This document shows positions 1 to 40,768 of a stretch of 40,768 nt of DNA, one piece after another. The translations under genes were made by a program, and so were the position numbers. The notes under the pieces were generated by a model that saw only the letters and a program-made list of their open reading frames with translations, had not been told where the DNA came from and ran no database searches. Source of the stretch: a virus. The stretch lies in the IMG/VR virus record IMGVR_UViG_3300021437_000007, positions 1 to 40,768 of that record; one strand, written 5' to 3'. Within the stretch, counting starts at the first letter, position 1. Every line of letters begins with the position of its first letter.

Positions 1-127
1 TAGAGTACGCGCCGCGTGTACTCTCAGGTCGCGGCGGCGGCTCTTGTCACGTTTACTTTCGTACAGAGTTACCGCAGCAAAGCTTTAAAGCTTTAAGGTC
101 TTCACACAAAGTTAAAGTCTTTATGCC
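1..127. repeat. Left copy of 127-bp terminal direct repeat (circular junction)
   Basis: These 127 bases are identical to the last 127 bases of the window (40642-40768). The open frame of the primase-helicase passes through the repeat without interruption when the ends are joined. The length equals a common maximum assembly k-mer. The simplest inference is therefore a circular or circularly permuted genome written with its overlap duplicated, rather than a biological terminal repeat. Confidence 0.9.
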
Positions 128-2012
128 CTCAACGCCGCCAACTGACGCCGACAAGATGAGCGGGCTCTCTGAAGCTGAGCTTAACGAAGGTTATCGTATG
201 CGGCTCGCTTGGGAGATTGACGTTTACGGCGAAGGTAAACAAGTGGTTTTACCGCCGTCGATACACCCCGATACGTACCGAGCTTATGAATGGGACTGCG
301 AACTACAAGACATAGATCAGATACCTTTAGTCGCTAACTTTGTGTTAGGCGACAAGAAGCTTACTAAGCTAAAAGATGTGTCAGCCGATATAGATTACGA
401 CTACTCTTTAGCTGATAATTATAATTTAAAGAAAGCTGACTATCAGCTAATCGTTAACGGCGAAGGTTACGATAAGCGCTACAAGTCGCGCTCTGAGGCC
501 GTCATGGGTGCTATCAATATGCTCGCCTACTCAGGGTGTAAAGACGCTGAAATAACGGCGGTTATGACTGACGAAGAGAACTTTATATCTGAGAAGCCCT
601 TAGAAGCGGGTCGAGGTAATCGTGAAAAGGCCGCCGAGTGGCTCGCTAAACAGATAGCTAAAGTACGTGCTGACATGAGCGCAGCTAACGACTTTAAAGG
701 TATTGACGCTAATGACACTGACGCCATACTTAGCGAAGCCGAAGCCCTTATACAAGAAGAAGAGCTAACGCCTTGGATATCAAAGCTTAAAGGTAAAGAA
801 GGCGCTTATAAAAATACAGCCTATAACTTACAGCTTATTCTTAGGCACGGGTTTAAAGAAGCTCGTATCTTTGGTTACAACGCCTTCACTCAAAGCATGA
901 TCTACTTAGCGGCGCCGCCTTGGGGCTCAGCTAAAGACATAGGGCGCGAACTTGTGGACGCCGACGACACGCACGCTAGAGTCTGGTTATCGCGCTACTA
1001 TGGCCTTGAGACGAGTACACATGCCGTTAACGAGATAATAACAATTTTAGCTAATGAGAATACTTTTCACCCCGTACAGACTTATCTTAACGCTCTTGAA
1101 TGGGACGGCGTCGAGCGCTTAGATACATGGCTTAGTACATACCTACAAGCCGAAGGCGATAAAGATTACTTAGCCGCCGTAGGCCGAAAGACTTTAACGG
1201 CTGCGGTCGCTCGTATCTACAGAGCGGGCACTGAGTTTCACCACATGCTTATTTTAGAAGGTACTCAAGGCTGCGGTAAGTCTTCGACTGTAAAGATTTT
1301 AGCAAGCCCTGAGTGGTTTAGTGACTCACTAGGCGACGTAACTAATAAAGACATTATCGAAGTTATGCGGGGTAAGTGGCTTATCGAAGTCGGCGAGCTT
1401 GCGGCTATGAATAGATCAAGTGCAAACGATATGAAAGACTTTATAACTAAAGCGTCTGATACACACCGTAAAGCTTTCGCCCGCAGGGCCGTAACAGTGC
1501 CGCGCCAAAGTATCTTAATCGGTACGACTAACGACCAAGAGTACTTAAAAGACCCTACAGGGGGCCGCAGGTTTTGGCCTGTACGCGTAGGCCAAGTCGA
1601 CTTTAAAGCGCTAATAGCTGACCGCGATCAGCTTTGGGCCGAAGCTAAGTTTAACTATGAGATAGGCGAGAAGCTTTACTTAGAAGACCCTAAAGTTAAA
1701 GCCATAGCTGAAAGTGAGCAGTACGATAGAGCTATCGTCGACGAGATTGAAAGCGCCGTACTCGACATATTAGATGGTATGGACTCTAACGAGATTATTT
1801 TTAGTGAGTTTTTTGATACCTTCTGCGCCCGCTTTGGCGTTAAAGAGACCGACTACGCGGCTCAGATACGTATTAAAAAGATATTCACTAAGCTTAAGTA
1901 TAAAAAGATACGAAGGCGTACCGAAAAGGGCCGAGTTTATGTGTGGATTAGGGGCGATACTAATTATAAAATTTATAACAGCGTGAAAGGTTTTCACTAT
2001 GACGAAGAGTAA
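3..2012 (+). CDS. PrimPol/VirE-type primase-helicase, C-terminal part (start lies at 40350)
   Basis: This is the larger part of a 767-residue protein that begins with GTG at 40350 and crosses the circular junction. Joined residue numbers follow. The archaeo-eukaryotic PrimPol domain is at about 1-200. It has a D73-x-D75 metal motif, H114 in a glycine-rich SGRGGG context, and a segment at about 168-187 ending in PPSIHP that is typical of bifunctional primase-polymerases. A VirE/superfamily 3-like helicase follows, with Walker A GTQGCGKS at 518-525, then an IEVGEL acidic strand and a GTTND sensor-like motif. The basic C-terminal tail may bind DNA. The protein should prime and unwind DNA at the phage origin. 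The ATG at 123 is only an internal methionine (residue 139). The 3' end overlaps the next gene by 14 bp. Confidence 0.93.
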   Translation, partial: EYAPRVLSGRGGGSCHVYFRTELPQQSFKALRSSHKVKVFMPSTPPTDADKMSGLSEAELNEGYRMRLAWEIDVYGEGKQVVLPPSIHPDTYRAYEWDCELQDIDQIPLVANFVLGDKKLTKLKDVSADIDYDYSLADNYNLKKADYQLIVNGEGYDKRYKSRSEAVMGAINMLAYSGCKDAEITAVMTDEENFISEKPLEAGRGNREKAAEWLAKQIAKVRADMSAANDFKGIDANDTDAILSEAEALIQEEELTPWISKLKGKEGAYKNTAYNLQLILRHGFKEARIFGYNAFTQSMIYLAAPPWGSAKDIGRELVDADDTHARVWLSRYYGLETSTHAVNEIITILANENTFHPVQTYLNALEWDGVERLDTWLSTYLQAEGDKDYLAAVGRKTLTAAVARIYRAGTEFHHMLILEGTQGCGKSSTVKILASPEWFSDSLGDVTNKDIIEVMRGKWLIEVGELAAMNRSSANDMKDFITKASDTHRKAFARRAVTVPRQSILIGTTNDQEYLKDPTGGRRFWPVRVGQVDFKALIADRDQLWAEAKFNYEIGEKLYLEDPKVKAIAESEQYDRAIVDEIESAVLDILDGMDSNEIIFSEFFDTFCARFGVKETDYAAQIRIKKIFTKLKYKKIRRRTEKGRVYVWIRGDTNYKIYNSVKGFHYDEE

Positions 2013-2286
2013 ACTAGAAAAATTACAAGACGAGTACATAAAGCTTGAGCGCTATAACGTACTTATGCGCTACAGTTTTAGTCATAAAGGTATTCTTTTA
2101 CCTGAAGAGCAGAGCGAACTCGAAGAACTTAAAGAGTACTTCGACTACGGGCATACCGCACAAGTGGCGCTCATCTACGCCGACCGCGTACTCTTAGAGT
2201 ATGAAGTACTTACCGAAGAAGTCGAGAAACTTAAAGAGCAGTTAAGTAAACCTAAAAGGCTCTTCGGGGTATTCAATGCTCGCTAA
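1999..2286 (+). CDS. Small coiled-coil protein of unknown function
   Basis: This 95-residue, strongly charged protein is nearly all predicted helix. Its regular leucine/charged pattern suits a coiled coil, especially at residues 1-20 and 65-88. The ATG overlaps the primase-helicase end by 14 bp and has an AAAGG ribosome site upstream, so translation is probably coupled. No family is recognised. Its place directly after the replicative helicase suggests an accessory replication factor, but nothing in the sequence proves this. Confidence 0.7.
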   Translation: MTKSKLEKLQDEYIKLERYNVLMRYSFSHKGILLPEEQSELEELKEYFDYGHTAQVALIYADRVLLEYEVLTEEVEKLKEQLSKPKRLFGVFNAR

Positions 2287-2425
2287 TTTATTCGTTATAA
2301 ATATAATCATAGGCACGATTATTAACATTGTGTGGACTGAGAAAAAGCTTGTCGTCGCTTTTAAAGACGCCTTCATAGGCGCTTTAGTATGTACGTGCCT
2401 TATAGGCATCATACTTTATAAATAA
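2276..2425 (+). CDS. 49-residue two-segment membrane protein
   Basis: This short gene starts at an ATG inside the end of the preceding gene (11-bp overlap) and stops at TAA 2423-2425, just before a terminator. The peptide has a hydrophobic segment at about residues 4-20 rich in Ile/Val/Leu, a short charged loop (TEKK), and a second hydrophobic segment at about 33-47. It is probably a two-pass inner-membrane peptide. Overlap, frame and position at the operon end support a real gene. Function is unknown. Host-takeover or holin-like roles are possible but unproven. Confidence 0.6.
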   Translation: MLANLFVINIIIGTIINIVWTEKKLVVAFKDAFIGALVCTCLIGIILYK

Positions 2426-2427
2426 AA

Positions 2428-2447
2428 AAGGCCCCGCAAGGGGCCTT
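2428..2447. terminator. Bidirectional Rho-independent terminator between convergent units
   Basis: A perfect 8-bp stem AAGGCCCC/GGGGCCTT surrounds a GCAA tetraloop. An A-run on the left becomes a U-run for leftward transcripts, and TT follows on the right for rightward ones. It sits between the rightward primase unit ending at 2425 and the leftward unit ending at 2505. Confidence 0.85.
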
Positions 2448-2504
2448 AGTGGCGATTACATATTAGCACTTCGCCAAGGCGCTATTCTACCTAAGCCCTA
2501 CGGC

Positions 2505-2789
2505 TTACTTCTTTTTACTTTTAGCTTTAACAGACTTCTTAGCCTTAGAAGCTTTCTTCGGCTTTGTGGCCTTTAGCTTCTTAGCTGCTTTAATAACTAA
2601 AGGCTTAGCCGTTACTTTCTTTACAGTTCGCGGCGCACGTACTACAGGCGGTATAGTTAACCCCGTAGCCTTTGCTAAGCGCTCATTGATAAGGGTCTGA
2701 TAGCCCTTACCTGACTTCTTAGCTTCTGATTTAATAGCTTGTAACACTTTCGTATTAACTCTCATAGTAACAGCACTTGTAGTAATCAT
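2505..2789 (-). CDS. Ribbon-helix-helix protein with histone H1-like lysine tail
   Basis: This 94-residue protein has two parts. Residues 1-45 look like a ribbon-helix-helix DNA-binding fold of the CopG/BrnA-antitoxin type: a short strand (AVTMRVNTKV), a helix, and GYQTLINERL. Residues 46-94 are low-complexity Lys/Ala/Pro sequence with repeated KAKK-type words, like a histone H1 tail. The start is supported by AAAAAGGAG about 7 bases upstream. It is the last gene of the leftward accessory unit. It likely binds DNA specifically through the first part and non-specifically through the tail. A regulator or a DNA-condensing protein would both fit. No toxin partner is seen beside it. Confidence 0.75.
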   Translation of the reverse strand: MITTSAVTMRVNTKVLQAIKSEAKKSGKGYQTLINERLAKATGLTIPPVVRAPRTVKKVTAKPLVIKAAKKLKATKPKKASKAKKSVKAKSKKK

Positions 2790-2803
2790 AAAGATACTCC
2801 TTT

Positions 2804-2920
2804 TTATTTAGATATAATGGGTAATAACGTACACGTCAAGCTTACCACAAATAGAAGCCCGAAAGCTAGGTATGTGGCAAACTTTAATACGTCAATACGC
2901 TTACGGTATTTCAATCTCAT
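2804..2920 (-). CDS. 38-residue single-pass membrane peptide
   Basis: An ATG at 2920 lies inside the last codons of the phosphoesterase gene and reads 38 codons in another frame to TAA at 2804-2806. The peptide has a very basic start (MRLKYRKR), then one hydrophobic helix at about residues 16-34 (AYLAFGLLFVV and onward). The gene fills the space between the phosphoesterase and the ribbon-helix-helix gene exactly, which supports it. It is too short for family assignment. An inner-membrane peptide with cytoplasmic positive N-terminus is the reasonable reading. Confidence 0.5.
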   Translation of the reverse strand: MRLKYRKRIDVLKFATYLAFGLLFVVSLTCTLLPIISK

Positions 2921-3476
2921 TTAAGCCTCTCTTAAGTACGATAATACGTTTACCTTTGTAGGTAATCTCTTGCGCCGTCTCAGGGTGATAATGCCCGCAT
3001 ACGTACACGCTGCAATTATAAGACTCACAAAGCTTAAAGATATTCTCTAGGGCTTCAGGTTTTAGCTTTCGGTCGATAATAGCTTCAGCTTCTTTAATAA
3101 ACGGTATAATAAACTTACGCTTAAATAAACTCGCCCCGTGCGGCTCAGATCGGTACTTACGCCACTTATCAGGGTTAGCCTCGATATCGCCGTGTACAAA
3201 AACTATACGGGTGCCGCTTTCTGTAGTCCTAATTATGGCCTCATTCTGAGTCGTCATACGGCTATGGTTACCGCATATATAATTATCACCGTGCTTCATA
3301 TCTAAAAACCTAAAGGCCGCGCGGGCTTCTTCGACTTGGTTTTTAGCTACGTTAGCTAGGTCTATAATGTCACCTATGAATAGCGTATTGACGGCTGCGG
3401 GCTCATTACTTACCTCGGCCTTCATTATCTCTATCGGACTAAAGATATGAGTATCGGCATATACTTTAAATTTCAT
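2901..3476 (-). CDS. Calcineurin-like metallophosphoesterase
   Basis: The 191-residue protein shows the metallophosphoesterase motif series in order: D8-T-H10, GDIID at 35-39, GN-H71, HGD at 95-97 and GHYH at 161-164. These residues bind the dinuclear metal centre in the calcineurin-like superfamily. The usual aspartate or glutamate after GNH is serine here, which occurs in divergent phage members. Phage versions act on phosphodiesters, phosphomonoesters or nucleotides, and the substrate cannot be read from sequence. It overlaps the upstream HNH-like gene by 4 bp, so translation is coupled. Confidence 0.88.
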   Translation of the reverse strand: MKFKVYADTHIFSPIEIMKAEVSNEPAAVNTLFIGDIIDLANVAKNQVEEARAAFRFLDMKHGDNYICGNHSRMTTQNEAIIRTTESGTRIVFVHGDIEANPDKWRKYRSEPHGASLFKRKFIIPFIKEAEAIIDRKLKPEALENIFKLCESYNCSVYVCGHYHPETAQEITYKGKRIIVLKRGLNEIEIP

Positions 3477-3916
3477 ACACTCTTCTTTCTAGTGCTACGA
3501 GCACTGTTAACCGCTTGAGTTACCCACTCTATGTTATCTACTCGGTAACCTACCTTAGAGTCAATGCGGTCTACTGAAGGGGCTAACCTATGTAAGTACC
3601 CGCTATCTTTGTAATGTTTAAATAATGTGTGAAACTTCTTAGACGTAATAGCCCAAGAGTAAAAGTCTTCTTTACTCATTAAGCACTTACCTTTATATAA
3701 GTGGTGCTTAAGCTTCTGTACACCTTCTATACGTGACTTCATATTACGGTAAAGCCTGACGATAAAACCTTTTTTAGTCTTCTCGTACTTCTTTGTATAA
3801 AGCCCTGAGTTAGCTTCTCGCTTATCTCTTTGGTATAGATTGATACGGTCTCTAAAAGCTTTAAACTCTTCGGGCGTATGAATACCCATAGATACGGTTT
3901 TACTTGTAGGTCTCAT
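3473..3916 (-). CDS. HNH-like phage endonuclease-family protein
   Basis: The protein is 147 residues and basic. Its C-terminal region contains APSVDRIDSKVGYRVDNIEW, matching the core of a widespread phage family related to HNH nucleases, in which the DRID and N-x-x-W/V elements sit in the beta-beta-alpha metal finger. Upstream lies a helical region with KGKCLMSKEDFYSWA, where the family often has a CxxC or KxCxL zinc-like motif, reduced here to one cysteine. It may be a DNA-binding or nicking protein, or a degenerate free-standing homing nuclease. The start has a strong GAAGGAG site. Confidence 0.65.
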   Translation of the reverse strand: MRPTSKTVSMGIHTPEEFKAFRDRINLYQRDKREANSGLYTKKYEKTKKGFIVRLYRNMKSRIEGVQKLKHHLYKGKCLMSKEDFYSWAITSKKFHTLFKHYKDSGYLHRLAPSVDRIDSKVGYRVDNIEWVTQAVNSARSTRKKSV

Positions 3917-3920
3917 AAGG

Positions 3921-4331
3921 TTACTCCTTCGGGGTTATGGCTATCTTACGGCGTAAGCAGCCGCAAGACTTCGTTTGCCCGAAGCGTAGTTGATAGCCCG
4001 CTACAAGTAAAGAGTTACCGCAGTCGCAAGTACATACGTAGTACGCAGCGCGACTACGCTTAGAGGCTCTAAGCCCGTAAAAGGCTTTCACATACAAGCG
4101 ACCGTACCGCTTACCCGTTTCGTCTTTATAGTTATGGCTACGTTTACGAAAGTCGATAGTCGGGTCGACACGCTTAAGAGCCCTACGCACTTGCACTATG
4201 TTAGTGGCGTGCATAAAGGCTATATCTTTAATCGAGATGCCGCGCTTATAGCATGAGTAGATAGACTCTAGGACTGATTTAGTCATACGGTAGCGGCGCT
4301 TTATAATGCGGCCTTGGGGTAGGTTATTCAT
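3921..4331 (-). CDS. Helix-turn-helix plus zinc-ribbon DNA-binding protein
   Basis: This 136-residue basic protein starts with a helix-turn-helix-like region (about residues 17-52, including GISIKDIAFMHATNIVQVRR). It continues with a module that begins GKRYGRLYV and ends in a cysteine cluster CTCDCG...SCGCL. That module occurs in phage HNH/AP2-type homing-nuclease relatives, where the cysteines bind zinc. No catalytic HNH residues are visible, so DNA binding is the safer call. It is the first leftward gene out of the divergent dyad region and may regulate it. The ATG at 4331 lacks a clear ribosome site. Confidence 0.62.
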   Translation of the reverse strand: MNNLPQGRIIKRRYRMTKSVLESIYSCYKRGISIKDIAFMHATNIVQVRRALKRVDPTIDFRKRSHNYKDETGKRYGRLYVKAFYGLRASKRSRAAYYVCTCDCGNSLLVAGYQLRFGQTKSCGCLRRKIAITPKE

Positions 4332-4338
4332 ACCGTTT

Positions 4339-4368
4339 AAGGTACTTGAGTATGTACGCTTATGTCAA
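4339..4368 (-). promoter_or_regulatory. Candidate leftward promoter with dyad element in spacer
   Basis: On the minus strand a perfect TTGACA (4368-4363) is followed after 18 bases by TACCTT (4344-4339). The spacer is mostly TAAGCGTACATACT, one of the four repeated outer elements of the dyad region. A protein bound there would block or activate this promoter. The predicted start would leave almost no leader before the ATG at 4331, so the -10 call is uncertain. Confidence 0.42.
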
Positions 4369-4902
4369 TAGGGGGTAAACCTAACTAGGTTTTGTATGTA
4401 CGCTTATTACCCTTTAAGGGTATGTATCTGTCCCTAGCTGTCCCTAGTTTTGGCCCTAGTACTTAAATGAGCACGGGCCGTTATTCTTTAGTAGTTTCAT
4501 ATACTTATCTATACTGTCCCAAGTGTCCTATATAATATATATAGTTAACTAATAGTTATATTATAGCTACTATATAGCTATATAGATTATGCCTATTATG
4601 TAGGCATATAGCGTATATATCCTATACAGCCAACATACGAAAATGCTTGGTCCACTTGGGCCAGCCCTAAGTATGTGTAATCATTAAAGAAACTTCATAA
4701 CGATTTAAAAAGGACTTGGGACAGCACTAGGGCCAGCTTAAAACGTAGGCATTTAGGATAAAACGGGCTAAATAGGGCTTAGCGTACATACTTTAACGTG
4801 TTTTTAGGGGTTTTAAGCGTACATACTAAGTTTTCAGGGGCGCCGCTTATGGCCGAGCGGCCTACGATTTAACTTGATACATTATAATAATGTGGTTAAC
4901 TC

Positions 4903-4919
4903 TACCCCATAAAGGGGTA
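4903..4919 (+). promoter_or_regulatory. Hairpin overlapping the ribosome-binding site of the 4924 gene
   Basis: TACCCC (4903-4908) pairs with GGGGTA (4914-4919) around an ATAAA loop. The purine-rich AGGGG that should serve as ribosome-binding site for the ATG at 4924 is part of the right arm. A TATAAT (4883-4888) just upstream could be a -10 box, but no good -35 was found at the proper distance. Confidence 0.5.
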
Positions 4920-4923
4920 ACAC

Positions 4924-5328
4924 ATGTCTAAAAGAATAAACGTGAGAGCGAAAGGCTTTGCTTTCGAGCGTTATATCGCAGCCGCTATGCGTATGATCGG
5001 CTACACGAAAGCTCACCGTCAGTTAGAGTTTCAGATAAACAACGCTTTAGGCATAGATATAGCTGAGACGGGGCGCTACAAGATACAGTGTAAGAAGACT
5101 AAGAAGTACGTACCTATGAATACGATTAACGAAGTTAAGTACAAAGGTGACGAGATACCCGTACTTATCGCAGCGGGCGACGGCGAGCCGCCTTTAGTGA
5201 CTATGAGGCTTGAAGACTGGTTAGAGCTTGTAAGTAAAAACTTCTTAGACGTTAATACTACTGTTATGGACCGTGTCGACGTGATAGAAGGCTTAAAAGA
5301 TATTAAAAACAATAGACATAAGGAGTAA
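4924..5328 (+). CDS. PD-(D/E)XK-type nuclease, possible Holliday-junction resolvase
   Basis: The 134-residue protein fits the archaeal-type resolvase/restriction-like fold. A glutamate lies in the first helix (GFAFERYIAA, E15), D45 is in LGIDI, and Q55-C-K57 sits on the following strand in YKIQCKK. These are the spacing and residues of the E...D...(E/Q)xK active site. Such enzymes cut branched recombination or replication intermediates before packaging. It is the first rightward gene out of the dyad region. A restriction-like or other structure-specific nuclease remains possible. Confidence 0.7.
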   Translation: MSKRINVRAKGFAFERYIAAAMRMIGYTKAHRQLEFQINNALGIDIAETGRYKIQCKKTKKYVPMNTINEVKYKGDEIPVLIAAGDGEPPLVTMRLEDWLELVSKNFLDVNTTVMDRVDVIEGLKDIKNNRHKE

Positions 5329-5332
5329 CCAC

Positions 5333-5536
5333 ATGGCTACGTATGTACAGCCACTTAAAAAAATAAAGCTTATAGATTTATTAAGAGATTTAAAAAGGCT
5401 AGAGGTTTTACATACCGAAGCCGTTTACGGCGACAAAGAGTTATCAATATCCGATCAAGATGAGTATGAGCGCCTTTCTAACCAAGAGATAGTCATAGGG
5501 TACGATAACGAGCCGAGGTCTGACTATGTACGATAA
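5333..5536 (+). CDS. Hypothetical small early protein
   Basis: This 67-residue protein starts four bases after the nuclease gene, with AAGGAG upstream. It is amphipathic, with a helical N-terminal half (IKLIDLLRDLKRLEVLH) and an acidic C-terminal half. No motif or family is recognised. Overlap with the next gene by 11 bp supports translation as part of a coupled early cluster. Confidence 0.65.
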   Translation: MATYVQPLKKIKLIDLLRDLKRLEVLHTEAVYGDKELSISDQDEYERLSNQEIVIGYDNEPRSDYVR

Positions 5537-5669
5537 AGCCGCTCTTATAGTATGCGTGTTACTGCTTATGTGCTCTAATATCTTTTTTATGTTAAAGGCA
5601 TTAGACTATAAGCGTAAGTACCTTAGTAACGCCGATTTTTGGGCGTTGCATAGAGGCAAACTTAAATGA
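5526..5669 (+). CDS. 47-residue single-pass membrane protein
   Basis: ATG at 5526 overlaps the end of the preceding gene, and the TGA at 5667-5669 overlaps the next ATG as ATGA. The peptide has one clear transmembrane segment at about residues 6-23 (ALIVCVLLLMCSNIFFM), followed by a basic tail (KRKY). The two overlaps make it very likely to be a genuine gene. Function is unknown. Confidence 0.62.
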   Translation: MYDKAALIVCVLLLMCSNIFFMLKALDYKRKYLSNADFWALHRGKLK

Positions 5670-5860
5670 AGCCACACGGTATTAAAATTACACCTAAGCG
5701 AGTGCCCGTAAGTGCGGTAGTTGACGAGGTAGTCGTTAAGCGCTTAGAGATGCTAGGCATAGACGTTAAAGAACTAATCAGATATACATTGACCGACGCT
5801 TCAGGGTACTTCGTTTGCCCTTGCTGCGGCGGCCTTTTAAAACCAAAGAAGAAACTTTAA
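5666..5860 (+). CDS. Small protein with C-terminal CPCCG zinc-knuckle-like motif
   Basis: The 64-residue protein begins in an ATGA overlap with the upstream membrane peptide. Residues 14-45 look helical and charged. The C-terminus carries VCPCCGGLLKPKKK, half of a zinc ribbon (a single CxCC cluster) followed by a basic tail. Zinc could be bound by a dimer or with a partner protein. No family is recognised. Confidence 0.6.
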   Translation: MKPHGIKITPKRVPVSAVVDEVVVKRLEMLGIDVKELIRYTLTDASGYFVCPCCGGLLKPKKKL

Positions 5861-6123
5861 AAACTAGACTACCCTTGGGACTTGCACGTCACTACTATAT
5901 GTATGTGCAAGCCATGACGAAGCTTAAAAAGCGTAATCAAATAAGTATAAATAAAGAGCTACAGGCTCTAAACTCTATGCGGGCAAACGACGATTTAGTT
6001 AATGCCCTTACTTTCTATTTAGCTCAGCCACACTTAACAGAAGCTCAGCGCGTGCGTTTACGGGCCACTCTTGCCGTATTGAGTCATGCCCCTCTAAATA
6101 AAAAATTACTTGCATCTTTGTAA
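5815..6123 (+). CDS. Hypothetical helical protein, start uncertain
   Basis: The longest form starts at TTG 5815 with AGGG eight bases upstream and overlaps the previous gene by 46 bp, giving 102 residues. A shorter form from ATG 5899 would have 74 residues. The sequence is helical and basic, with a Leu-rich C-terminal half (LTEAQRVRLRATLAVLSH). The long overlap is unusual for this genome, so the shorter form is plausible. No family is recognised. Confidence 0.5.
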   Translation: MPLLRRPFKTKEETLKTRLPLGLARHYYMYVQAMTKLKKRNQISINKELQALNSMRANDDLVNALTFYLAQPHLTEAQRVRLRATLAVLSHAPLNKKLLASL

Positions 6124-6139
6124 CTTTTACAAAAGGCTA

Positions 6140-6159
6140 CCTTTAAATCATTTTAAAGG
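6140..6159 (+). promoter_or_regulatory. Hairpin sequestering the ribosome-binding site of the 6169 gene
   Basis: CCTTTAAA (6140-6147) pairs perfectly with TTTAAAGG (6152-6159) around TCAT. The right arm contains most of the strong AAAGGAG site for the ATG at 6169. An alternative hairpin, AAAGG (6132-6136) with CCTTT (6140-6144), would free the site, so two exclusive structures are possible. Confidence 0.45.
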
Positions 6160-6168
6160 AGTCAGACT

Positions 6169-6738
6169 ATGGCTAACGAAAACGTACAAAGAAGACCTCA
6201 AGGCGCAGTAGCACAAAACGCTAAATCAAGCGCTAAAACCCCTACAAAGAGACGTAATTTTACAGGCACTAAAGAGATTATGACCGATCTTTTTAAGCTT
6301 TTACCCGCTGACGTTATTAAGCATGATAGCGGCGCGACCGAAAACGCCCACCCTACAAGACAAGCTAATGAGTTTACCTCATGGCCCCACACGCACCCTT
6401 TTCGCACTTATGATAAGTCAGGTAAACGCTTAACTTACAGCGTACCTATCGGCGGTCACTTTCACGTTATCGAGTGGTCAGCGCCCGAAGAAGAAGGCAA
6501 TAGCCCTGAGATTATCTCAGTAAGTGGCCCTATGGTTATGGGTATGCGTGAAGACCCCGAAACGGGCCTCAAAGTACAAGCGCCCGTACCTGCTAATAAG
6601 TATGATAAACATACTCACGAAGTAGAGTACTTACGCTCAAGTAAAATTATTACTTCTACGTCTAACACTGAAGCCGCAAGCGTTATCGCTATGGTAGAGA
6701 GCAAAGTAGCCCCTATCGCGGGCGTAGTAGAGCGATAA
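6169..6738 (+). CDS. Hypothetical 189-residue protein, histidine-rich core
   Basis: The start has a strong AAAGGAG. The first 30 residues are a basic, flexible Gln/Ala/Lys tail. The core (about 60-110) has repeated histidines: WPHTHPF, then GGHFHVIEW, and later KHTHEVEY. This spacing could bind a metal, as in cupin-like beta folds. Family is not recognised. The strong and possibly regulated initiation site suggests the protein is abundant. It lies between the early genes and terminase. Confidence 0.65.
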   Translation: MANENVQRRPQGAVAQNAKSSAKTPTKRRNFTGTKEIMTDLFKLLPADVIKHDSGATENAHPTRQANEFTSWPHTHPFRTYDKSGKRLTYSVPIGGHFHVIEWSAPEEEGNSPEIISVSGPMVMGMREDPETGLKVQAPVPANKYDKHTHEVEYLRSSKIITSTSNTEAASVIAMVESKVAPIAGVVER

Positions 6739-6739
6739 T

Positions 6740-6907
6740 ATGGGTACTCTTATAGTATGCGACTTTAACCCTGAGTTAGTGGGCCTTATCGCCGCTGAGC
6801 CCGTAAAAAACTACCCCGACATAAAAAAAGCCTACTTAGCCGCAGGATATAGCGAGAGCTTTATTAACGTAATCATACGACGGGCTTTAAAAAGAAAAGG
6901 TTTTTAA
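6740..6907 (+). CDS. 55-residue helix-turn-helix-like peptide
   Basis: ATG at 6740 comes just after the previous stop, and TAA at 6905-6907 lies one base before the next ATG. The C-terminal half (YPDIKKAYLAAGYSESFINV) resembles the first helix-turn-helix of terminase small subunits, where A-x-x-AGYS is common. It lies upstream of terminase but is separated from it by three genes. It may be a small DNA-binding accessory protein. The evidence is only pattern-level. Confidence 0.5.
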   Translation: MGTLIVCDFNPELVGLIAAEPVKNYPDIKKAYLAAGYSESFINVIIRRALKRKGF

Positions 6908-6908
6908 T

Positions 6909-7178
6909 ATGCTAAACGAAAACACCATAAGAACTTTGAAGCCTGCTCAAGTGGCTTCTATTATGCCTTGGGACGCCTGCGAAGGCGTCGTGATTTTGTG
7001 TCTAGCTAAAAAAGGTGAGCCTAATAATATCGTAATGTCTACAGTTACGATAGAAGAGCTTGCACTACTTACGGCTCAACTACAGGCGCACCTTAATTCA
7101 CTTTTATTTAACTCATTAGTAGAGGACGTACCGACGAAGAAAGCAGAGGCCACAAGTGGACCTGACGCTAAAAAGTAG
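6909..7178 (+). CDS. Hypothetical small alpha/beta protein
   Basis: The 89-residue protein has a compact core (SIMPWDACEGVVILCLAKKG then a helix, EELALLTAQLQAHLNSLL) and a disordered charged C-terminus. The strand-turn-strand-helix pattern suggests a small globular fold. No family is recognised. It overlaps the next gene by 23 bp. Confidence 0.6.
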   Translation: MLNENTIRTLKPAQVASIMPWDACEGVVILCLAKKGEPNNIVMSTVTIEELALLTAQLQAHLNSLLFNSLVEDVPTKKAEATSGPDAKK

Positions 7179-7590
7179 GGTACGTACTTGGTTTAACGAG
7201 GCTGTTAAGTTACACCCGACGGCGCCAAGTGACCTCAAAGATAAACTTTTAAACATAAACCGCGAAAAGCACCCTAGACTAGACTTGTTTTTAGAGCGGC
7301 TTTGCTTAGAGTTCGCCCAAGCTGATAAGATATGTGTGGGCCGTGGCCTTGTCTTGCAAGAGAAGACTATGCAAGACACGGTTTACGACATGACCGACTT
7401 CTTTATTAAGCTTTTAATGAAAGAAGCGGGCGAGATGTACGCGAGCGACTTAGATAAGGCCGCTGAGCGTGCTAAAGCAGACGCGATAAAGCAAGCTGAA
7501 GACTTTTTAGCGGGCGGTAAAGATAATGAATACGCCGAAGAAGGGCTTATAAATGAAGGCGAAGTCTCGATTAAAGAACACAAAGGCTAA
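7156..7590 (+). CDS. Hypothetical helical protein upstream of terminase
   Basis: A GTG at 7156 gives 144 residues. The protein is mostly helical and amphipathic. The C-terminal half (about 85-125) is rich in Ala/Glu/Lys and probably coiled coil. It overlaps the terminase small subunit gene by 38 bp, so the two are likely translated together. No family is recognised. A packaging accessory role is a guess from position alone. Confidence 0.6.
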   Translation: MDLTLKSRVRTWFNEAVKLHPTAPSDLKDKLLNINREKHPRLDLFLERLCLEFAQADKICVGRGLVLQEKTMQDTVYDMTDFFIKLLMKEAGEMYASDLDKAAERAKADAIKQAEDFLAGGKDNEYAEEGLINEGEVSIKEHKG

Positions 7591-8092
7591 ACCTAAAAAG
7601 AAGGTAGCCCCTGAGCCATTAAAGCCACATGTTAATAAGCGTAAGGACGCACAAAGCGGCGAACTACTCGACCCCGAGCAGCCGCTTTTCTACTTTGGGC
7701 CGCCGCCTGCGCTCAAAGCTTTATATAAAACTAATAACGGATATGATAAAGACTTTCACTCTAAAGATATGCTTATGCAGCTACAAAACGGTCACTCACC
7801 TGACGAGATAGCGGCCTCATGGGGCATAAGCGCCAATACGCTAACACAATGGGTAGAGGCATACCCTGAGTTAGCAGAGGCTAAAGCGGTGGGCGCGACT
7901 GCGTTTTCGGCCTATTGGAAGCGTGCCTTAAGATTAACCGCTTTCGGTCAACTAAAAACCGTTAAAGAAAACTCTCTTTTTAAGATATTAGATAACCAAG
8001 TAGGCTTTAGCGGCGACGGCGGCGGGCATGAGTTCGCTGACACACAAGGGGCGACGCTCACCTTCATTGACGGCGACGGCAAAGAGTTATAG
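7553..8092 (+). CDS. Terminase small subunit
   Basis: The protein is 179 residues with a lysine/proline-rich tail at 1-35. A helix-turn-helix follows at about 75-105 (LQNGHSPDEIAASWGISANT then LTQWVEAYPEL), with a helical continuation AEAKAVGATAFSAYWKRALR. This AxxWGIS...W...YPE pattern is typical of phage DNA-packaging small subunits that recognise the packaging site. The large subunit follows 74 bp downstream, which strongly supports the call. The C-terminal region should contact the large subunit. Confidence 0.82.
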   Translation: MKAKSRLKNTKAKPKKKVAPEPLKPHVNKRKDAQSGELLDPEQPLFYFGPPPALKALYKTNNGYDKDFHSKDMLMQLQNGHSPDEIAASWGISANTLTQWVEAYPELAEAKAVGATAFSAYWKRALRLTAFGQLKTVKENSLFKILDNQVGFSGDGGGHEFADTQGATLTFIDGDGKEL

Positions 8093-8108
8093 TTATGTGT
8101 ACTCTGCT

Positions 8109-8168
8109 CACGATAAAGCCTTTATGTGTGTTAAATTTTAAAATAAAACCCTTAAGGCTTTTATCGTG
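8109..8168 (+). promoter_or_regulatory. Long hairpin covering the ribosome site and GTG start of the large terminase gene
   Basis: CACGATAAAGCCT (8109-8121) pairs with AGGCTTTTATCGTG (8155-8168) over 13 bp with one bulged T. The right arm includes the AGG of the TTAAGG ribosome site and ends on the GTG start codon itself. A 29-codon frame (ATG 8095 to TAA 8184) runs through the left arm, so its translation could open the structure. The structure could instead be part of a packaging site. Confidence 0.55.
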
Positions 8169-9419
8169 CAGCACTTTAAATTAAAGTACATACCTAATAA
8201 GCACCAAAGAGAATTTCAGAGCGACATTACAAGTCGCTTTTTACACTTATCTACGGGCTTCGGCGGCGGTAAGACCTACTCACTCGCTCAAAAACTTATA
8301 CAGCTTTCTGTACTTAATAAAAACATGGCGGGCGGTTTAGTCGTAGTTGATTACTCAGAGTTTAAAAAAGATATCTTACCCGAGTTTCAATTTATTTTAG
8401 ATGCTAATAATATACCCTACCGCTTTCATCAAACTGAGAAGTGGTTTTTATTCCCGTGGTCTAGCGGTAAGCTTTACGTCGTAACAGCCGAAAAGCCTAT
8501 CAGGGGTCAAAATTGGGCTTACTGCGGCCTTAACGAAGTTACTCTTATGCCACTTGTGAGATACAAAGAAGCTATCGGTCGTGTACGTATCAAGTCGGCA
8601 CCTTGCCCTATGATAGTTTCTTCGGGTACGCCCGAGGGCCACATATCAGAGTACTACGAATATATGATAGAAAACCCGCCGCGTGGCTTTCGTATTATCT
8701 ACGGTAGCACTGACGATAACTTACATAACTTAGGTGACTTTTATATAGATAACTTAGAGGCTTCTTACGATACAAAAATGTTAGAGGCGTACCGACAAGG
8801 CTTATGGGTCAACATGAGCGAAAGTCTTTTTTATTACTCTTACGACCCCACAAAAAACCATGACGACACTTTACAGCTTAACGACTATCAATCGTTTCAT
8901 ATCAGTATGGACTTTAACGTCGACCCTTTCTGCGCGACGATATGGGGCTATGACGGGTACGGGCTCTATGGTTTAGATCAGATAGAGCTAAAAGGTAAGC
9001 AAGGTTACTCGACCGTTAACATGGTAGATGCTATGCAAGCCCGAGGCTTCACGCCTAATAATTCAATTATCTATCCTGACCCCGCAGGTAAAGCACGCTC
9101 GACTAAAGGCTTACCTGATATTACAGTATTACGTAATGCGGGCTACGAAACGCGTTTTAGACCTGCGGCGCCCGACTTCAGAAAGCGTCAGCTTAATGTG
9201 AATAACCTACTTGATAAGGGCATAATTAAATTTAATTCGATAAAGTGTACAGGTATCAGAAAAGACTTTGTAGGCGTCGAGCAAGATAAAATAACGCTTG
9301 AGAAGCTCAAAGATAACCCTAACTTGACGCATTACTCTGACGGGTTAGACTATATGTGCGACATACTATACCCTTTTAGCGGTAATGCTAAAGGTACTTT
9401 ACAAACTGTAATCAGATAG
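8166..9419 (+). CDS. terL: Terminase large subunit
   Basis: The 417-residue packaging motor has Walker A GFGGGKT at 31-37. A Walker B-like WAYCGLNEVT strand with the catalytic glutamate lies near 120, and an SGTPEG coupling motif near 160. The C-terminal RNase H-like nuclease shows its acidic residues: D in SMDFNVDP (about 250), D in IIYPDPAGKARSTK (about 300) and D in YSDGLDYMCD near the end. It cuts concatemers and drives DNA into the prohead with ATP. The start is GTG 8166, inside a hairpin. Length is within the usual 400-600 range. Small subunit lies upstream and portal downstream. Confidence 0.95.
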   Translation: MQHFKLKYIPNKHQREFQSDITSRFLHLSTGFGGGKTYSLAQKLIQLSVLNKNMAGGLVVVDYSEFKKDILPEFQFILDANNIPYRFHQTEKWFLFPWSSGKLYVVTAEKPIRGQNWAYCGLNEVTLMPLVRYKEAIGRVRIKSAPCPMIVSSGTPEGHISEYYEYMIENPPRGFRIIYGSTDDNLHNLGDFYIDNLEASYDTKMLEAYRQGLWVNMSESLFYYSYDPTKNHDDTLQLNDYQSFHISMDFNVDPFCATIWGYDGYGLYGLDQIELKGKQGYSTVNMVDAMQARGFTPNNSIIYPDPAGKARSTKGLPDITVLRNAGYETRFRPAAPDFRKRQLNVNNLLDKGIIKFNSIKCTGIRKDFVGVEQDKITLEKLKDNPNLTHYSDGLDYMCDILYPFSGNAKGTLQTVIR

Positions 9420-9428
9420 GGGCTTAAA

Positions 9429-11198
9429 ATGAAATTAACTAGAGAGTCTGACATACTAGACCCATTAAAACGCGCTAAAATTATTCAAGAGATAGAAGGT
9501 CAAGAGAATCGTACACGTAAGTACGAAGCTTTTAAACGCTATCAATGCTACAAAGATATGACTAATCATTACGTTATGAATTACTTACTACGTCAGTTTG
9601 AGCAGAATACTGTTAACGAGATGAGATACGCTTTATCTAATATCAGCTTCGTTAGAAAAGTAGTCGATAAGCTCGCTCGCGTGTACTCGAACGGCGTCGA
9701 GCGCTGTATTTCAGGCGACGAAGAAGCGACCGCAAAGCTTAAAAAGATTGAAAAGGTTTTTAAACTTAATGAGACTTTAAAGTCGACTAATCGTTTTTTA
9801 AAACTACAAAAAAATATCGACCTTTTCGTTAAGCCTTACCCACATTATGAGGGCGGCTCAGACGTACCTAAGTACCGTATCACGTTAGACGTACTTCAGC
9901 CGTATCTATATGACGCTCTTGAGAGTGGCTACGACCGCACGACGGCTTTAGCTATTGTATTATCAGACTATACTCACCCAAGTACTGACCTTATGGACTT
10001 AGACTCTCGTAGTACGAAAGTGTTACCGCTTGCGCCGCCTGCGGGCGTAAGGGCCGATAACATAGATCAGACGATAGCTAATAGCCCTCAAGATAAGGGC
10101 GCTAACCCTTCTAATAAGCATTATGTGTGGTGGTCTAAATCGTTTCATTTTACGACCGATAATAACGGCGAGATTATAGCAGACGAGCTAGGTAAAAAAG
10201 ATACCGCTAACCCGCTTAATAAACATTTCAGTCATATTAACTTTGCCATAGATCAGGACGGCTCATTTTGGGCTCAAGGCGGTAACGATTTAATCGACGG
10301 CGCTATCTTACTTAATGGCGTAATTACGCATACCACACACGTAGGCGTGACCCAAGGTTACGGTCAGTTTTATATGACGGGCGAAAACTTACCTAGAGTA
10401 ATTAAAGTCGGCGTTACGAAGTCTATACTTGTGGAGTACAAAGGCTCTGAGCAGCAAGCTAAACCTGAGCTTGGCTTCTTATCAGCTAACCCGCAGCTAG
10501 ACGCTTTACGCTCTCTTATCGAGATGTACATAGCCCTATACTTAACGACTAATAACTTAAGTACTTCAGGCGTAAGTACGCAGCTTAAAGGCGGTACGAG
10601 CTTTGCGTCAGGTATAGCTTTAATCTTAGACATGGCTGAGTCATTAGAAGACGTACACGATCAGCGCCAAGTATTTTTAGATAACGAGCTATGTATCATT
10701 AAAGCGATTAACGAAACGCTTAAAGCTTACGGCGATAAACTCGACGACGACTTTAAAGATTTAGTCCTACCTGACGGCTTTGAAGAAAACTTCACGGTAA
10801 AATTTAACGACGCAAGTCCTATTATGACTGAGAAAGAAAAGCTAGAGTCACTAGAGTTACGTCGTGAAATGGGACTAGAAACTCGTATCTCTATGATTAT
10901 GAAAGATGACCCGACTCTTGACGAAACTCAAGCCGAAGAAAAGCTTTTAAAAATGATCGAGCAAGAGATAGAAGAGAAGGTCTTAGAGATGCAAGCTCAG
11001 CAAGACGCGGGCCTTAACGTACAGACTGACGTTAACGGTAACCCGATAGACCCTAATGCGCCCCCACAAGTGGACGCTAACGGTAACCCTGTAGCTCAAG
11101 ACCCTAATGCAGCACCCATACAGCCTAATAAGCCGCCCGTACCTGACGTTAAAAAGAAGGTCGGTAAGAAACTTAACTCAGACGTTAACAAACTATAA
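9429..11198 (+). CDS. Portal protein
   Basis: This 589-residue protein follows the large terminase by 9 bp, the classic portal position. Residues 60-100 (YALSNISFVRKVVDKLARVY) look like the conserved opening of portal proteins. A long helical region at about 440-530 (EKEKLESLELRREMGL with DETQAEEKLLKM) fits the stem/crown helices, where the EK.. and AEE patterns recur in portals. The C-terminal 60 residues are proline-, asparagine- and lysine-rich with two DVNGNP/DANGNP repeats, probably flexible. It forms the dodecameric DNA gateway at one capsid vertex. Confidence 0.82.
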   Translation: MKLTRESDILDPLKRAKIIQEIEGQENRTRKYEAFKRYQCYKDMTNHYVMNYLLRQFEQNTVNEMRYALSNISFVRKVVDKLARVYSNGVERCISGDEEATAKLKKIEKVFKLNETLKSTNRFLKLQKNIDLFVKPYPHYEGGSDVPKYRITLDVLQPYLYDALESGYDRTTALAIVLSDYTHPSTDLMDLDSRSTKVLPLAPPAGVRADNIDQTIANSPQDKGANPSNKHYVWWSKSFHFTTDNNGEIIADELGKKDTANPLNKHFSHINFAIDQDGSFWAQGGNDLIDGAILLNGVITHTTHVGVTQGYGQFYMTGENLPRVIKVGVTKSILVEYKGSEQQAKPELGFLSANPQLDALRSLIEMYIALYLTTNNLSTSGVSTQLKGGTSFASGIALILDMAESLEDVHDQRQVFLDNELCIIKAINETLKAYGDKLDDDFKDLVLPDGFEENFTVKFNDASPIMTEKEKLESLELRREMGLETRISMIMKDDPTLDETQAEEKLLKMIEQEIEEKVLEMQAQQDAGLNVQTDVNGNPIDPNAPPQVDANGNPVAQDPNAAPIQPNKPPVPDVKKKVGKKLNSDVNKL

Positions 11199-11209
11199 GG
11201 GTAAGTACT

Positions 11210-11860
11210 TTGAAAGTAATCGGTAAGAATATAAATGACGGCGAGACTTCGGTAGATATTGACTTATTTGAAGGTCAGAAGCTACCGAAGCGAGTAAAAA
11301 AGCTCGTTAACGAAGCCGTCGGCGAGTATCTTGTCGAGCAGACTCTTATCAGTATTGAAAAGCAGCAAAGCCCCGTAGCGGGGCAAGGTAGTTTTAAGCC
11401 CCTCTCTAAAGAATACGCTAAAATTAAACAGCGAGAAGTCGGTAACAGGCGCCCTAACTTAGAAGCCGAGGGCACTATGAAAGACGAGCTTGATTTTGTG
11501 GCGTCTGATACACTTAATATAGGTGTGTACGGCGAGCGAGCAGGTGCCGCCGACGGGCATAATAACCTATCAGGCCGCTCAAAGCTAACTAAGCGTCAGT
11601 TTCTACCAGACGAAGGCGAGACGTATAAGCGTAGCGTACTTACTGAGATAGCACGCATAAAAGCTGACATAATCGCCGAAGAGATGACCTTTAAGCCTTC
11701 ACAATTTAATGACATATCGAGTACTTCAGAGCTTTACGCTAAGCTTAGAGATGTTTTAGGTCTTAACACACGCTCAGAGATTAACTTAGCCGTCATACGT
11801 AACCAAGAGCTTACACAATTTTTAAGTGAGCAAGGTCTATACGACCTACTGAAGTTTTAA
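11210..11860 (+). CDS. Minor head/virion morphogenesis protein A
   Basis: A TTG at 11210 with AAGGG upstream gives 216 residues. The region FKPLSKEYAKIKQREVGNRR, then NLEAEGTM, and RQFLPDEGETY near 140 fits the phage virion-morphogenesis (gpG/HK97 gp10-like) family, which acts in head completion or head-tail joining. The R-x-F-(L/I)-P-x-x-GET-(Y/F)-K-x-SVL block recurs in the next gene. No active site is visible. A structural or assembly role is likely. Confidence 0.62.
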   Translation: MKVIGKNINDGETSVDIDLFEGQKLPKRVKKLVNEAVGEYLVEQTLISIEKQQSPVAGQGSFKPLSKEYAKIKQREVGNRRPNLEAEGTMKDELDFVASDTLNIGVYGERAGAADGHNNLSGRSKLTKRQFLPDEGETYKRSVLTEIARIKADIIAEEMTFKPSQFNDISSTSELYAKLRDVLGLNTRSEINLAVIRNQELTQFLSEQGLYDLLKF

Positions 11861-12358
11861 ATGTTTAAACTAAAAGTAAAAATACCCCGCACCGTCGACA
11901 TAAAAACTTTGTTAGCTAATAACTTAGTCGACGACGAGTTAGTAAACGCCGTACAAAATGACGTCATTGAGCAAACGATTAAGCCTTTGATAGCTTCAGG
12001 TACGAGCCCCGTCGATAGTTACGAAGGGTCAAGACGCTTTCGTAAGTACAAAGACCCAAAGAGCTACCCCGATAAACTAAAATCTAAAACGCCCGTTAAC
12101 TTATATTTAAGTGGCGTCATGCTTTCATATTATAAAGCCTACGCTATCGGTAAAAATATCTTACGCCTTGGCATACCTTCATACGCGCCCGAAGACGTAA
12201 AGGTACGGGCCGAAGCTAATAATGTGGGTACTGAGAGTATCGCCGCCCGCCGTTTCATACCTTTACAGGGTGAGACCTTTAAAATTAGCGTACTGCGTCG
12301 ATTAAAAGATATTTACGCCCGTAAAATCGCAAGCATACTATCTACTAAAAAAAGATAA
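11861..12358 (+). CDS. Minor head/virion morphogenesis protein B (related to the preceding gene)
   Basis: The ATG at 11861 directly abuts the preceding stop. Residues in the middle (PVNLYLSGVMLSYYKAY) and RRFIPLQGETFKISVLRRL near the C-terminus match the architecture of the upstream gene, where the equivalent is RQFLPDEGETYKRSVL. Both belong to the same broad fold and probably arose by tandem duplication. Such pairs often supply a connector ring and a tail completion protein. The exact role is not readable. Confidence 0.6.
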   Translation: MFKLKVKIPRTVDIKTLLANNLVDDELVNAVQNDVIEQTIKPLIASGTSPVDSYEGSRRFRKYKDPKSYPDKLKSKTPVNLYLSGVMLSYYKAYAIGKNILRLGIPSYAPEDVKVRAEANNVGTESIAARRFIPLQGETFKISVLRRLKDIYARKIASILSTKKR

Positions 12359-12380
12359 CCCATAACTAAGGAGTCAGACT

Positions 12381-13004
12381 ATGGCTGATAATAACGAAAA
12401 CACTACCCCACCCGCTACTAACGTACCGCCGACTGAGCCTATCGTCGACGAAGTCGCCGAGGCCCGAAAACAGACGGTACTTGAGAGGCAAAGACGAGAG
12501 CAGTTAGAGCGAGAATTAGCCGACGCGAAAGCGCAAGGGCTTAAATCGAAAGACGACTGGAAAGGCTTAGCCGAATTAAATGAAACTGAGGCTAATAACT
12601 TACGCGCCGAAAACGCTCGTATAAAAAACGCTATCGTAGCCCAAGAGAAGTACAAAGTACTCGCGGCTGAAGCCGTAAAGCTTGGCATTAACCCCGTTTC
12701 AATACCAGACTTAGAGCTACTTGACTTCGCCGACGTTACGACCGAGACTTTAGCTAACGGTAAGGTGGTAGTCAGCGGCGCCGCTGCGGCTATCGGTAAT
12801 CTAAAGCGATTACGCCCTAACTGGTTTACAGGTGACGTGCCTAACGTAAACCCGATGACCCCTCAAGGGGGCTCTAACCCGCCTAACGGTAATGTGTCTC
12901 TAGACATGGTTATAGCCGCACAAGAGAAGTGGTCGAAAAGCAAGTCTGACTCAGACAAAGCCGCATACGAAAAAATGATTAGACAATATAAAGGTCAGGG
13001 CTAA
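12381..13004 (+). CDS. Capsid scaffolding protein
   Basis: The 207-residue protein lies immediately upstream of the major capsid gene. It starts with a disordered Pro/Thr/Asn region. A highly charged coiled coil follows (about 25-95, ARKQTVLERQRREQLERELA and onward), then a less structured Gly/Pro/Asn region, and a short basic C-terminal helix (about 175-207) that would dock onto capsid subunits. This order is characteristic of scaffolds. AAGGAG precedes the ATG. No protease motif is visible, so scaffold release probably does not involve cleavage by this protein. Confidence 0.78.
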   Translation: MADNNENTTPPATNVPPTEPIVDEVAEARKQTVLERQRREQLERELADAKAQGLKSKDDWKGLAELNETEANNLRAENARIKNAIVAQEKYKVLAAEAVKLGINPVSIPDLELLDFADVTTETLANGKVVVSGAAAAIGNLKRLRPNWFTGDVPNVNPMTPQGGSNPPNGNVSLDMVIAAQEKWSKSKSDSDKAAYEKMIRQYKGQG

Positions 13005-13013
13005 TCCTGACCT
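12992..13013 (+). promoter_or_regulatory. Stem-loop at scaffold stop / major capsid leader
   Basis: A perfect 8-bp stem AGGTCAGG/CCTGACCT encloses GCTAAT, and the scaffold stop codon TAA (13002-13004) lies in the loop. It ends 8 bases before the AAAGGAG of the capsid gene. No U-run follows, so a transcript-stabilising or processing role is more likely than termination. Confidence 0.55.
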
Positions 13014-13037
13014 ACAAACTTTTAAAGGAGTTTTACT

Positions 13038-13886
13038 ATGGCTGACGCACCTATGAGAGCATCGAACGAGACAAGTGTTATCGTACCTGAAATCTGGTCA
13101 AAGAATTATTATGACGTACTCTTAGCAGAGTTACCTTTCGAGTCTTTAATCTCTAAAGATTACGAAGGCGAAATTCAAGCGCTAGGTGATACTGTTAATA
13201 TCTCTTCTATCCCTGAGTTCGCAGAAGCGGGCGAGTTACCGACTGAAGACGCGGCTAACGACGCTGAAGCTGTTACGATTACAGGTCAACAACTTGTAAT
13301 TAACAAGCAGCTTGTGAAAGACTTTATCATCACCGATAAAGCTAAATTACAGTCTTTACCTTTCGTAGAAAAGCTTAAGTCTTTAGCTATCTACTCTATT
13401 CAAAAAAAGATTCAGTCTTTGATTATCTCTTTAACAGTGCCGTCGGCGGCTGCGCCTGACCACACATTGTTAGCGGTAACAGCGGGTACTTACGCTCTAG
13501 CTGATATCTTAGCTTCTAAAGAGCTTTTAGATAACGCTAAAGTGCCTATGGCTGACCGTCATAAAATCTTAGGCGCGGGGCCATTAAATGATATTTTTAA
13601 TATCACGGGCTTTACGTCTTCTGACTTCGTAGCTTCAGGCTCGCCTTTAGTTACAGGTGAGTTACCTGCTCAGTTAGCAGGTTTTATGCCTCACTTCACG
13701 ACTGTAGTAGGGTCTACAGTATATGACTTTCATAAGTCGTATTTCACAATGGCTTCTCAGAAAGGTATCGAAGTTAAAGAGTTCGACCTTGGCGTTATCG
13801 GTAAGCGTGGTATGCGTGTAAACTGTACTACTCTTTTAGGTATGAAGCAGCTTGATAACAAGCGTGTAGTTACAACTACTGTTTAA
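13038..13886 (+). CDS. Major capsid protein (HK97 fold)
   Basis: The 282-residue protein has the layout of HK97-fold coat proteins without a cleaved delta domain. An N-terminal helix region (ETSVIVPEIWSKNYYDVLLA) comes first. An extended-loop segment with GDTVNISSIPE follows, then a long spine helix (about 105-135, LPFVEKLKSLAIYSIQKKIQ), and P- and A-domain beta segments to the end. A very strong AAAGGAG, a stable leader stem-loop and a terminator after the gene all suit the most abundant virion protein. The scaffold gene is directly upstream. Confidence 0.88.
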   Translation: MADAPMRASNETSVIVPEIWSKNYYDVLLAELPFESLISKDYEGEIQALGDTVNISSIPEFAEAGELPTEDAANDAEAVTITGQQLVINKQLVKDFIITDKAKLQSLPFVEKLKSLAIYSIQKKIQSLIISLTVPSAAAPDHTLLAVTAGTYALADILASKELLDNAKVPMADRHKILGAGPLNDIFNITGFTSSDFVASGSPLVTGELPAQLAGFMPHFTTVVGSTVYDFHKSYFTMASQKGIEVKEFDLGVIGKRGMRVNCTTLLGMKQLDNKRVVTTTV

Positions 13887-13926
13887 TAAAAAGAAAGCCC
13901 CGACTGCGTAAGCTGATAGGGTAGAG

Positions 13927-13952
13927 GGGCGCTGTAAAAAGGCGCCCTTTTT
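13927..13952 (+). terminator. Rho-independent terminator after the major capsid gene
   Basis: GGGCGC (13927-13932) pairs with GCGCCC (13942-13947), loop TGTAAAAAG, followed by TTTTT. GCCCC at 13897-13901 could instead pair with GGGGC at 13926-13930, giving a competing structure. Partial termination here would make capsid transcripts more abundant than downstream ones. Confidence 0.8.
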
Positions 13953-13972
13953 AATTTAAGGAGTACGTACCC

Positions 13973-14212
13973 ATGATACCACAAACGACTAGACTAAGAT
14001 ATGTGAAAGCTAAAGAAGCTGACGTACTTACGCTATTTTGTGATACTTTGGGCGACCGCATAGAGATTAAAACTATTAACAATTTAGGCCCGTACTGGTT
14101 TTTGTGGTTTATACCTGACGATAAAAAGTCAGACATAGCAAGCGGCGAGATAGCCGTAGGTAAAAACAAGATAGGTCAGAAAGCGATTTATTATGTCAGA
14201 AGTAAAGTCTAA
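13973..14212 (+). CDS. Hypothetical small protein downstream of capsid
   Basis: The 79-residue protein looks mostly beta (TRLRYVKAKEADVLTLF, then IEIKTINNLGPYWFLWFIPD) and ends in a basic strand. It has AAGGAG upstream and overlaps the next gene by 20 bp. No family is recognised. Its position between capsid and decoration-like genes suggests a head-associated role. Confidence 0.62.
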   Translation: MIPQTTRLRYVKAKEADVLTLFCDTLGDRIEIKTINNLGPYWFLWFIPDDKKSDIASGEIAVGKNKIGQKAIYYVRSKV

Positions 14213-14477
14213 AAAAGAAATGACGTCTTTCGAGGCGCACGAAGCTATGAAACTTGAAATGTCGTTTAACGAGATTAAGCACGCTTCACAAAAAATGCTT
14301 AAAGCTCAGTTAGCTTCTAAGAATACTTCTAAAGAGTATAAAGAAGCATGTGCTATCGAGTTAAAGGGCCGCGAAGAGTTACGCGCAGCTATGTTAAAAA
14401 TGAAAGCGGCAAGAGCCGCAGAAGCTAACGAAGAAGCACCTAAAGCAGAAGTTAAATCTAACAAAGGCGGTAAGTAA
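14193..14477 (+). CDS. Small charged coiled-coil protein
   Basis: The 94-residue protein is almost entirely helical and rich in Lys, Glu and Ala, with a heptad-like pattern at about 10-75 and a lysine-glycine tail. It starts inside the preceding gene and its stop overlaps the next start. No family is recognised. A head-assembly chaperone or a packaged internal protein would fit its composition, but this is inference. Confidence 0.62.
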   Translation: MSEVKSKKEMTSFEAHEAMKLEMSFNEIKHASQKMLKAQLASKNTSKEYKEACAIELKGREELRAAMLKMKAARAAEANEEAPKAEVKSNKGGK

Positions 14478-14587
14478 TGACGTATCACCCAAGTCCTGCG
14501 AGCACGGTAACAAGTCTTAATACGGGTCTTTCTAGCGCTGACGGGCATGTAGCCGCAGTAGCTACAGGCTCTTTAGTTAACGGTTAG
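14477..14587 (+). CDS. 36-residue ORF coupled to the preceding gene
   Basis: The stop of the previous gene overlaps this ATG as TAATG. The 36-residue peptide is Ser/Thr/Ala/Gly-rich (MTYHPSPASTVTSLNTG, ending in GHVAAVATGSLVNG) and has no membrane segment. Composition resembles the N-terminus of a tail or decoration protein. A hairpin AGCC-TTCG-GGCT (14620-14631) lies between it and the next gene. It may be a genuine tiny gene or a remnant of a longer one. Confidence 0.4.
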   Translation: MTYHPSPASTVTSLNTGLSSADGHVAAVATGSLVNG

Positions 14588-14645
14588 TACATACACTAAC
14601 TAACTTCTTTAATATTTATAGCCTTCGGGCTTAAGGAGTTTATAA

Positions 14646-15131
14646 ATGCCTAACGTAGACGACCACGGTTTAGAGGTCATAAGAAAAGCTGCGCGAGACT
14701 TACTCTCGGGCGGCACCGCTAAGCGTGACTATGCCCTACAAGTATGGCTTATGAACCCCACAAGCGGCGGGGGCGGCTCAGCTTCTAACTTAGAAGCCCG
14801 CAACGCTTCCGAAACGATAAGCGCTTTAAAGTGCTTATACTCAGTCGACGCTAACAACATAGCTAAAGCACAAGATAATGTAAGCTTTTTAGAAGCTTCA
14901 GTCTTTGGCATAGCGGTAACAGCGGCTAACATTAACGAGTCAGTACAGATACAAACGAGCGGCACCTTACGCGACACAAGTTTTACTTGGGCGTCAGGTA
15001 CTCAATTATATGTGGGCGCTAATGGCGTACTTACTGACGTCGCCCCTACAGTCGGCTTTCGCACACTGGTAGCGGTAGCTCAAGGCGTAGGTCAAATTTT
15101 CATTAACATACAAGAGCCAATAGCTCTTTAA
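14646..15131 (+). CDS. Virion structural protein, decoration-like
   Basis: The 161-residue protein has a helical N-terminal 30 residues, a poly-glycine linker near 40, and a beta-rich C-terminal domain. That domain ends GANGVLTDVAPTVGFRTLVA and IFINIQEPIAL. The G-x-LTD-x-AP-x-x-GF ... (I/V)-x-I-x-x-P-I-x-L ending is common in phage capsid-decoration and fibre-head proteins. AAGGAG precedes the ATG. It is probably on the virion surface. The exact place (head or tail) is inferred only from its position after the capsid gene. Confidence 0.6.
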   Translation: MPNVDDHGLEVIRKAARDLLSGGTAKRDYALQVWLMNPTSGGGGSASNLEARNASETISALKCLYSVDANNIAKAQDNVSFLEASVFGIAVTAANINESVQIQTSGTLRDTSFTWASGTQLYVGANGVLTDVAPTVGFRTLVAVAQGVGQIFINIQEPIAL

Positions 15132-15152
15132 CAAAAAACAAAGGATAGAAGC

Positions 15153-15665
15153 ATGTCAACACAAAGAGTTTTAGAACTAGTAAACGGTAAAATCACACAA
15201 GTACCCGCTAAAGATGTATCAGCGGGCGCGGGCGACGCAGGTAAAGTCGTAGCGTTAAACTCTACAGGCCGCATTGACGAGTCAATGATGCCCGTAGGTA
15301 TCGGCGCAGACGTTAAGTCTATCTTAGCTTCTGAGAATATCTCAGCGGGTAAGTACGTTAATATCTATGACGACGCAGGCGTAGCTAAAATTAGACTTGC
15401 CGATAACTCTAACGGGCGCGAGGCGCACGGGTGGGTATTAGCAAGCGTAACAAGCGGCTCTAATGGCCTAGTTTACTTTGAGGCTGCTAACACGGCGCTT
15501 ACTGGTCTAGTATCAGGCGAACGTCAATACCTTGACGTAGCAGGCGGCGTAACATCTACGCCCCCTACTTTCGCAGGCGGCGCGACTATCTCACAATTTT
15601 TAGGCGTAGCCGTATCGGCGACTGAAATTAATACTGATATCGACGACGTAGTAGTGTTAGCATAA
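15153..15665 (+). CDS. Head decoration-like structural protein
   Basis: The 170-residue protein opens with RVLELVNGKITQVPAKD and AGAGDAGKVVALNSTGRIDE, then SMMPVGIGAD. It continues with a compact beta domain at about 55-170 (ISAGKYVNIYDDAGVAKIRL, GWVLASVTSG, FLGVAVSATEI). This is the pattern of DUF2190-like and related phage decoration domains. The stop overlaps the next ATG by one base. It is probably a surface beta-barrel protein of head or tail. Confidence 0.6.
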   Translation: MSTQRVLELVNGKITQVPAKDVSAGAGDAGKVVALNSTGRIDESMMPVGIGADVKSILASENISAGKYVNIYDDAGVAKIRLADNSNGREAHGWVLASVTSGSNGLVYFEAANTALTGLVSGERQYLDVAGGVTSTPPTFAGGATISQFLGVAVSATEINTDIDDVVVLA

Positions 15666-15883
15666 TGGAACGTATAGCACTCGCTCTCATTGACGGTAAA
15701 ATAGCGCAGGTGCCTGCGTCTGATACTATCAGGGGCGCGGGTGCGGGCTCTTCAGGTTATCAAAAATATCAAGTTAATTCGACCGAGACTTACACAATAC
15801 CTACGGGCGTATCGTCTGTAATTACAGGCCCTTTTATGAATGACGGTGTATTGATAGTCGAAGGTAGATTAGAGGTTATATGA
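15665..15883 (+). CDS. Short structural protein sharing its N-terminus with the preceding gene
   Basis: The 72-residue protein begins ERIALALIDGKIAQVPASD then RGAGAG, aligning with RVLELVNGKITQVPAKD of the upstream gene. The remainder (YTIPTGVSSVITGPFMNDGV, LIVEGRLEVI) looks like a single beta repeat or a fibre tip element. Shared N-termini suggest that both attach to the same virion site. It overlaps the next gene by 4 bp. Confidence 0.58.
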   Translation: MERIALALIDGKIAQVPASDTIRGAGAGSSGYQKYQVNSTETYTIPTGVSSVITGPFMNDGVLIVEGRLEVI

Positions 15884-16299
15884 GCAGTTACATTGTACAG
15901 ACCGCCGTAGCTGCGTCGAGCGTACCTAATGCCGCCGCAGGCAAAGTCAATATTTTTGTAGATATCGCCGACGGTATTACTAAATCGAAAGACTCGGCGG
16001 GTACTGTAGTGCCTTTTAGGCCGTCGGCTAATGTGTCTAACTCTTCGAGTTTAAGTACGTACACTATAACAGACGAAGACTTTTTTAGGGGCTTTGGGGC
16101 TTTAGCTCAAGTAGTAACTTTACCAGACGCTACAAGTAACACGAAAGAACGTAATATAAAAAACACAAGCTCAGGTGATATGACTATAACAGGCATATCG
16201 GGGCAAACTATCGACGGTAACGCTAATTTAGTGTTACGCGGTGGTAAAAAACAGAGCGTAACGCTTAGGTCTGAAGGGGGCTTATGGTGGATAGTTTAA
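15880..16299 (+). CDS. Beta-rich structural protein
   Basis: The 139-residue protein starts in an ATGA-type overlap. The N-terminal part (VNIFVDIADGITKSKDSAGT) resembles a motif common at the N-terminus of phage fibre and appendage proteins. The C-terminal part (TLPDATSNTKERNIKNTSSG and GGLWWIV) forms short strands resembling a beta-helix cap or small sandwich. It is probably a virion appendage. Confidence 0.58.
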   Translation: MSSYIVQTAVAASSVPNAAAGKVNIFVDIADGITKSKDSAGTVVPFRPSANVSNSSSLSTYTITDEDFFRGFGALAQVVTLPDATSNTKERNIKNTSSGDMTITGISGQTIDGNANLVLRGGKKQSVTLRSEGGLWWIV

Positions 16300-17846
16300 T
16301 AAAAATTTTAATGGTACTTACGTTAGCTTTAAATGCTAACGCTACGTACTTAGATAGTGTAGATGTAACGTCTAACGGCTCGCCCGTTAGTAACACTAAC
16401 CCGTTAGGGGTTAGATTAAGCGACGGTACGAGCTATATTAGCACGCTACCCGTTTCTTTAGCGTCAATACCTTTAGCTTCAGGTGCGGCTTTAGCATCTT
16501 GGCAAGCGTCTTCTGACGCGACTTTATCGGCGTTAAACGCTAAAACGCCCGCGCTAGGTCAAGCTTTAAATGCCGCCTCAGTGCCCGTCGTACTTACGGC
16601 ATCTCAACTAAGTACTTTAACGCCTTTATCAAGCGTAAGTATCAGCGGTACGCCTTCGGTTAATGTGGCTAACGCTTCGTTAGCTGTTACGGGCGCTTTC
16701 TTTCAGGCTACGCAGCCCGTCTCTTTAGCGTCAATACCTTTAGCTTCAGGTGCGGCTTTAGCATCTTGGCAAGCTTCGGCTGATACCACATTATCAGCGA
16801 TTAACTCAAAACTTGCGGGTACTATCGCTACAAGCGTGGCGGGCGGCGCGACTTCAGCTTTACAAACTAGCGGTAATAGCTCACTTAGTACTATCGCTTC
16901 TAACACTACAGGCGTAAGTACCGCAGCTAATCAATCTACTATGATTACGTCGTTAAATACAATAGCGGCTAATACGGGCGCTCAATCGACCGATACTATC
17001 GCTACGGGCTCTATCTCAGCACTTAACGGCGCGGTTTTAGTTAACGCTCAAGGGGCGTACACGATTAGCGCTAATATTGCGGGTACTTTCGTAGGTACGG
17101 TCGTAGCCGAAGGGCAAGACGCAAGCGGTGTGTGGAATCAACTACCTATGTATATCGTGCAAACGACTACACCTTACCCTCAAACTTTCACGGTAACAAC
17201 GCCGTCGACGGTTTTAATTACGGGCGGCGGTTATGCGTCTGTACGCATACGGTCGAGTGCTTTTACTTCAGGTACGATTAACGTAGGCTTAAACGCTTCT
17301 TTAGCTCAGCAAACTATATTCTCAGCACAGTTAGGTACTTGGGCCACAAAGCCCGTACAAGTAGCCACATATGGGGCTTCTATAACGGGTGCGTCGTTTG
17401 CCGTAGCTAATACCGATGTGTTTACTATCACGGGCTCAGCGACTAAAACGATTAAAATTAAACATATTTCGCTTGACGGTACTCAAACTACTGCGGGCGT
17501 GGTCGGTATTCTTTTAATTAAGCGGTCTACTGCTAACTCGGGCGGTACGTCTACAGTAGTTACTTCGGGGCCTTTCGACTCTACAAGCGCCGCAGCGACC
17601 GCAGTAGTACGTCAATATACGGCCAACCCGACCGTCGGTACGCCTGTAGCTACTTTGCACTCTGAAAAAGTCTTCGTAAGTACGACTACGGGTCAACCTG
17701 ACGAGCTTAAGTTTGACTTCTCAAACTTGACGGGTATGCAAGAGATAACTTTACGGGGCACTAATGAAGTTTTAGCTATAAACTTAAACGGCGTTTCAGT
17801 GACGGGTAGTTCTTTTAACGCCGACATAACATGGACCGAGGAGTAA
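16284..17846 (+). CDS. 520-residue structural protein with Sec signal peptide and internal repeats
   Basis: An AAGGGGG site precedes ATG 16284, which overlaps the previous gene by 16 bp. Residues 1-20 look like a Sec signal peptide: MVDSLIK, a hydrophobic ILMVLTLAL core, then NANA before threonine. The body has a 59-bp DNA repeat that encodes PVSLASIPLASGAALASWQA twice. The linker is Ser/Thr/Ala-rich. A beta-sandwich-like region (about 250-350) follows with WNQLPMYIVQ and GGGYASVRIRSSA, and a C-terminal domain follows that. Phage proteins with similar sandwich segments are virion proteins. A signal peptide in such a gene is unexpected, and export to periplasm or cell surface is possible. Confidence 0.65.
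   Translation: MVDSLIKILMVLTLALNANATYLDSVDVTSNGSPVSNTNPLGVRLSDGTSYISTLPVSLASIPLASGAALASWQASSDATLSALNAKTPALGQALNAASVPVVLTASQLSTLTPLSSVSISGTPSVNVANASLAVTGAFFQATQPVSLASIPLASGAALASWQASADTTLSAINSKLAGTIATSVAGGATSALQTSGNSSLSTIASNTTGVSTAANQSTMITSLNTIAANTGAQSTDTIATGSISALNGAVLVNAQGAYTISANIAGTFVGTVVAEGQDASGVWNQLPMYIVQTTTPYPQTFTVTTPSTVLITGGGYASVRIRSSAFTSGTINVGLNASLAQQTIFSAQLGTWATKPVQVATYGASITGASFAVANTDVFTITGSATKTIKIKHISLDGTQTTAGVVGILLIKRSTANSGGTSTVVTSGPFDSTSAAATAVVRQYTANPTVGTPVATLHSEKVFVSTTTGQPDELKFDFSNLTGMQEITLRGTNEVLAINLNGVSVTGSSFNADITWTEE
16449..16507 (+). repeat. 59-bp direct repeat, copy 1
   Basis: This segment inside the 520-residue structural gene recurs 267 bp downstream with 58 of 59 bases the same (T at 16454 is C in copy 2). 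It is in frame and codes for the same 20-residue protein motif. Near-identity at synonymous sites indicates recent duplication or gene conversion. Confidence 0.85.
16716..16774 (+). repeat. 59-bp direct repeat, copy 2
   Basis: This is the second copy of the in-frame repeat in the 520-residue structural gene. After it, the two copies diverge at the DNA level but still encode similar residues (TLSALNAK and TLSAINSK). Confidence 0.85.
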
Positions 17847-17850
17847 TAAA

Positions 17851-18294
17851 ATGAAGAAACTTTTAGTAATACTTACGCTTTTATACCTTTCTTTAACGTC
17901 TTTCGCTATTACAGGGTCTACTTATGACCCGCCTAGCATGTCAGTAATCGAAAAGACTAAATCAAACTTTAACGGTCAGAAAGTCTCGGCGGTCGTTACC
18001 GCTAATACGACTCAGGATATTGACCTACCTTTAACTGACGACCACTTATTAACAGGAGCACAAGTAGACTTATCGGGCGCTTGTATTATGGACGAAGTAC
18101 AGTTTAAAGTCGTAAGCGGCACGACGGTAGTTAATCAGTTTATCGACTGGTATGCCTCAAGTTTTACTCGCGATATGGGTTACCCTGCTAAAATACCTGC
18201 GGGCCTTAAGCTTCGAGTGACGTATAAGAATACGTGCGTAGCGACTGACGTAACTGTTAAGATTAACTACTTCTTACACAAGATTTTATTATGA
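17851..18294 (+). CDS. Secreted 147-residue protein (clear Sec signal peptide)
   Basis: MKKLLVILTLLYLSLTSFA is a textbook type I signal peptide, with predicted cleavage after SFA (residue 19). The mature part is about 128 residues and mostly beta, with two cysteines (in GACIMDE and NTCVATD) that could form a disulphide in the periplasm. It starts four bases after the preceding signal-peptide gene and overlaps the next gene by 4 bp. No family is recognised. Export to the periplasm of an infected cell is strongly suggested, which is unusual within a virion gene cluster. Confidence 0.72.
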   Translation: MKKLLVILTLLYLSLTSFAITGSTYDPPSMSVIEKTKSNFNGQKVSAVVTANTTQDIDLPLTDDHLLTGAQVDLSGACIMDEVQFKVVSGTTVVNQFIDWYASSFTRDMGYPAKIPAGLKLRVTYKNTCVATDVTVKINYFLHKILL

Positions 18295-18971
18295 TTTTAC
18301 GGGCACTTATCGAGTTTATTAGTTTTAAAATTATAAGCCCTTTTAAGTGGACCCGTTTAAAGTACTTACTTACGGGCCGCGAGTATGACTTACAGCCTAA
18401 AGACCGCGACATGATCAGAGATTTATGCGAGCAAGGTACGTATTTATGGGTTACTCGAAGAGATACTCATTTAACTACGTACTTAATCGTCTTTTCTGAC
18501 TACGTACTTGCGCTTATGGCATACTACAGAGAAGGCCGAAAAGGTCAAAAACCCCGCTTAGGTTACTACTCTCATGCGTTTTTAAACGCTGATAGTGATA
18601 CTTTTATCGAAGCGGTCGCCCAAGGCGTCGTTTTTAATTATTTTGATAATGTGTTTAACGCTGACGCCGCCGCAGGATTAGTGCCGTCAAAGCTTACACA
18701 TACTGAGTGGTCTATGTTTTCTAAAAAGTTTGTAGAGGTCGCTAAAAGTAAAGTCGGCGCCCGCTATGATACTTTTTTTAACTTAAAAGACGAGTCTGAA
18801 GTGTCGTGTATCGAACTGATTAGAGTTTCACTTCGTCACTGTATGTCAGAATCAGACTATAACTTGCGATTTAAAAACTTTGAAGCGTTAATAGCTGAAA
18901 GAAGAAACTTAACCCCTGATATGCTAAGAGACTGCGAAGACTTTGAAGTCATCTTAGAGCTAAGAAGGTAA
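18291..18971 (+). CDS. YiiX/permuted NlpC-P60-like cysteine peptidase or amidase
   Basis: The 226-residue protein matches the permuted papain-like (YiiX/YaeF) pattern. H95 sits in GYYSHAFLNA, E107 and the turn G112-V follow in FIEAVAQGVV, and the nucleophile C173 with E175 is in VSCIELIRVS near the C-terminus, after a GARYDTFF strand. In this fold the histidine precedes the cysteine. Relatives cut amide bonds in peptidoglycan or lipid-linked substrates. The first 20 residues are hydrophobic but not a clear signal peptide. The gene lies between a secreted protein and the connector. It could be a virion-borne wall hydrolase. Confidence 0.7.
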   Translation: MILRALIEFISFKIISPFKWTRLKYLLTGREYDLQPKDRDMIRDLCEQGTYLWVTRRDTHLTTYLIVFSDYVLALMAYYREGRKGQKPRLGYYSHAFLNADSDTFIEAVAQGVVFNYFDNVFNADAAAGLVPSKLTHTEWSMFSKKFVEVAKSKVGARYDTFFNLKDESEVSCIELIRVSLRHCMSESDYNLRFKNFEALIAERRNLTPDMLRDCEDFEVILELRR

Positions 18972-18972
18972 T

Positions 18973-19980
18973 ATGATTATACCGATTTTAAATTTAGAAG
19001 AGAGCGTACAGACTAACGACCTAACACGCTTTGACGCTACTAAGACTATCAAAGCTAAAGGCGGCGTAGCGGGTGACATTAACTCGGTTAAAATTAAAGC
19101 AGGCTTAGACGCCGCTGACATTGAGATTTATGACGCTGACTCTAGCGCTTGGTTTTTAGACTGGGTTTTTACAAGTCAAAATTTTGACATTGACGAATAT
19201 AATAATGCTATTAACTTTGAAGTCGAGCAAGTGGCCTACAGGGCTTTAGTCCCTAACGGTACTTACTCACTTGCAAATTTATTAACGGCGGCTAAAAATA
19301 CTATCGAAGCGGTCGCTTCGCCCTTGACGGTTAATTTTACAGTAGATGTGAATAACCGTATCACCCTTAGCCCCTCTCTACCTATTAAGCTGCTCTTGAA
19401 TAAAGAGCCCGCTTGCCTTTTATCTCTATTAAACTTTTACGATAAAGATATTTTAAAGTCTTTACCCGTAGAGTTTTCTATTAAAGTAATTACGTTAACC
19501 GTAGCTACGTCGGCCCCTGAGTCGGCTACTTTAACTAAGCATATTAAAGTTTTTACGCCTGAGTCTGATAGACTTTTCGCGTCTGACTCTGAGCTTATGA
19601 TACGTGAGCGAGATATTATGTCATGGGTCGCTGACGGGCGCTCAAGCTTTTTAGCTGAGCATAGAAAAGTACAGACTGAGATTATCGACTGGTTATTTAA
19701 AGAAGGCTATTACGATAACCATAATCAAGCGTTAACTAAGTGGTCTATCGTACATACTAAAGAGCTTCGTCAGTGGGCTATCTATAAAACTTTATCGGCC
19801 CTTATGCTTAGTTTTAGTAACTCAGTCGACGACGTTTTTATTAAGAAGTACGAAAAGTATAATAAGCTTGAGATAGACTCTCGTAAAATCTATAGCATTA
19901 CTCTTGATACGAATAACGACGGCGTAGCCGATCAGTCTCAAGACGTCGGTACGGCTGAAGGTACTTTGGTGCATAGATGA
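18973..19980 (+). CDS. Head-tail connector/adaptor fusion protein
   Basis: The 335-residue protein has two parts. The N-terminal part contains VPNGTYSLANLLTAAKNTIE followed by a strand-rich stretch (VDVNNRITLS), a module also found in the distal tail gene at 24414. The C-terminal 140 residues (SELMIRERDIMSWVADGRSS, HTKELRQWAIYKTLSALML, a VDDVFIKKY helix) match the all-helical pattern of head-tail connector proteins. They end in LDTNNDGVAD, an EF-hand-like calcium loop. It overlaps the tail terminator gene by 4 bp. It is probably the ring between portal and tail. Confidence 0.62.
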   Translation: MIIPILNLEESVQTNDLTRFDATKTIKAKGGVAGDINSVKIKAGLDAADIEIYDADSSAWFLDWVFTSQNFDIDEYNNAINFEVEQVAYRALVPNGTYSLANLLTAAKNTIEAVASPLTVNFTVDVNNRITLSPSLPIKLLLNKEPACLLSLLNFYDKDILKSLPVEFSIKVITLTVATSAPESATLTKHIKVFTPESDRLFASDSELMIRERDIMSWVADGRSSFLAEHRKVQTEIIDWLFKEGYYDNHNQALTKWSIVHTKELRQWAIYKTLSALMLSFSNSVDDVFIKKYEKYNKLEIDSRKIYSITLDTNNDGVADQSQDVGTAEGTLVHR

Positions 19981-20414
19981 GTTTTACCACATTACTACCG
20001 TATTTTAGAGCAAGACTTAAGACTAAGCACCCTGACCTCGAAGAGTGGACTAACGCCTTTGCGGTCGATAACATACCCTCGACTAAGCTTAATAAAGCTT
20101 ATCATTTAGAGTTTTTACCGAGTAATTATGTGGGTACGGCGCACACGGCGTTAGGTTATCGGTGCCAAGTACGCTTAAGAGTCTTCGTTAAGGGCTTCGC
20201 GAAGCCCGCGCTTGCGGTTGACAAGGCCCTACAGTATGCCGATACTATCACTAAAGAGTGCTGTAAAAGCACTAATAGGCTGAGTCAGCCCTTCATTAAA
20301 AACGTCTTACCGATTAGCGTAGATGTGAAATCATTAGACATTACAAACGATAGCGTAGCTTACTTAGATATGACTTTCGAGTGTACGATAATGATAGACC
20401 CCGACGCTGCTTAA
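19977..20414 (+). CDS. Tail terminator / tail completion protein
   Basis: The 145-residue alpha-beta protein sits directly before the tail tube gene. An N-terminal helix (FTTLLPYFRARLKTKH) comes first. Strands flank a helix (CQVRLRVFVKGF, then AVDKALQYADTITKECC), and the C-terminal strands are SVAYLDMTFECTIMID. This is the usual fold and position of siphovirus tail terminators, which cap the tube as a hexamer. The four-base overlap with the connector gene supports coupled expression. Confidence 0.65.
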   Translation: MSFTTLLPYFRARLKTKHPDLEEWTNAFAVDNIPSTKLNKAYHLEFLPSNYVGTAHTALGYRCQVRLRVFVKGFAKPALAVDKALQYADTITKECCKSTNRLSQPFIKNVLPISVDVKSLDITNDSVAYLDMTFECTIMIDPDAA

Positions 20415-20447
20415 ATAAAATAAACAAACTTTTAAAGGAGTTTTAAA

Positions 20448-21386
20448 ATGAATGTAGAGAATATCAAAGTTGAGCCTATGATCGTATTTTACGGCGAAGA
20501 CAAGTTTCAAAAACAGAAAGTCGTTATCAGTCCTGCGACTTTGAAAGCCGATTTAGCGGGTAAGTACTTTCATACTTACGTAACTGACTCTCTAGGCGTT
20601 ATCTCAAAGCATGTATTTTGGTTCGATACTACGGGTACTGACGTAGCCCCTACTTTACCAGACGCTACTTTACACAAAGTAGATATTTCAAGCGGCACTA
20701 TTGACACTGTAGCCGAGTACGCGACGGCTTTAGCTTCTGCTATGTCGGCGTTAAGCGCGGTATTTAGCTCAGCGGTAGCGGCTAATAACGAAGTTACTTA
20801 TGTAAACTTTGTTAAAGGGTACGCACCCGCTTCTCACGACGCTAAAAACCCTTTAAAAGTAACTAACTTCGGTTTTCAGTTACTTGTACAAGGTGAGTTA
20901 GAGCAAGAGATCGGCGCGGTTGACGGCTCTATCTCTGTTAAGTTTAAAGAAACTTTCGTCGAAGTTAAAGCACATGAAAACGGTACGGTGCCTATCGCTC
21001 AGTTAAAAACGGGCGTAGAGGGCGTCGAAGTTTCTTTAGCACTTTTAGAAACTGTTAAAGCTAAGCTTAAAAATATATTAGTTAAGTCTAATAACAGCTT
21101 TATACCTGACGGTGGTACTGAGCTTTTCGGCATGGGTACTTACAAGATGTTTGAAAACATGTTTAAGTACGCTTCTAAGTTACGCTTACACCCTAAGCGT
21201 TTATTAGCAGGCGATAAGTCAGAAGATATGAATTTCCCTAAATCTATGCCTAATCTTGAGGGCATTGACTTTAGCGGCGAAGAAGTTTTAAAGCTACCTG
21301 TAGTGTTTAAAGTTTACCCTAATCAAGACATTGATAGCCGTATCTCTTTCTGGTTTATCGGCGACGGGTCACAAACTTTAACATAA
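20448..21386 (+). CDS. Major tail tube protein
   Basis: The 312-residue protein has the strongest ribosome site of the tail region, inside the same leader as the capsid gene. The C-terminal half contains VKFKETFVEVKAHENGTVPI and GVEGVEVSLALLETV, the beta-strand and helix pattern of siphovirus tube proteins. An inserted domain at about 30-130 (VISKHVFWFDTTGT and TVAEYATALASAMSALSAVF) makes it longer than a minimal tube protein and may project from the tail. A terminator follows, consistent with high expression. Confidence 0.8.
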   Translation: MNVENIKVEPMIVFYGEDKFQKQKVVISPATLKADLAGKYFHTYVTDSLGVISKHVFWFDTTGTDVAPTLPDATLHKVDISSGTIDTVAEYATALASAMSALSAVFSSAVAANNEVTYVNFVKGYAPASHDAKNPLKVTNFGFQLLVQGELEQEIGAVDGSISVKFKETFVEVKAHENGTVPIAQLKTGVEGVEVSLALLETVKAKLKNILVKSNNSFIPDGGTELFGMGTYKMFENMFKYASKLRLHPKRLLAGDKSEDMNFPKSMPNLEGIDFSGEEVLKLPVVFKVYPNQDIDSRISFWFIGDGSQTLT

Positions 21387-21418
21387 GCTTGCCACTGACT
21401 TAGATATGTGAATAACTT

Positions 21419-21450
21419 AAAGCCTTAAGAGTAATCTTAGGGCTTTTTTT
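21419..21450 (+). terminator. Rho-independent terminator after the tail tube gene
   Basis: AAAGCCTTAAG (21419-21429) pairs with CTTAGGGCTTT (21436-21446) with one T-G wobble and loop AGTAAT. An uninterrupted T-run continues to 21450. It separates the abundant tube protein from the rarer tail chaperone and tape measure. Confidence 0.88.
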
Positions 21451-21468
21451 ATTACCAAGGGGCAGACT

Positions 21469-21738
21469 ATGTCAGATATTTTTGTAATCGAGCAAGAGAC
21501 GTTAAAAGTTAAAATCTTAGGCGAAGAGCTAGAGTTTAGAGCGCCTACTTGCAAAGAAGAAGAAGAAGTAAGTACTCAGTTTAAAGAATATGACCCTGAA
21601 AGCTCACCCGTACACCCTAACTCTATCTATAAAAACTTTTTAGTTAACTTAGGTTTACCTTTAGAGAAGCTTGATAAGCTCTCGTCTAAAAATATTGTGG
21701 CCCTTTTCGGCTACGCTATCGGCTCAAAAAAAAACTAG
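21469..21738 (+). CDS. Tail assembly chaperone, short form (gpG-like)
   Basis: The 89-residue acidic protein lies between tail tube and tape measure, the invariant place of siphovirus tail chaperones. It reads EELEFRAPTCKEEEEVSTQF near the start and stops at TAG 21736 immediately after A-AAA-AAC. In lambda-like phages the short form is made in excess over the frameshifted form and binds the tape measure during tail assembly. Confidence 0.82.
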   Translation: MSDIFVIEQETLKVKILGEELEFRAPTCKEEEEVSTQFKEYDPESSPVHPNSIYKNFLVNLGLPLEKLDKLSSKNIVALFGYAIGSKKN

Positions 21739-22055
21739 ACCTAAAAGATATCGTCGACGCTAAGCTACTGAGATTTTATCACGGCTTAAGCGTCACTGAC
21801 CTAAGTCGAATGAGCGCCCGCCGCAAGCAAACTTTATGGCAAGCCATTGACGTACTCGAAGCACAAGAGACTTTAAGCTTGATAAGAGCCTTCTGTTATA
21901 CGAATATGAAGCAGATAGACCGTGAAGCCTTCGACTCGAAGCTTAAAAGTACGGCGTACCCCACATACATATATAATTCAGGTGAGAGTAACGCCGTCGA
22001 CTTAAAAGATAGTTTCTTAATGAAACTTAAGGGGCGATTTAGTGGCAAACGATAA
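21469..22055 (+). CDS. Tail assembly chaperone, -1 frameshift form (gpGT-like)
   Basis: A -1 shift on A-AAA-AAC (21729-21735) joins the 89-residue short form to a 106-residue extension read from CTA 21735 to the stop at 22053-22055, making about 195 residues. The extension is open throughout (LDLKDIVDAKLLRFYHGLSV, then MSARRKQTLWQAIDV). It ends 14 bases inside the tape measure gene. The ATG at 21810 in that frame has no clear ribosome site, supporting frameshift rather than independent start. This is the conserved G/GT arrangement of long-tailed phages. Confidence 0.85.
21729..21735 (+). other. Programmed -1 frameshift slippery heptamer
   Basis: The heptamer A-AAA-AAC lies in the zero frame at the end of a nine-A run and is followed at once by TAG. 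An imperfect stem, GACGCTAAGC (21756-21765) with GCTTAAGCGTC (21784-21794), begins about 20 bases downstream. That is farther than usual for a stimulator, so its role is doubtful. Confidence 0.85.
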
Positions 22056-24414
22056 TAAAATAAGTTTAGAGCTAGAGATAAGCGATAGGTCGGTAGAGAC
22101 TGCGTGGGGTCTTGTCGACGAGCGCGGTACTAAATCAGCTAAGTCTTCAGCTATAGCTTTCGAGTCGGCCTTTGCTCAGCAAGAGCAAGTCATAAAATCA
22201 ACTATCGAGAAGTTAACTAATGAGGCCACGGGCGTAGCGCGTAAGTCGGCTAAAGAGTCGGCTGACGTATTTCAGCAAGCCTTTGAACGACAAAATCAAA
22301 TTTATAAGGCTTCAGTAAAACAAAACATAGATCAGGCCCTAAACGCACTTACTAACCCAAGCGGCGTTAAAAAGTCTGCGGCTGAGAGCGCTTCAGTTTT
22401 TGAAGAAGCTTTCGCTAAGCAGGCTAAAGAGTTCGAGGCGATACCGCTTAATGTGGACGTACCGAAAGGCGCGGGCTTTAATGCTATTCAAAGTTTAGCC
22501 GATATAAACGCCGCAGTACTTTTAGTACAAACGGGTCTTAACGTACTTAAAAAAGCTTTCACTGAAACTTTAGACGTCGTACTTGCGGGCGAAAAGATAC
22601 AAAAAATTGAAGGCCGCTTTCAGGCTTTATCTACTCAGGTCGGCATAGCTTCAGAGTCGTTTAGTGGTAAACTACGAGACGCCTTAAAAGGTTTTGTGGA
22701 CGATACCGACGCCTTAGCCTTTGCTTCTGAAGCTTTCGTAAAGCTTGGTAACTCGGCTAAAGCGTTACCTGAAGTTATCGTCGCAGCTAGAAAGTCTTAT
22801 CAGGTTTTCGGCGGCGATATTTTAGAAAACGCAGGCAAGATCATTAATGCCGCTGAGACGGGTAGCTCTCGCACGCTTAGAGATATAGGTCTTTACTTAA
22901 ATCTTGAGACTGCGGTTAAGAAGTACGCTAAAGCTCAAGGCACTATACCCGCTTTATTAACAGAGTCTCAGAAAGAACAAGCCCGCTTAAGCGCTATTTT
23001 ATCGGCGGCTGAAGACCGTTTCGCAGGTGTGTCTGCTAAAGCAGGCTCTATCAGTGCGTACACTCAGCTTAAGGTAGCTCTTAAAGATTTAGAAGACGAG
23101 TTTTTAAAGATAGCTAACTCTAAATTAGGTCAAGTATTTCAAGGTTTAGCAGAAGCCGCAACGGGCGCTATTAAATCAATATCTGAAACACTTAAACGCT
23201 CTCAGCCCGCTGACTCGGTCGAAGAGATTACTAAACGTATTGAAATATTAAGAGCTAAACAAAGTAAGTACACTGAAGAATTAGCGAGCATAGGTACTGC
23301 GGCTAACTTAGGTTACGGCGCTACTTTAAAAGCTAATTTAATCGTCATTAAAGATCAGATACAGTCATACGACGAAGTTAGACGTAAGCTCGGTCAGCTT
23401 GCGGCTACTCAGTTACAAAACGCTAAAGCTAAAGCGCCTCGCGACGATACCGCCGATCAGGCGATACTCGAAGCTAGACGTAATGCCGCAGCTAAATTAG
23501 CTGAGTTAGATAAAGCTCAGCAAGCGAGCGAGATAGTTTTAGCGCAAGATAGAGTTAACCGCGCTAGAGATGTGGCAAGCGTCGAAGACCTTTTTAATAA
23601 ACAAAAATTACAGCAACAAACTAACTATGAGTTAGAGTACGCCGCCTTACAGAAGACCTTTGCTGATAACGGCGCGTTTACTCAAGAGCAAAAAAACCAA
23701 GCTACAGAAGCTTTAGAGCAGACACATCTTAACAACATGATTAAGTTACGTCGTGACTATAAAGATCAGTTAAATTTAATTACTAACGAAGAAGCTTTAA
23801 ACATTACAAGTTACGCTGACGGCGTGAGCGCGGTACTTGCGGGTATGCGCGAAGGCGCCTTATTTCAGTTTACGAGTATTAAAGCTTCGTTAAAAGATTT
23901 AGGTAAAGCCTTCGTACAGACGTTTAAGCAGCAAGCGACTAACGCTATCTTTGCCTTTGCGCAAGGTACGAAATCAGCAAGTGAAGCGGCTAACGGTCTC
24001 TTTACGGGTATCTTAAACGCTATGGGTGAGATGCTTATTAGCCAAGGCTTAGGCTTTATCTTGCAAGGTGCGGCTTACACATACGCAGGTATGCCTAACG
24101 GCCCACCTCTAGCCGCTGCGGGTGCGGGCATGGTAGCACTCGGCGCGGTCTTAGCTGCGGTAAGCGCCGCTAACGGCGGCGCAGTAGGCGCGAGTGCTTC
24201 AGGCGGCGGGTCTGCGGGCGTAGGCGCAAGTACTTCTAACGGTAATAACAATACTACAACGCCGATAGTAGAAACTAAACCCGAAAACCCTAACACTCAA
24301 ATTAATGTAAACGTCGGCCAAGTATTCGATAGAAAAGAAACGGGTATGTGGATAACTGACATATTAACTGAAAACTTTGAGCAGAACGGTGTAATCGTAA
24401 GGAGTAACGTCTAA
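22042..24414 (+). CDS. Tape measure protein
   Basis: GTG 22042 with AAGGGG upstream starts a 790-residue, largely helical protein, the second longest plus-strand tail gene type expected after the chaperones. Three N-terminal 23-residue repeats begin with KSA at 31, 68 and 111 (for example KSAKESADVFQQAFERQNQI). The middle is coiled coil. Near 640-720 there is a hydrophobic Ala/Gly-rich stretch (GAGMVALGAVLAAVSAANGG) that could insert into membrane. The C-terminus (INVNVGQVFDRKETG) matches other tape measures. It sets tail length, and at about 0.15 nm per residue would suit a tail of roughly 110-120 nm. Confidence 0.85.
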   Translation: MANDNKISLELEISDRSVETAWGLVDERGTKSAKSSAIAFESAFAQQEQVIKSTIEKLTNEATGVARKSAKESADVFQQAFERQNQIYKASVKQNIDQALNALTNPSGVKKSAAESASVFEEAFAKQAKEFEAIPLNVDVPKGAGFNAIQSLADINAAVLLVQTGLNVLKKAFTETLDVVLAGEKIQKIEGRFQALSTQVGIASESFSGKLRDALKGFVDDTDALAFASEAFVKLGNSAKALPEVIVAARKSYQVFGGDILENAGKIINAAETGSSRTLRDIGLYLNLETAVKKYAKAQGTIPALLTESQKEQARLSAILSAAEDRFAGVSAKAGSISAYTQLKVALKDLEDEFLKIANSKLGQVFQGLAEAATGAIKSISETLKRSQPADSVEEITKRIEILRAKQSKYTEELASIGTAANLGYGATLKANLIVIKDQIQSYDEVRRKLGQLAATQLQNAKAKAPRDDTADQAILEARRNAAAKLAELDKAQQASEIVLAQDRVNRARDVASVEDLFNKQKLQQQTNYELEYAALQKTFADNGAFTQEQKNQATEALEQTHLNNMIKLRRDYKDQLNLITNEEALNITSYADGVSAVLAGMREGALFQFTSIKASLKDLGKAFVQTFKQQATNAIFAFAQGTKSASEAANGLFTGILNAMGEMLISQGLGFILQGAAYTYAGMPNGPPLAAAGAGMVALGAVLAAVSAANGGAVGASASGGGSAGVGASTSNGNNNTTTPIVETKPENPNTQINVNVGQVFDRKETGMWITDILTENFEQNGVIVRSNV

Positions 24415-25205
24415 TGGCATTAGGTACGCATAGCTCTTTTTATTACGGCTTTGAAGTTACTTCAGATAATCAATTTATAAACTTTAAAGAAGGCGCAGGC
24501 GCAGAGAAGACCGCTACCGTGCCTGTAGGTACGTACTCATTAACTAAACTCTTACAGGTAGTAGCCGCAGCTTTAAACGCTGCGAGCGCGATTGACTGGA
24601 CGGCCTCGGTTAACCGAGCGACTCGTATAGTTACGTTAACGTCTTCGTCGTCTGCGTCTTTGCTTTGGGCCACGGGTACAAACTTTACTCAAAGCATAGG
24701 CCCGCTTTTAGGTATGCCTTTAACTAATGTGTTAAACGTAACAAGCTTCGTAGGTACTCTAGCGGTAGGTACTGCGTACAGACCTCAGTTTAAACTACAA
24801 GACTACAAAGATAACACAATGACCCGCAAGCTTATTAACCCGACCGTTAATAAGTCTTCGTCTAAGCAGAAGGTCTCAGTACAGTACTTCGGCGTCGAAG
24901 AGTTCTTTAAGTTTAACATTAAGTACATTACTAACCGAGACGTTAGCGGCTCAGATAGTAAGTACAAAAATAACCCTAATGCGGTCGAAGAAGCTAAAGC
25001 CTTTCTTAACTTTATCATTTTAAAAAATATAATCGAGTTTATGCCCGACGAGAATAAGCCTAATGTTTATTACCGTATGTACTTAGACTCATCGACTCAG
25101 GATAGCGACGGCGTCGGTTTTGACTTAGTAGAGTATGTCGATAAAGACTTACCTAACTTTTTTGAAACGGGGCTTCTAACTTTTACCTTAGTCACTCAGG
25201 AGTAA
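24414..25205 (+). CDS. Distal tail protein-like structural protein
   Basis: The ATG overlaps the tape measure stop as TAATG. The 263-residue protein begins with a beta module (VPVGTYSLTKLLQVVAAALN then RATRIVTLTSSSS), also present in the connector gene at 18973. The C-terminal half has KVSVQYFGVEEFFKFNIKYI and a helix (AVEEAKAFLNFIILKN). Position right after the tape measure suggests the ring at the tail end that carries fibre and hub. Family membership is inferred from position and fold pattern only. Confidence 0.6.
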   Translation: MALGTHSSFYYGFEVTSDNQFINFKEGAGAEKTATVPVGTYSLTKLLQVVAAALNAASAIDWTASVNRATRIVTLTSSSSASLLWATGTNFTQSIGPLLGMPLTNVLNVTSFVGTLAVGTAYRPQFKLQDYKDNTMTRKLINPTVNKSSSKQKVSVQYFGVEEFFKFNIKYITNRDVSGSDSKYKNNPNAVEEAKAFLNFIILKNIIEFMPDENKPNVYYRMYLDSSTQDSDGVGFDLVEYVDKDLPNFFETGLLTFTLVTQE

Positions 25206-25209
25206 CTTT

Positions 25210-27903
25210 ATGAGCGTAGTTAACGGTCAAGTAGCTAATCAAACGACTTTCAATACTGCATTTATGTCACGTACCGCTTCGTCAACTTCGACGGCGGCTA
25301 TCGTATCTTTAGTTAATACGGCGCTCGCTTCGGGCGCAAGTGTGAGTAACTTACAAGCGCTTTTAAATAAACTTATAGAAGGCGTAGGTACTACGGGCGA
25401 AACTGATACAGCTATAAATACTTACGCGTCTACACATTATGTAACTAACGGCTCTAGCCGTAAGGGCGCTATTGAACTTTTAGATACTCAGCTTTATGCT
25501 ACTCAGACGTCTTTAACATCTACGATAGCTGACGTAACAGCCGCGCAGGCCGCCATAGTTACACTTCAAAACGCTATCACGACTATCAATACTTTAGCTT
25601 CGACTTTCGCGGGCGATAAAACTTTTAGTAACAACGTAATCGTTAACGGTAACTTTACAGTTAACGGTACGACGACGACGGTAAACTCTGCGACTATAGA
25701 CTCAGTAGACCCTAATATTACTGTTAATAAAAACGGTAACAACGCGACGTCTGAAGGCGCGGGCTTTACCGTAGACCGTACAGGTACTAAGGGCTCTTTT
25801 ATTTATGCTAATGCTTTAGCGTCTCGATTTAAAATCGGTGACCTAGCGTCAGAGGCCGAAGTCGTAACAGTCTCACACACTCAAACTTTAACTAATAAGA
25901 CTATGACTTCGCCGACTTTAAATACGCCTACGGTAGATGTGGTAACAGGTGCGCAGCAAGGCGCTACGCCTTCGACGCCTGCGTCTGGTTTTCGTAAGAT
26001 ATACGCTAAAGCTGACGGGTGGTATATGCTCGACTCTGCGGGCGTAGAAACTAAAATAGGCTCAGGTACGGGCTCAGGCGGTGCGGTTAATTTAATTACT
26101 AACGGTAGCGCAGACGACGCTAACGCCTCTATATTTGTGCCTTATGCTGATACGGGCGCGAGAGCGATTGACGGTACGGGCGGTAGTCCTACAGTCACGA
26201 CGTCGTTAACTTCGACGTTACCGTTAGCGGGCATTAAATCGTTTCTTTTAACCAAGGGCGCAGGCTCAAAACAAGGCGAGGGGTGGGCTATACCTTTTAC
26301 TGTAGACCCTGCTTACAGAGCTAAAGTACTTACGATAGATATAGATTACATAGTTAACTCAGGTACTTTCGTAGCGGGCTCGCCGACTACTGACTCGGAC
26401 GTAGTGTGGACTCTGTACGACGTTACTAACTCTCAGATCATAGAGCCTTCTTCGATTAAACTTTTATCTAACTCTTCGACTATATCAGATAAGTTTAGGT
26501 CAACTTTTCAAACTTCAGCGACGGGGTCAAGCTATCGCTTAATCGCTCACGTAGCGACCACAAGTACAGCCGCTTACGAGCTTAAGGTAGAGGTCGCGGT
26601 AAGCCCAAGTAATTACGTTTACGGTACGCCGATTACAGACTGGGTAGCCTATACGCCTACTTTTACAGGCGGTACGTACACTAACGAGGGCACGTTTTGG
26701 CGCAGAGTGGGCGACTCTATTGAGATTAAATCGACTTTTACGACTACGACGCCTGCGGGTACTGACTTCTCTATGTCGTTACCTGCGGGGTTATCTATCG
26801 ACCCTTCTAAAACTAATAGCGCCGCAGCTAACTCTAACTCGCACGGGTCTATGTGGCAATTCACGGCGGGGGCTGCGTACCCTGCGGCTTCAGGCGGCCC
26901 TTACGCTATGTTTTCTGATACAGCGGTAAGTAGTACCGTAGTTTACGCCTCAGTAGCTTCGTCGGGCGCTCGCTTCGGCAAAGCCGCAGGCACTAGCGTA
27001 ACAGGCTCAGGCTCACGCGCACGTATTGAGATACATGATCTCCCTATACTTGGGTGGTCTTCGTCTGTACAAATGAGTAGTGATGTGGGCGACACAAGAT
27101 TAGTTTTAGCTAAGTATCGTTACTCTACGGCTAAGACCTCAAGTACTGCGGCACCTTTAAATTTTGACACATTAGTAAGTGATACTATCGGGGCGGTTAC
27201 TACGGGGGCGTCTTGGCGGTTTACTGCTCAGTCTGCGGGTAAGTACTGCGTACAAGTTTCTAACACGGCTTCAGGTACTTCAGTAACTACTCAGCTTTAT
27301 AAAAATGGCTCTTTAGCTGAAAACCTTTACACAAGCCCTTTTACGGCGGGTAACGGTACGATTAACGGTAGCACTGAGATAGATTTAGTCGCGGGCGACT
27401 TCATAGATGTACGCTTTGATAGTTCGACTACTTCTAGCGCGGGTTACGTTATTATCACTAAAGTAGTAGGCCCTAACGCTATCGCAGCAAGCGAAAGTTT
27501 AAATTTAAGATATACAAGCACCGCAGGTACTTCTATAGGTACGAGCGATACTTCAGTGCCTTTAGTTACTAAAGACTACGACACTCACGGGGCTTTTAAC
27601 GGTACTACTTTTACGGCCCCTACGTCGGGTAAGTATAATATAGCGATAACTTTATCTACCGCTTCTTTAGTTTTAGGTACTACACAAGGGGCTAACATTA
27701 AACTGTTTAAAAACGGGGCTTTTTATTCTCTTTTATCTCAAGTTATAGGTAGCGGCGGCACGGCCACGTATGTACTTAACGGTCAAGATGACGTTAACTT
27801 ATTATCGGGCGATACGCTTAGTATTTTTATGGTATCTAACGTAGCGACTTCACTTAGTACGGGTGCGGGTAACTGTCACATGACGATTAGAAAGGTAGGC
27901 TAA
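25210..27903 (+). CDS. Tail fibre / receptor-binding protein, 897 residues
   Basis: The N-terminal 130 residues are Ala/Ser/Thr-rich with helical coil segments. Next comes FAGDKTFSNNVIVNGNFTVN followed by TTTTVNSATIDSVDPNITVN, a short-fibre motif seen in many phage appendages. A middle region with WGWAIPF-like sandwich strands (about 320-450) follows, and then a beta sandwich (WVAYTPTFTGGTYTNEGTFW). Two C-terminal domains (about 660-755 and 765-897) have the YKNGSLAENL and FKNGAFYSLL strands of C1q/TNF-like trimeric heads. These would bind the host surface. A ribosome site overlaps the preceding stop. Confidence 0.75.
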   Translation: MSVVNGQVANQTTFNTAFMSRTASSTSTAAIVSLVNTALASGASVSNLQALLNKLIEGVGTTGETDTAINTYASTHYVTNGSSRKGAIELLDTQLYATQTSLTSTIADVTAAQAAIVTLQNAITTINTLASTFAGDKTFSNNVIVNGNFTVNGTTTTVNSATIDSVDPNITVNKNGNNATSEGAGFTVDRTGTKGSFIYANALASRFKIGDLASEAEVVTVSHTQTLTNKTMTSPTLNTPTVDVVTGAQQGATPSTPASGFRKIYAKADGWYMLDSAGVETKIGSGTGSGGAVNLITNGSADDANASIFVPYADTGARAIDGTGGSPTVTTSLTSTLPLAGIKSFLLTKGAGSKQGEGWAIPFTVDPAYRAKVLTIDIDYIVNSGTFVAGSPTTDSDVVWTLYDVTNSQIIEPSSIKLLSNSSTISDKFRSTFQTSATGSSYRLIAHVATTSTAAYELKVEVAVSPSNYVYGTPITDWVAYTPTFTGGTYTNEGTFWRRVGDSIEIKSTFTTTTPAGTDFSMSLPAGLSIDPSKTNSAAANSNSHGSMWQFTAGAAYPAASGGPYAMFSDTAVSSTVVYASVASSGARFGKAAGTSVTGSGSRARIEIHDLPILGWSSSVQMSSDVGDTRLVLAKYRYSTAKTSSTAAPLNFDTLVSDTIGAVTTGASWRFTAQSAGKYCVQVSNTASGTSVTTQLYKNGSLAENLYTSPFTAGNGTINGSTEIDLVAGDFIDVRFDSSTTSSAGYVIITKVVGPNAIAASESLNLRYTSTAGTSIGTSDTSVPLVTKDYDTHGAFNGTTFTAPTSGKYNIAITLSTASLVLGTTQGANIKLFKNGAFYSLLSQVIGSGGTATYVLNGQDDVNLLSGDTLSIFMVSNVATSLSTGAGNCHMTIRKVG

Positions 27904-27905
27904 AA

Positions 27906-28358
27906 ATGCTTAGAGTACGTATTTTAGATAGTAATAATGTGGTAAAAAATGAAGGCGTTTTCGCAGACGAGGCCGCCGTTAATGACTGGTATGAGTTTAA
28001 TAAAGACTATTTTGTACAGCCACATACGAAAGTAGTTACCTCTACCGAAGACGAAAGGGCCGAAGCTCTACGAGACCAAGAGAGCGACGAAGCCGTAGAG
28101 TTAGGCACTAAGATAATTAAAATCATAAGAAAAATTAACCGCCGCAAGTTAAAGCTTGGCTTATGGACTGACACTCAGTTTAATGCTTTGTTAGCAAGTA
28201 GTACAGCGGCTCAGATAGAGCGGGCACTTTGGAACGGGTCTTTGACGACGGCGGCGTATTTATTACCTAATATGTCAGCGTTTTACTCTGACCTTGAGAT
28301 ATCGCCTATCATAGCGTTAATTACAGCGCATGAGTCTAAGTGGTCTACTTTAATCTAA
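27906..28358 (+). CDS. Hypothetical protein after the fibre, possible fibre chaperone
   Basis: The 150-residue protein starts three bases after the fibre stop. The N-terminal 50 residues look beta (MLRVRILDSNNVVKNEGVF then EAAVNDWYEFNKDYF). The remainder is helical, with a basic segment (IIKIIRKINRRKLKLGLWTD) and LWNGSLTTAAYLLPNMS. Short genes of this layout just downstream of fibres are often assembly chaperones. There is no family-level match I can name, so this role is inference. Confidence 0.55.
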   Translation: MLRVRILDSNNVVKNEGVFADEAAVNDWYEFNKDYFVQPHTKVVTSTEDERAEALRDQESDEAVELGTKIIKIIRKINRRKLKLGLWTDTQFNALLASSTAAQIERALWNGSLTTAAYLLPNMSAFYSDLEISPIIALITAHESKWSTLI

Positions 28359-28371
28359 AAGGAGTTTTATT

Positions 28372-28692
28372 ATGAGTACGTACTCAACTAATCTAAAAGT
28401 TAATCGGGCGATAGCTGCGGCTACGGCGGTTAATACTAATTGTTATGTTATAGCTAATTACCGCGCCACTTTCGTAACCTCTGACGGAGTTAACGGTATA
28501 GCTAGCTTTAGCGGCGCAGCCGATTTTAATTTTGATAGGCTTCTTACCCGATACTTTGGGCCTGCGCAGTCAGTACCTTTAACTTTTCAAGTACCTATGA
28601 ATTTTAACGGCCTGTACGGGGGCTCAGTCACTTTCGTAGGTTTTATAGAGTACACGCTTATTAGTGGCGTCGAGTTCGCTAACACACAATAG
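28372..28692 (+). CDS. Hypothetical beta-rich small structural protein
   Basis: The 106-residue protein has a strong AAAGGAG site. Its sequence (NCYVIANYRATFVTSDGVNG, FDRLLTRYFGPAQSVPLTFQ, GGSVTFVGFIEYTLISGVEF) suggests a small beta barrel or sandwich. No signal peptide or membrane segment is present. Genes on both sides belong to tail and lysis regions. A minor tail or fibre-tip protein is plausible. Confidence 0.6.
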   Translation: MSTYSTNLKVNRAIAAATAVNTNCYVIANYRATFVTSDGVNGIASFSGAADFNFDRLLTRYFGPAQSVPLTFQVPMNFNGLYGGSVTFVGFIEYTLISGVEFANTQ

Positions 28693-28701
28693 GGGGGCCA
28701 C

Positions 28702-28944
28702 ATGCTAAACGACGCTTCAGTATTATTAAATATATTGTTAAGTGTGGCGGGCTTTTTAGCTTCGCTTTCTTTCGGGGTTTTATGTTGGTTTTTAAAAGAC
28801 ATTAAGGCCACGCTTAAAGATATCAGTAACGAGATGACTTCACTCAACTTAAAACTTGTCGAAGTTGTTTCTAACCAAGAGTGGCATTACGCCGCGATTA
28901 AAGAACTACAGGGGCGCGTAAGTGCCCTCGAAACTAAAAACTAA
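28702..28944 (+). CDS. Membrane-anchored coiled-coil protein, possible holin accessory
   Basis: The 80-residue protein has one transmembrane segment at about 8-30 (LLNILLSVAGFLASLSFGVL) and a C-terminal amphipathic coiled coil (about 35-78, with KLVEVVSNQEWHYAAIKELQ). This layout is seen in small phage lysis-cassette proteins and in i-spanin-like or XhlA-like proteins, though the order here is membrane first. The GGGGGG ribosome site precedes the ATG. A lysis role is inferred from topology and neighbours. Confidence 0.55.
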   Translation: MLNDASVLLNILLSVAGFLASLSFGVLCWFLKDIKATLKDISNEMTSLNLKLVEVVSNQEWHYAAIKELQGRVSALETKN

Positions 28945-28981
28945 TCTTGCACTTAAGCAAGTTATAAAAAGGAGTAATTTT

Positions 28982-29185
28982 ATGAACGTAGCAGAAGCAT
29001 TAAAAGGCGCAGTAGTAGACGCTTTTAAACCCGTATTAAAACCTTTGGTAGTTAAAATCGTAGAGTCGATTTTATTCCCTATCTTAGAAGAAAAGGCTAA
29101 AGCCACTTCTACGCCTATCGACGACATGGTTTTAGCGTCGGTTAAAGTTTCAGTTTTAGAAGCTATTAACAAAGCAGAGTTTTAG
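28982..29185 (+). CDS. Hypothetical amphipathic small protein
   Basis: A strong AAAAGGAG favours ATG 28982 over earlier in-frame starts, giving 67 residues. The sequence is helical and amphipathic (ALKGAVVDAFKPVLKPLVVK, ESILFPILEEKAKA), with hydrophobic stretches too short for a confident transmembrane call. It lies between a membrane protein and another membrane protein, so a membrane-associated lysis or holin-regulating role is possible. Confidence 0.58.
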   Translation: MNVAEALKGAVVDAFKPVLKPLVVKIVESILFPILEEKAKATSTPIDDMVLASVKVSVLEAINKAEF

Positions 29186-29188
29186 TTT

Positions 29189-29524
29189 ATGAAACTCTTA
29201 ACGGTATGGCGAAACTTTTTAGAAGCGGTAAAGAAGTACGTACTCAGTGACTACTTAAAAAAGCTTGTGGTTAGCTATGCCGTTAAGGCTTTAGGTATTG
29301 GCTCAAGCTTTGGCTCTTGGCTCGCGGTATTAGTCGTAAAAAAGATGTATGATATCGGCGCCGCTGAAGTTAAAAAAGAGATAACTAAAGAAGAAACTAA
29401 ACTAGATAATGCAAAGGATAATCAGAAGTATGATACAATTATTAAAGACCCTAACTCTTCAGCCGACGATATTAAAAACGCTGCGCCTGACTTTCTGGGC
29501 GGTACTGTTAATAAGCCTAAGTAA
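29189..29524 (+). CDS. Membrane protein, possible holin or inner-membrane spanin
   Basis: The 111-residue protein has a basic amphipathic N-terminus, a hydrophobic segment at about 35-52 (LGIGSSFGSWLAVLVV) and a charged helical C-terminal region (EVKKEITKEETKLDNAKDNQ). The next gene, a lipoprotein-like frame, starts within it in another frame, an arrangement typical of Rz/Rz1 spanin pairs. The hydrophobic segment is more internal than in classical Rz proteins, so holin-like function is an alternative. The ribosome site is weak. Confidence 0.52.
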   Translation: MKLLTVWRNFLEAVKKYVLSDYLKKLVVSYAVKALGIGSSFGSWLAVLVVKKMYDIGAAEVKKEITKEETKLDNAKDNQKYDTIIKDPNSSADDIKNAAPDFLGGTVNKPK

Positions 29525-29810
29525 CTGTAAAGGATATACCCCACCTTTAGTTACTTTAAATCAGATAGATACTATACATAATCAAGTTAACCCTTTTAAG
29601 ATTACTAAGTACGATAAAGTATCGTGCAAGCTTGAGCTTGAGCCCCAGCCTTCTTACCCTTTAATGGGTGCCGCTTCGCCGCTTATGGGTGGGGTGTGTT
29701 TAACTAAAGAAGACTACGCTAAGATTAAAGACTCAGTCGAAGCCGAGTGTATAAATAACAAACCAAAGGCTAACAATGTCAACGCCACTCACGACCTTAG
29801 CGTCGAATAA
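29409..29810 (+). CDS. Lipoprotein-like protein (Rz1-like outer-membrane spanin candidate)
   Basis: ATG 29409 lies inside the preceding gene in another frame, overlapping it by 116 bp. Residues 24-39 are a hydrophobic signal (TLRLTFWAVLLISLSN) directly before C40, giving an LSNC lipobox-like site. Asparagine at -1 is unusual. The mature part is proline-containing (GYTPPLV and PQPSYPLM) and includes cysteines. An overlapped lipoprotein after a membrane gene suits an Rz1-type spanin, but the mature part (over 90 residues) is longer than most. The end overlaps the hub gene by 35 bp. Confidence 0.52.
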   Translation: MQRIIRSMIQLLKTLTLQPTILKTLRLTFWAVLLISLSNCKGYTPPLVTLNQIDTIHNQVNPFKITKYDKVSCKLELEPQPSYPLMGAASPLMGGVCLTKEDYAKIKDSVEAECINNKPKANNVNATHDLSVE

Positions 29811-32514
29811 AGCCGCCGCACAAAATCAGATACCGCAGCTTGTACTTGAGATACAAGGCTACCCTTATGTTATCTCGTTAGGCCCTGTTACAAAGTACAT
29901 ACGCATAGGCGACGAAGGCTTAGTCATCGGCGACGACTGGACTATCGGCGGCCTAAATCAATTATTAAATAATTTAGACTTAATCAATTTAAAAGCTTCT
30001 TCTAAAACTATCGCTCAGCAAGTCGTACCCGACAAGGGCGGTTCGCCTTCAGTGCCTTCATTTTCTTTAAACTTAATCGACGTAGACTTAGTTATGGCCG
30101 AGCTTATCAGCCCGTCGGTCGTTTTACCTGATATCTTAGGGGTACGTGCTGACCTTTACTTAGGTTATCAAGGTACTGCCTACCCCCAAGATTTTGTGCG
30201 AGTCATAGCGGGCATTATTGACCGCACCGAAAGCGGCGCAGGTATTACTCTTAATGTGGCTCACCCTGAGCTTAAAAAGAAAACTGACTTATTTGTAAAG
30301 CAAACTACAAAGACGACGGCTGCGGCCCGCTACCGATCTAAAGATATTCAAGGGCTCACTTACATTACTCGGCGTGATGTGGTCACCTCTGTTACTGTTA
30401 CGTACACCTCGGGCGGTAGCGCGGGTAACGAAACTGTAACAGTGTTAGGTACTAATATAACTGTACAGCTTCAGGTCGGCGTAAGTACTGCTAATAACAT
30501 TAGAGATGCTATCGAGGGTAACATAAACGCCCTTAAACTTGTAAGCGTCGACGTTATTAAAAACTTAGGTAATACTTTACAGACCACACAAAGCTCGACG
30601 ATTTTAGATACTGATACGACTATCAATGTCGAAGACACTACGGGGTTTTTATTACCCGTACCTTCTGCGGGGTTTTTAACGTACATACGAATAGATGACG
30701 AGGTCATACAGTACACGGGCCTTACGCCTACAAGCTTTACAGGCTGTACACGTCAGGCTTTAGTCGACGCTGACCCAAGAGCCGAAGGCGCCCACCACGA
30801 TACCGATACGACGGTAGATAGTTTCTACCGTATTCAAGGCGACGCTATGACTTTAGCCCTTCGTCTTTTAATGAGCGAAGGCGGTAACCCTTTCGTAACA
30901 GGCGTCGATATTAAACACATAGGTAACGTCGAAGAAACGACTACGCCTAACGCGGTTTACTTTGACGGTATTGACGTTATCACTAAGTACGGTATTACGA
31001 TAGGCGCTATCGTTTCTATTACGGGCGACCCTAATGCGGCTAATAATGTGGTTAACGCTATCGTGTCTGACGTACTTACGACTCAATACGGTAGTTATAT
31101 CATCTTAGGCGCTAACAGTTTAATCGAAAGCCTTTCAACGCCTGCGACGTGTAGCTTTACTTCTCAGTATAACGTCTACCCTGAAGGCGCGGGCCTTGGT
31201 TTAAGCGGCGAAGAAGTCGACGTACCGCAATTTGAAAAGCTTTTAGAGCGTTACGCTTCGAGCATTTTAACGTATGACTTTTATTTAAAAGACACTATAA
31301 CGGCTGACGAGTTTATCAATACTAAAATTATTTTTAGTACGGGCGGCTACTCTATACCCCGCTTAGGTAAAATCTCAGTAGCTAAAAACGTACCGCCTCT
31401 AGGTACTTCGGACCTTGTGCGCTTAACCGCTGATAACACACAAAACCCACAAAATAATAAAATCACTCGAAGCATTAATAAGTACTTTTATAACACTGTA
31501 GTTTATAAATATAACGAGGCCGTCGTAGATGAGCGTATGTTATCGGGCGAAGTCGATATTGATACCGTAAGCCGTAACCGCGTTAAGATAGGTGTACGTG
31601 CGCTAACGGTCGACTGCGGCGGCATACGCCCTACAGTAGATAACTTAGAAGTTATCAATGTACTCAAAGATCAATTTCGTAATAAGTTTCGTTTCGGCGC
31701 TGAGACTATAGAGGTATCAAGTTTCTACGGCGATACTTTTAACGCTGACGTCGGCGACGTCGTAGTATTTGGCGACGGCTTAAACTTAGTCGATACAAAA
31801 TCAGGCACTCGTAACTTTATACCGCGCCTATGGGACGTCTTAAATAAATCTATGACGATTGAAACGGGCGACGTTAAGCTTATGCTTATGGACTCGGCCT
31901 ATTCACTTGCTGACGCCCGCTTCGGTATCATAAGCCCGTCGTCACTTGTAGGCGCAGGGTCTACAGTAAACCAGATTAAAATTAAAAACTCTTACGACAT
32001 TGTGGCCCCGCGAACTGAAGATCAGAAGTGGCGGTCACTAAAAGGTATTAAGCTTATCGTACACTCTGAAGACTGGACGGTCTCAGGCGAAACTTACTTT
32101 CAAGGTATTAGCTCAAGCGATAAGTTTTCAATGGACATAGAGCCCGCTTTAGCTTTCGTACCGACTGAAGACATGATAGTCGATATCGCGCCTTACCCTG
32201 ATAACTCTAACCCTGAAGACGACGCCTTAGCTAAGGGCATTTATGTCTTTACTAACCCGACCGTTAATGTGGTATCAGGCGTAAGTACGACTAGCTTTAA
32301 CGTCGACATATCAGAAGTACCTTTATTTAAAGTAGGGCACCCGCTTATTATTCATAATGAAGACTACACAATACTTAGCCCTGAAGTTAAAGTCTTGTCA
32401 GTCGTGGGTACTTTAGTTACCGTAACCGCAAGCCTAGGCTTTATGCCCGCTAGCCCTCAAGAGATAGAGCTAATCGGTTACAAAGATAACGGCGCACCTT
32501 ATAGATACTTTTAA
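29776..32514 (+). CDS. Tail hub / baseplate protein, 912 residues
   Basis: The N-terminal region (PQLVLEIQGYPYVISLGPVT and SFSLNLIDVDLVMAELISPS, then GVRADLYLGYQGTAYPQDFV with a GIIDRTE turn) matches the first beta domain of tail-hub proteins that cap the tube. An insertion at about 270-330 has FLTYIRIDDEVIQYTGLTPT then SFTGCTRQA, a recurrent phage structural motif. The middle (LLERYASSILTYDFYLKDTI) and C-terminal domains are alpha-beta and beta-sandwich. There is no lysozyme or peptidase signature. It starts in the end of the lipoprotein gene. It should organise the tail tip and help DNA ejection. Confidence 0.65.
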   Translation: MSTPLTTLASNKAAAQNQIPQLVLEIQGYPYVISLGPVTKYIRIGDEGLVIGDDWTIGGLNQLLNNLDLINLKASSKTIAQQVVPDKGGSPSVPSFSLNLIDVDLVMAELISPSVVLPDILGVRADLYLGYQGTAYPQDFVRVIAGIIDRTESGAGITLNVAHPELKKKTDLFVKQTTKTTAAARYRSKDIQGLTYITRRDVVTSVTVTYTSGGSAGNETVTVLGTNITVQLQVGVSTANNIRDAIEGNINALKLVSVDVIKNLGNTLQTTQSSTILDTDTTINVEDTTGFLLPVPSAGFLTYIRIDDEVIQYTGLTPTSFTGCTRQALVDADPRAEGAHHDTDTTVDSFYRIQGDAMTLALRLLMSEGGNPFVTGVDIKHIGNVEETTTPNAVYFDGIDVITKYGITIGAIVSITGDPNAANNVVNAIVSDVLTTQYGSYIILGANSLIESLSTPATCSFTSQYNVYPEGAGLGLSGEEVDVPQFEKLLERYASSILTYDFYLKDTITADEFINTKIIFSTGGYSIPRLGKISVAKNVPPLGTSDLVRLTADNTQNPQNNKITRSINKYFYNTVVYKYNEAVVDERMLSGEVDIDTVSRNRVKIGVRALTVDCGGIRPTVDNLEVINVLKDQFRNKFRFGAETIEVSSFYGDTFNADVGDVVVFGDGLNLVDTKSGTRNFIPRLWDVLNKSMTIETGDVKLMLMDSAYSLADARFGIISPSSLVGAGSTVNQIKIKNSYDIVAPRTEDQKWRSLKGIKLIVHSEDWTVSGETYFQGISSSDKFSMDIEPALAFVPTEDMIVDIAPYPDNSNPEDDALAKGIYVFTNPTVNVVSGVSTTSFNVDISEVPLFKVGHPLIIHNEDYTILSPEVKVLSVVGTLVTVTASLGFMPASPQEIELIGYKDNGAPYRYF

Positions 32515-32526
32515 AGGAGTTAACAC

Positions 32527-33063
32527 ATGGCTATTTTAGCTGACGTAAAAAAATATATCTTTGCCGAAGAAGTAAACCGTAACGCGGGCGTTAACCAAAG
32601 CACATGGCGCAAGATCGGCGGCATGATTAACTTTATCGGGCACCGAGTACACGAAGTTAAACGCTTCACGATTAACGGTACTTACGGTCAGCTTAGCGGG
32701 CCTTCGTACCCTGTTAACTTTGTGGACGGCGTACATGTATTCGAGTTCGACGCTGAGATATTTAACGTATGGACTTATCAGGCTATTCAAGGGTCTTCAG
32801 GTCAGACCGAGCTTGATTTAAAGAAAGCAGTCTACGGCACTAATACGTGGACTTCAATTTTTACGACGACACCTAAGATTTTACCCGCAGCCGCCGCAGG
32901 TATTAGATTTAAAATCGGCGACGTACAAAGCGGTATCGTAGCGCCTGTTATGACAAGTAGTGTGGTCAACGTAAACGCGGGCGACGCTATTCGTATGGAC
33001 TTAATTACCGCTATGCCTGACGCTAATCAAGCGGGCATGATAGTACACTTCAGACCTAGATAA
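32527..33063 (+). CDS. Tail-tip beta-sandwich protein, possible receptor-binding
   Basis: The 178-residue protein begins with a helical hydrophobic segment (ADVKKYIFAEEVNRNAGVNQ). A beta-rich domain follows (VHVFEFDAEIFNVWTYQAIQ, then TELDLKKAVYG and AGDAIRMDLITAMPDANQAG), a C1q/jelly-roll-like strand pattern with an amphipathic trimer-forming style. AAAGGAG precedes the ATG. As the last gene of the tail operon it is a good candidate for a tip or receptor-binding subunit attached to the hub, though this is inference. Confidence 0.58.
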   Translation: MAILADVKKYIFAEEVNRNAGVNQSTWRKIGGMINFIGHRVHEVKRFTINGTYGQLSGPSYPVNFVDGVHVFEFDAEIFNVWTYQAIQGSSGQTELDLKKAVYGTNTWTSIFTTTPKILPAAAAGIRFKIGDVQSGIVAPVMTSSVVNVNAGDAIRMDLITAMPDANQAGMIVHFRPR

Positions 33064-33109
33064 TATATCGAGTAGCGTATAAGAAGACTTTTATATTGAG
33101 GTCGATATA
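33064..33109. repeat. 8-bp inverted repeat after the last late gene
   Basis: TATATCGA (33064-33071) pairs perfectly with TCGATATA (33102-33109) across a 30-base AT-rich loop. It begins at the stop of the tail-tip gene and ends just before the shared terminator. It may be a transcript-end structure or a protein-binding site. No function is evident. Confidence 0.45.
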
Positions 33110-33115
33110 ATAAAA

Positions 33116-33135
33116 AAGCCCCTTAAAAGGGGCTT
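33116..33135. terminator. Bidirectional terminator between late and lysis/DNA-metabolism units
   Basis: AAGCCCCTT (33116-33124) and AAGGGGCTT (33127-33135) form a perfect 9-bp inverted repeat with two central A bases. An upstream A-run acts as a U-run for leftward transcripts. A second hairpin GCCTAAA/TTTAGGC (33149-33155 with 33170-33176) lies just after the endolysin stop. Confidence 0.85.
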
Positions 33136-33179
33136 GACCGTCATAGTGGCCTAAACTGTTTTTTAATACTTTAGGCTTT

Positions 33180-33773
33180 CTAGGCCCTACGTACTGTTAA
33201 GATATTAGCCGTATAAAGAGAGGCGACGCAAACTTTATCGGACTGATTACCGCCTAAAGCCTTAAAAGTTTCTTTCGTCATATCAAGTTTAGCGTCTTCT
33301 AAAAAGCATACGTGATTACCGCCGATACGTTTTAATACGACGATATCGCCTTGTACGGCTTCGTTTAAAGGTACGGCCTTGCCCCAATCGGCCCAAGAGA
33401 TAGCAGCGGCGCTAAAGGTAGGTAGCGCAGGCTCAAAGCTATTAACAAAGCCTTGCTTAATGCCCACATAAATACCCTGTAAAAATAGCTCGTAGAAAGC
33501 TTTAAGTACGTCATACTGATATGGTTTTTTAGCTAAAGCCGCTACGGTTTTATTAGGGCTTACGCTCAGGCATGACATGAGTACGACCATGTTTACCCAA
33601 GAGCTACACCACGGTATCTCGTCAGTGCTGTTATGTGGTAAACCGTCCTCAATGAAAGTAAGCTGATGAGCTAACTCAATGATAGGGTTATCTTTAGGGC
33701 CTACGACTTCAGCCGTGGGCGTGAAAGCTGCGAGCGTCTTAGTGTATAAGTACGCTAGACCGTTAGTATTCAT
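33180..33773 (-). CDS. Endolysin, TIGR02594-type cysteine peptidase
   Basis: A strong AAGGAG places the start at 33773, giving 197 residues. An earlier in-frame methionine codon has no site and runs into the adjacent peptide gene. C56 in the PWCSSWV motif, H154 in GDIVVLKRIGGNHVCFLED and N176 in the LGGNQSDKVCVA motif form the Cys-His-Asn-type active site of the CHAP/NlpC-P60-like family. ISWADWGK is also characteristic. It cuts peptidoglycan cross-links or amide bonds at lysis. It has no signal peptide, so it needs a holin. It is the last gene of the leftward unit. Confidence 0.85.
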   Translation of the reverse strand: MNTNGLAYLYTKTLAAFTPTAEVVGPKDNPIIELAHQLTFIEDGLPHNSTDEIPWCSSWVNMVVLMSCLSVSPNKTVAALAKKPYQYDVLKAFYELFLQGIYVGIKQGFVNSFEPALPTFSAAAISWADWGKAVPLNEAVQGDIVVLKRIGGNHVCFLEDAKLDMTKETFKALGGNQSDKVCVASLYTANILTVRRA

Positions 33774-33784
33774 AAATTGACTCC

Positions 33785-33880
33785 TTAGTTTAAGTAGGGC
33801 CGTAGAAAGTGTACTGCGGCTAATGTGGTAAAGATAATCACACAAAAAAGTAACGCTTGTCTATCTGTAGTTTCGTGCAT
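33785..33880 (-). CDS. 31-residue membrane peptide, candidate mini-holin
   Basis: ATG at 33880 lies 5 bases after the polymerase stop with AGTAGG upstream, and reads to TAA at 33785-33787, which partly overlaps the AAGGAG site of the endolysin. The peptide has a charged start (HETTDRQ) and one transmembrane helix (ALLFCVIIFTTLAAVHFL), then RPYLN. One short helix directly before an endolysin fits a pinholin or class III-like holin, but no homologue can be named from sequence alone. Confidence 0.5.
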   Translation of the reverse strand: MHETTDRQALLFCVIIFTTLAAVHFLRPYLN

Positions 33881-33885
33881 GTTGC

Positions 33886-36036
33886 CTACTTTCTATATCG
33901 GGTACTTTGCCACGCCCCGACTTTTAAAGGTATGTCTAAACCCCACTCAGGCGGCTTAGCCATTAGTTTTTTAAAGCTCTCTAAATCTTTCGTACTCTCT
34001 GTTATAACTTCGTCGTGTACTGTAAGTACGATTAAATGCCCTGCGGCTTCTAAGTTAATCATAGAGTTACTCATACAGTCACGCGATATAGCTTGCACTA
34101 TATTCTCGACGAGCTTACCGCCGTATGTACTTGTACGCCCGTACTGCTTAGTCTGCGAGTTAGTACCAAAGTAATACAGCTTAGCCCGCTCTTCGCCCCA
34201 CGGCGTAGGCTCGTAAGTAACTTCGGGTTTATAGTACCATAGTCTGCGGCCTGAAGGTAGTATGCAAGTTAGAAAGTCTCTTTTCATAACGTAAGTACAC
34301 TTACCTGCTTTAAACGCTCTACCTTTGTGTTTAACCGCAGCGATAGCCGCAGCCTCAACTTGTCGCCATAGCTTAGGTACTTTAGGGTACTTCTCTTTAA
34401 AAGCGGCGTGAGCGGCTTTTATAGTGTCAGCATCTAAAAATATCGAGTCGTCTTCTAAAGTCGTCGTAAACTTTGGTAAACCCATGCCGTAACCACAAGC
34501 TAAAATAACTTTCTTACCGACTTGGCGCTCGTCAGAGTAGCCGTTAATTTCATACTCTTCTAATATCTCTTTGTACGGGCGCTTATAAACTGTAGCCGCC
34601 ATAGAGCAGTAAGCGTCAATACCTGTAGCGTACTCGGCTAAACCTTCTAAGTCGTTCGCGCACCAAAGTAAAACCCTAGCCTCGATAGAGCTAAAATCGC
34701 CGACGTTTAAATGTTTACCTTCAGCCGCTACAATGCACCCTCTAAGCATACTCGATAATGTGGGGGTAAGATTAGGATAGAAGACCCTTGCGTAGTCAGC
34801 GTTACTAATAGGCGTGTCGTTAACCGTCTCGGTTACTTCGTCGCCGTCCTCATCTATTGAAGTTATAACTTCACGTATGTACTTGTTAGGGTCTACGTAA
34901 GTCTCGTTAACGGTCGCCACATGCTTAAAGTCAGCGAAGAAGTTTTCTTTAACTTTAACCGTACCCCTAGGAAAGTTTTGAGGCTGTACGCCCGTACCCG
35001 CCCACCGCCCCGTAGCGGCACCGTGATAGATTAAGTTATCTCTAACTCTAAAGTCGTCGCGACCTGCTCGCTGATAAAAAGCTTCGTACTTACTCGTACT
35101 GCTTAGACCTAACTGCTCACGTATGCTTAATACTTCTATGAGTTCTTTATCGCGCTCATGGCCTTCGGTGCGTAGCTCATGTAATAATTTAGCTACGGTT
35201 TTCTTCTGTACGTTAGGTAGTGTGTGGCCTTGCATAGCGATAAACTTTTTAAGTGACGCCGTCGACTTCGCAGTCTTTACAGTGTAGAGAGTCTTCTCTA
35301 ATAGCTCGGCGTTTAGCACCTTCTCGTTACTCATTAGAAGGTCTCGCGCCGCTATAATAAAATCAAAGTCGACCGCAAAGCCCCTCTGATTTATTATCTG
35401 ATCTAAGACCCAAGTGTAACGCTCTTTAGCGGTCCATGCGCTATAAGGCATGAGTCGATTAAATAAAGCTTCTTCGACGTCTAAGTCGACTTTACAGTAT
35501 TCGTAGAGTCTAATTAAATGCTCGTCATCTAAGACCCACTCGACCCACTCGGCTACGTCAGTACGCTTAGTTATATTCTTTCTAGGCTTACACATCTTAA
35601 GCATGAGCCTGCGGCCTTCGGTATCTTTTTTAAACGGTAGCTCTAAAGCTTTCGCCGCCTTTTCTAATGATCTAGGTAAACCCATAATAGCAGCCGACGC
35701 CGCCGTACAGATAAACTTCTCAGGCGGTAAATGCTTAAGCTTCTCACCCATAGGGGTAGTTTTTAACATTGTGTGATTAAATATAGCCTGCTCAAAGGGC
35801 GCGTTATGTGCGACCACATGGCTACAGTGTTTAAGTGCATAATAAAAGTCTGAAGTTTCGCTTGCGTCATCGGTATAAATAGCAGGGTATGAAAGAAGCT
35901 TATTAGTCTTCTCACCGATAACTTTATAGCCCGCGCAAAGTATCTCAGTACTTGGGTCTTTCGCGTAAGGGTGCTGACCTGCGGCTGCTAGGTCTATGCG
36001 TGAGCGTGTCTCGTAGTCTAATAATAGGTATGACAT
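33886..36036 (-). CDS. Family A DNA polymerase with 3'-5' exonuclease
   Basis: The 716-residue protein begins with an exonuclease domain (D7-Y-E9 in LLLDYETRS) with CKVDLDVEEALF near residue 180. The polymerase domain shows motif A as DFSSIEARVLLWCAN (catalytic aspartate), motif B as RQVGKKVILACGYGMG (lysine and tyrosine of the O-helix) and motif C as LTVHDEV with the second catalytic aspartate. All active residues appear intact. The polymerase replicates the phage genome with the local primase-helicase and SSB. It is preceded by a minus-strand hairpin terminator. Confidence 0.95.
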   Translation of the reverse strand: MSYLLLDYETRSRIDLAAAGQHPYAKDPSTEILCAGYKVIGEKTNKLLSYPAIYTDDASETSDFYYALKHCSHVVAHNAPFEQAIFNHTMLKTTPMGEKLKHLPPEKFICTAASAAIMGLPRSLEKAAKALELPFKKDTEGRRLMLKMCKPRKNITKRTDVAEWVEWVLDDEHLIRLYEYCKVDLDVEEALFNRLMPYSAWTAKERYTWVLDQIINQRGFAVDFDFIIAARDLLMSNEKVLNAELLEKTLYTVKTAKSTASLKKFIAMQGHTLPNVQKKTVAKLLHELRTEGHERDKELIEVLSIREQLGLSSTSKYEAFYQRAGRDDFRVRDNLIYHGAATGRWAGTGVQPQNFPRGTVKVKENFFADFKHVATVNETYVDPNKYIREVITSIDEDGDEVTETVNDTPISNADYARVFYPNLTPTLSSMLRGCIVAAEGKHLNVGDFSSIEARVLLWCANDLEGLAEYATGIDAYCSMAATVYKRPYKEILEEYEINGYSDERQVGKKVILACGYGMGLPKFTTTLEDDSIFLDADTIKAAHAAFKEKYPKVPKLWRQVEAAAIAAVKHKGRAFKAGKCTYVMKRDFLTCILPSGRRLWYYKPEVTYEPTPWGEERAKLYYFGTNSQTKQYGRTSTYGGKLVENIVQAISRDCMSNSMINLEAAGHLIVLTVHDEVITESTKDLESFKKLMAKPPEWGLDIPLKVGAWQSTRYRK

Positions 36037-36044
36037 AATATAAA

Positions 36045-36071
36045 GCCCCGTTTCTACACGCAGTACGGGGC
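36045..36071 (-). terminator. Hairpin between histone-like and polymerase genes
   Basis: GCCCCGT (36045-36051) pairs with ACGGGGC (36065-36071) over 7 bp with a 13-base loop. On the minus strand it is followed by TTTATATT. It could partially terminate leftward transcripts so that SSB and the histone-like protein are made in excess of polymerase. Confidence 0.6.
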
Positions 36072-36116
36072 GAACTGTTTTAGGTTACTCGAAGGGTTAG
36101 TGTCGAGGGTGTGTAA

Positions 36117-36413
36117 TTAAAGTGTGTCGTAGTCTTCTTCGTACTCAGCTTCTTCGATAGTCATATCGTCGTCAGCTTCGGGCATAGCCTCAAAGTTTTC
36201 TACAGTGTCGTCTGAGTAAGTAAGTGTAGACTTTACGATAAGACCTGTTTTATCAGCTATTTTTTGAGTAAGCGACTTAGCCGCTTCACTTGTTTTAGCT
36301 TTAGCTTTTTTAGATAACTTCTTTTTAGATACCTTCTTAACAGCTTTCTTTTTTGTAACTTTCTTAGTTACTTTTTTAGCTGCTTTCTTTTTTGTGGTTT
36401 TCTTTTTAGCCAT
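36117..36413 (-). CDS. Histone H1-like lysine-rich protein with acidic C-terminus
   Basis: The 98-residue protein opens with about 45 residues of Lys/Ala/Val/Thr repeats (AKKKTTKKKAAKKVTKKVTK). A small central section follows (about 45-70, SLTQKIADKTGLIVKSTLTY), then an acidic end (DDDMTIEEAEYEEDYDTL). The charge-bipolar layout suits a DNA-binding tail combined with an acidic protein-interaction segment. It lies between SSB and polymerase genes and has AAGGAG upstream. It probably coats or organises replicating DNA. Specific function is not known. Confidence 0.72.
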   Translation of the reverse strand: MAKKKTTKKKAAKKVTKKVTKKKAVKKVSKKKLSKKAKAKTSEAAKSLTQKIADKTGLIVKSTLTYSDDTVENFEAMPEADDDMTIEEAEYEEDYDTL

Positions 36414-36424
36414 AAAATTACTCC

Positions 36425-37030
36425 TTACATGCCATATTCTGACAAGTCTAATGCGTCTTCGTTTGACTCTTCGTAGTTACTTGGGTCGTCTGCGCCTTCG
36501 TTATCAAAGTCTTCAGCCGCGTTACCGCGCGTACTGAAAGGCTCACCGTCGCGTGTCTTCATAAACGCACGAAGTAAAAGCTTAACGTACTTACTGACTA
36601 CCTTACCGCTCTTAGGGTCTTTGTACTCTTCAGCTTTAACAGCTACCGAGACTTTACCGTAACAGCCTGCGTAGGCTTCTTCTTCGCCTATATCATTACG
36701 GTCTTTGTCGATTACCGCTACAGGATAGATAGACTTTGCGTGAGCGTAAAAGTGGCCTGCGAACTGCTCGCCCGCGTCGCCGCCCTTTTCGTCGCCATCA
36801 AGTATAGGTAACTTTACGCCTTTAGTCGTACCGAACTTCTTAATAGCTTCGGCGTTAATCGTGTCGCGAAGTTTCTTAAGGTCTGTACGCTTAGTAAAAA
36901 GCATAGTTAACTCATACTTTGCCGCGCTCTCGTCGTCGAAAGCTCTCTTCTGAAATAATGAAGGGAACGATAAACGGCACTCAGGCGTAATAACGGTCGG
37001 GTGCTTTGGGGTTTTCTTTTCTGTAGCCAT
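36425..37030 (-). CDS. Single-strand DNA-binding protein (DUF2815-type)
   Basis: The 201-residue protein has the DUF2815 signature: LSFPSLFQKRAFDDESAAKY, ELTMLFTKRTDLKKLRDTIN, then VIDKDRNDIGEEEAYAGCYG and VSVAVKAEEYKD. It ends in an acidic tail (EDFDNEGADDPSNYEESNED), like SSB tails that recruit partners. It should protect single strands in replication and recombination. Its gene lies beside the DUF2800-type nuclease, a common phage pairing. Confidence 0.82.
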   Translation of the reverse strand: MATEKKTPKHPTVITPECRLSFPSLFQKRAFDDESAAKYELTMLFTKRTDLKKLRDTINAEAIKKFGTTKGVKLPILDGDEKGGDAGEQFAGHFYAHAKSIYPVAVIDKDRNDIGEEEAYAGCYGKVSVAVKAEEYKDPKSGKVVSKYVKLLLRAFMKTRDGEPFSTRGNAAEDFDNEGADDPSNYEESNEDALDLSEYGM

Positions 37031-37122
37031 GTGTAGACTCCTTAGTCTTCTTGTAGTTACTCGTAGCTCTCTAGGCTATCGAGTTTTTAATTACCGCTAG
37101 AGACGGGTTAAACAGTACAGAC

Positions 37123-37830
37123 CTACTCGTTATCGAAGTCAAGTTTAGCGTTAGATTTAAGTACCTTGTCACGCTCGGGGCATATATCTTTAGCTAAACA
37201 AAAATGACAATGATTACCCATGTTAAGCGGGGGGTTTTTACTCTCGGCTAAATTGATACCGAAGTCTAATAGGTTAGCGAACTCTTTTAATTCTTTCTTA
37301 GTCGTTACGTAAGTACGCATAGGCTTACCCTTATAACGCGGCTGATAGATACTTACTTCGTAATCGGCAAAGTCATAACTATATAAGTGTGCGATACCTA
37401 AAAGGTACGTCATAAGCTGCGGGTTATTCTTTTCAGATACAAAGCCCTTACCATACTTAAAGTCGATCACATGTAAGCGGTCATAGAGGTCAACTACGCT
37501 AACGTCAGCCGTACCGTAAAGCTCTTCGTGAATAAAAGTCAGGTCGACTTTAGTCTCTACTAATAAGTCACTACCTTTCTTCTTCTGACGGGCCACTTCG
37601 CCGACGAAGTCGGCGGCATGGTTAATCATATCTTTAGGGTACTTACGCGGTATCTTACCAAGTGTCAGGTCTTTAGTTAAAATAAGCTCTACAAGCTCAT
37701 GCGCTAAAGTACCTTCTTCGGCTGCGGGGTTAGTACGCTGCTCTAAACCTTCAGATAGCTTAACGCTACCCGCGCACGCTAAGACTCTATAGATGCTACT
37801 CGGGCTGTACTTAGCGTGCTTCTTTGACAT
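37123..37830 (-). CDS. DUF2800-type PD-(D/E)XK nuclease with cysteine cluster
   Basis: The 235-residue protein fits the RecB/Cas4-like DUF2800 family. H44 lies in TLAHELVELI, D109 in YGTADVSVV, and D123-x-K125 in VIDFKYGKG, with Q137 in NPQLMTYLLG. These are the nuclease motif residues. Cysteines at 19 and at 208, 211 and 217 (NHCHFCLAKDICPE) match the four-cysteine iron-sulphur site of Cas4/AddB-like nucleases. It probably resects DNA ends during recombination-dependent replication. A 92-bp non-coding gap without recognisable signals separates it from SSB. Confidence 0.82.
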   Translation of the reverse strand: MSKKHAKYSPSSIYRVLACAGSVKLSEGLEQRTNPAAEEGTLAHELVELILTKDLTLGKIPRKYPKDMINHAADFVGEVARQKKKGSDLLVETKVDLTFIHEELYGTADVSVVDLYDRLHVIDFKYGKGFVSEKNNPQLMTYLLGIAHLYSYDFADYEVSIYQPRYKGKPMRTYVTTKKELKEFANLLDFGINLAESKNPPLNMGNHCHFCLAKDICPERDKVLKSNAKLDFDNE

Positions 37831-37833
37831 GGC

Positions 37834-38295
37834 TTACTTCTTCTTCGCTTTTAAAGTAGACTCAATAGTAGCTAAAACTTGCTCGTAGTCCTTTTCTTTT
37901 AAGTCTTGAATAGCTTTAGCTTTAAACTTTTTAAGTAAAGCCGCTACGTATGGCTTACCGAGTTTAACCGCTAAACCTTGAATAGCTTTAACGACGTCTT
38001 GCTCGCTAATGCCGCCTGACTCGTCAGACTCAGGGTCTAAGCTTACTTCTTCGTCTTCGACAACTAACTCGTCGCTTTCAACTTCTTCAGGCTCTTCGAC
38101 TTTCGGCGCTGCTTTTTTTACAGCGGGTTTAGCGGCTGCGGCTTTCGCTGCGGCTTGCTTTGCTACTGCGCCGTTAGCGGGGCCTTCTGCTAAGTCTGTA
38201 CTCTTGCCGTCGATTTTATCGACTTGCATTTTAAAGTACTCTGCGTCGTATTGAGCGGCGCTAAGCTTTGCCATAAAATATTTTCTCATATCCAT
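37834..38295 (-). CDS. Ala/Lys/acid-rich protein with C-terminal helical domain
   Basis: AAAGGAG supports ATG 38295, giving 153 residues. The central region is low complexity: Ala/Lys-rich (about 45-65, KQAAAKAAAAKPAVKKAAPK), then strongly acidic (VEEPEEVESDELVVEDEEVS). The C-terminal 50 residues (VVKAIQGLAVKLGKPYVAAL followed by LKKFKAKAIQDLKEKDYEQV) resemble a small domain found at the ends of many phage DNA-binding proteins. It is probably a DNA- or partner-binding accessory protein in recombination. Confidence 0.65.
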   Translation of the reverse strand: MDMRKYFMAKLSAAQYDAEYFKMQVDKIDGKSTDLAEGPANGAVAKQAAAKAAAAKPAVKKAAPKVEEPEEVESDELVVEDEEVSLDPESDESGGISEQDVVKAIQGLAVKLGKPYVAALLKKFKAKAIQDLKEKDYEQVLATIESTLKAKKK

Positions 38296-38299
38296 TGTA

Positions 38300-39955
38300 T
38301 TACTCCTTTAGTAATGCGGCGTTAACCGCTGTTTTGTTTTTAGTTTTCTTACCTAGTACACCTAACATTAGATGTGCAAGGCTATTTTTAAATACAAAGT
38401 AATAGGGCTCAACTACCTTCGTTTGACCCTTACGTCTAAGCCTACGTACACACTGGTCATTATTACCTTCGACCCAATCGAACTCCACAAAGTAAACTTT
38501 ACTCGCCTTAGTTAACGTGAAGCCAAGACCGCCCGCCACAATGTTAAGGATAATGACCTTGCCGTTACCGTTTTGATATTCGTTAACGATATTTTGACGC
38601 TCACTCATAGGCGTCGCGCCGTCGATAACTAACGGGTTAAACTCTGCTAAGCCTATCTTTAGCTTTGTGATTACAGTCTTATGCCATGCAAAGACTACGA
38701 TAGGCTCGCCGCCTGTTTTAACTATGTCTTTTAATATAGGCGTACATACTTCGGCGGCCTGCTCGCCCGCAAGTTTTCTAAGCTCAGCGATAAAGTCTTT
38801 AGGTGATACGTCGCTAAACTGAGACTTAAATCTTACCTTAGCGTCAATCTTAGACGACTCACCACAAGCGATTTTAAGTATCTCTTCGAGCGGTAAAGTT
38901 TTCATAAGCTGCTCTTGCGCCTTCTGTACTTTGCGGCTCTCTTCATTAGGGTCAAGATATATAATTGTGTCAGACGCTTGCGGCGGCACGTCGCCCTCTC
39001 TAAGCTCTTGATGTAATACGTAGCCGCTACTTTTAAGCCTACTTATAAGGTCTTCTAAGTTAGCGGCACCGCCGTAGCTCGTACCGTACTCGTCTGTTAC
39101 GCTCTCACAATACCTTCGACCATATTCGTACTTACTCATAAACCCTAAAGCCTGCGGCGCAAAAGCGTTAATGATAGGCCATAGCTCTATGGGTTTATAG
39201 TTAGGCATAGGCGTACCGCTCATTACGCAGACGTGCTCAGCTTGTGAGCCTAGCCATGTGTGGTCTAAGTTAATGCGAGATGTGAGAAGCTTACAGCGCC
39301 CTGACTCTTCATTCTTAAATCTATGGCCCTCGTCGACGACGACTAAGCCTAAATTAAGGTTTAAAAGCTGCTCTGTTATAGTGTATTTACCGATAAGACT
39401 ATCAGGTATAATAACGATATCAGCGTTACGTAATATATCTTTAGCACTGTTAATGATAAGTACGTCTAAAAAGCCGAAGCTCTTATCGTCTATCTCTTCG
39501 CGCCAAGTGTACTTAAGAAAGCTCGGGCATATAACGACATTAGTCTTACGTGTCGTATTCGTTATAAACTCTAAAGCAAGTGTAGCCGTAAACGTCTTAC
39601 CCGTGCCCGCTTCAAACCATAAGTAAGAGTATTTACGTCCTAATATGTGGCGAGCCCCTGCTATCTGATAGTCTTCTGCGCGGTAACGAGGCGAGTACAT
39701 AAGTCGAGATAATTCAACATAACGAGATTCAGAAGCGTCGGGCCAAGACTTAAATTTTTCTTCTAATGTATCACGTAGAGATGCTTCGCAGTACTCTAAG
39801 AGTCTGTACGCTACTTCGGGGCGGTTAGTCCACCATACAGGACGCGGGTCGCTTACAGTTTTTGAAAACTGAAAGCCCGCTTCTTCTGCTATTTTACGGT
39901 CTTCATACGTAGTAAGACATACGTATCGACCTGACACTTCGTAAACATAAGGCAT
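38300..39955 (-). CDS. SNF2/DEAD-like helicase (annealing-helicase type)
   Basis: The 551-residue protein carries the superfamily 2 motifs. A YQIAGA motif for nucleotide contact precedes Walker A AGTGKT (116-121), and DEGH (208-211) and SGTP (246-249) follow. The second core domain ends with IVAGGLGFTLTKASKVYFVE and DQCVRRLRRKGQ, where arginines act as fingers. It resembles the SMARCAL1-like phage helicases that remodel forks or anneal strands. The first gene of the leftward DNA-metabolism unit, it starts 114 bp from the divergent regulator. Confidence 0.9.
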   Translation of the reverse strand: MPYVYEVSGRYVCLTTYEDRKIAEEAGFQFSKTVSDPRPVWWTNRPEVAYRLLEYCEASLRDTLEEKFKSWPDASESRYVELSRLMYSPRYRAEDYQIAGARHILGRKYSYLWFEAGTGKTFTATLALEFITNTTRKTNVVICPSFLKYTWREEIDDKSFGFLDVLIINSAKDILRNADIVIIPDSLIGKYTITEQLLNLNLGLVVVDEGHRFKNEESGRCKLLTSRINLDHTWLGSQAEHVCVMSGTPMPNYKPIELWPIINAFAPQALGFMSKYEYGRRYCESVTDEYGTSYGGAANLEDLISRLKSSGYVLHQELREGDVPPQASDTIIYLDPNEESRKVQKAQEQLMKTLPLEEILKIACGESSKIDAKVRFKSQFSDVSPKDFIAELRKLAGEQAAEVCTPILKDIVKTGGEPIVVFAWHKTVITKLKIGLAEFNPLVIDGATPMSERQNIVNEYQNGNGKVIILNIVAGGLGFTLTKASKVYFVEFDWVEGNNDQCVRRLRRKGQTKVVEPYYFVFKNSLAHLMLGVLGKKTKNKTAVNAALLKE

Positions 39956-40069
39956 AACCTAAACCGCCTAAAGTTAAAAAATAGTACTTGATACGCGCTG
40001 ATATTTATTTTAGCGTCGGCCTCTCGTCAACATAAAAGATTAAGCATAAACTTAAGGAGTGCCTAAATT
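39956..40069. promoter_or_regulatory. Divergent promoter region between helicase unit and regulator
   Basis: On the minus strand TTGACG (40030-40025) is 17 bases from TAAATA (40007-40002), a plausible promoter for the leftward DNA-metabolism unit. On the plus strand TTGATA (39988-39993) has no good -10 partner. The motif families of the 4.3-4.8 kb region are absent here. Plus-strand AAGGAG at 40050-40056 serves the regulator gene. Confidence 0.4.
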
Positions 40070-40348
40070 ATGAGCAAAGATAATTCAATTACATTAAAAC
40101 AATACATAGACGCTAGAGGCGTACATACCGTAGCGGCTTTATGCCGTGTAACGACCGCAGCGGTTTACGCTTGGGCTAAAATGCAAACGCCGCCCGTGCC
40201 GTTACTCGCGTACCTAATGATAGAGGACTCTATGGGTATGCTGAGCTTTAACAGTATCTACGGTCAGTACATACACCACAATTATAAATTAGTAACAGAC
40301 CACAAAGCTAAAGATTTTACGGTTAATCAGTCTCAGCAAGAGTTTTAA
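40070..40348 (+). CDS. Cro/YdaS-like helix-turn-helix regulator
   Basis: The 92-residue protein has a short N-terminal strand or helix (ITLKQYIDARG). A helix-turn-helix follows with VHTVAALCRVTTAAVYAWAK, a Q/T-A-A-V-Y-x-W pattern common in Cro and YdaS family proteins. A C-terminal helical region probably dimerises. It lies beside the divergent promoter region and directly before primase. It could control both the leftward DNA-metabolism unit and its own. The protein looks like a lone regulator, with no CI-type partner recognised. Confidence 0.7.
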   Translation: MSKDNSITLKQYIDARGVHTVAALCRVTTAAVYAWAKMQTPPVPLLAYLMIEDSMGMLSFNSIYGQYIHHNYKLVTDHKAKDFTVNQSQQEF

Positions 40349-40349
40349 T

Positions 40350-40768
40350 GTGGATAAGTTACAATATCTAAAACGCTTCTATAACTTGGGCTTTGCCATT
40401 ATATGGCTCTACCCCCAAAGTAAGCGCCCCATAGGCGAAGAGTGGCAAACGGGTGACCGTAAGCACTTTGATACTCTCACGAAAACTTTTAAAGAAAGCT
40501 TTAACGTGGGCGTGCGTCTTGGTAGTGCGTCAGTACTCGAAGACGAAACTTTTTTATGCGTATTAGACTGCGACGTTAAAAGCTCTGAGCCCCATTACTT
40601 AGCTGAGATGGAATTAGCCCTAAAGAACTTCGCGCCCTCTATAGAGTACGCGCCGCGTGTACTCTCAGGTCGCGGCGGCGGCTCTTGTCACGTTTACTTT
40701 CGTACAGAGTTACCGCAGCAAAGCTTTAAAGCTTTAAGGTCTTCACACAAAGTTAAAGTCTTTATGCC
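40350..40768 (+). CDS. PrimPol/VirE-type primase-helicase, N-terminal part (continues at position 1)
   Basis: This is the beginning of the protein that ends at 2012 when the genome is closed. GTG 40350 overlaps the stop of the regulator gene (TAATGTG). The ATG at 40348 is in another frame and stops after seven codons. Residues include the PQSKRPIGEEW opening, NVGVRLGS, catalytic LDCD (D73, D75) and SGRGGGSCHVYF (H114), so the metal site of the primase lies wholly in this half. The window ends after 139 codons plus two bases. Confidence 0.92.
   Translation, partial: MDKLQYLKRFYNLGFAIIWLYPQSKRPIGEEWQTGDRKHFDTLTKTFKESFNVGVRLGSASVLEDETFLCVLDCDVKSSEPHYLAEMELALKNFAPSIEYAPRVLSGRGGGSCHVYFRTELPQQSFKALRSSHKVKVFM
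40642..40768. repeat. Right copy of 127-bp terminal direct repeat
   Basis: Identical to positions 1-127. Reading from here into position 128 keeps the primase-helicase frame. It shows that the window holds the full circle plus 127 duplicated bases. Confidence 0.9.

Follow-up and report, generated by a model that had tools for sequence, protein, structure and literature searches.

Iteron origins lying directly 3′ of a primase-helicase gene have been described in SaPIs, in SCCmec Cch2 and in P4-like replicons. In SaPIs the C-terminal domain of Rep binds downstream iterons, apparently as two hexamers (PMC7581432), and in SCCmec residues 400-538 of Cch2, its C-terminal domain, bind AAGTG iterons downstream of cch2 (PMC7581432). 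The winged helix of the P4 alpha protein binds origin repeats, according to a passage of PMC4234260 that cites earlier work, and in pRN1, and by proposal in phage BIP-1, a stem-loop origin is located 3′ of an AEP primase-SF3 helicase gene (PMC4234260). Literature searches on PriRep1 and on VapE origins found nothing, and a search on phage-encoded-resistance origins returned nothing direct. An earlier note on the DNA studied here knew of no described phage origin with its layout; given the iteron origins just listed this overstates the novelty, since the class, a SaPI/P4-type iteron origin, is known, and it is the phage group and the elaborated dyad that are new examples.

The DNA analyzed, referred to as the window, is the whole 40,768-bp virus record IMGVR_UViG_3300021437_000007. 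Its ends are identical over 127 bp (1-127 and 40642-40768), and because a primase gene continues across the end-to-end join it probably represents a complete circular assembly. The repeat was also considered as true termini and this was rejected, as 127 bp is a k-mer length common in assembly and the reading frame of the primase spans the join; a circular assembly overlap is the likelier explanation. The gene in question encodes a PrimPol-VapE primase-helicase (123-2012, plus strand, with the N-terminal part at about 40350-40768, across the terminal overlap), and a gene for a Cro-like small protein (40070-40348) is found just 5′ of it. Farther downstream, a region of about 480 bases (4349-4827) lies in the noncoding DNA between two divergent genes, 3921 for an HTH and Zn-ribbon protein (3921-4331, minus strand) on the left and 4924 for a RusA-like/Mrr-like nuclease (4924-5328, plus strand) on the right. 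On the strength of the sequence comparisons below, we consider it highly probable that 4349-4827 is a replication origin bound by the phage's own primase-helicase.

The region is organized around two motif families, box A and box B, which form a dyad centered at about 4588, whose mirror symmetry is unmatched by a wide margin elsewhere in the genome. When the left arm was compared with the reverse complement of the right arm, with the AT core left out, the alignment score was 45.0 at center 4585 against a mean of 9.6 (sd 3.75) over all centers of the genome, and the ten best centers genome-wide all fell at this site. A blind search for mirrored 9-mers scored 6 in the window, while the maximum across 200 shuffles was 5. 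The box A consensus, CTGKCCCWAG, has six exact copies in the window, all confined to 4428-4736, compared with 0.10 expected from dinucleotide shuffles, and a seventh copy at 4450-4459 (TTGGCCCTAG) carries one mismatch. All four left copies are on the plus strand (4428-4437 and 4438-4447, both CTGTCCCTAG; 4450-4459; and the inner copy 4514-4523, CTGTCCCAAG) and all three right copies are on the minus strand (the inner copy 4655-4664, CTGGCCCAAG; 4715-4724, CTGTCCCAAG; and 4727-4736, CTGGCCCTAG). The pairs starting at 4514/4655, 4450/4715 and 4438/4727 have their midpoints at 4589, 4587 and 4587, and the copy at 4428 is without a right-hand partner. Successive copies are spaced by 10, 12 and 64 bp on the left and by 60 and 12 bp on the right. 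The mirror layout about 4588 put forward in the earlier note is thus borne out by the symmetry score, the motif enrichment and the midpoints; the seven A copies that it counted exist as sites, of which only six are exact, and the mirrored spacing that it reported holds for the 12-bp step on both sides and approximately for 64 vs. 60 bp, but not for the unpaired copy at 4428; the inner B spacing is 44 vs. 35 bp. Around the circle, GC skew reaches its minimum at 4199 and AT skew at 4625; both are confounded by gene direction, and as skew at fourfold sites was not decisive for the origin position, skew was left out of the origin argument.

Box B (GTATGTACGCTTA) occurs in three exact copies, at 4350-4362 (plus, outer left), 4394-4406 (plus, inner left) and 4814-4826 (minus, outer right), together with the inner right copy at 4779-4791 (minus, GTATGTACGCTAA), so that the four B copies of the earlier note are four sites, one of which has a mismatch. 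With up to one mismatch allowed, six copies were found vs. 0.10 expected; four of the six are in the dyad region and the distant one-mismatch copies are at 36881 and 38737. The outer pair is centered at 4588 and the inner pair at 4592.5, hence the spacing of the inner boxes is no exact mirror. A third dyad pair, absent from the earlier note, is a 24-nt element C centered at 4587.5, with its left copy at 4484-4507 (minus, TAAGTATATGAAACTACTAAAGAA) and its right copy at 4668-4691 (plus, TAAGTATGTGTAATCATTAAAGAA), so that on each side it is flanked by the inner A box and the outer A boxes. A DnaA box and an IHF site were considered for element C and dropped, as neither consensus fits by eye; it is probably a bending or accessory-factor site. 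The middle of the dyad is an AT-rich core (4529-4618) that we propose as the unwinding element, being the least stable 60-bp and 90-bp stretch genome-wide. Its A/T content is 79% over the best 90 bp, for which "nearly all A/T" was too strong a description, although the core is AT-rich and the hairpin is present. As single-stranded DNA the core folds better than shuffles (z = -3.1), forming several small hairpins only; the central one, at 4589-4607 (ATGCCTATTATGTAGGCAT), has the 7-bp stem ATGCCTA/TAGGCAT around TTATG.

The proposed initiator was characterized by profile and structure comparisons. The window protein matches Pfam VapE at 1.3e-73, and in a full-length relative Prim-Pol (2.9e-19) is detected along with VapE. 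The sole PDB match by profile was 7pds, PriRep1 (E = 9.9e-67), an entry titled "The structure of PriRep1 with dsDNA," and the Foldseek comparison with 7pds gave 5e-11. The C-terminal 100 residues, encoded at 1701-2009 (plus strand), are predicted to form three helices and a two-stranded wing, with pLDDT of 84-91 over the fold in a model built on nine sequences. With this domain as Foldseek query the best full-domain matches were winged-helix regulators (PadR, forkhead and SarA) at E values of 0.09 or worse, no Foldseek match was better than 0.08, methyltransferases appeared at similar E values with poor TM-scores, and a sequence search of the domain against the PDB returned nothing relevant. 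The modeled winged-helix domain is the likely binder of the boxes and may be a dsDNA-binding domain.

Compared with the described systems, the window is closest to the SaPI/PriRep type, in that it has a homologous primase-helicase, noncoding iterons downstream of the initiator gene as for PriRep1 (7pds), and an AT-rich region between iteron sets. It differs in that its initiator is encoded in a phage genome with its own family-A polymerase, SSB and exonuclease, and in that several genes separate the origin from the initiator gene; its strict mirror order with the extra elements B and C may be a further difference. SCCmec Cch2 is comparable in that its iterons directly follow a Primase_C-type helicase gene, whose C-terminal domain binds them, and its AAGTG iteron is contained in the window box extended as TGTCCCAAGTG, a match that may be due to chance; unlike the window, Cch2 has only three direct iterons, and its inverted repeats are not needed for binding. 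P4 alpha likewise combines helicase and primase in one protein, but its primase domain is TOPRIM whereas that of the window is an AEP-type Prim-Pol, which sets the window apart from the P4 type. pRN1 ORF904 and BIP-1 share with the window an AEP primase, an SF3 helicase, a winged helix (predicted in the window) and a proposed origin 3′ of the gene; the origin proposed there is one large stem-loop of about 100 nt without iterons, whereas the window has iterons and small hairpins.

We then asked what relatives of the phage carry at the corresponding place. A DNA search of the dyad region against 50,697 phage records gave no match, and single-sequence searches with the primase and the nuclease yielded only three relatives, two of them close and one distant. 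The useful set came from a terminase alignment, several contigs of which encode a homologous primase, and L050, from a metagenome-assembled genome labeled Candidatus Hydrogenedentota, was added by genome scan. The closest relative, IMGVR contig 3300048016_000100 (listed as L009, L012 and L014), has a primase 77% identical to that of the window and box A copies at 4998, 5009 and 5095 (plus) and at 5208, 5269, 5279 and 5298 (minus) with an AT core between, two copies having two mismatches to the consensus. Element C is kept on both sides (5056-5079 and 5231-5254, the latter with two mismatches), so that A boxes, core and C follow the mirrored order of the window, and, as in the window, other genes are located between the origin region and the primase gene. 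Box B is loosely present there without the mirrored orientation, one copy overlapping the start codon of the HTH/Zn-ribbon gene. A further contig, 3300046320_000063 (L010 and L011), has an equivalent form of this region and was not counted as independent. Conservation of the motifs in relatives, a check suggested in the earlier note, therefore holds for A in mirror order and not for a symmetric arrangement of B; the core function appears to involve A and C, and perhaps not B. Box B is probably a regulatory site of another protein, maybe an operator, outside the origin model, and the 3921 HTH/Zn-ribbon protein is a possible binder.

More distant relatives (L015, L050, L025, L026, L027 and L028), whose primases are 40-54% identical, have AT-rich cores and iterons 3′ of the primase gene. 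The block is directly downstream of that gene in all six, while in the window about 2.3 kb, with other genes in it, lies between the two. The iteron sequence itself differs among the lineages, being TGTCCCAAGTG/TGTACTAGGTG in L015, GGGCAAGGT in L050, TGTCCATAGTG in L025, TGTAACGTG in L026 (where some repeats are within the 3′ end of the primase gene), GGTGGATAC in L027 and TGTAGACGGTG in L028. A further contig, 3300013232_000178 (L016), has AATGTTACGTC repeats after its primase gene at 10320-10505 and ends inside them, from which it appears that the repeats broke the assembly. None of 200 shuffles reached the mirror score of the window, L014, L015, L050, L026, L027 or L028; in L028 nearly all left copies are plus and all right copies minus, with a score of 10 where shuffles attained no more than 4. 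L025 gave a weak result in the blind test, in which 23 of 200 shuffles reached its copy number and 5 of 200 its mirror score; with its own consensus, mostly forward copies were found left of the core and two reverse copies to the right. The L026 core contains, at 6968-6986, a 7-bp stem identical to that of the central hairpin of the window despite about 40% primase identity and different iterons. The refuting condition named in the earlier note, that relatives keep the genes while losing the symmetry, was checked on the relatives, and the origin reading was not refuted. Homologues of the Cro-like 40070 protein are similarly placed in L014, L015 and L050, and L016 and L026 have small reading frames resembling it in a similar position.

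To cover described phages, 17 records with VapE-type genes were sampled, five from the best matches and twelve evenly spread, and the noncoding gap 3′ of the VapE gene was examined (the 5′ gap in phiLNTR3, and beyond one small gene in LPPA36). Significantly repeated 9-mers were present in the gap of 15 of the 17 phages, and the order was significantly mirrored in 13; EC99P2 and phiLNTR3 had no repeat signal in the gap examined, SW30 and RcSalem had repeats (weak in RcSalem) without significant mirror order, and the signal of ECOO78 consists of three copies only. StauST398-2 and phi12 are near-identical in the gap and are to be counted once. Repeats 3′ of the VapE gene were found in Marinobacter PS3, Pseudomonas LPPA36 and Staphylococcus StauST398-2, as well as in Corynebacterium Adelaide, Bacteroides F2 and Paenibacillus Dante. 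Strict mirror order is thus common without being universal, since PS3, phi12 and some further phages have copies in mixed orientations. Downstream of its VapE gene, at 4584-4853, Pseudomonas phage LPPA36 (L052) has largely mirrored iterons CTGTCCCAC that are close to the window box A, with no detectable DNA similarity between the two phages there.

Two meanings had been offered for the dyad in the earlier note, an origin bound by an initiator and a set of cooperative operators for the divergent units. The former is now well supported, the primase-helicase being the likely initiator. As operators, the boxes would serve genes 3921 (minus) and 4924 (plus), and the symmetry would come from two promoters controlled alike; the region does lie between divergent genes, box B precedes the start codon of 3921 by 19-75 bp and has two copies per side, and 3921 encodes an HTH-like protein. 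Such a function would need neither an easily melted core nor element C, and a scan of 4300-4960 found no sigma-70-like promoter and no terminator. In L050, L025, L015, L026, L027 and L028, moreover, the plausible genes flanking the block are co-directional, with no divergent pair, and the iteron/AT-core layout is kept all the same; since the iterons differ by lineage and the flanks are mostly non-divergent, operators are argued against as the reason for the layout. Operators as the main function are accordingly unsupported and we regard them as quite improbable, though for the outer box B the operator reading may hold.

That the region is an origin opened by a different initiator is slightly more improbable again. 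The HTH/Zn-ribbon protein 3921, the ribbon-helix-helix protein 2505 and Cro-like 40070 are each small predicted DNA-binding proteins encoded near the region, and homologues of 3921 and 2505 are at the same place in L012/L014, but no homologue of either was found in L015, L050 and L026-L028, where the origin-like block is present, and the Cro-like gene, conserved in some relatives, is 5′ of the primase; the constant neighbor of the block is the VapE gene. The same neighborhood bears on a partition, packaging or recombination site, which we think very unlikely indeed: an AT-rich core between inverted repeats is not peculiar to origins, yet the genes scanned included none seen to be for partition, the terminase genes are 3 kb from the dyad while the neighbor conserved in relatives is the primase-helicase, and the return of such repeats 3′ of the VapE gene in phages not otherwise related is consistent with an origin.

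From the layout of the dyad and its conservation, the recurrence of iterons beside the primase gene and the homology to PriRep1, we infer how an origin at 4349-4827 might work. The C-terminal winged-helix domain would first bind the A boxes on double-stranded DNA. The left triplet plus inner box and the right pair plus inner box face each other across the core, and as the two sets point at each other, two hexamers would assemble face to face. These hexamers would then melt the AT-rich core, and each would be loaded on one strand and move outward. The facing box sets have the arrangement that the loading of two helicase hexamers in opposite directions would call for. The PrimPol domain would supply primers to the family-A polymerase of the phage, and replication would be bidirectional.

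Whether initiator and iterons change together was assessed across nine lineages, in which iteron similarity correlated with C-terminal-domain similarity (Spearman 0.48, Mantel p = 0.018); as the figure for the helicase was barely lower (0.43) and the iterons were picked by eye, the correlation is suggestive only. A broader reading, which we hold tentatively and consider rather doubtful, is that VapE phages share a mirrored-iteron origin design in which iteron and C-terminal domain co-change and C and B extend the dyad. The proposal is that facing iteron sets across an AT core, beside the helicase gene, position two hexamers for bidirectional loading. If iteron and C-terminal domain do change together, initiator specificity could be read from sequence, the series of iterons changing beside the domain would offer a natural set for studying DNA recognition by self-loading helicases, and the C and B pairs would point to a co-initiator or to a switch coupling replication to the divergent genes. 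The analysis places a probable origin and names a likely initiator for a group of uncultured phages that has no close relatives among described ones, and it gives a testable rule, namely that VapE-type phages should have mirrored iterons in the noncoding gap 3′ of the primase-helicase gene.

Apart from the dyad, an internal duplication was observed within the reading frame 16284-17846, whose protein has no PHROG match; it consists of two 102-bp stretches, 16443-16544 and 16710-16811, that are 85% identical.

Follow-up and report, generated by a model that had tools for sequence, protein, structure and literature searches.

Recurrent, paired Sec-type leaders on a fiber-like and a cement-like protein gene in the head cluster of a tailed phage

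Introduction

Cement proteins, jelly-roll fibers, and Sec leaders are each already known. Spanins and receptor-blocking lipoproteins are among the phage proteins exported with a Sec leader. The Ig-like trimeric cements of phages KHP30 and KHP40 (Helicobacter pylori) and of GP4 (gp1; Ralstonia) are small beta-sandwich proteins from the head cluster, as the smaller of the two proteins studied here is predicted to be. In KHP30, we read ORF15, which directly follows the structural protein ORF14, as the cement gene on the basis of its size and place. According to the GP4 report (PMC9698820), gp1 forms trimers at the quasi-threefold axes of the capsid, and its chain was traced from Ala2, meaning that the N-terminus is kept, unlike a cleaved leader. 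Among bacterial proteins, the MAT fiber proteins of Bdellovibrio consist of a signal peptide followed by a phage-fiber-like trimeric adhesin, as described in their report (PMC10769870).

In searches of open full-text literature, we found among the papers listed none on signal peptides of tailed-phage capsid or fiber proteins. The words "signal" and "periplasm" were absent from the main text of a decoration-protein review (PMC7602432) in a term search. Within the open literature searched, the new element is thus the paired and recurrent combination of cement or fiber proteins with Sec leaders in the head clusters of tailed phages.

Results

We analyzed a 40,768-nucleotide stretch from a tailed phage (IMG/VR virus record IMGVR_UViG_3300021437_000007; hereafter the window), in which an earlier note, made from the sequence alone, had described two consecutive genes with Sec signal peptides inside the virion structural cluster. 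The two open reading frames, of 520 (16284–17846) and 147 (17851–18294) amino acids on the plus strand, were found as described, and the larger product contains the internal repeat ascribed to it: residues 57–88 (VSLASIPLASGAALASWQASSDATLSALNAKT; 16452–16547, plus strand) and 146–177 (16719–16814, plus strand) are 83% identical in DNA.

Leaders were called with a rule of our own that combines the charge of the n-region, an eight-residue hydrophobic core, and small residues at positions –3 and –1. The rule detected six of seven E. coli leaders and, in a 50-kb E. coli region, passed all 6 exported proteins or lipoproteins, 0 of 29 cytosolic proteins, and 3 of 11 inner-membrane proteins. Owing to the latter, the rule alone cannot distinguish cleaved leaders from membrane anchors that stay uncleaved, and the weight is carried by comparative tests. 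Shuffled N-termini of the relatives passed in 0.5% of cases at the strict threshold. Three of the 53 genes in the window passed; among the 23 head and tail genes that run from the terminase to the tail fiber, the two that did were exactly the 520- and 147-aa genes.

The leader of the 520-aa protein, MVDSLIKILMVLTLALNANA (20 residues; 16284–16343, plus strand; rule score 4.89), has its predicted cut at NANA/TYLD, and that of the 147-aa protein, MKKLLVILTLLYLSLTSFA (19 residues; 17851–17907, plus strand; rule score 4.88), at SFA/ITGS, the two sites proposed originally. The cuts would leave mature proteins of 500 (16344–17846 with the stop codon) and 128 residues (17908–18294 with the stop codon). 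Mean Kyte–Doolittle hydropathy of the cores is 2.89 and 3.38, respectively, and both leaders have small residues at –3/–1 (A-N-A and S-F-A). The n-region of the 147-aa protein has a charge of +2, and that of the 520-aa protein a net charge of 0 (D3, K7), which is the weak point. Ribosome-binding-like sequences precede both genes (GAAGGGGG at 16273–16280 and GAGGAG at 17838–17843), and in-frame stops lie 4 codons (16272) and 8 codons (17827) upstream of the respective starts. Alternative downstream starts are few, at 16287 and 16311 in the 520-aa gene and at 17938, already within the mature part, in the 147-aa gene. The in-frame stops, the ribosome sites, and the lack of any start that drops the leader cleanly led us to reject a wrongly chosen start codon. 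A lipobox was seen in neither protein, and we rejected lipoproteins.

The surroundings are those of a head cluster. The terminase (8166–9419), a large structural gene that by its position is the portal (9429–11198), and the major capsid protein (13038–13886) are followed by small head genes, the 520- and 147-aa genes, a 226-aa gene, and the head–tail and tail genes; the 147-aa gene is located ~4 kb 3′ of the capsid gene and ahead of the head–tail genes. Among the small head genes, an untagged (leaderless) one (14646–15131, plus strand) matches Phage_cement_2 in Pfam (E 1.7e-5; its 25.5 bits exceed the cut-off of 24) and is a separate candidate for a cytosolic cement. An untagged fiber-type gene immediately upstream (15880–16299, plus strand) overlaps the tagged 520-aa gene by 16 bases, and an overlap of the same length is present in the relative L108. 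The downstream 226-aa gene (18291–18971, plus strand) has no leader by the rule and no Pfam match; its position, alignment, and His/Cys pattern indicate that the product is probably a permuted papain-like (C92-type) cysteine hydrolase. At the matching place, relative L110 has a gene (6381–6965) with a Pfam Peptidase_C92 match (E 1.7e-10), and hydrolases of this type are often encoded next after the small protein.

A lipobox protein in the lysis region (29409–29810) suggests a diderm host, the envelope contents of which would be released along with the virions. On the minus strand, opposite to the structural genes, the product of 33180–33845 is TIGR02594-like (65.8 bits, slightly below the 70.55 cut-off) and likely the endolysin. 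Among 50,697 named phage records, we found no close relative of the window phage: its terminase, polymerase, and capsid protein matched distant phages only, with Gram-negative hosts for most of the listed terminase and polymerase matches. In tblastn searches of the same records, neither the small protein nor the jelly-roll domain described below had a relative, and the sole match of the 520-aa protein was to the repeat region of a leaderless cyanophage protein. Pfam, PHROGs, NCBIfam, and PADLOC gave no family name for either protein at useful scores, the weak matches (e.g., CBAH, SiaC, and JUQZ) being single-member or far under the cut-offs, and neither protein had a useful sequence match to solved structures.

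Relatives from other loci were more informative. Contigs L014/L015, with a capsid protein 95% identical to that of the window, keep both genes at 48–51% identity over the matched parts, and their N-termini are different yet Sec-like. In L018 and L019 (capsid 71%), the proteins at the corresponding place are leaderless. The untagged 398-aa protein of L018 is 33% identical to the tagged fiber of L015 over 342 alignment columns (E 6e-51), and the leaderless protein of L019 is 23% identical to that of the window (E 7e-7); thus, one kind of protein can be tagged or untagged within one phage group. The leader sequences themselves diverge, with 5–10 identical residues out of 16–20, and are still Sec-like in L015, L108/L023, and L110.

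To extend the comparison, we scanned for the small-protein family with a seven-member alignment and found 26 loci. Two of these (L109 and L122) were dropped as contigs of L014/L015, and the remaining 24, together with the window, L015, L029, L048, and L050, made up 29 lineages. The small protein is tagged in 7 lineages, all passing the rule, and untagged in 22. The gene directly upstream is tagged in those seven lineages as well as in L123; four of these eight leaders were called by the rule and four (L108, L110, L123, and L132), which fail it, by eye. The state of the two genes agrees in 28 of 29 lineages (7 both tagged, 21 neither; Fisher 5e-6), the discordant one being L123 with a tagged fiber beside an untagged small protein. 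The concordance held with rule calls alone (p 0.003) and after the four members of the window clade were treated as one and near-copies pooled (p 0.0006). The first start of L126 gives a rule-positive N-terminus, and this lineage stands as tagged in the rule-only count; in the count of 29 lineages, we called it untagged as the stretch is part of a long N-terminal extension.

In the phylogenetic tree, the tagged small proteins do not form one clade (AU p 0.018). Parsimony requires four changes of tag state, of which the starred branches alone force two, and L132 is tagged within a well-supported untagged clade. An independent-pairs test had only two pairs on starred branches, too few to reach significance. 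The alignment gave a further indication of how the leaders arose. Leaderless small proteins begin with MLNSTYKP, MLNSGYDP, MQGSTFNP, or similar sequences, and these starts align to the predicted +1 position of the tagged members, cut as A/MTGSTYDA in L015, A/MTSSTYNP in L108, A/MTGSTFDP in L117, and A/ITGSTYDP in the window; a methionine is still present at +1 in the first three. This implies that the leader is a module set before a complete ancestral reading frame (or lost from one). As the leaders are conserved in character, not in sequence, and have been gained or lost jointly in both genes, they are very probably functional.

A pair of cysteines follows the leaders. It is present in five of seven tagged and in none of the 22 untagged small proteins (p 2e-4), at matching aligned places in the window (Cys78, codon 18082–18084, and Cys129, codon 18235–18237, plus strand), L015, L108, L110, and L132, the tagged members without it being L050 and L117. 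On the tree, the pair requires two changes, on two separate branches. By the predicted strands of the AlphaFold2 model, Cys78 and Cys129 lie in two hairpin loops, and the two may form a disulfide in the window protein.

Modeled without its leader, the small protein folds as a beta-sandwich of eight strands (AlphaFold2 pLDDT 82). In a VIA-align comparison, the KHP40 cement trimer ranked first (Z 10.2, 109 residues, 2.8 Å); the matches also include the KHP30 cement at Z 8.8, a capsid chain of GP4 at 8.3, and the unrelated enzyme domain PHM at 9.3. With PHM within 1 Z of KHP40, the cement label rests on the common fold together with gene position. At the C-terminus of the 520-aa protein, residues 360–520 (17361–17843, plus strand) were modeled as a jelly-roll domain (AlphaFold2 pLDDT 94). 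This domain matches small viral capsid jelly-rolls at Z 7.9–8.3 and C1q heads at 7.0–7.3, values that indicate a common fold, not kinship, and has clear matches in BFVD to uncharacterized phage proteins (best E 2e-15). On these models, the 520-aa protein is fiber-like with a phage-type jelly-roll tip.

In IMG/VR, 75 viral loci carry the jelly-roll domain, and one bacterial contig has it as well. This contig was the only hit of the domain alignment among 84,980 species genomes: a short contig of a Thioploca metagenome-assembled genome (JAAUSR010000190.1; L107) that is probably viral. Of 56 distinct jelly-roll ORFs, 12 had a leader by the rule, compared with 23 of the 533 other ORFs (p 3e-5). 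The call in L085 is false, its "leader" being inside the domain, and its exclusion leaves 11 of 56 (p 1e-4); L064 and L093 are tagged by eye and absent from the rule positives.

Tagged proteins also share modules with untagged ones. In L015, the N-terminal 50-residue module of leaderless fibers occurs by itself in the untagged gene before the tagged fiber (62%, E 8e-18), and in L050, the leader of the tagged fiber is followed by a module of the untagged L018 head-cluster protein (47% across 88 residues, E 7e-14). L123 contains four Sec-like fiber-type genes within 5.7 kb (365–1207, 1541–2194, 2207–4576, and 4597–6000), with one short untagged ORF between; the third matches the Pfam Collar family at E 9e-22 as well as C1q. 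Further tagged fiber-like genes were seen in L110 (181–1872) and in L047, where two tagged jelly-roll proteins are in tandem (1115–2224 and 2228–4486). The mature start of the tagged L041 fiber (2645–4483), FFNDQGLEVIRRAA, resembles by eye VDDHGLEVIRKAA, the N-terminus of the untagged 14646 protein of the window; the blastp matches listed contain none between the two proteins. In the GenBank podovirus MW202898 (L136), a fiber gene annotated with a caprin-2 domain (15767–18487) has an internal ATG behind AAAGGAG that yields MFNKILIAIVFIITCLNAFS/DGN, and the signal peptide is clear if translation begins there.

Discussion

We tentatively favor the explanation that the two proteins are virion decorations rerouted through the Sec system, folded in the periplasm, and joined to the virions at lysis. 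One decoration would be a fiber tipped by a jelly-roll of the trimer type, the other a small beta-sandwich of cement-like fold. In the phage lineage of the window, the host Sec system would export both. Once freed of their leaders by signal peptidase, they would fold in the periplasm, the fiber possibly as a trimer and the small protein with a disulfide. When spanins complete lysis, the contents of periplasm and cytoplasm would mingle, and the pair could bind the finished heads, or each other and then the virion. Family, place, and shared modules point to the binding step. The window already having a second cement candidate (14646–15131) is a counterpoint, as is the dilution of the proteins at lysis, which may limit how efficiently they bind heads. 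The earlier note had offered both loading onto virions at lysis and superinfection exclusion: given the leaderless homologues in the same head cluster, the cement-like fold, and the modules shared with untagged head-cluster proteins, the former fits better, and the latter is without specific support.

An exported pair could alternatively act within the infected cell's envelope, for instance masking a receptor or blocking the DNA entry of a second phage, with the likeness to virion proteins reflecting origin only. Leaders do direct soluble proteins to the periplasm, the two proteins switch tag state jointly as an envelope complex would, and Bdellovibrio has domesticated fiber-like exported proteins (PMC10769870). 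The genes, however, lie well inside the head cluster, and at this position the family is untagged in most relatives (neither gene tagged in 21 of 29 lineages), for which an envelope role is difficult to envisage. Neither a lipobox nor a second membrane segment was noticed, and PADLOC gave no match up to E 0.1, although in our judgment most exclusion proteins are probably absent from that library. On balance, we regard an envelope role as possible but less likely than loading at lysis. Still less probable is that the hydrophobic segments at the N-termini serve as anchors that stay uncleaved or as membrane-inserting virion parts used in entry or lysis: the inner-membrane proteins that pass the rule (3 of 11) and the uncharged n-region of the 520-aa protein would allow this, but both proteins have small residues at –3/–1, the added segment stops exactly at the start of the leaderless homologues, and the linked cysteines suit an oxidizing compartment.

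The exported fiber and its partner might also coat the outer membrane or debris at lysis as decoys, keeping the progeny off the killed cell. Jelly-roll tips are frequent in receptor-binding proteins, and export would put them by the envelope; we consider this proposal quite improbable. Of the other ORFs of these phages, 23 of 533 also pass the rule, and the leaders could be functionless products of chance or of wrong starts. They are found, however, on two adjacent genes and recur in relatives whose leaders differ in sequence, and the concordance across 29 lineages makes chance unlikely; we thus gave this account very little credence and set it aside after the comparison with relatives.

Extending lysis-time loading of exported decorations beyond the window is a bolder proposition, which we hold with somewhat less assurance: some tailed phages may split virion assembly, making heads and tails in the cytoplasm and exporting decorations and fibers through Sec to be folded with disulfides and attached at lysis. 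The route would have arisen several times and may include the four nearly consecutive fiber-type genes of L123, one of them of tail-collar type. If true, lysis would not be the end of assembly: disulfide-bonded parts impossible in the cytoplasm could still complete the virion surface afterward, and fibers could be exchanged between the lysates of neighboring cells. The naturally paired tagged and untagged versions provide a ready comparison for testing the idea.

The closest described systems each share a part of this arrangement. The 147-aa family has no sequence match to the KHP30, KHP40, or GP4 cements, and KHP30 ORF15 starts with MKQKVHSVSYLAK, without a leader, unlike the tagged protein. 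The C-terminus of the 520-aa protein resembles the jelly-roll/C1q/TNF-like tips of the Agrobacterium phage 7-7-1 and Klebsiella phage KP1 type at Z 7.1–7.3, where values below 8 may mean a common fold only, and a repeat-rich shaft ahead of the tip is common to it and the C1q/TNF-like viral jelly-roll fibers. We know of no leader on fibers of the 7-7-1 or KP1 type. The tip of Bdellovibrio Bd2133 is a weak Foldseek match (E 0.053); unlike the window pair, the MAT proteins are encoded by the bacterium, serve predation, and lie outside a virion cluster. The T4 antiholin RI is, like the window pair, a phage protein with a Sec leader, in its case a cleavable signal peptide; RI, the spanins, and the receptor-blocking lipoproteins nevertheless act in lysis or exclusion and are not virion-type proteins, whereas the window pair combines such leaders with a cement-like and a fiber-like fold in the head cluster.
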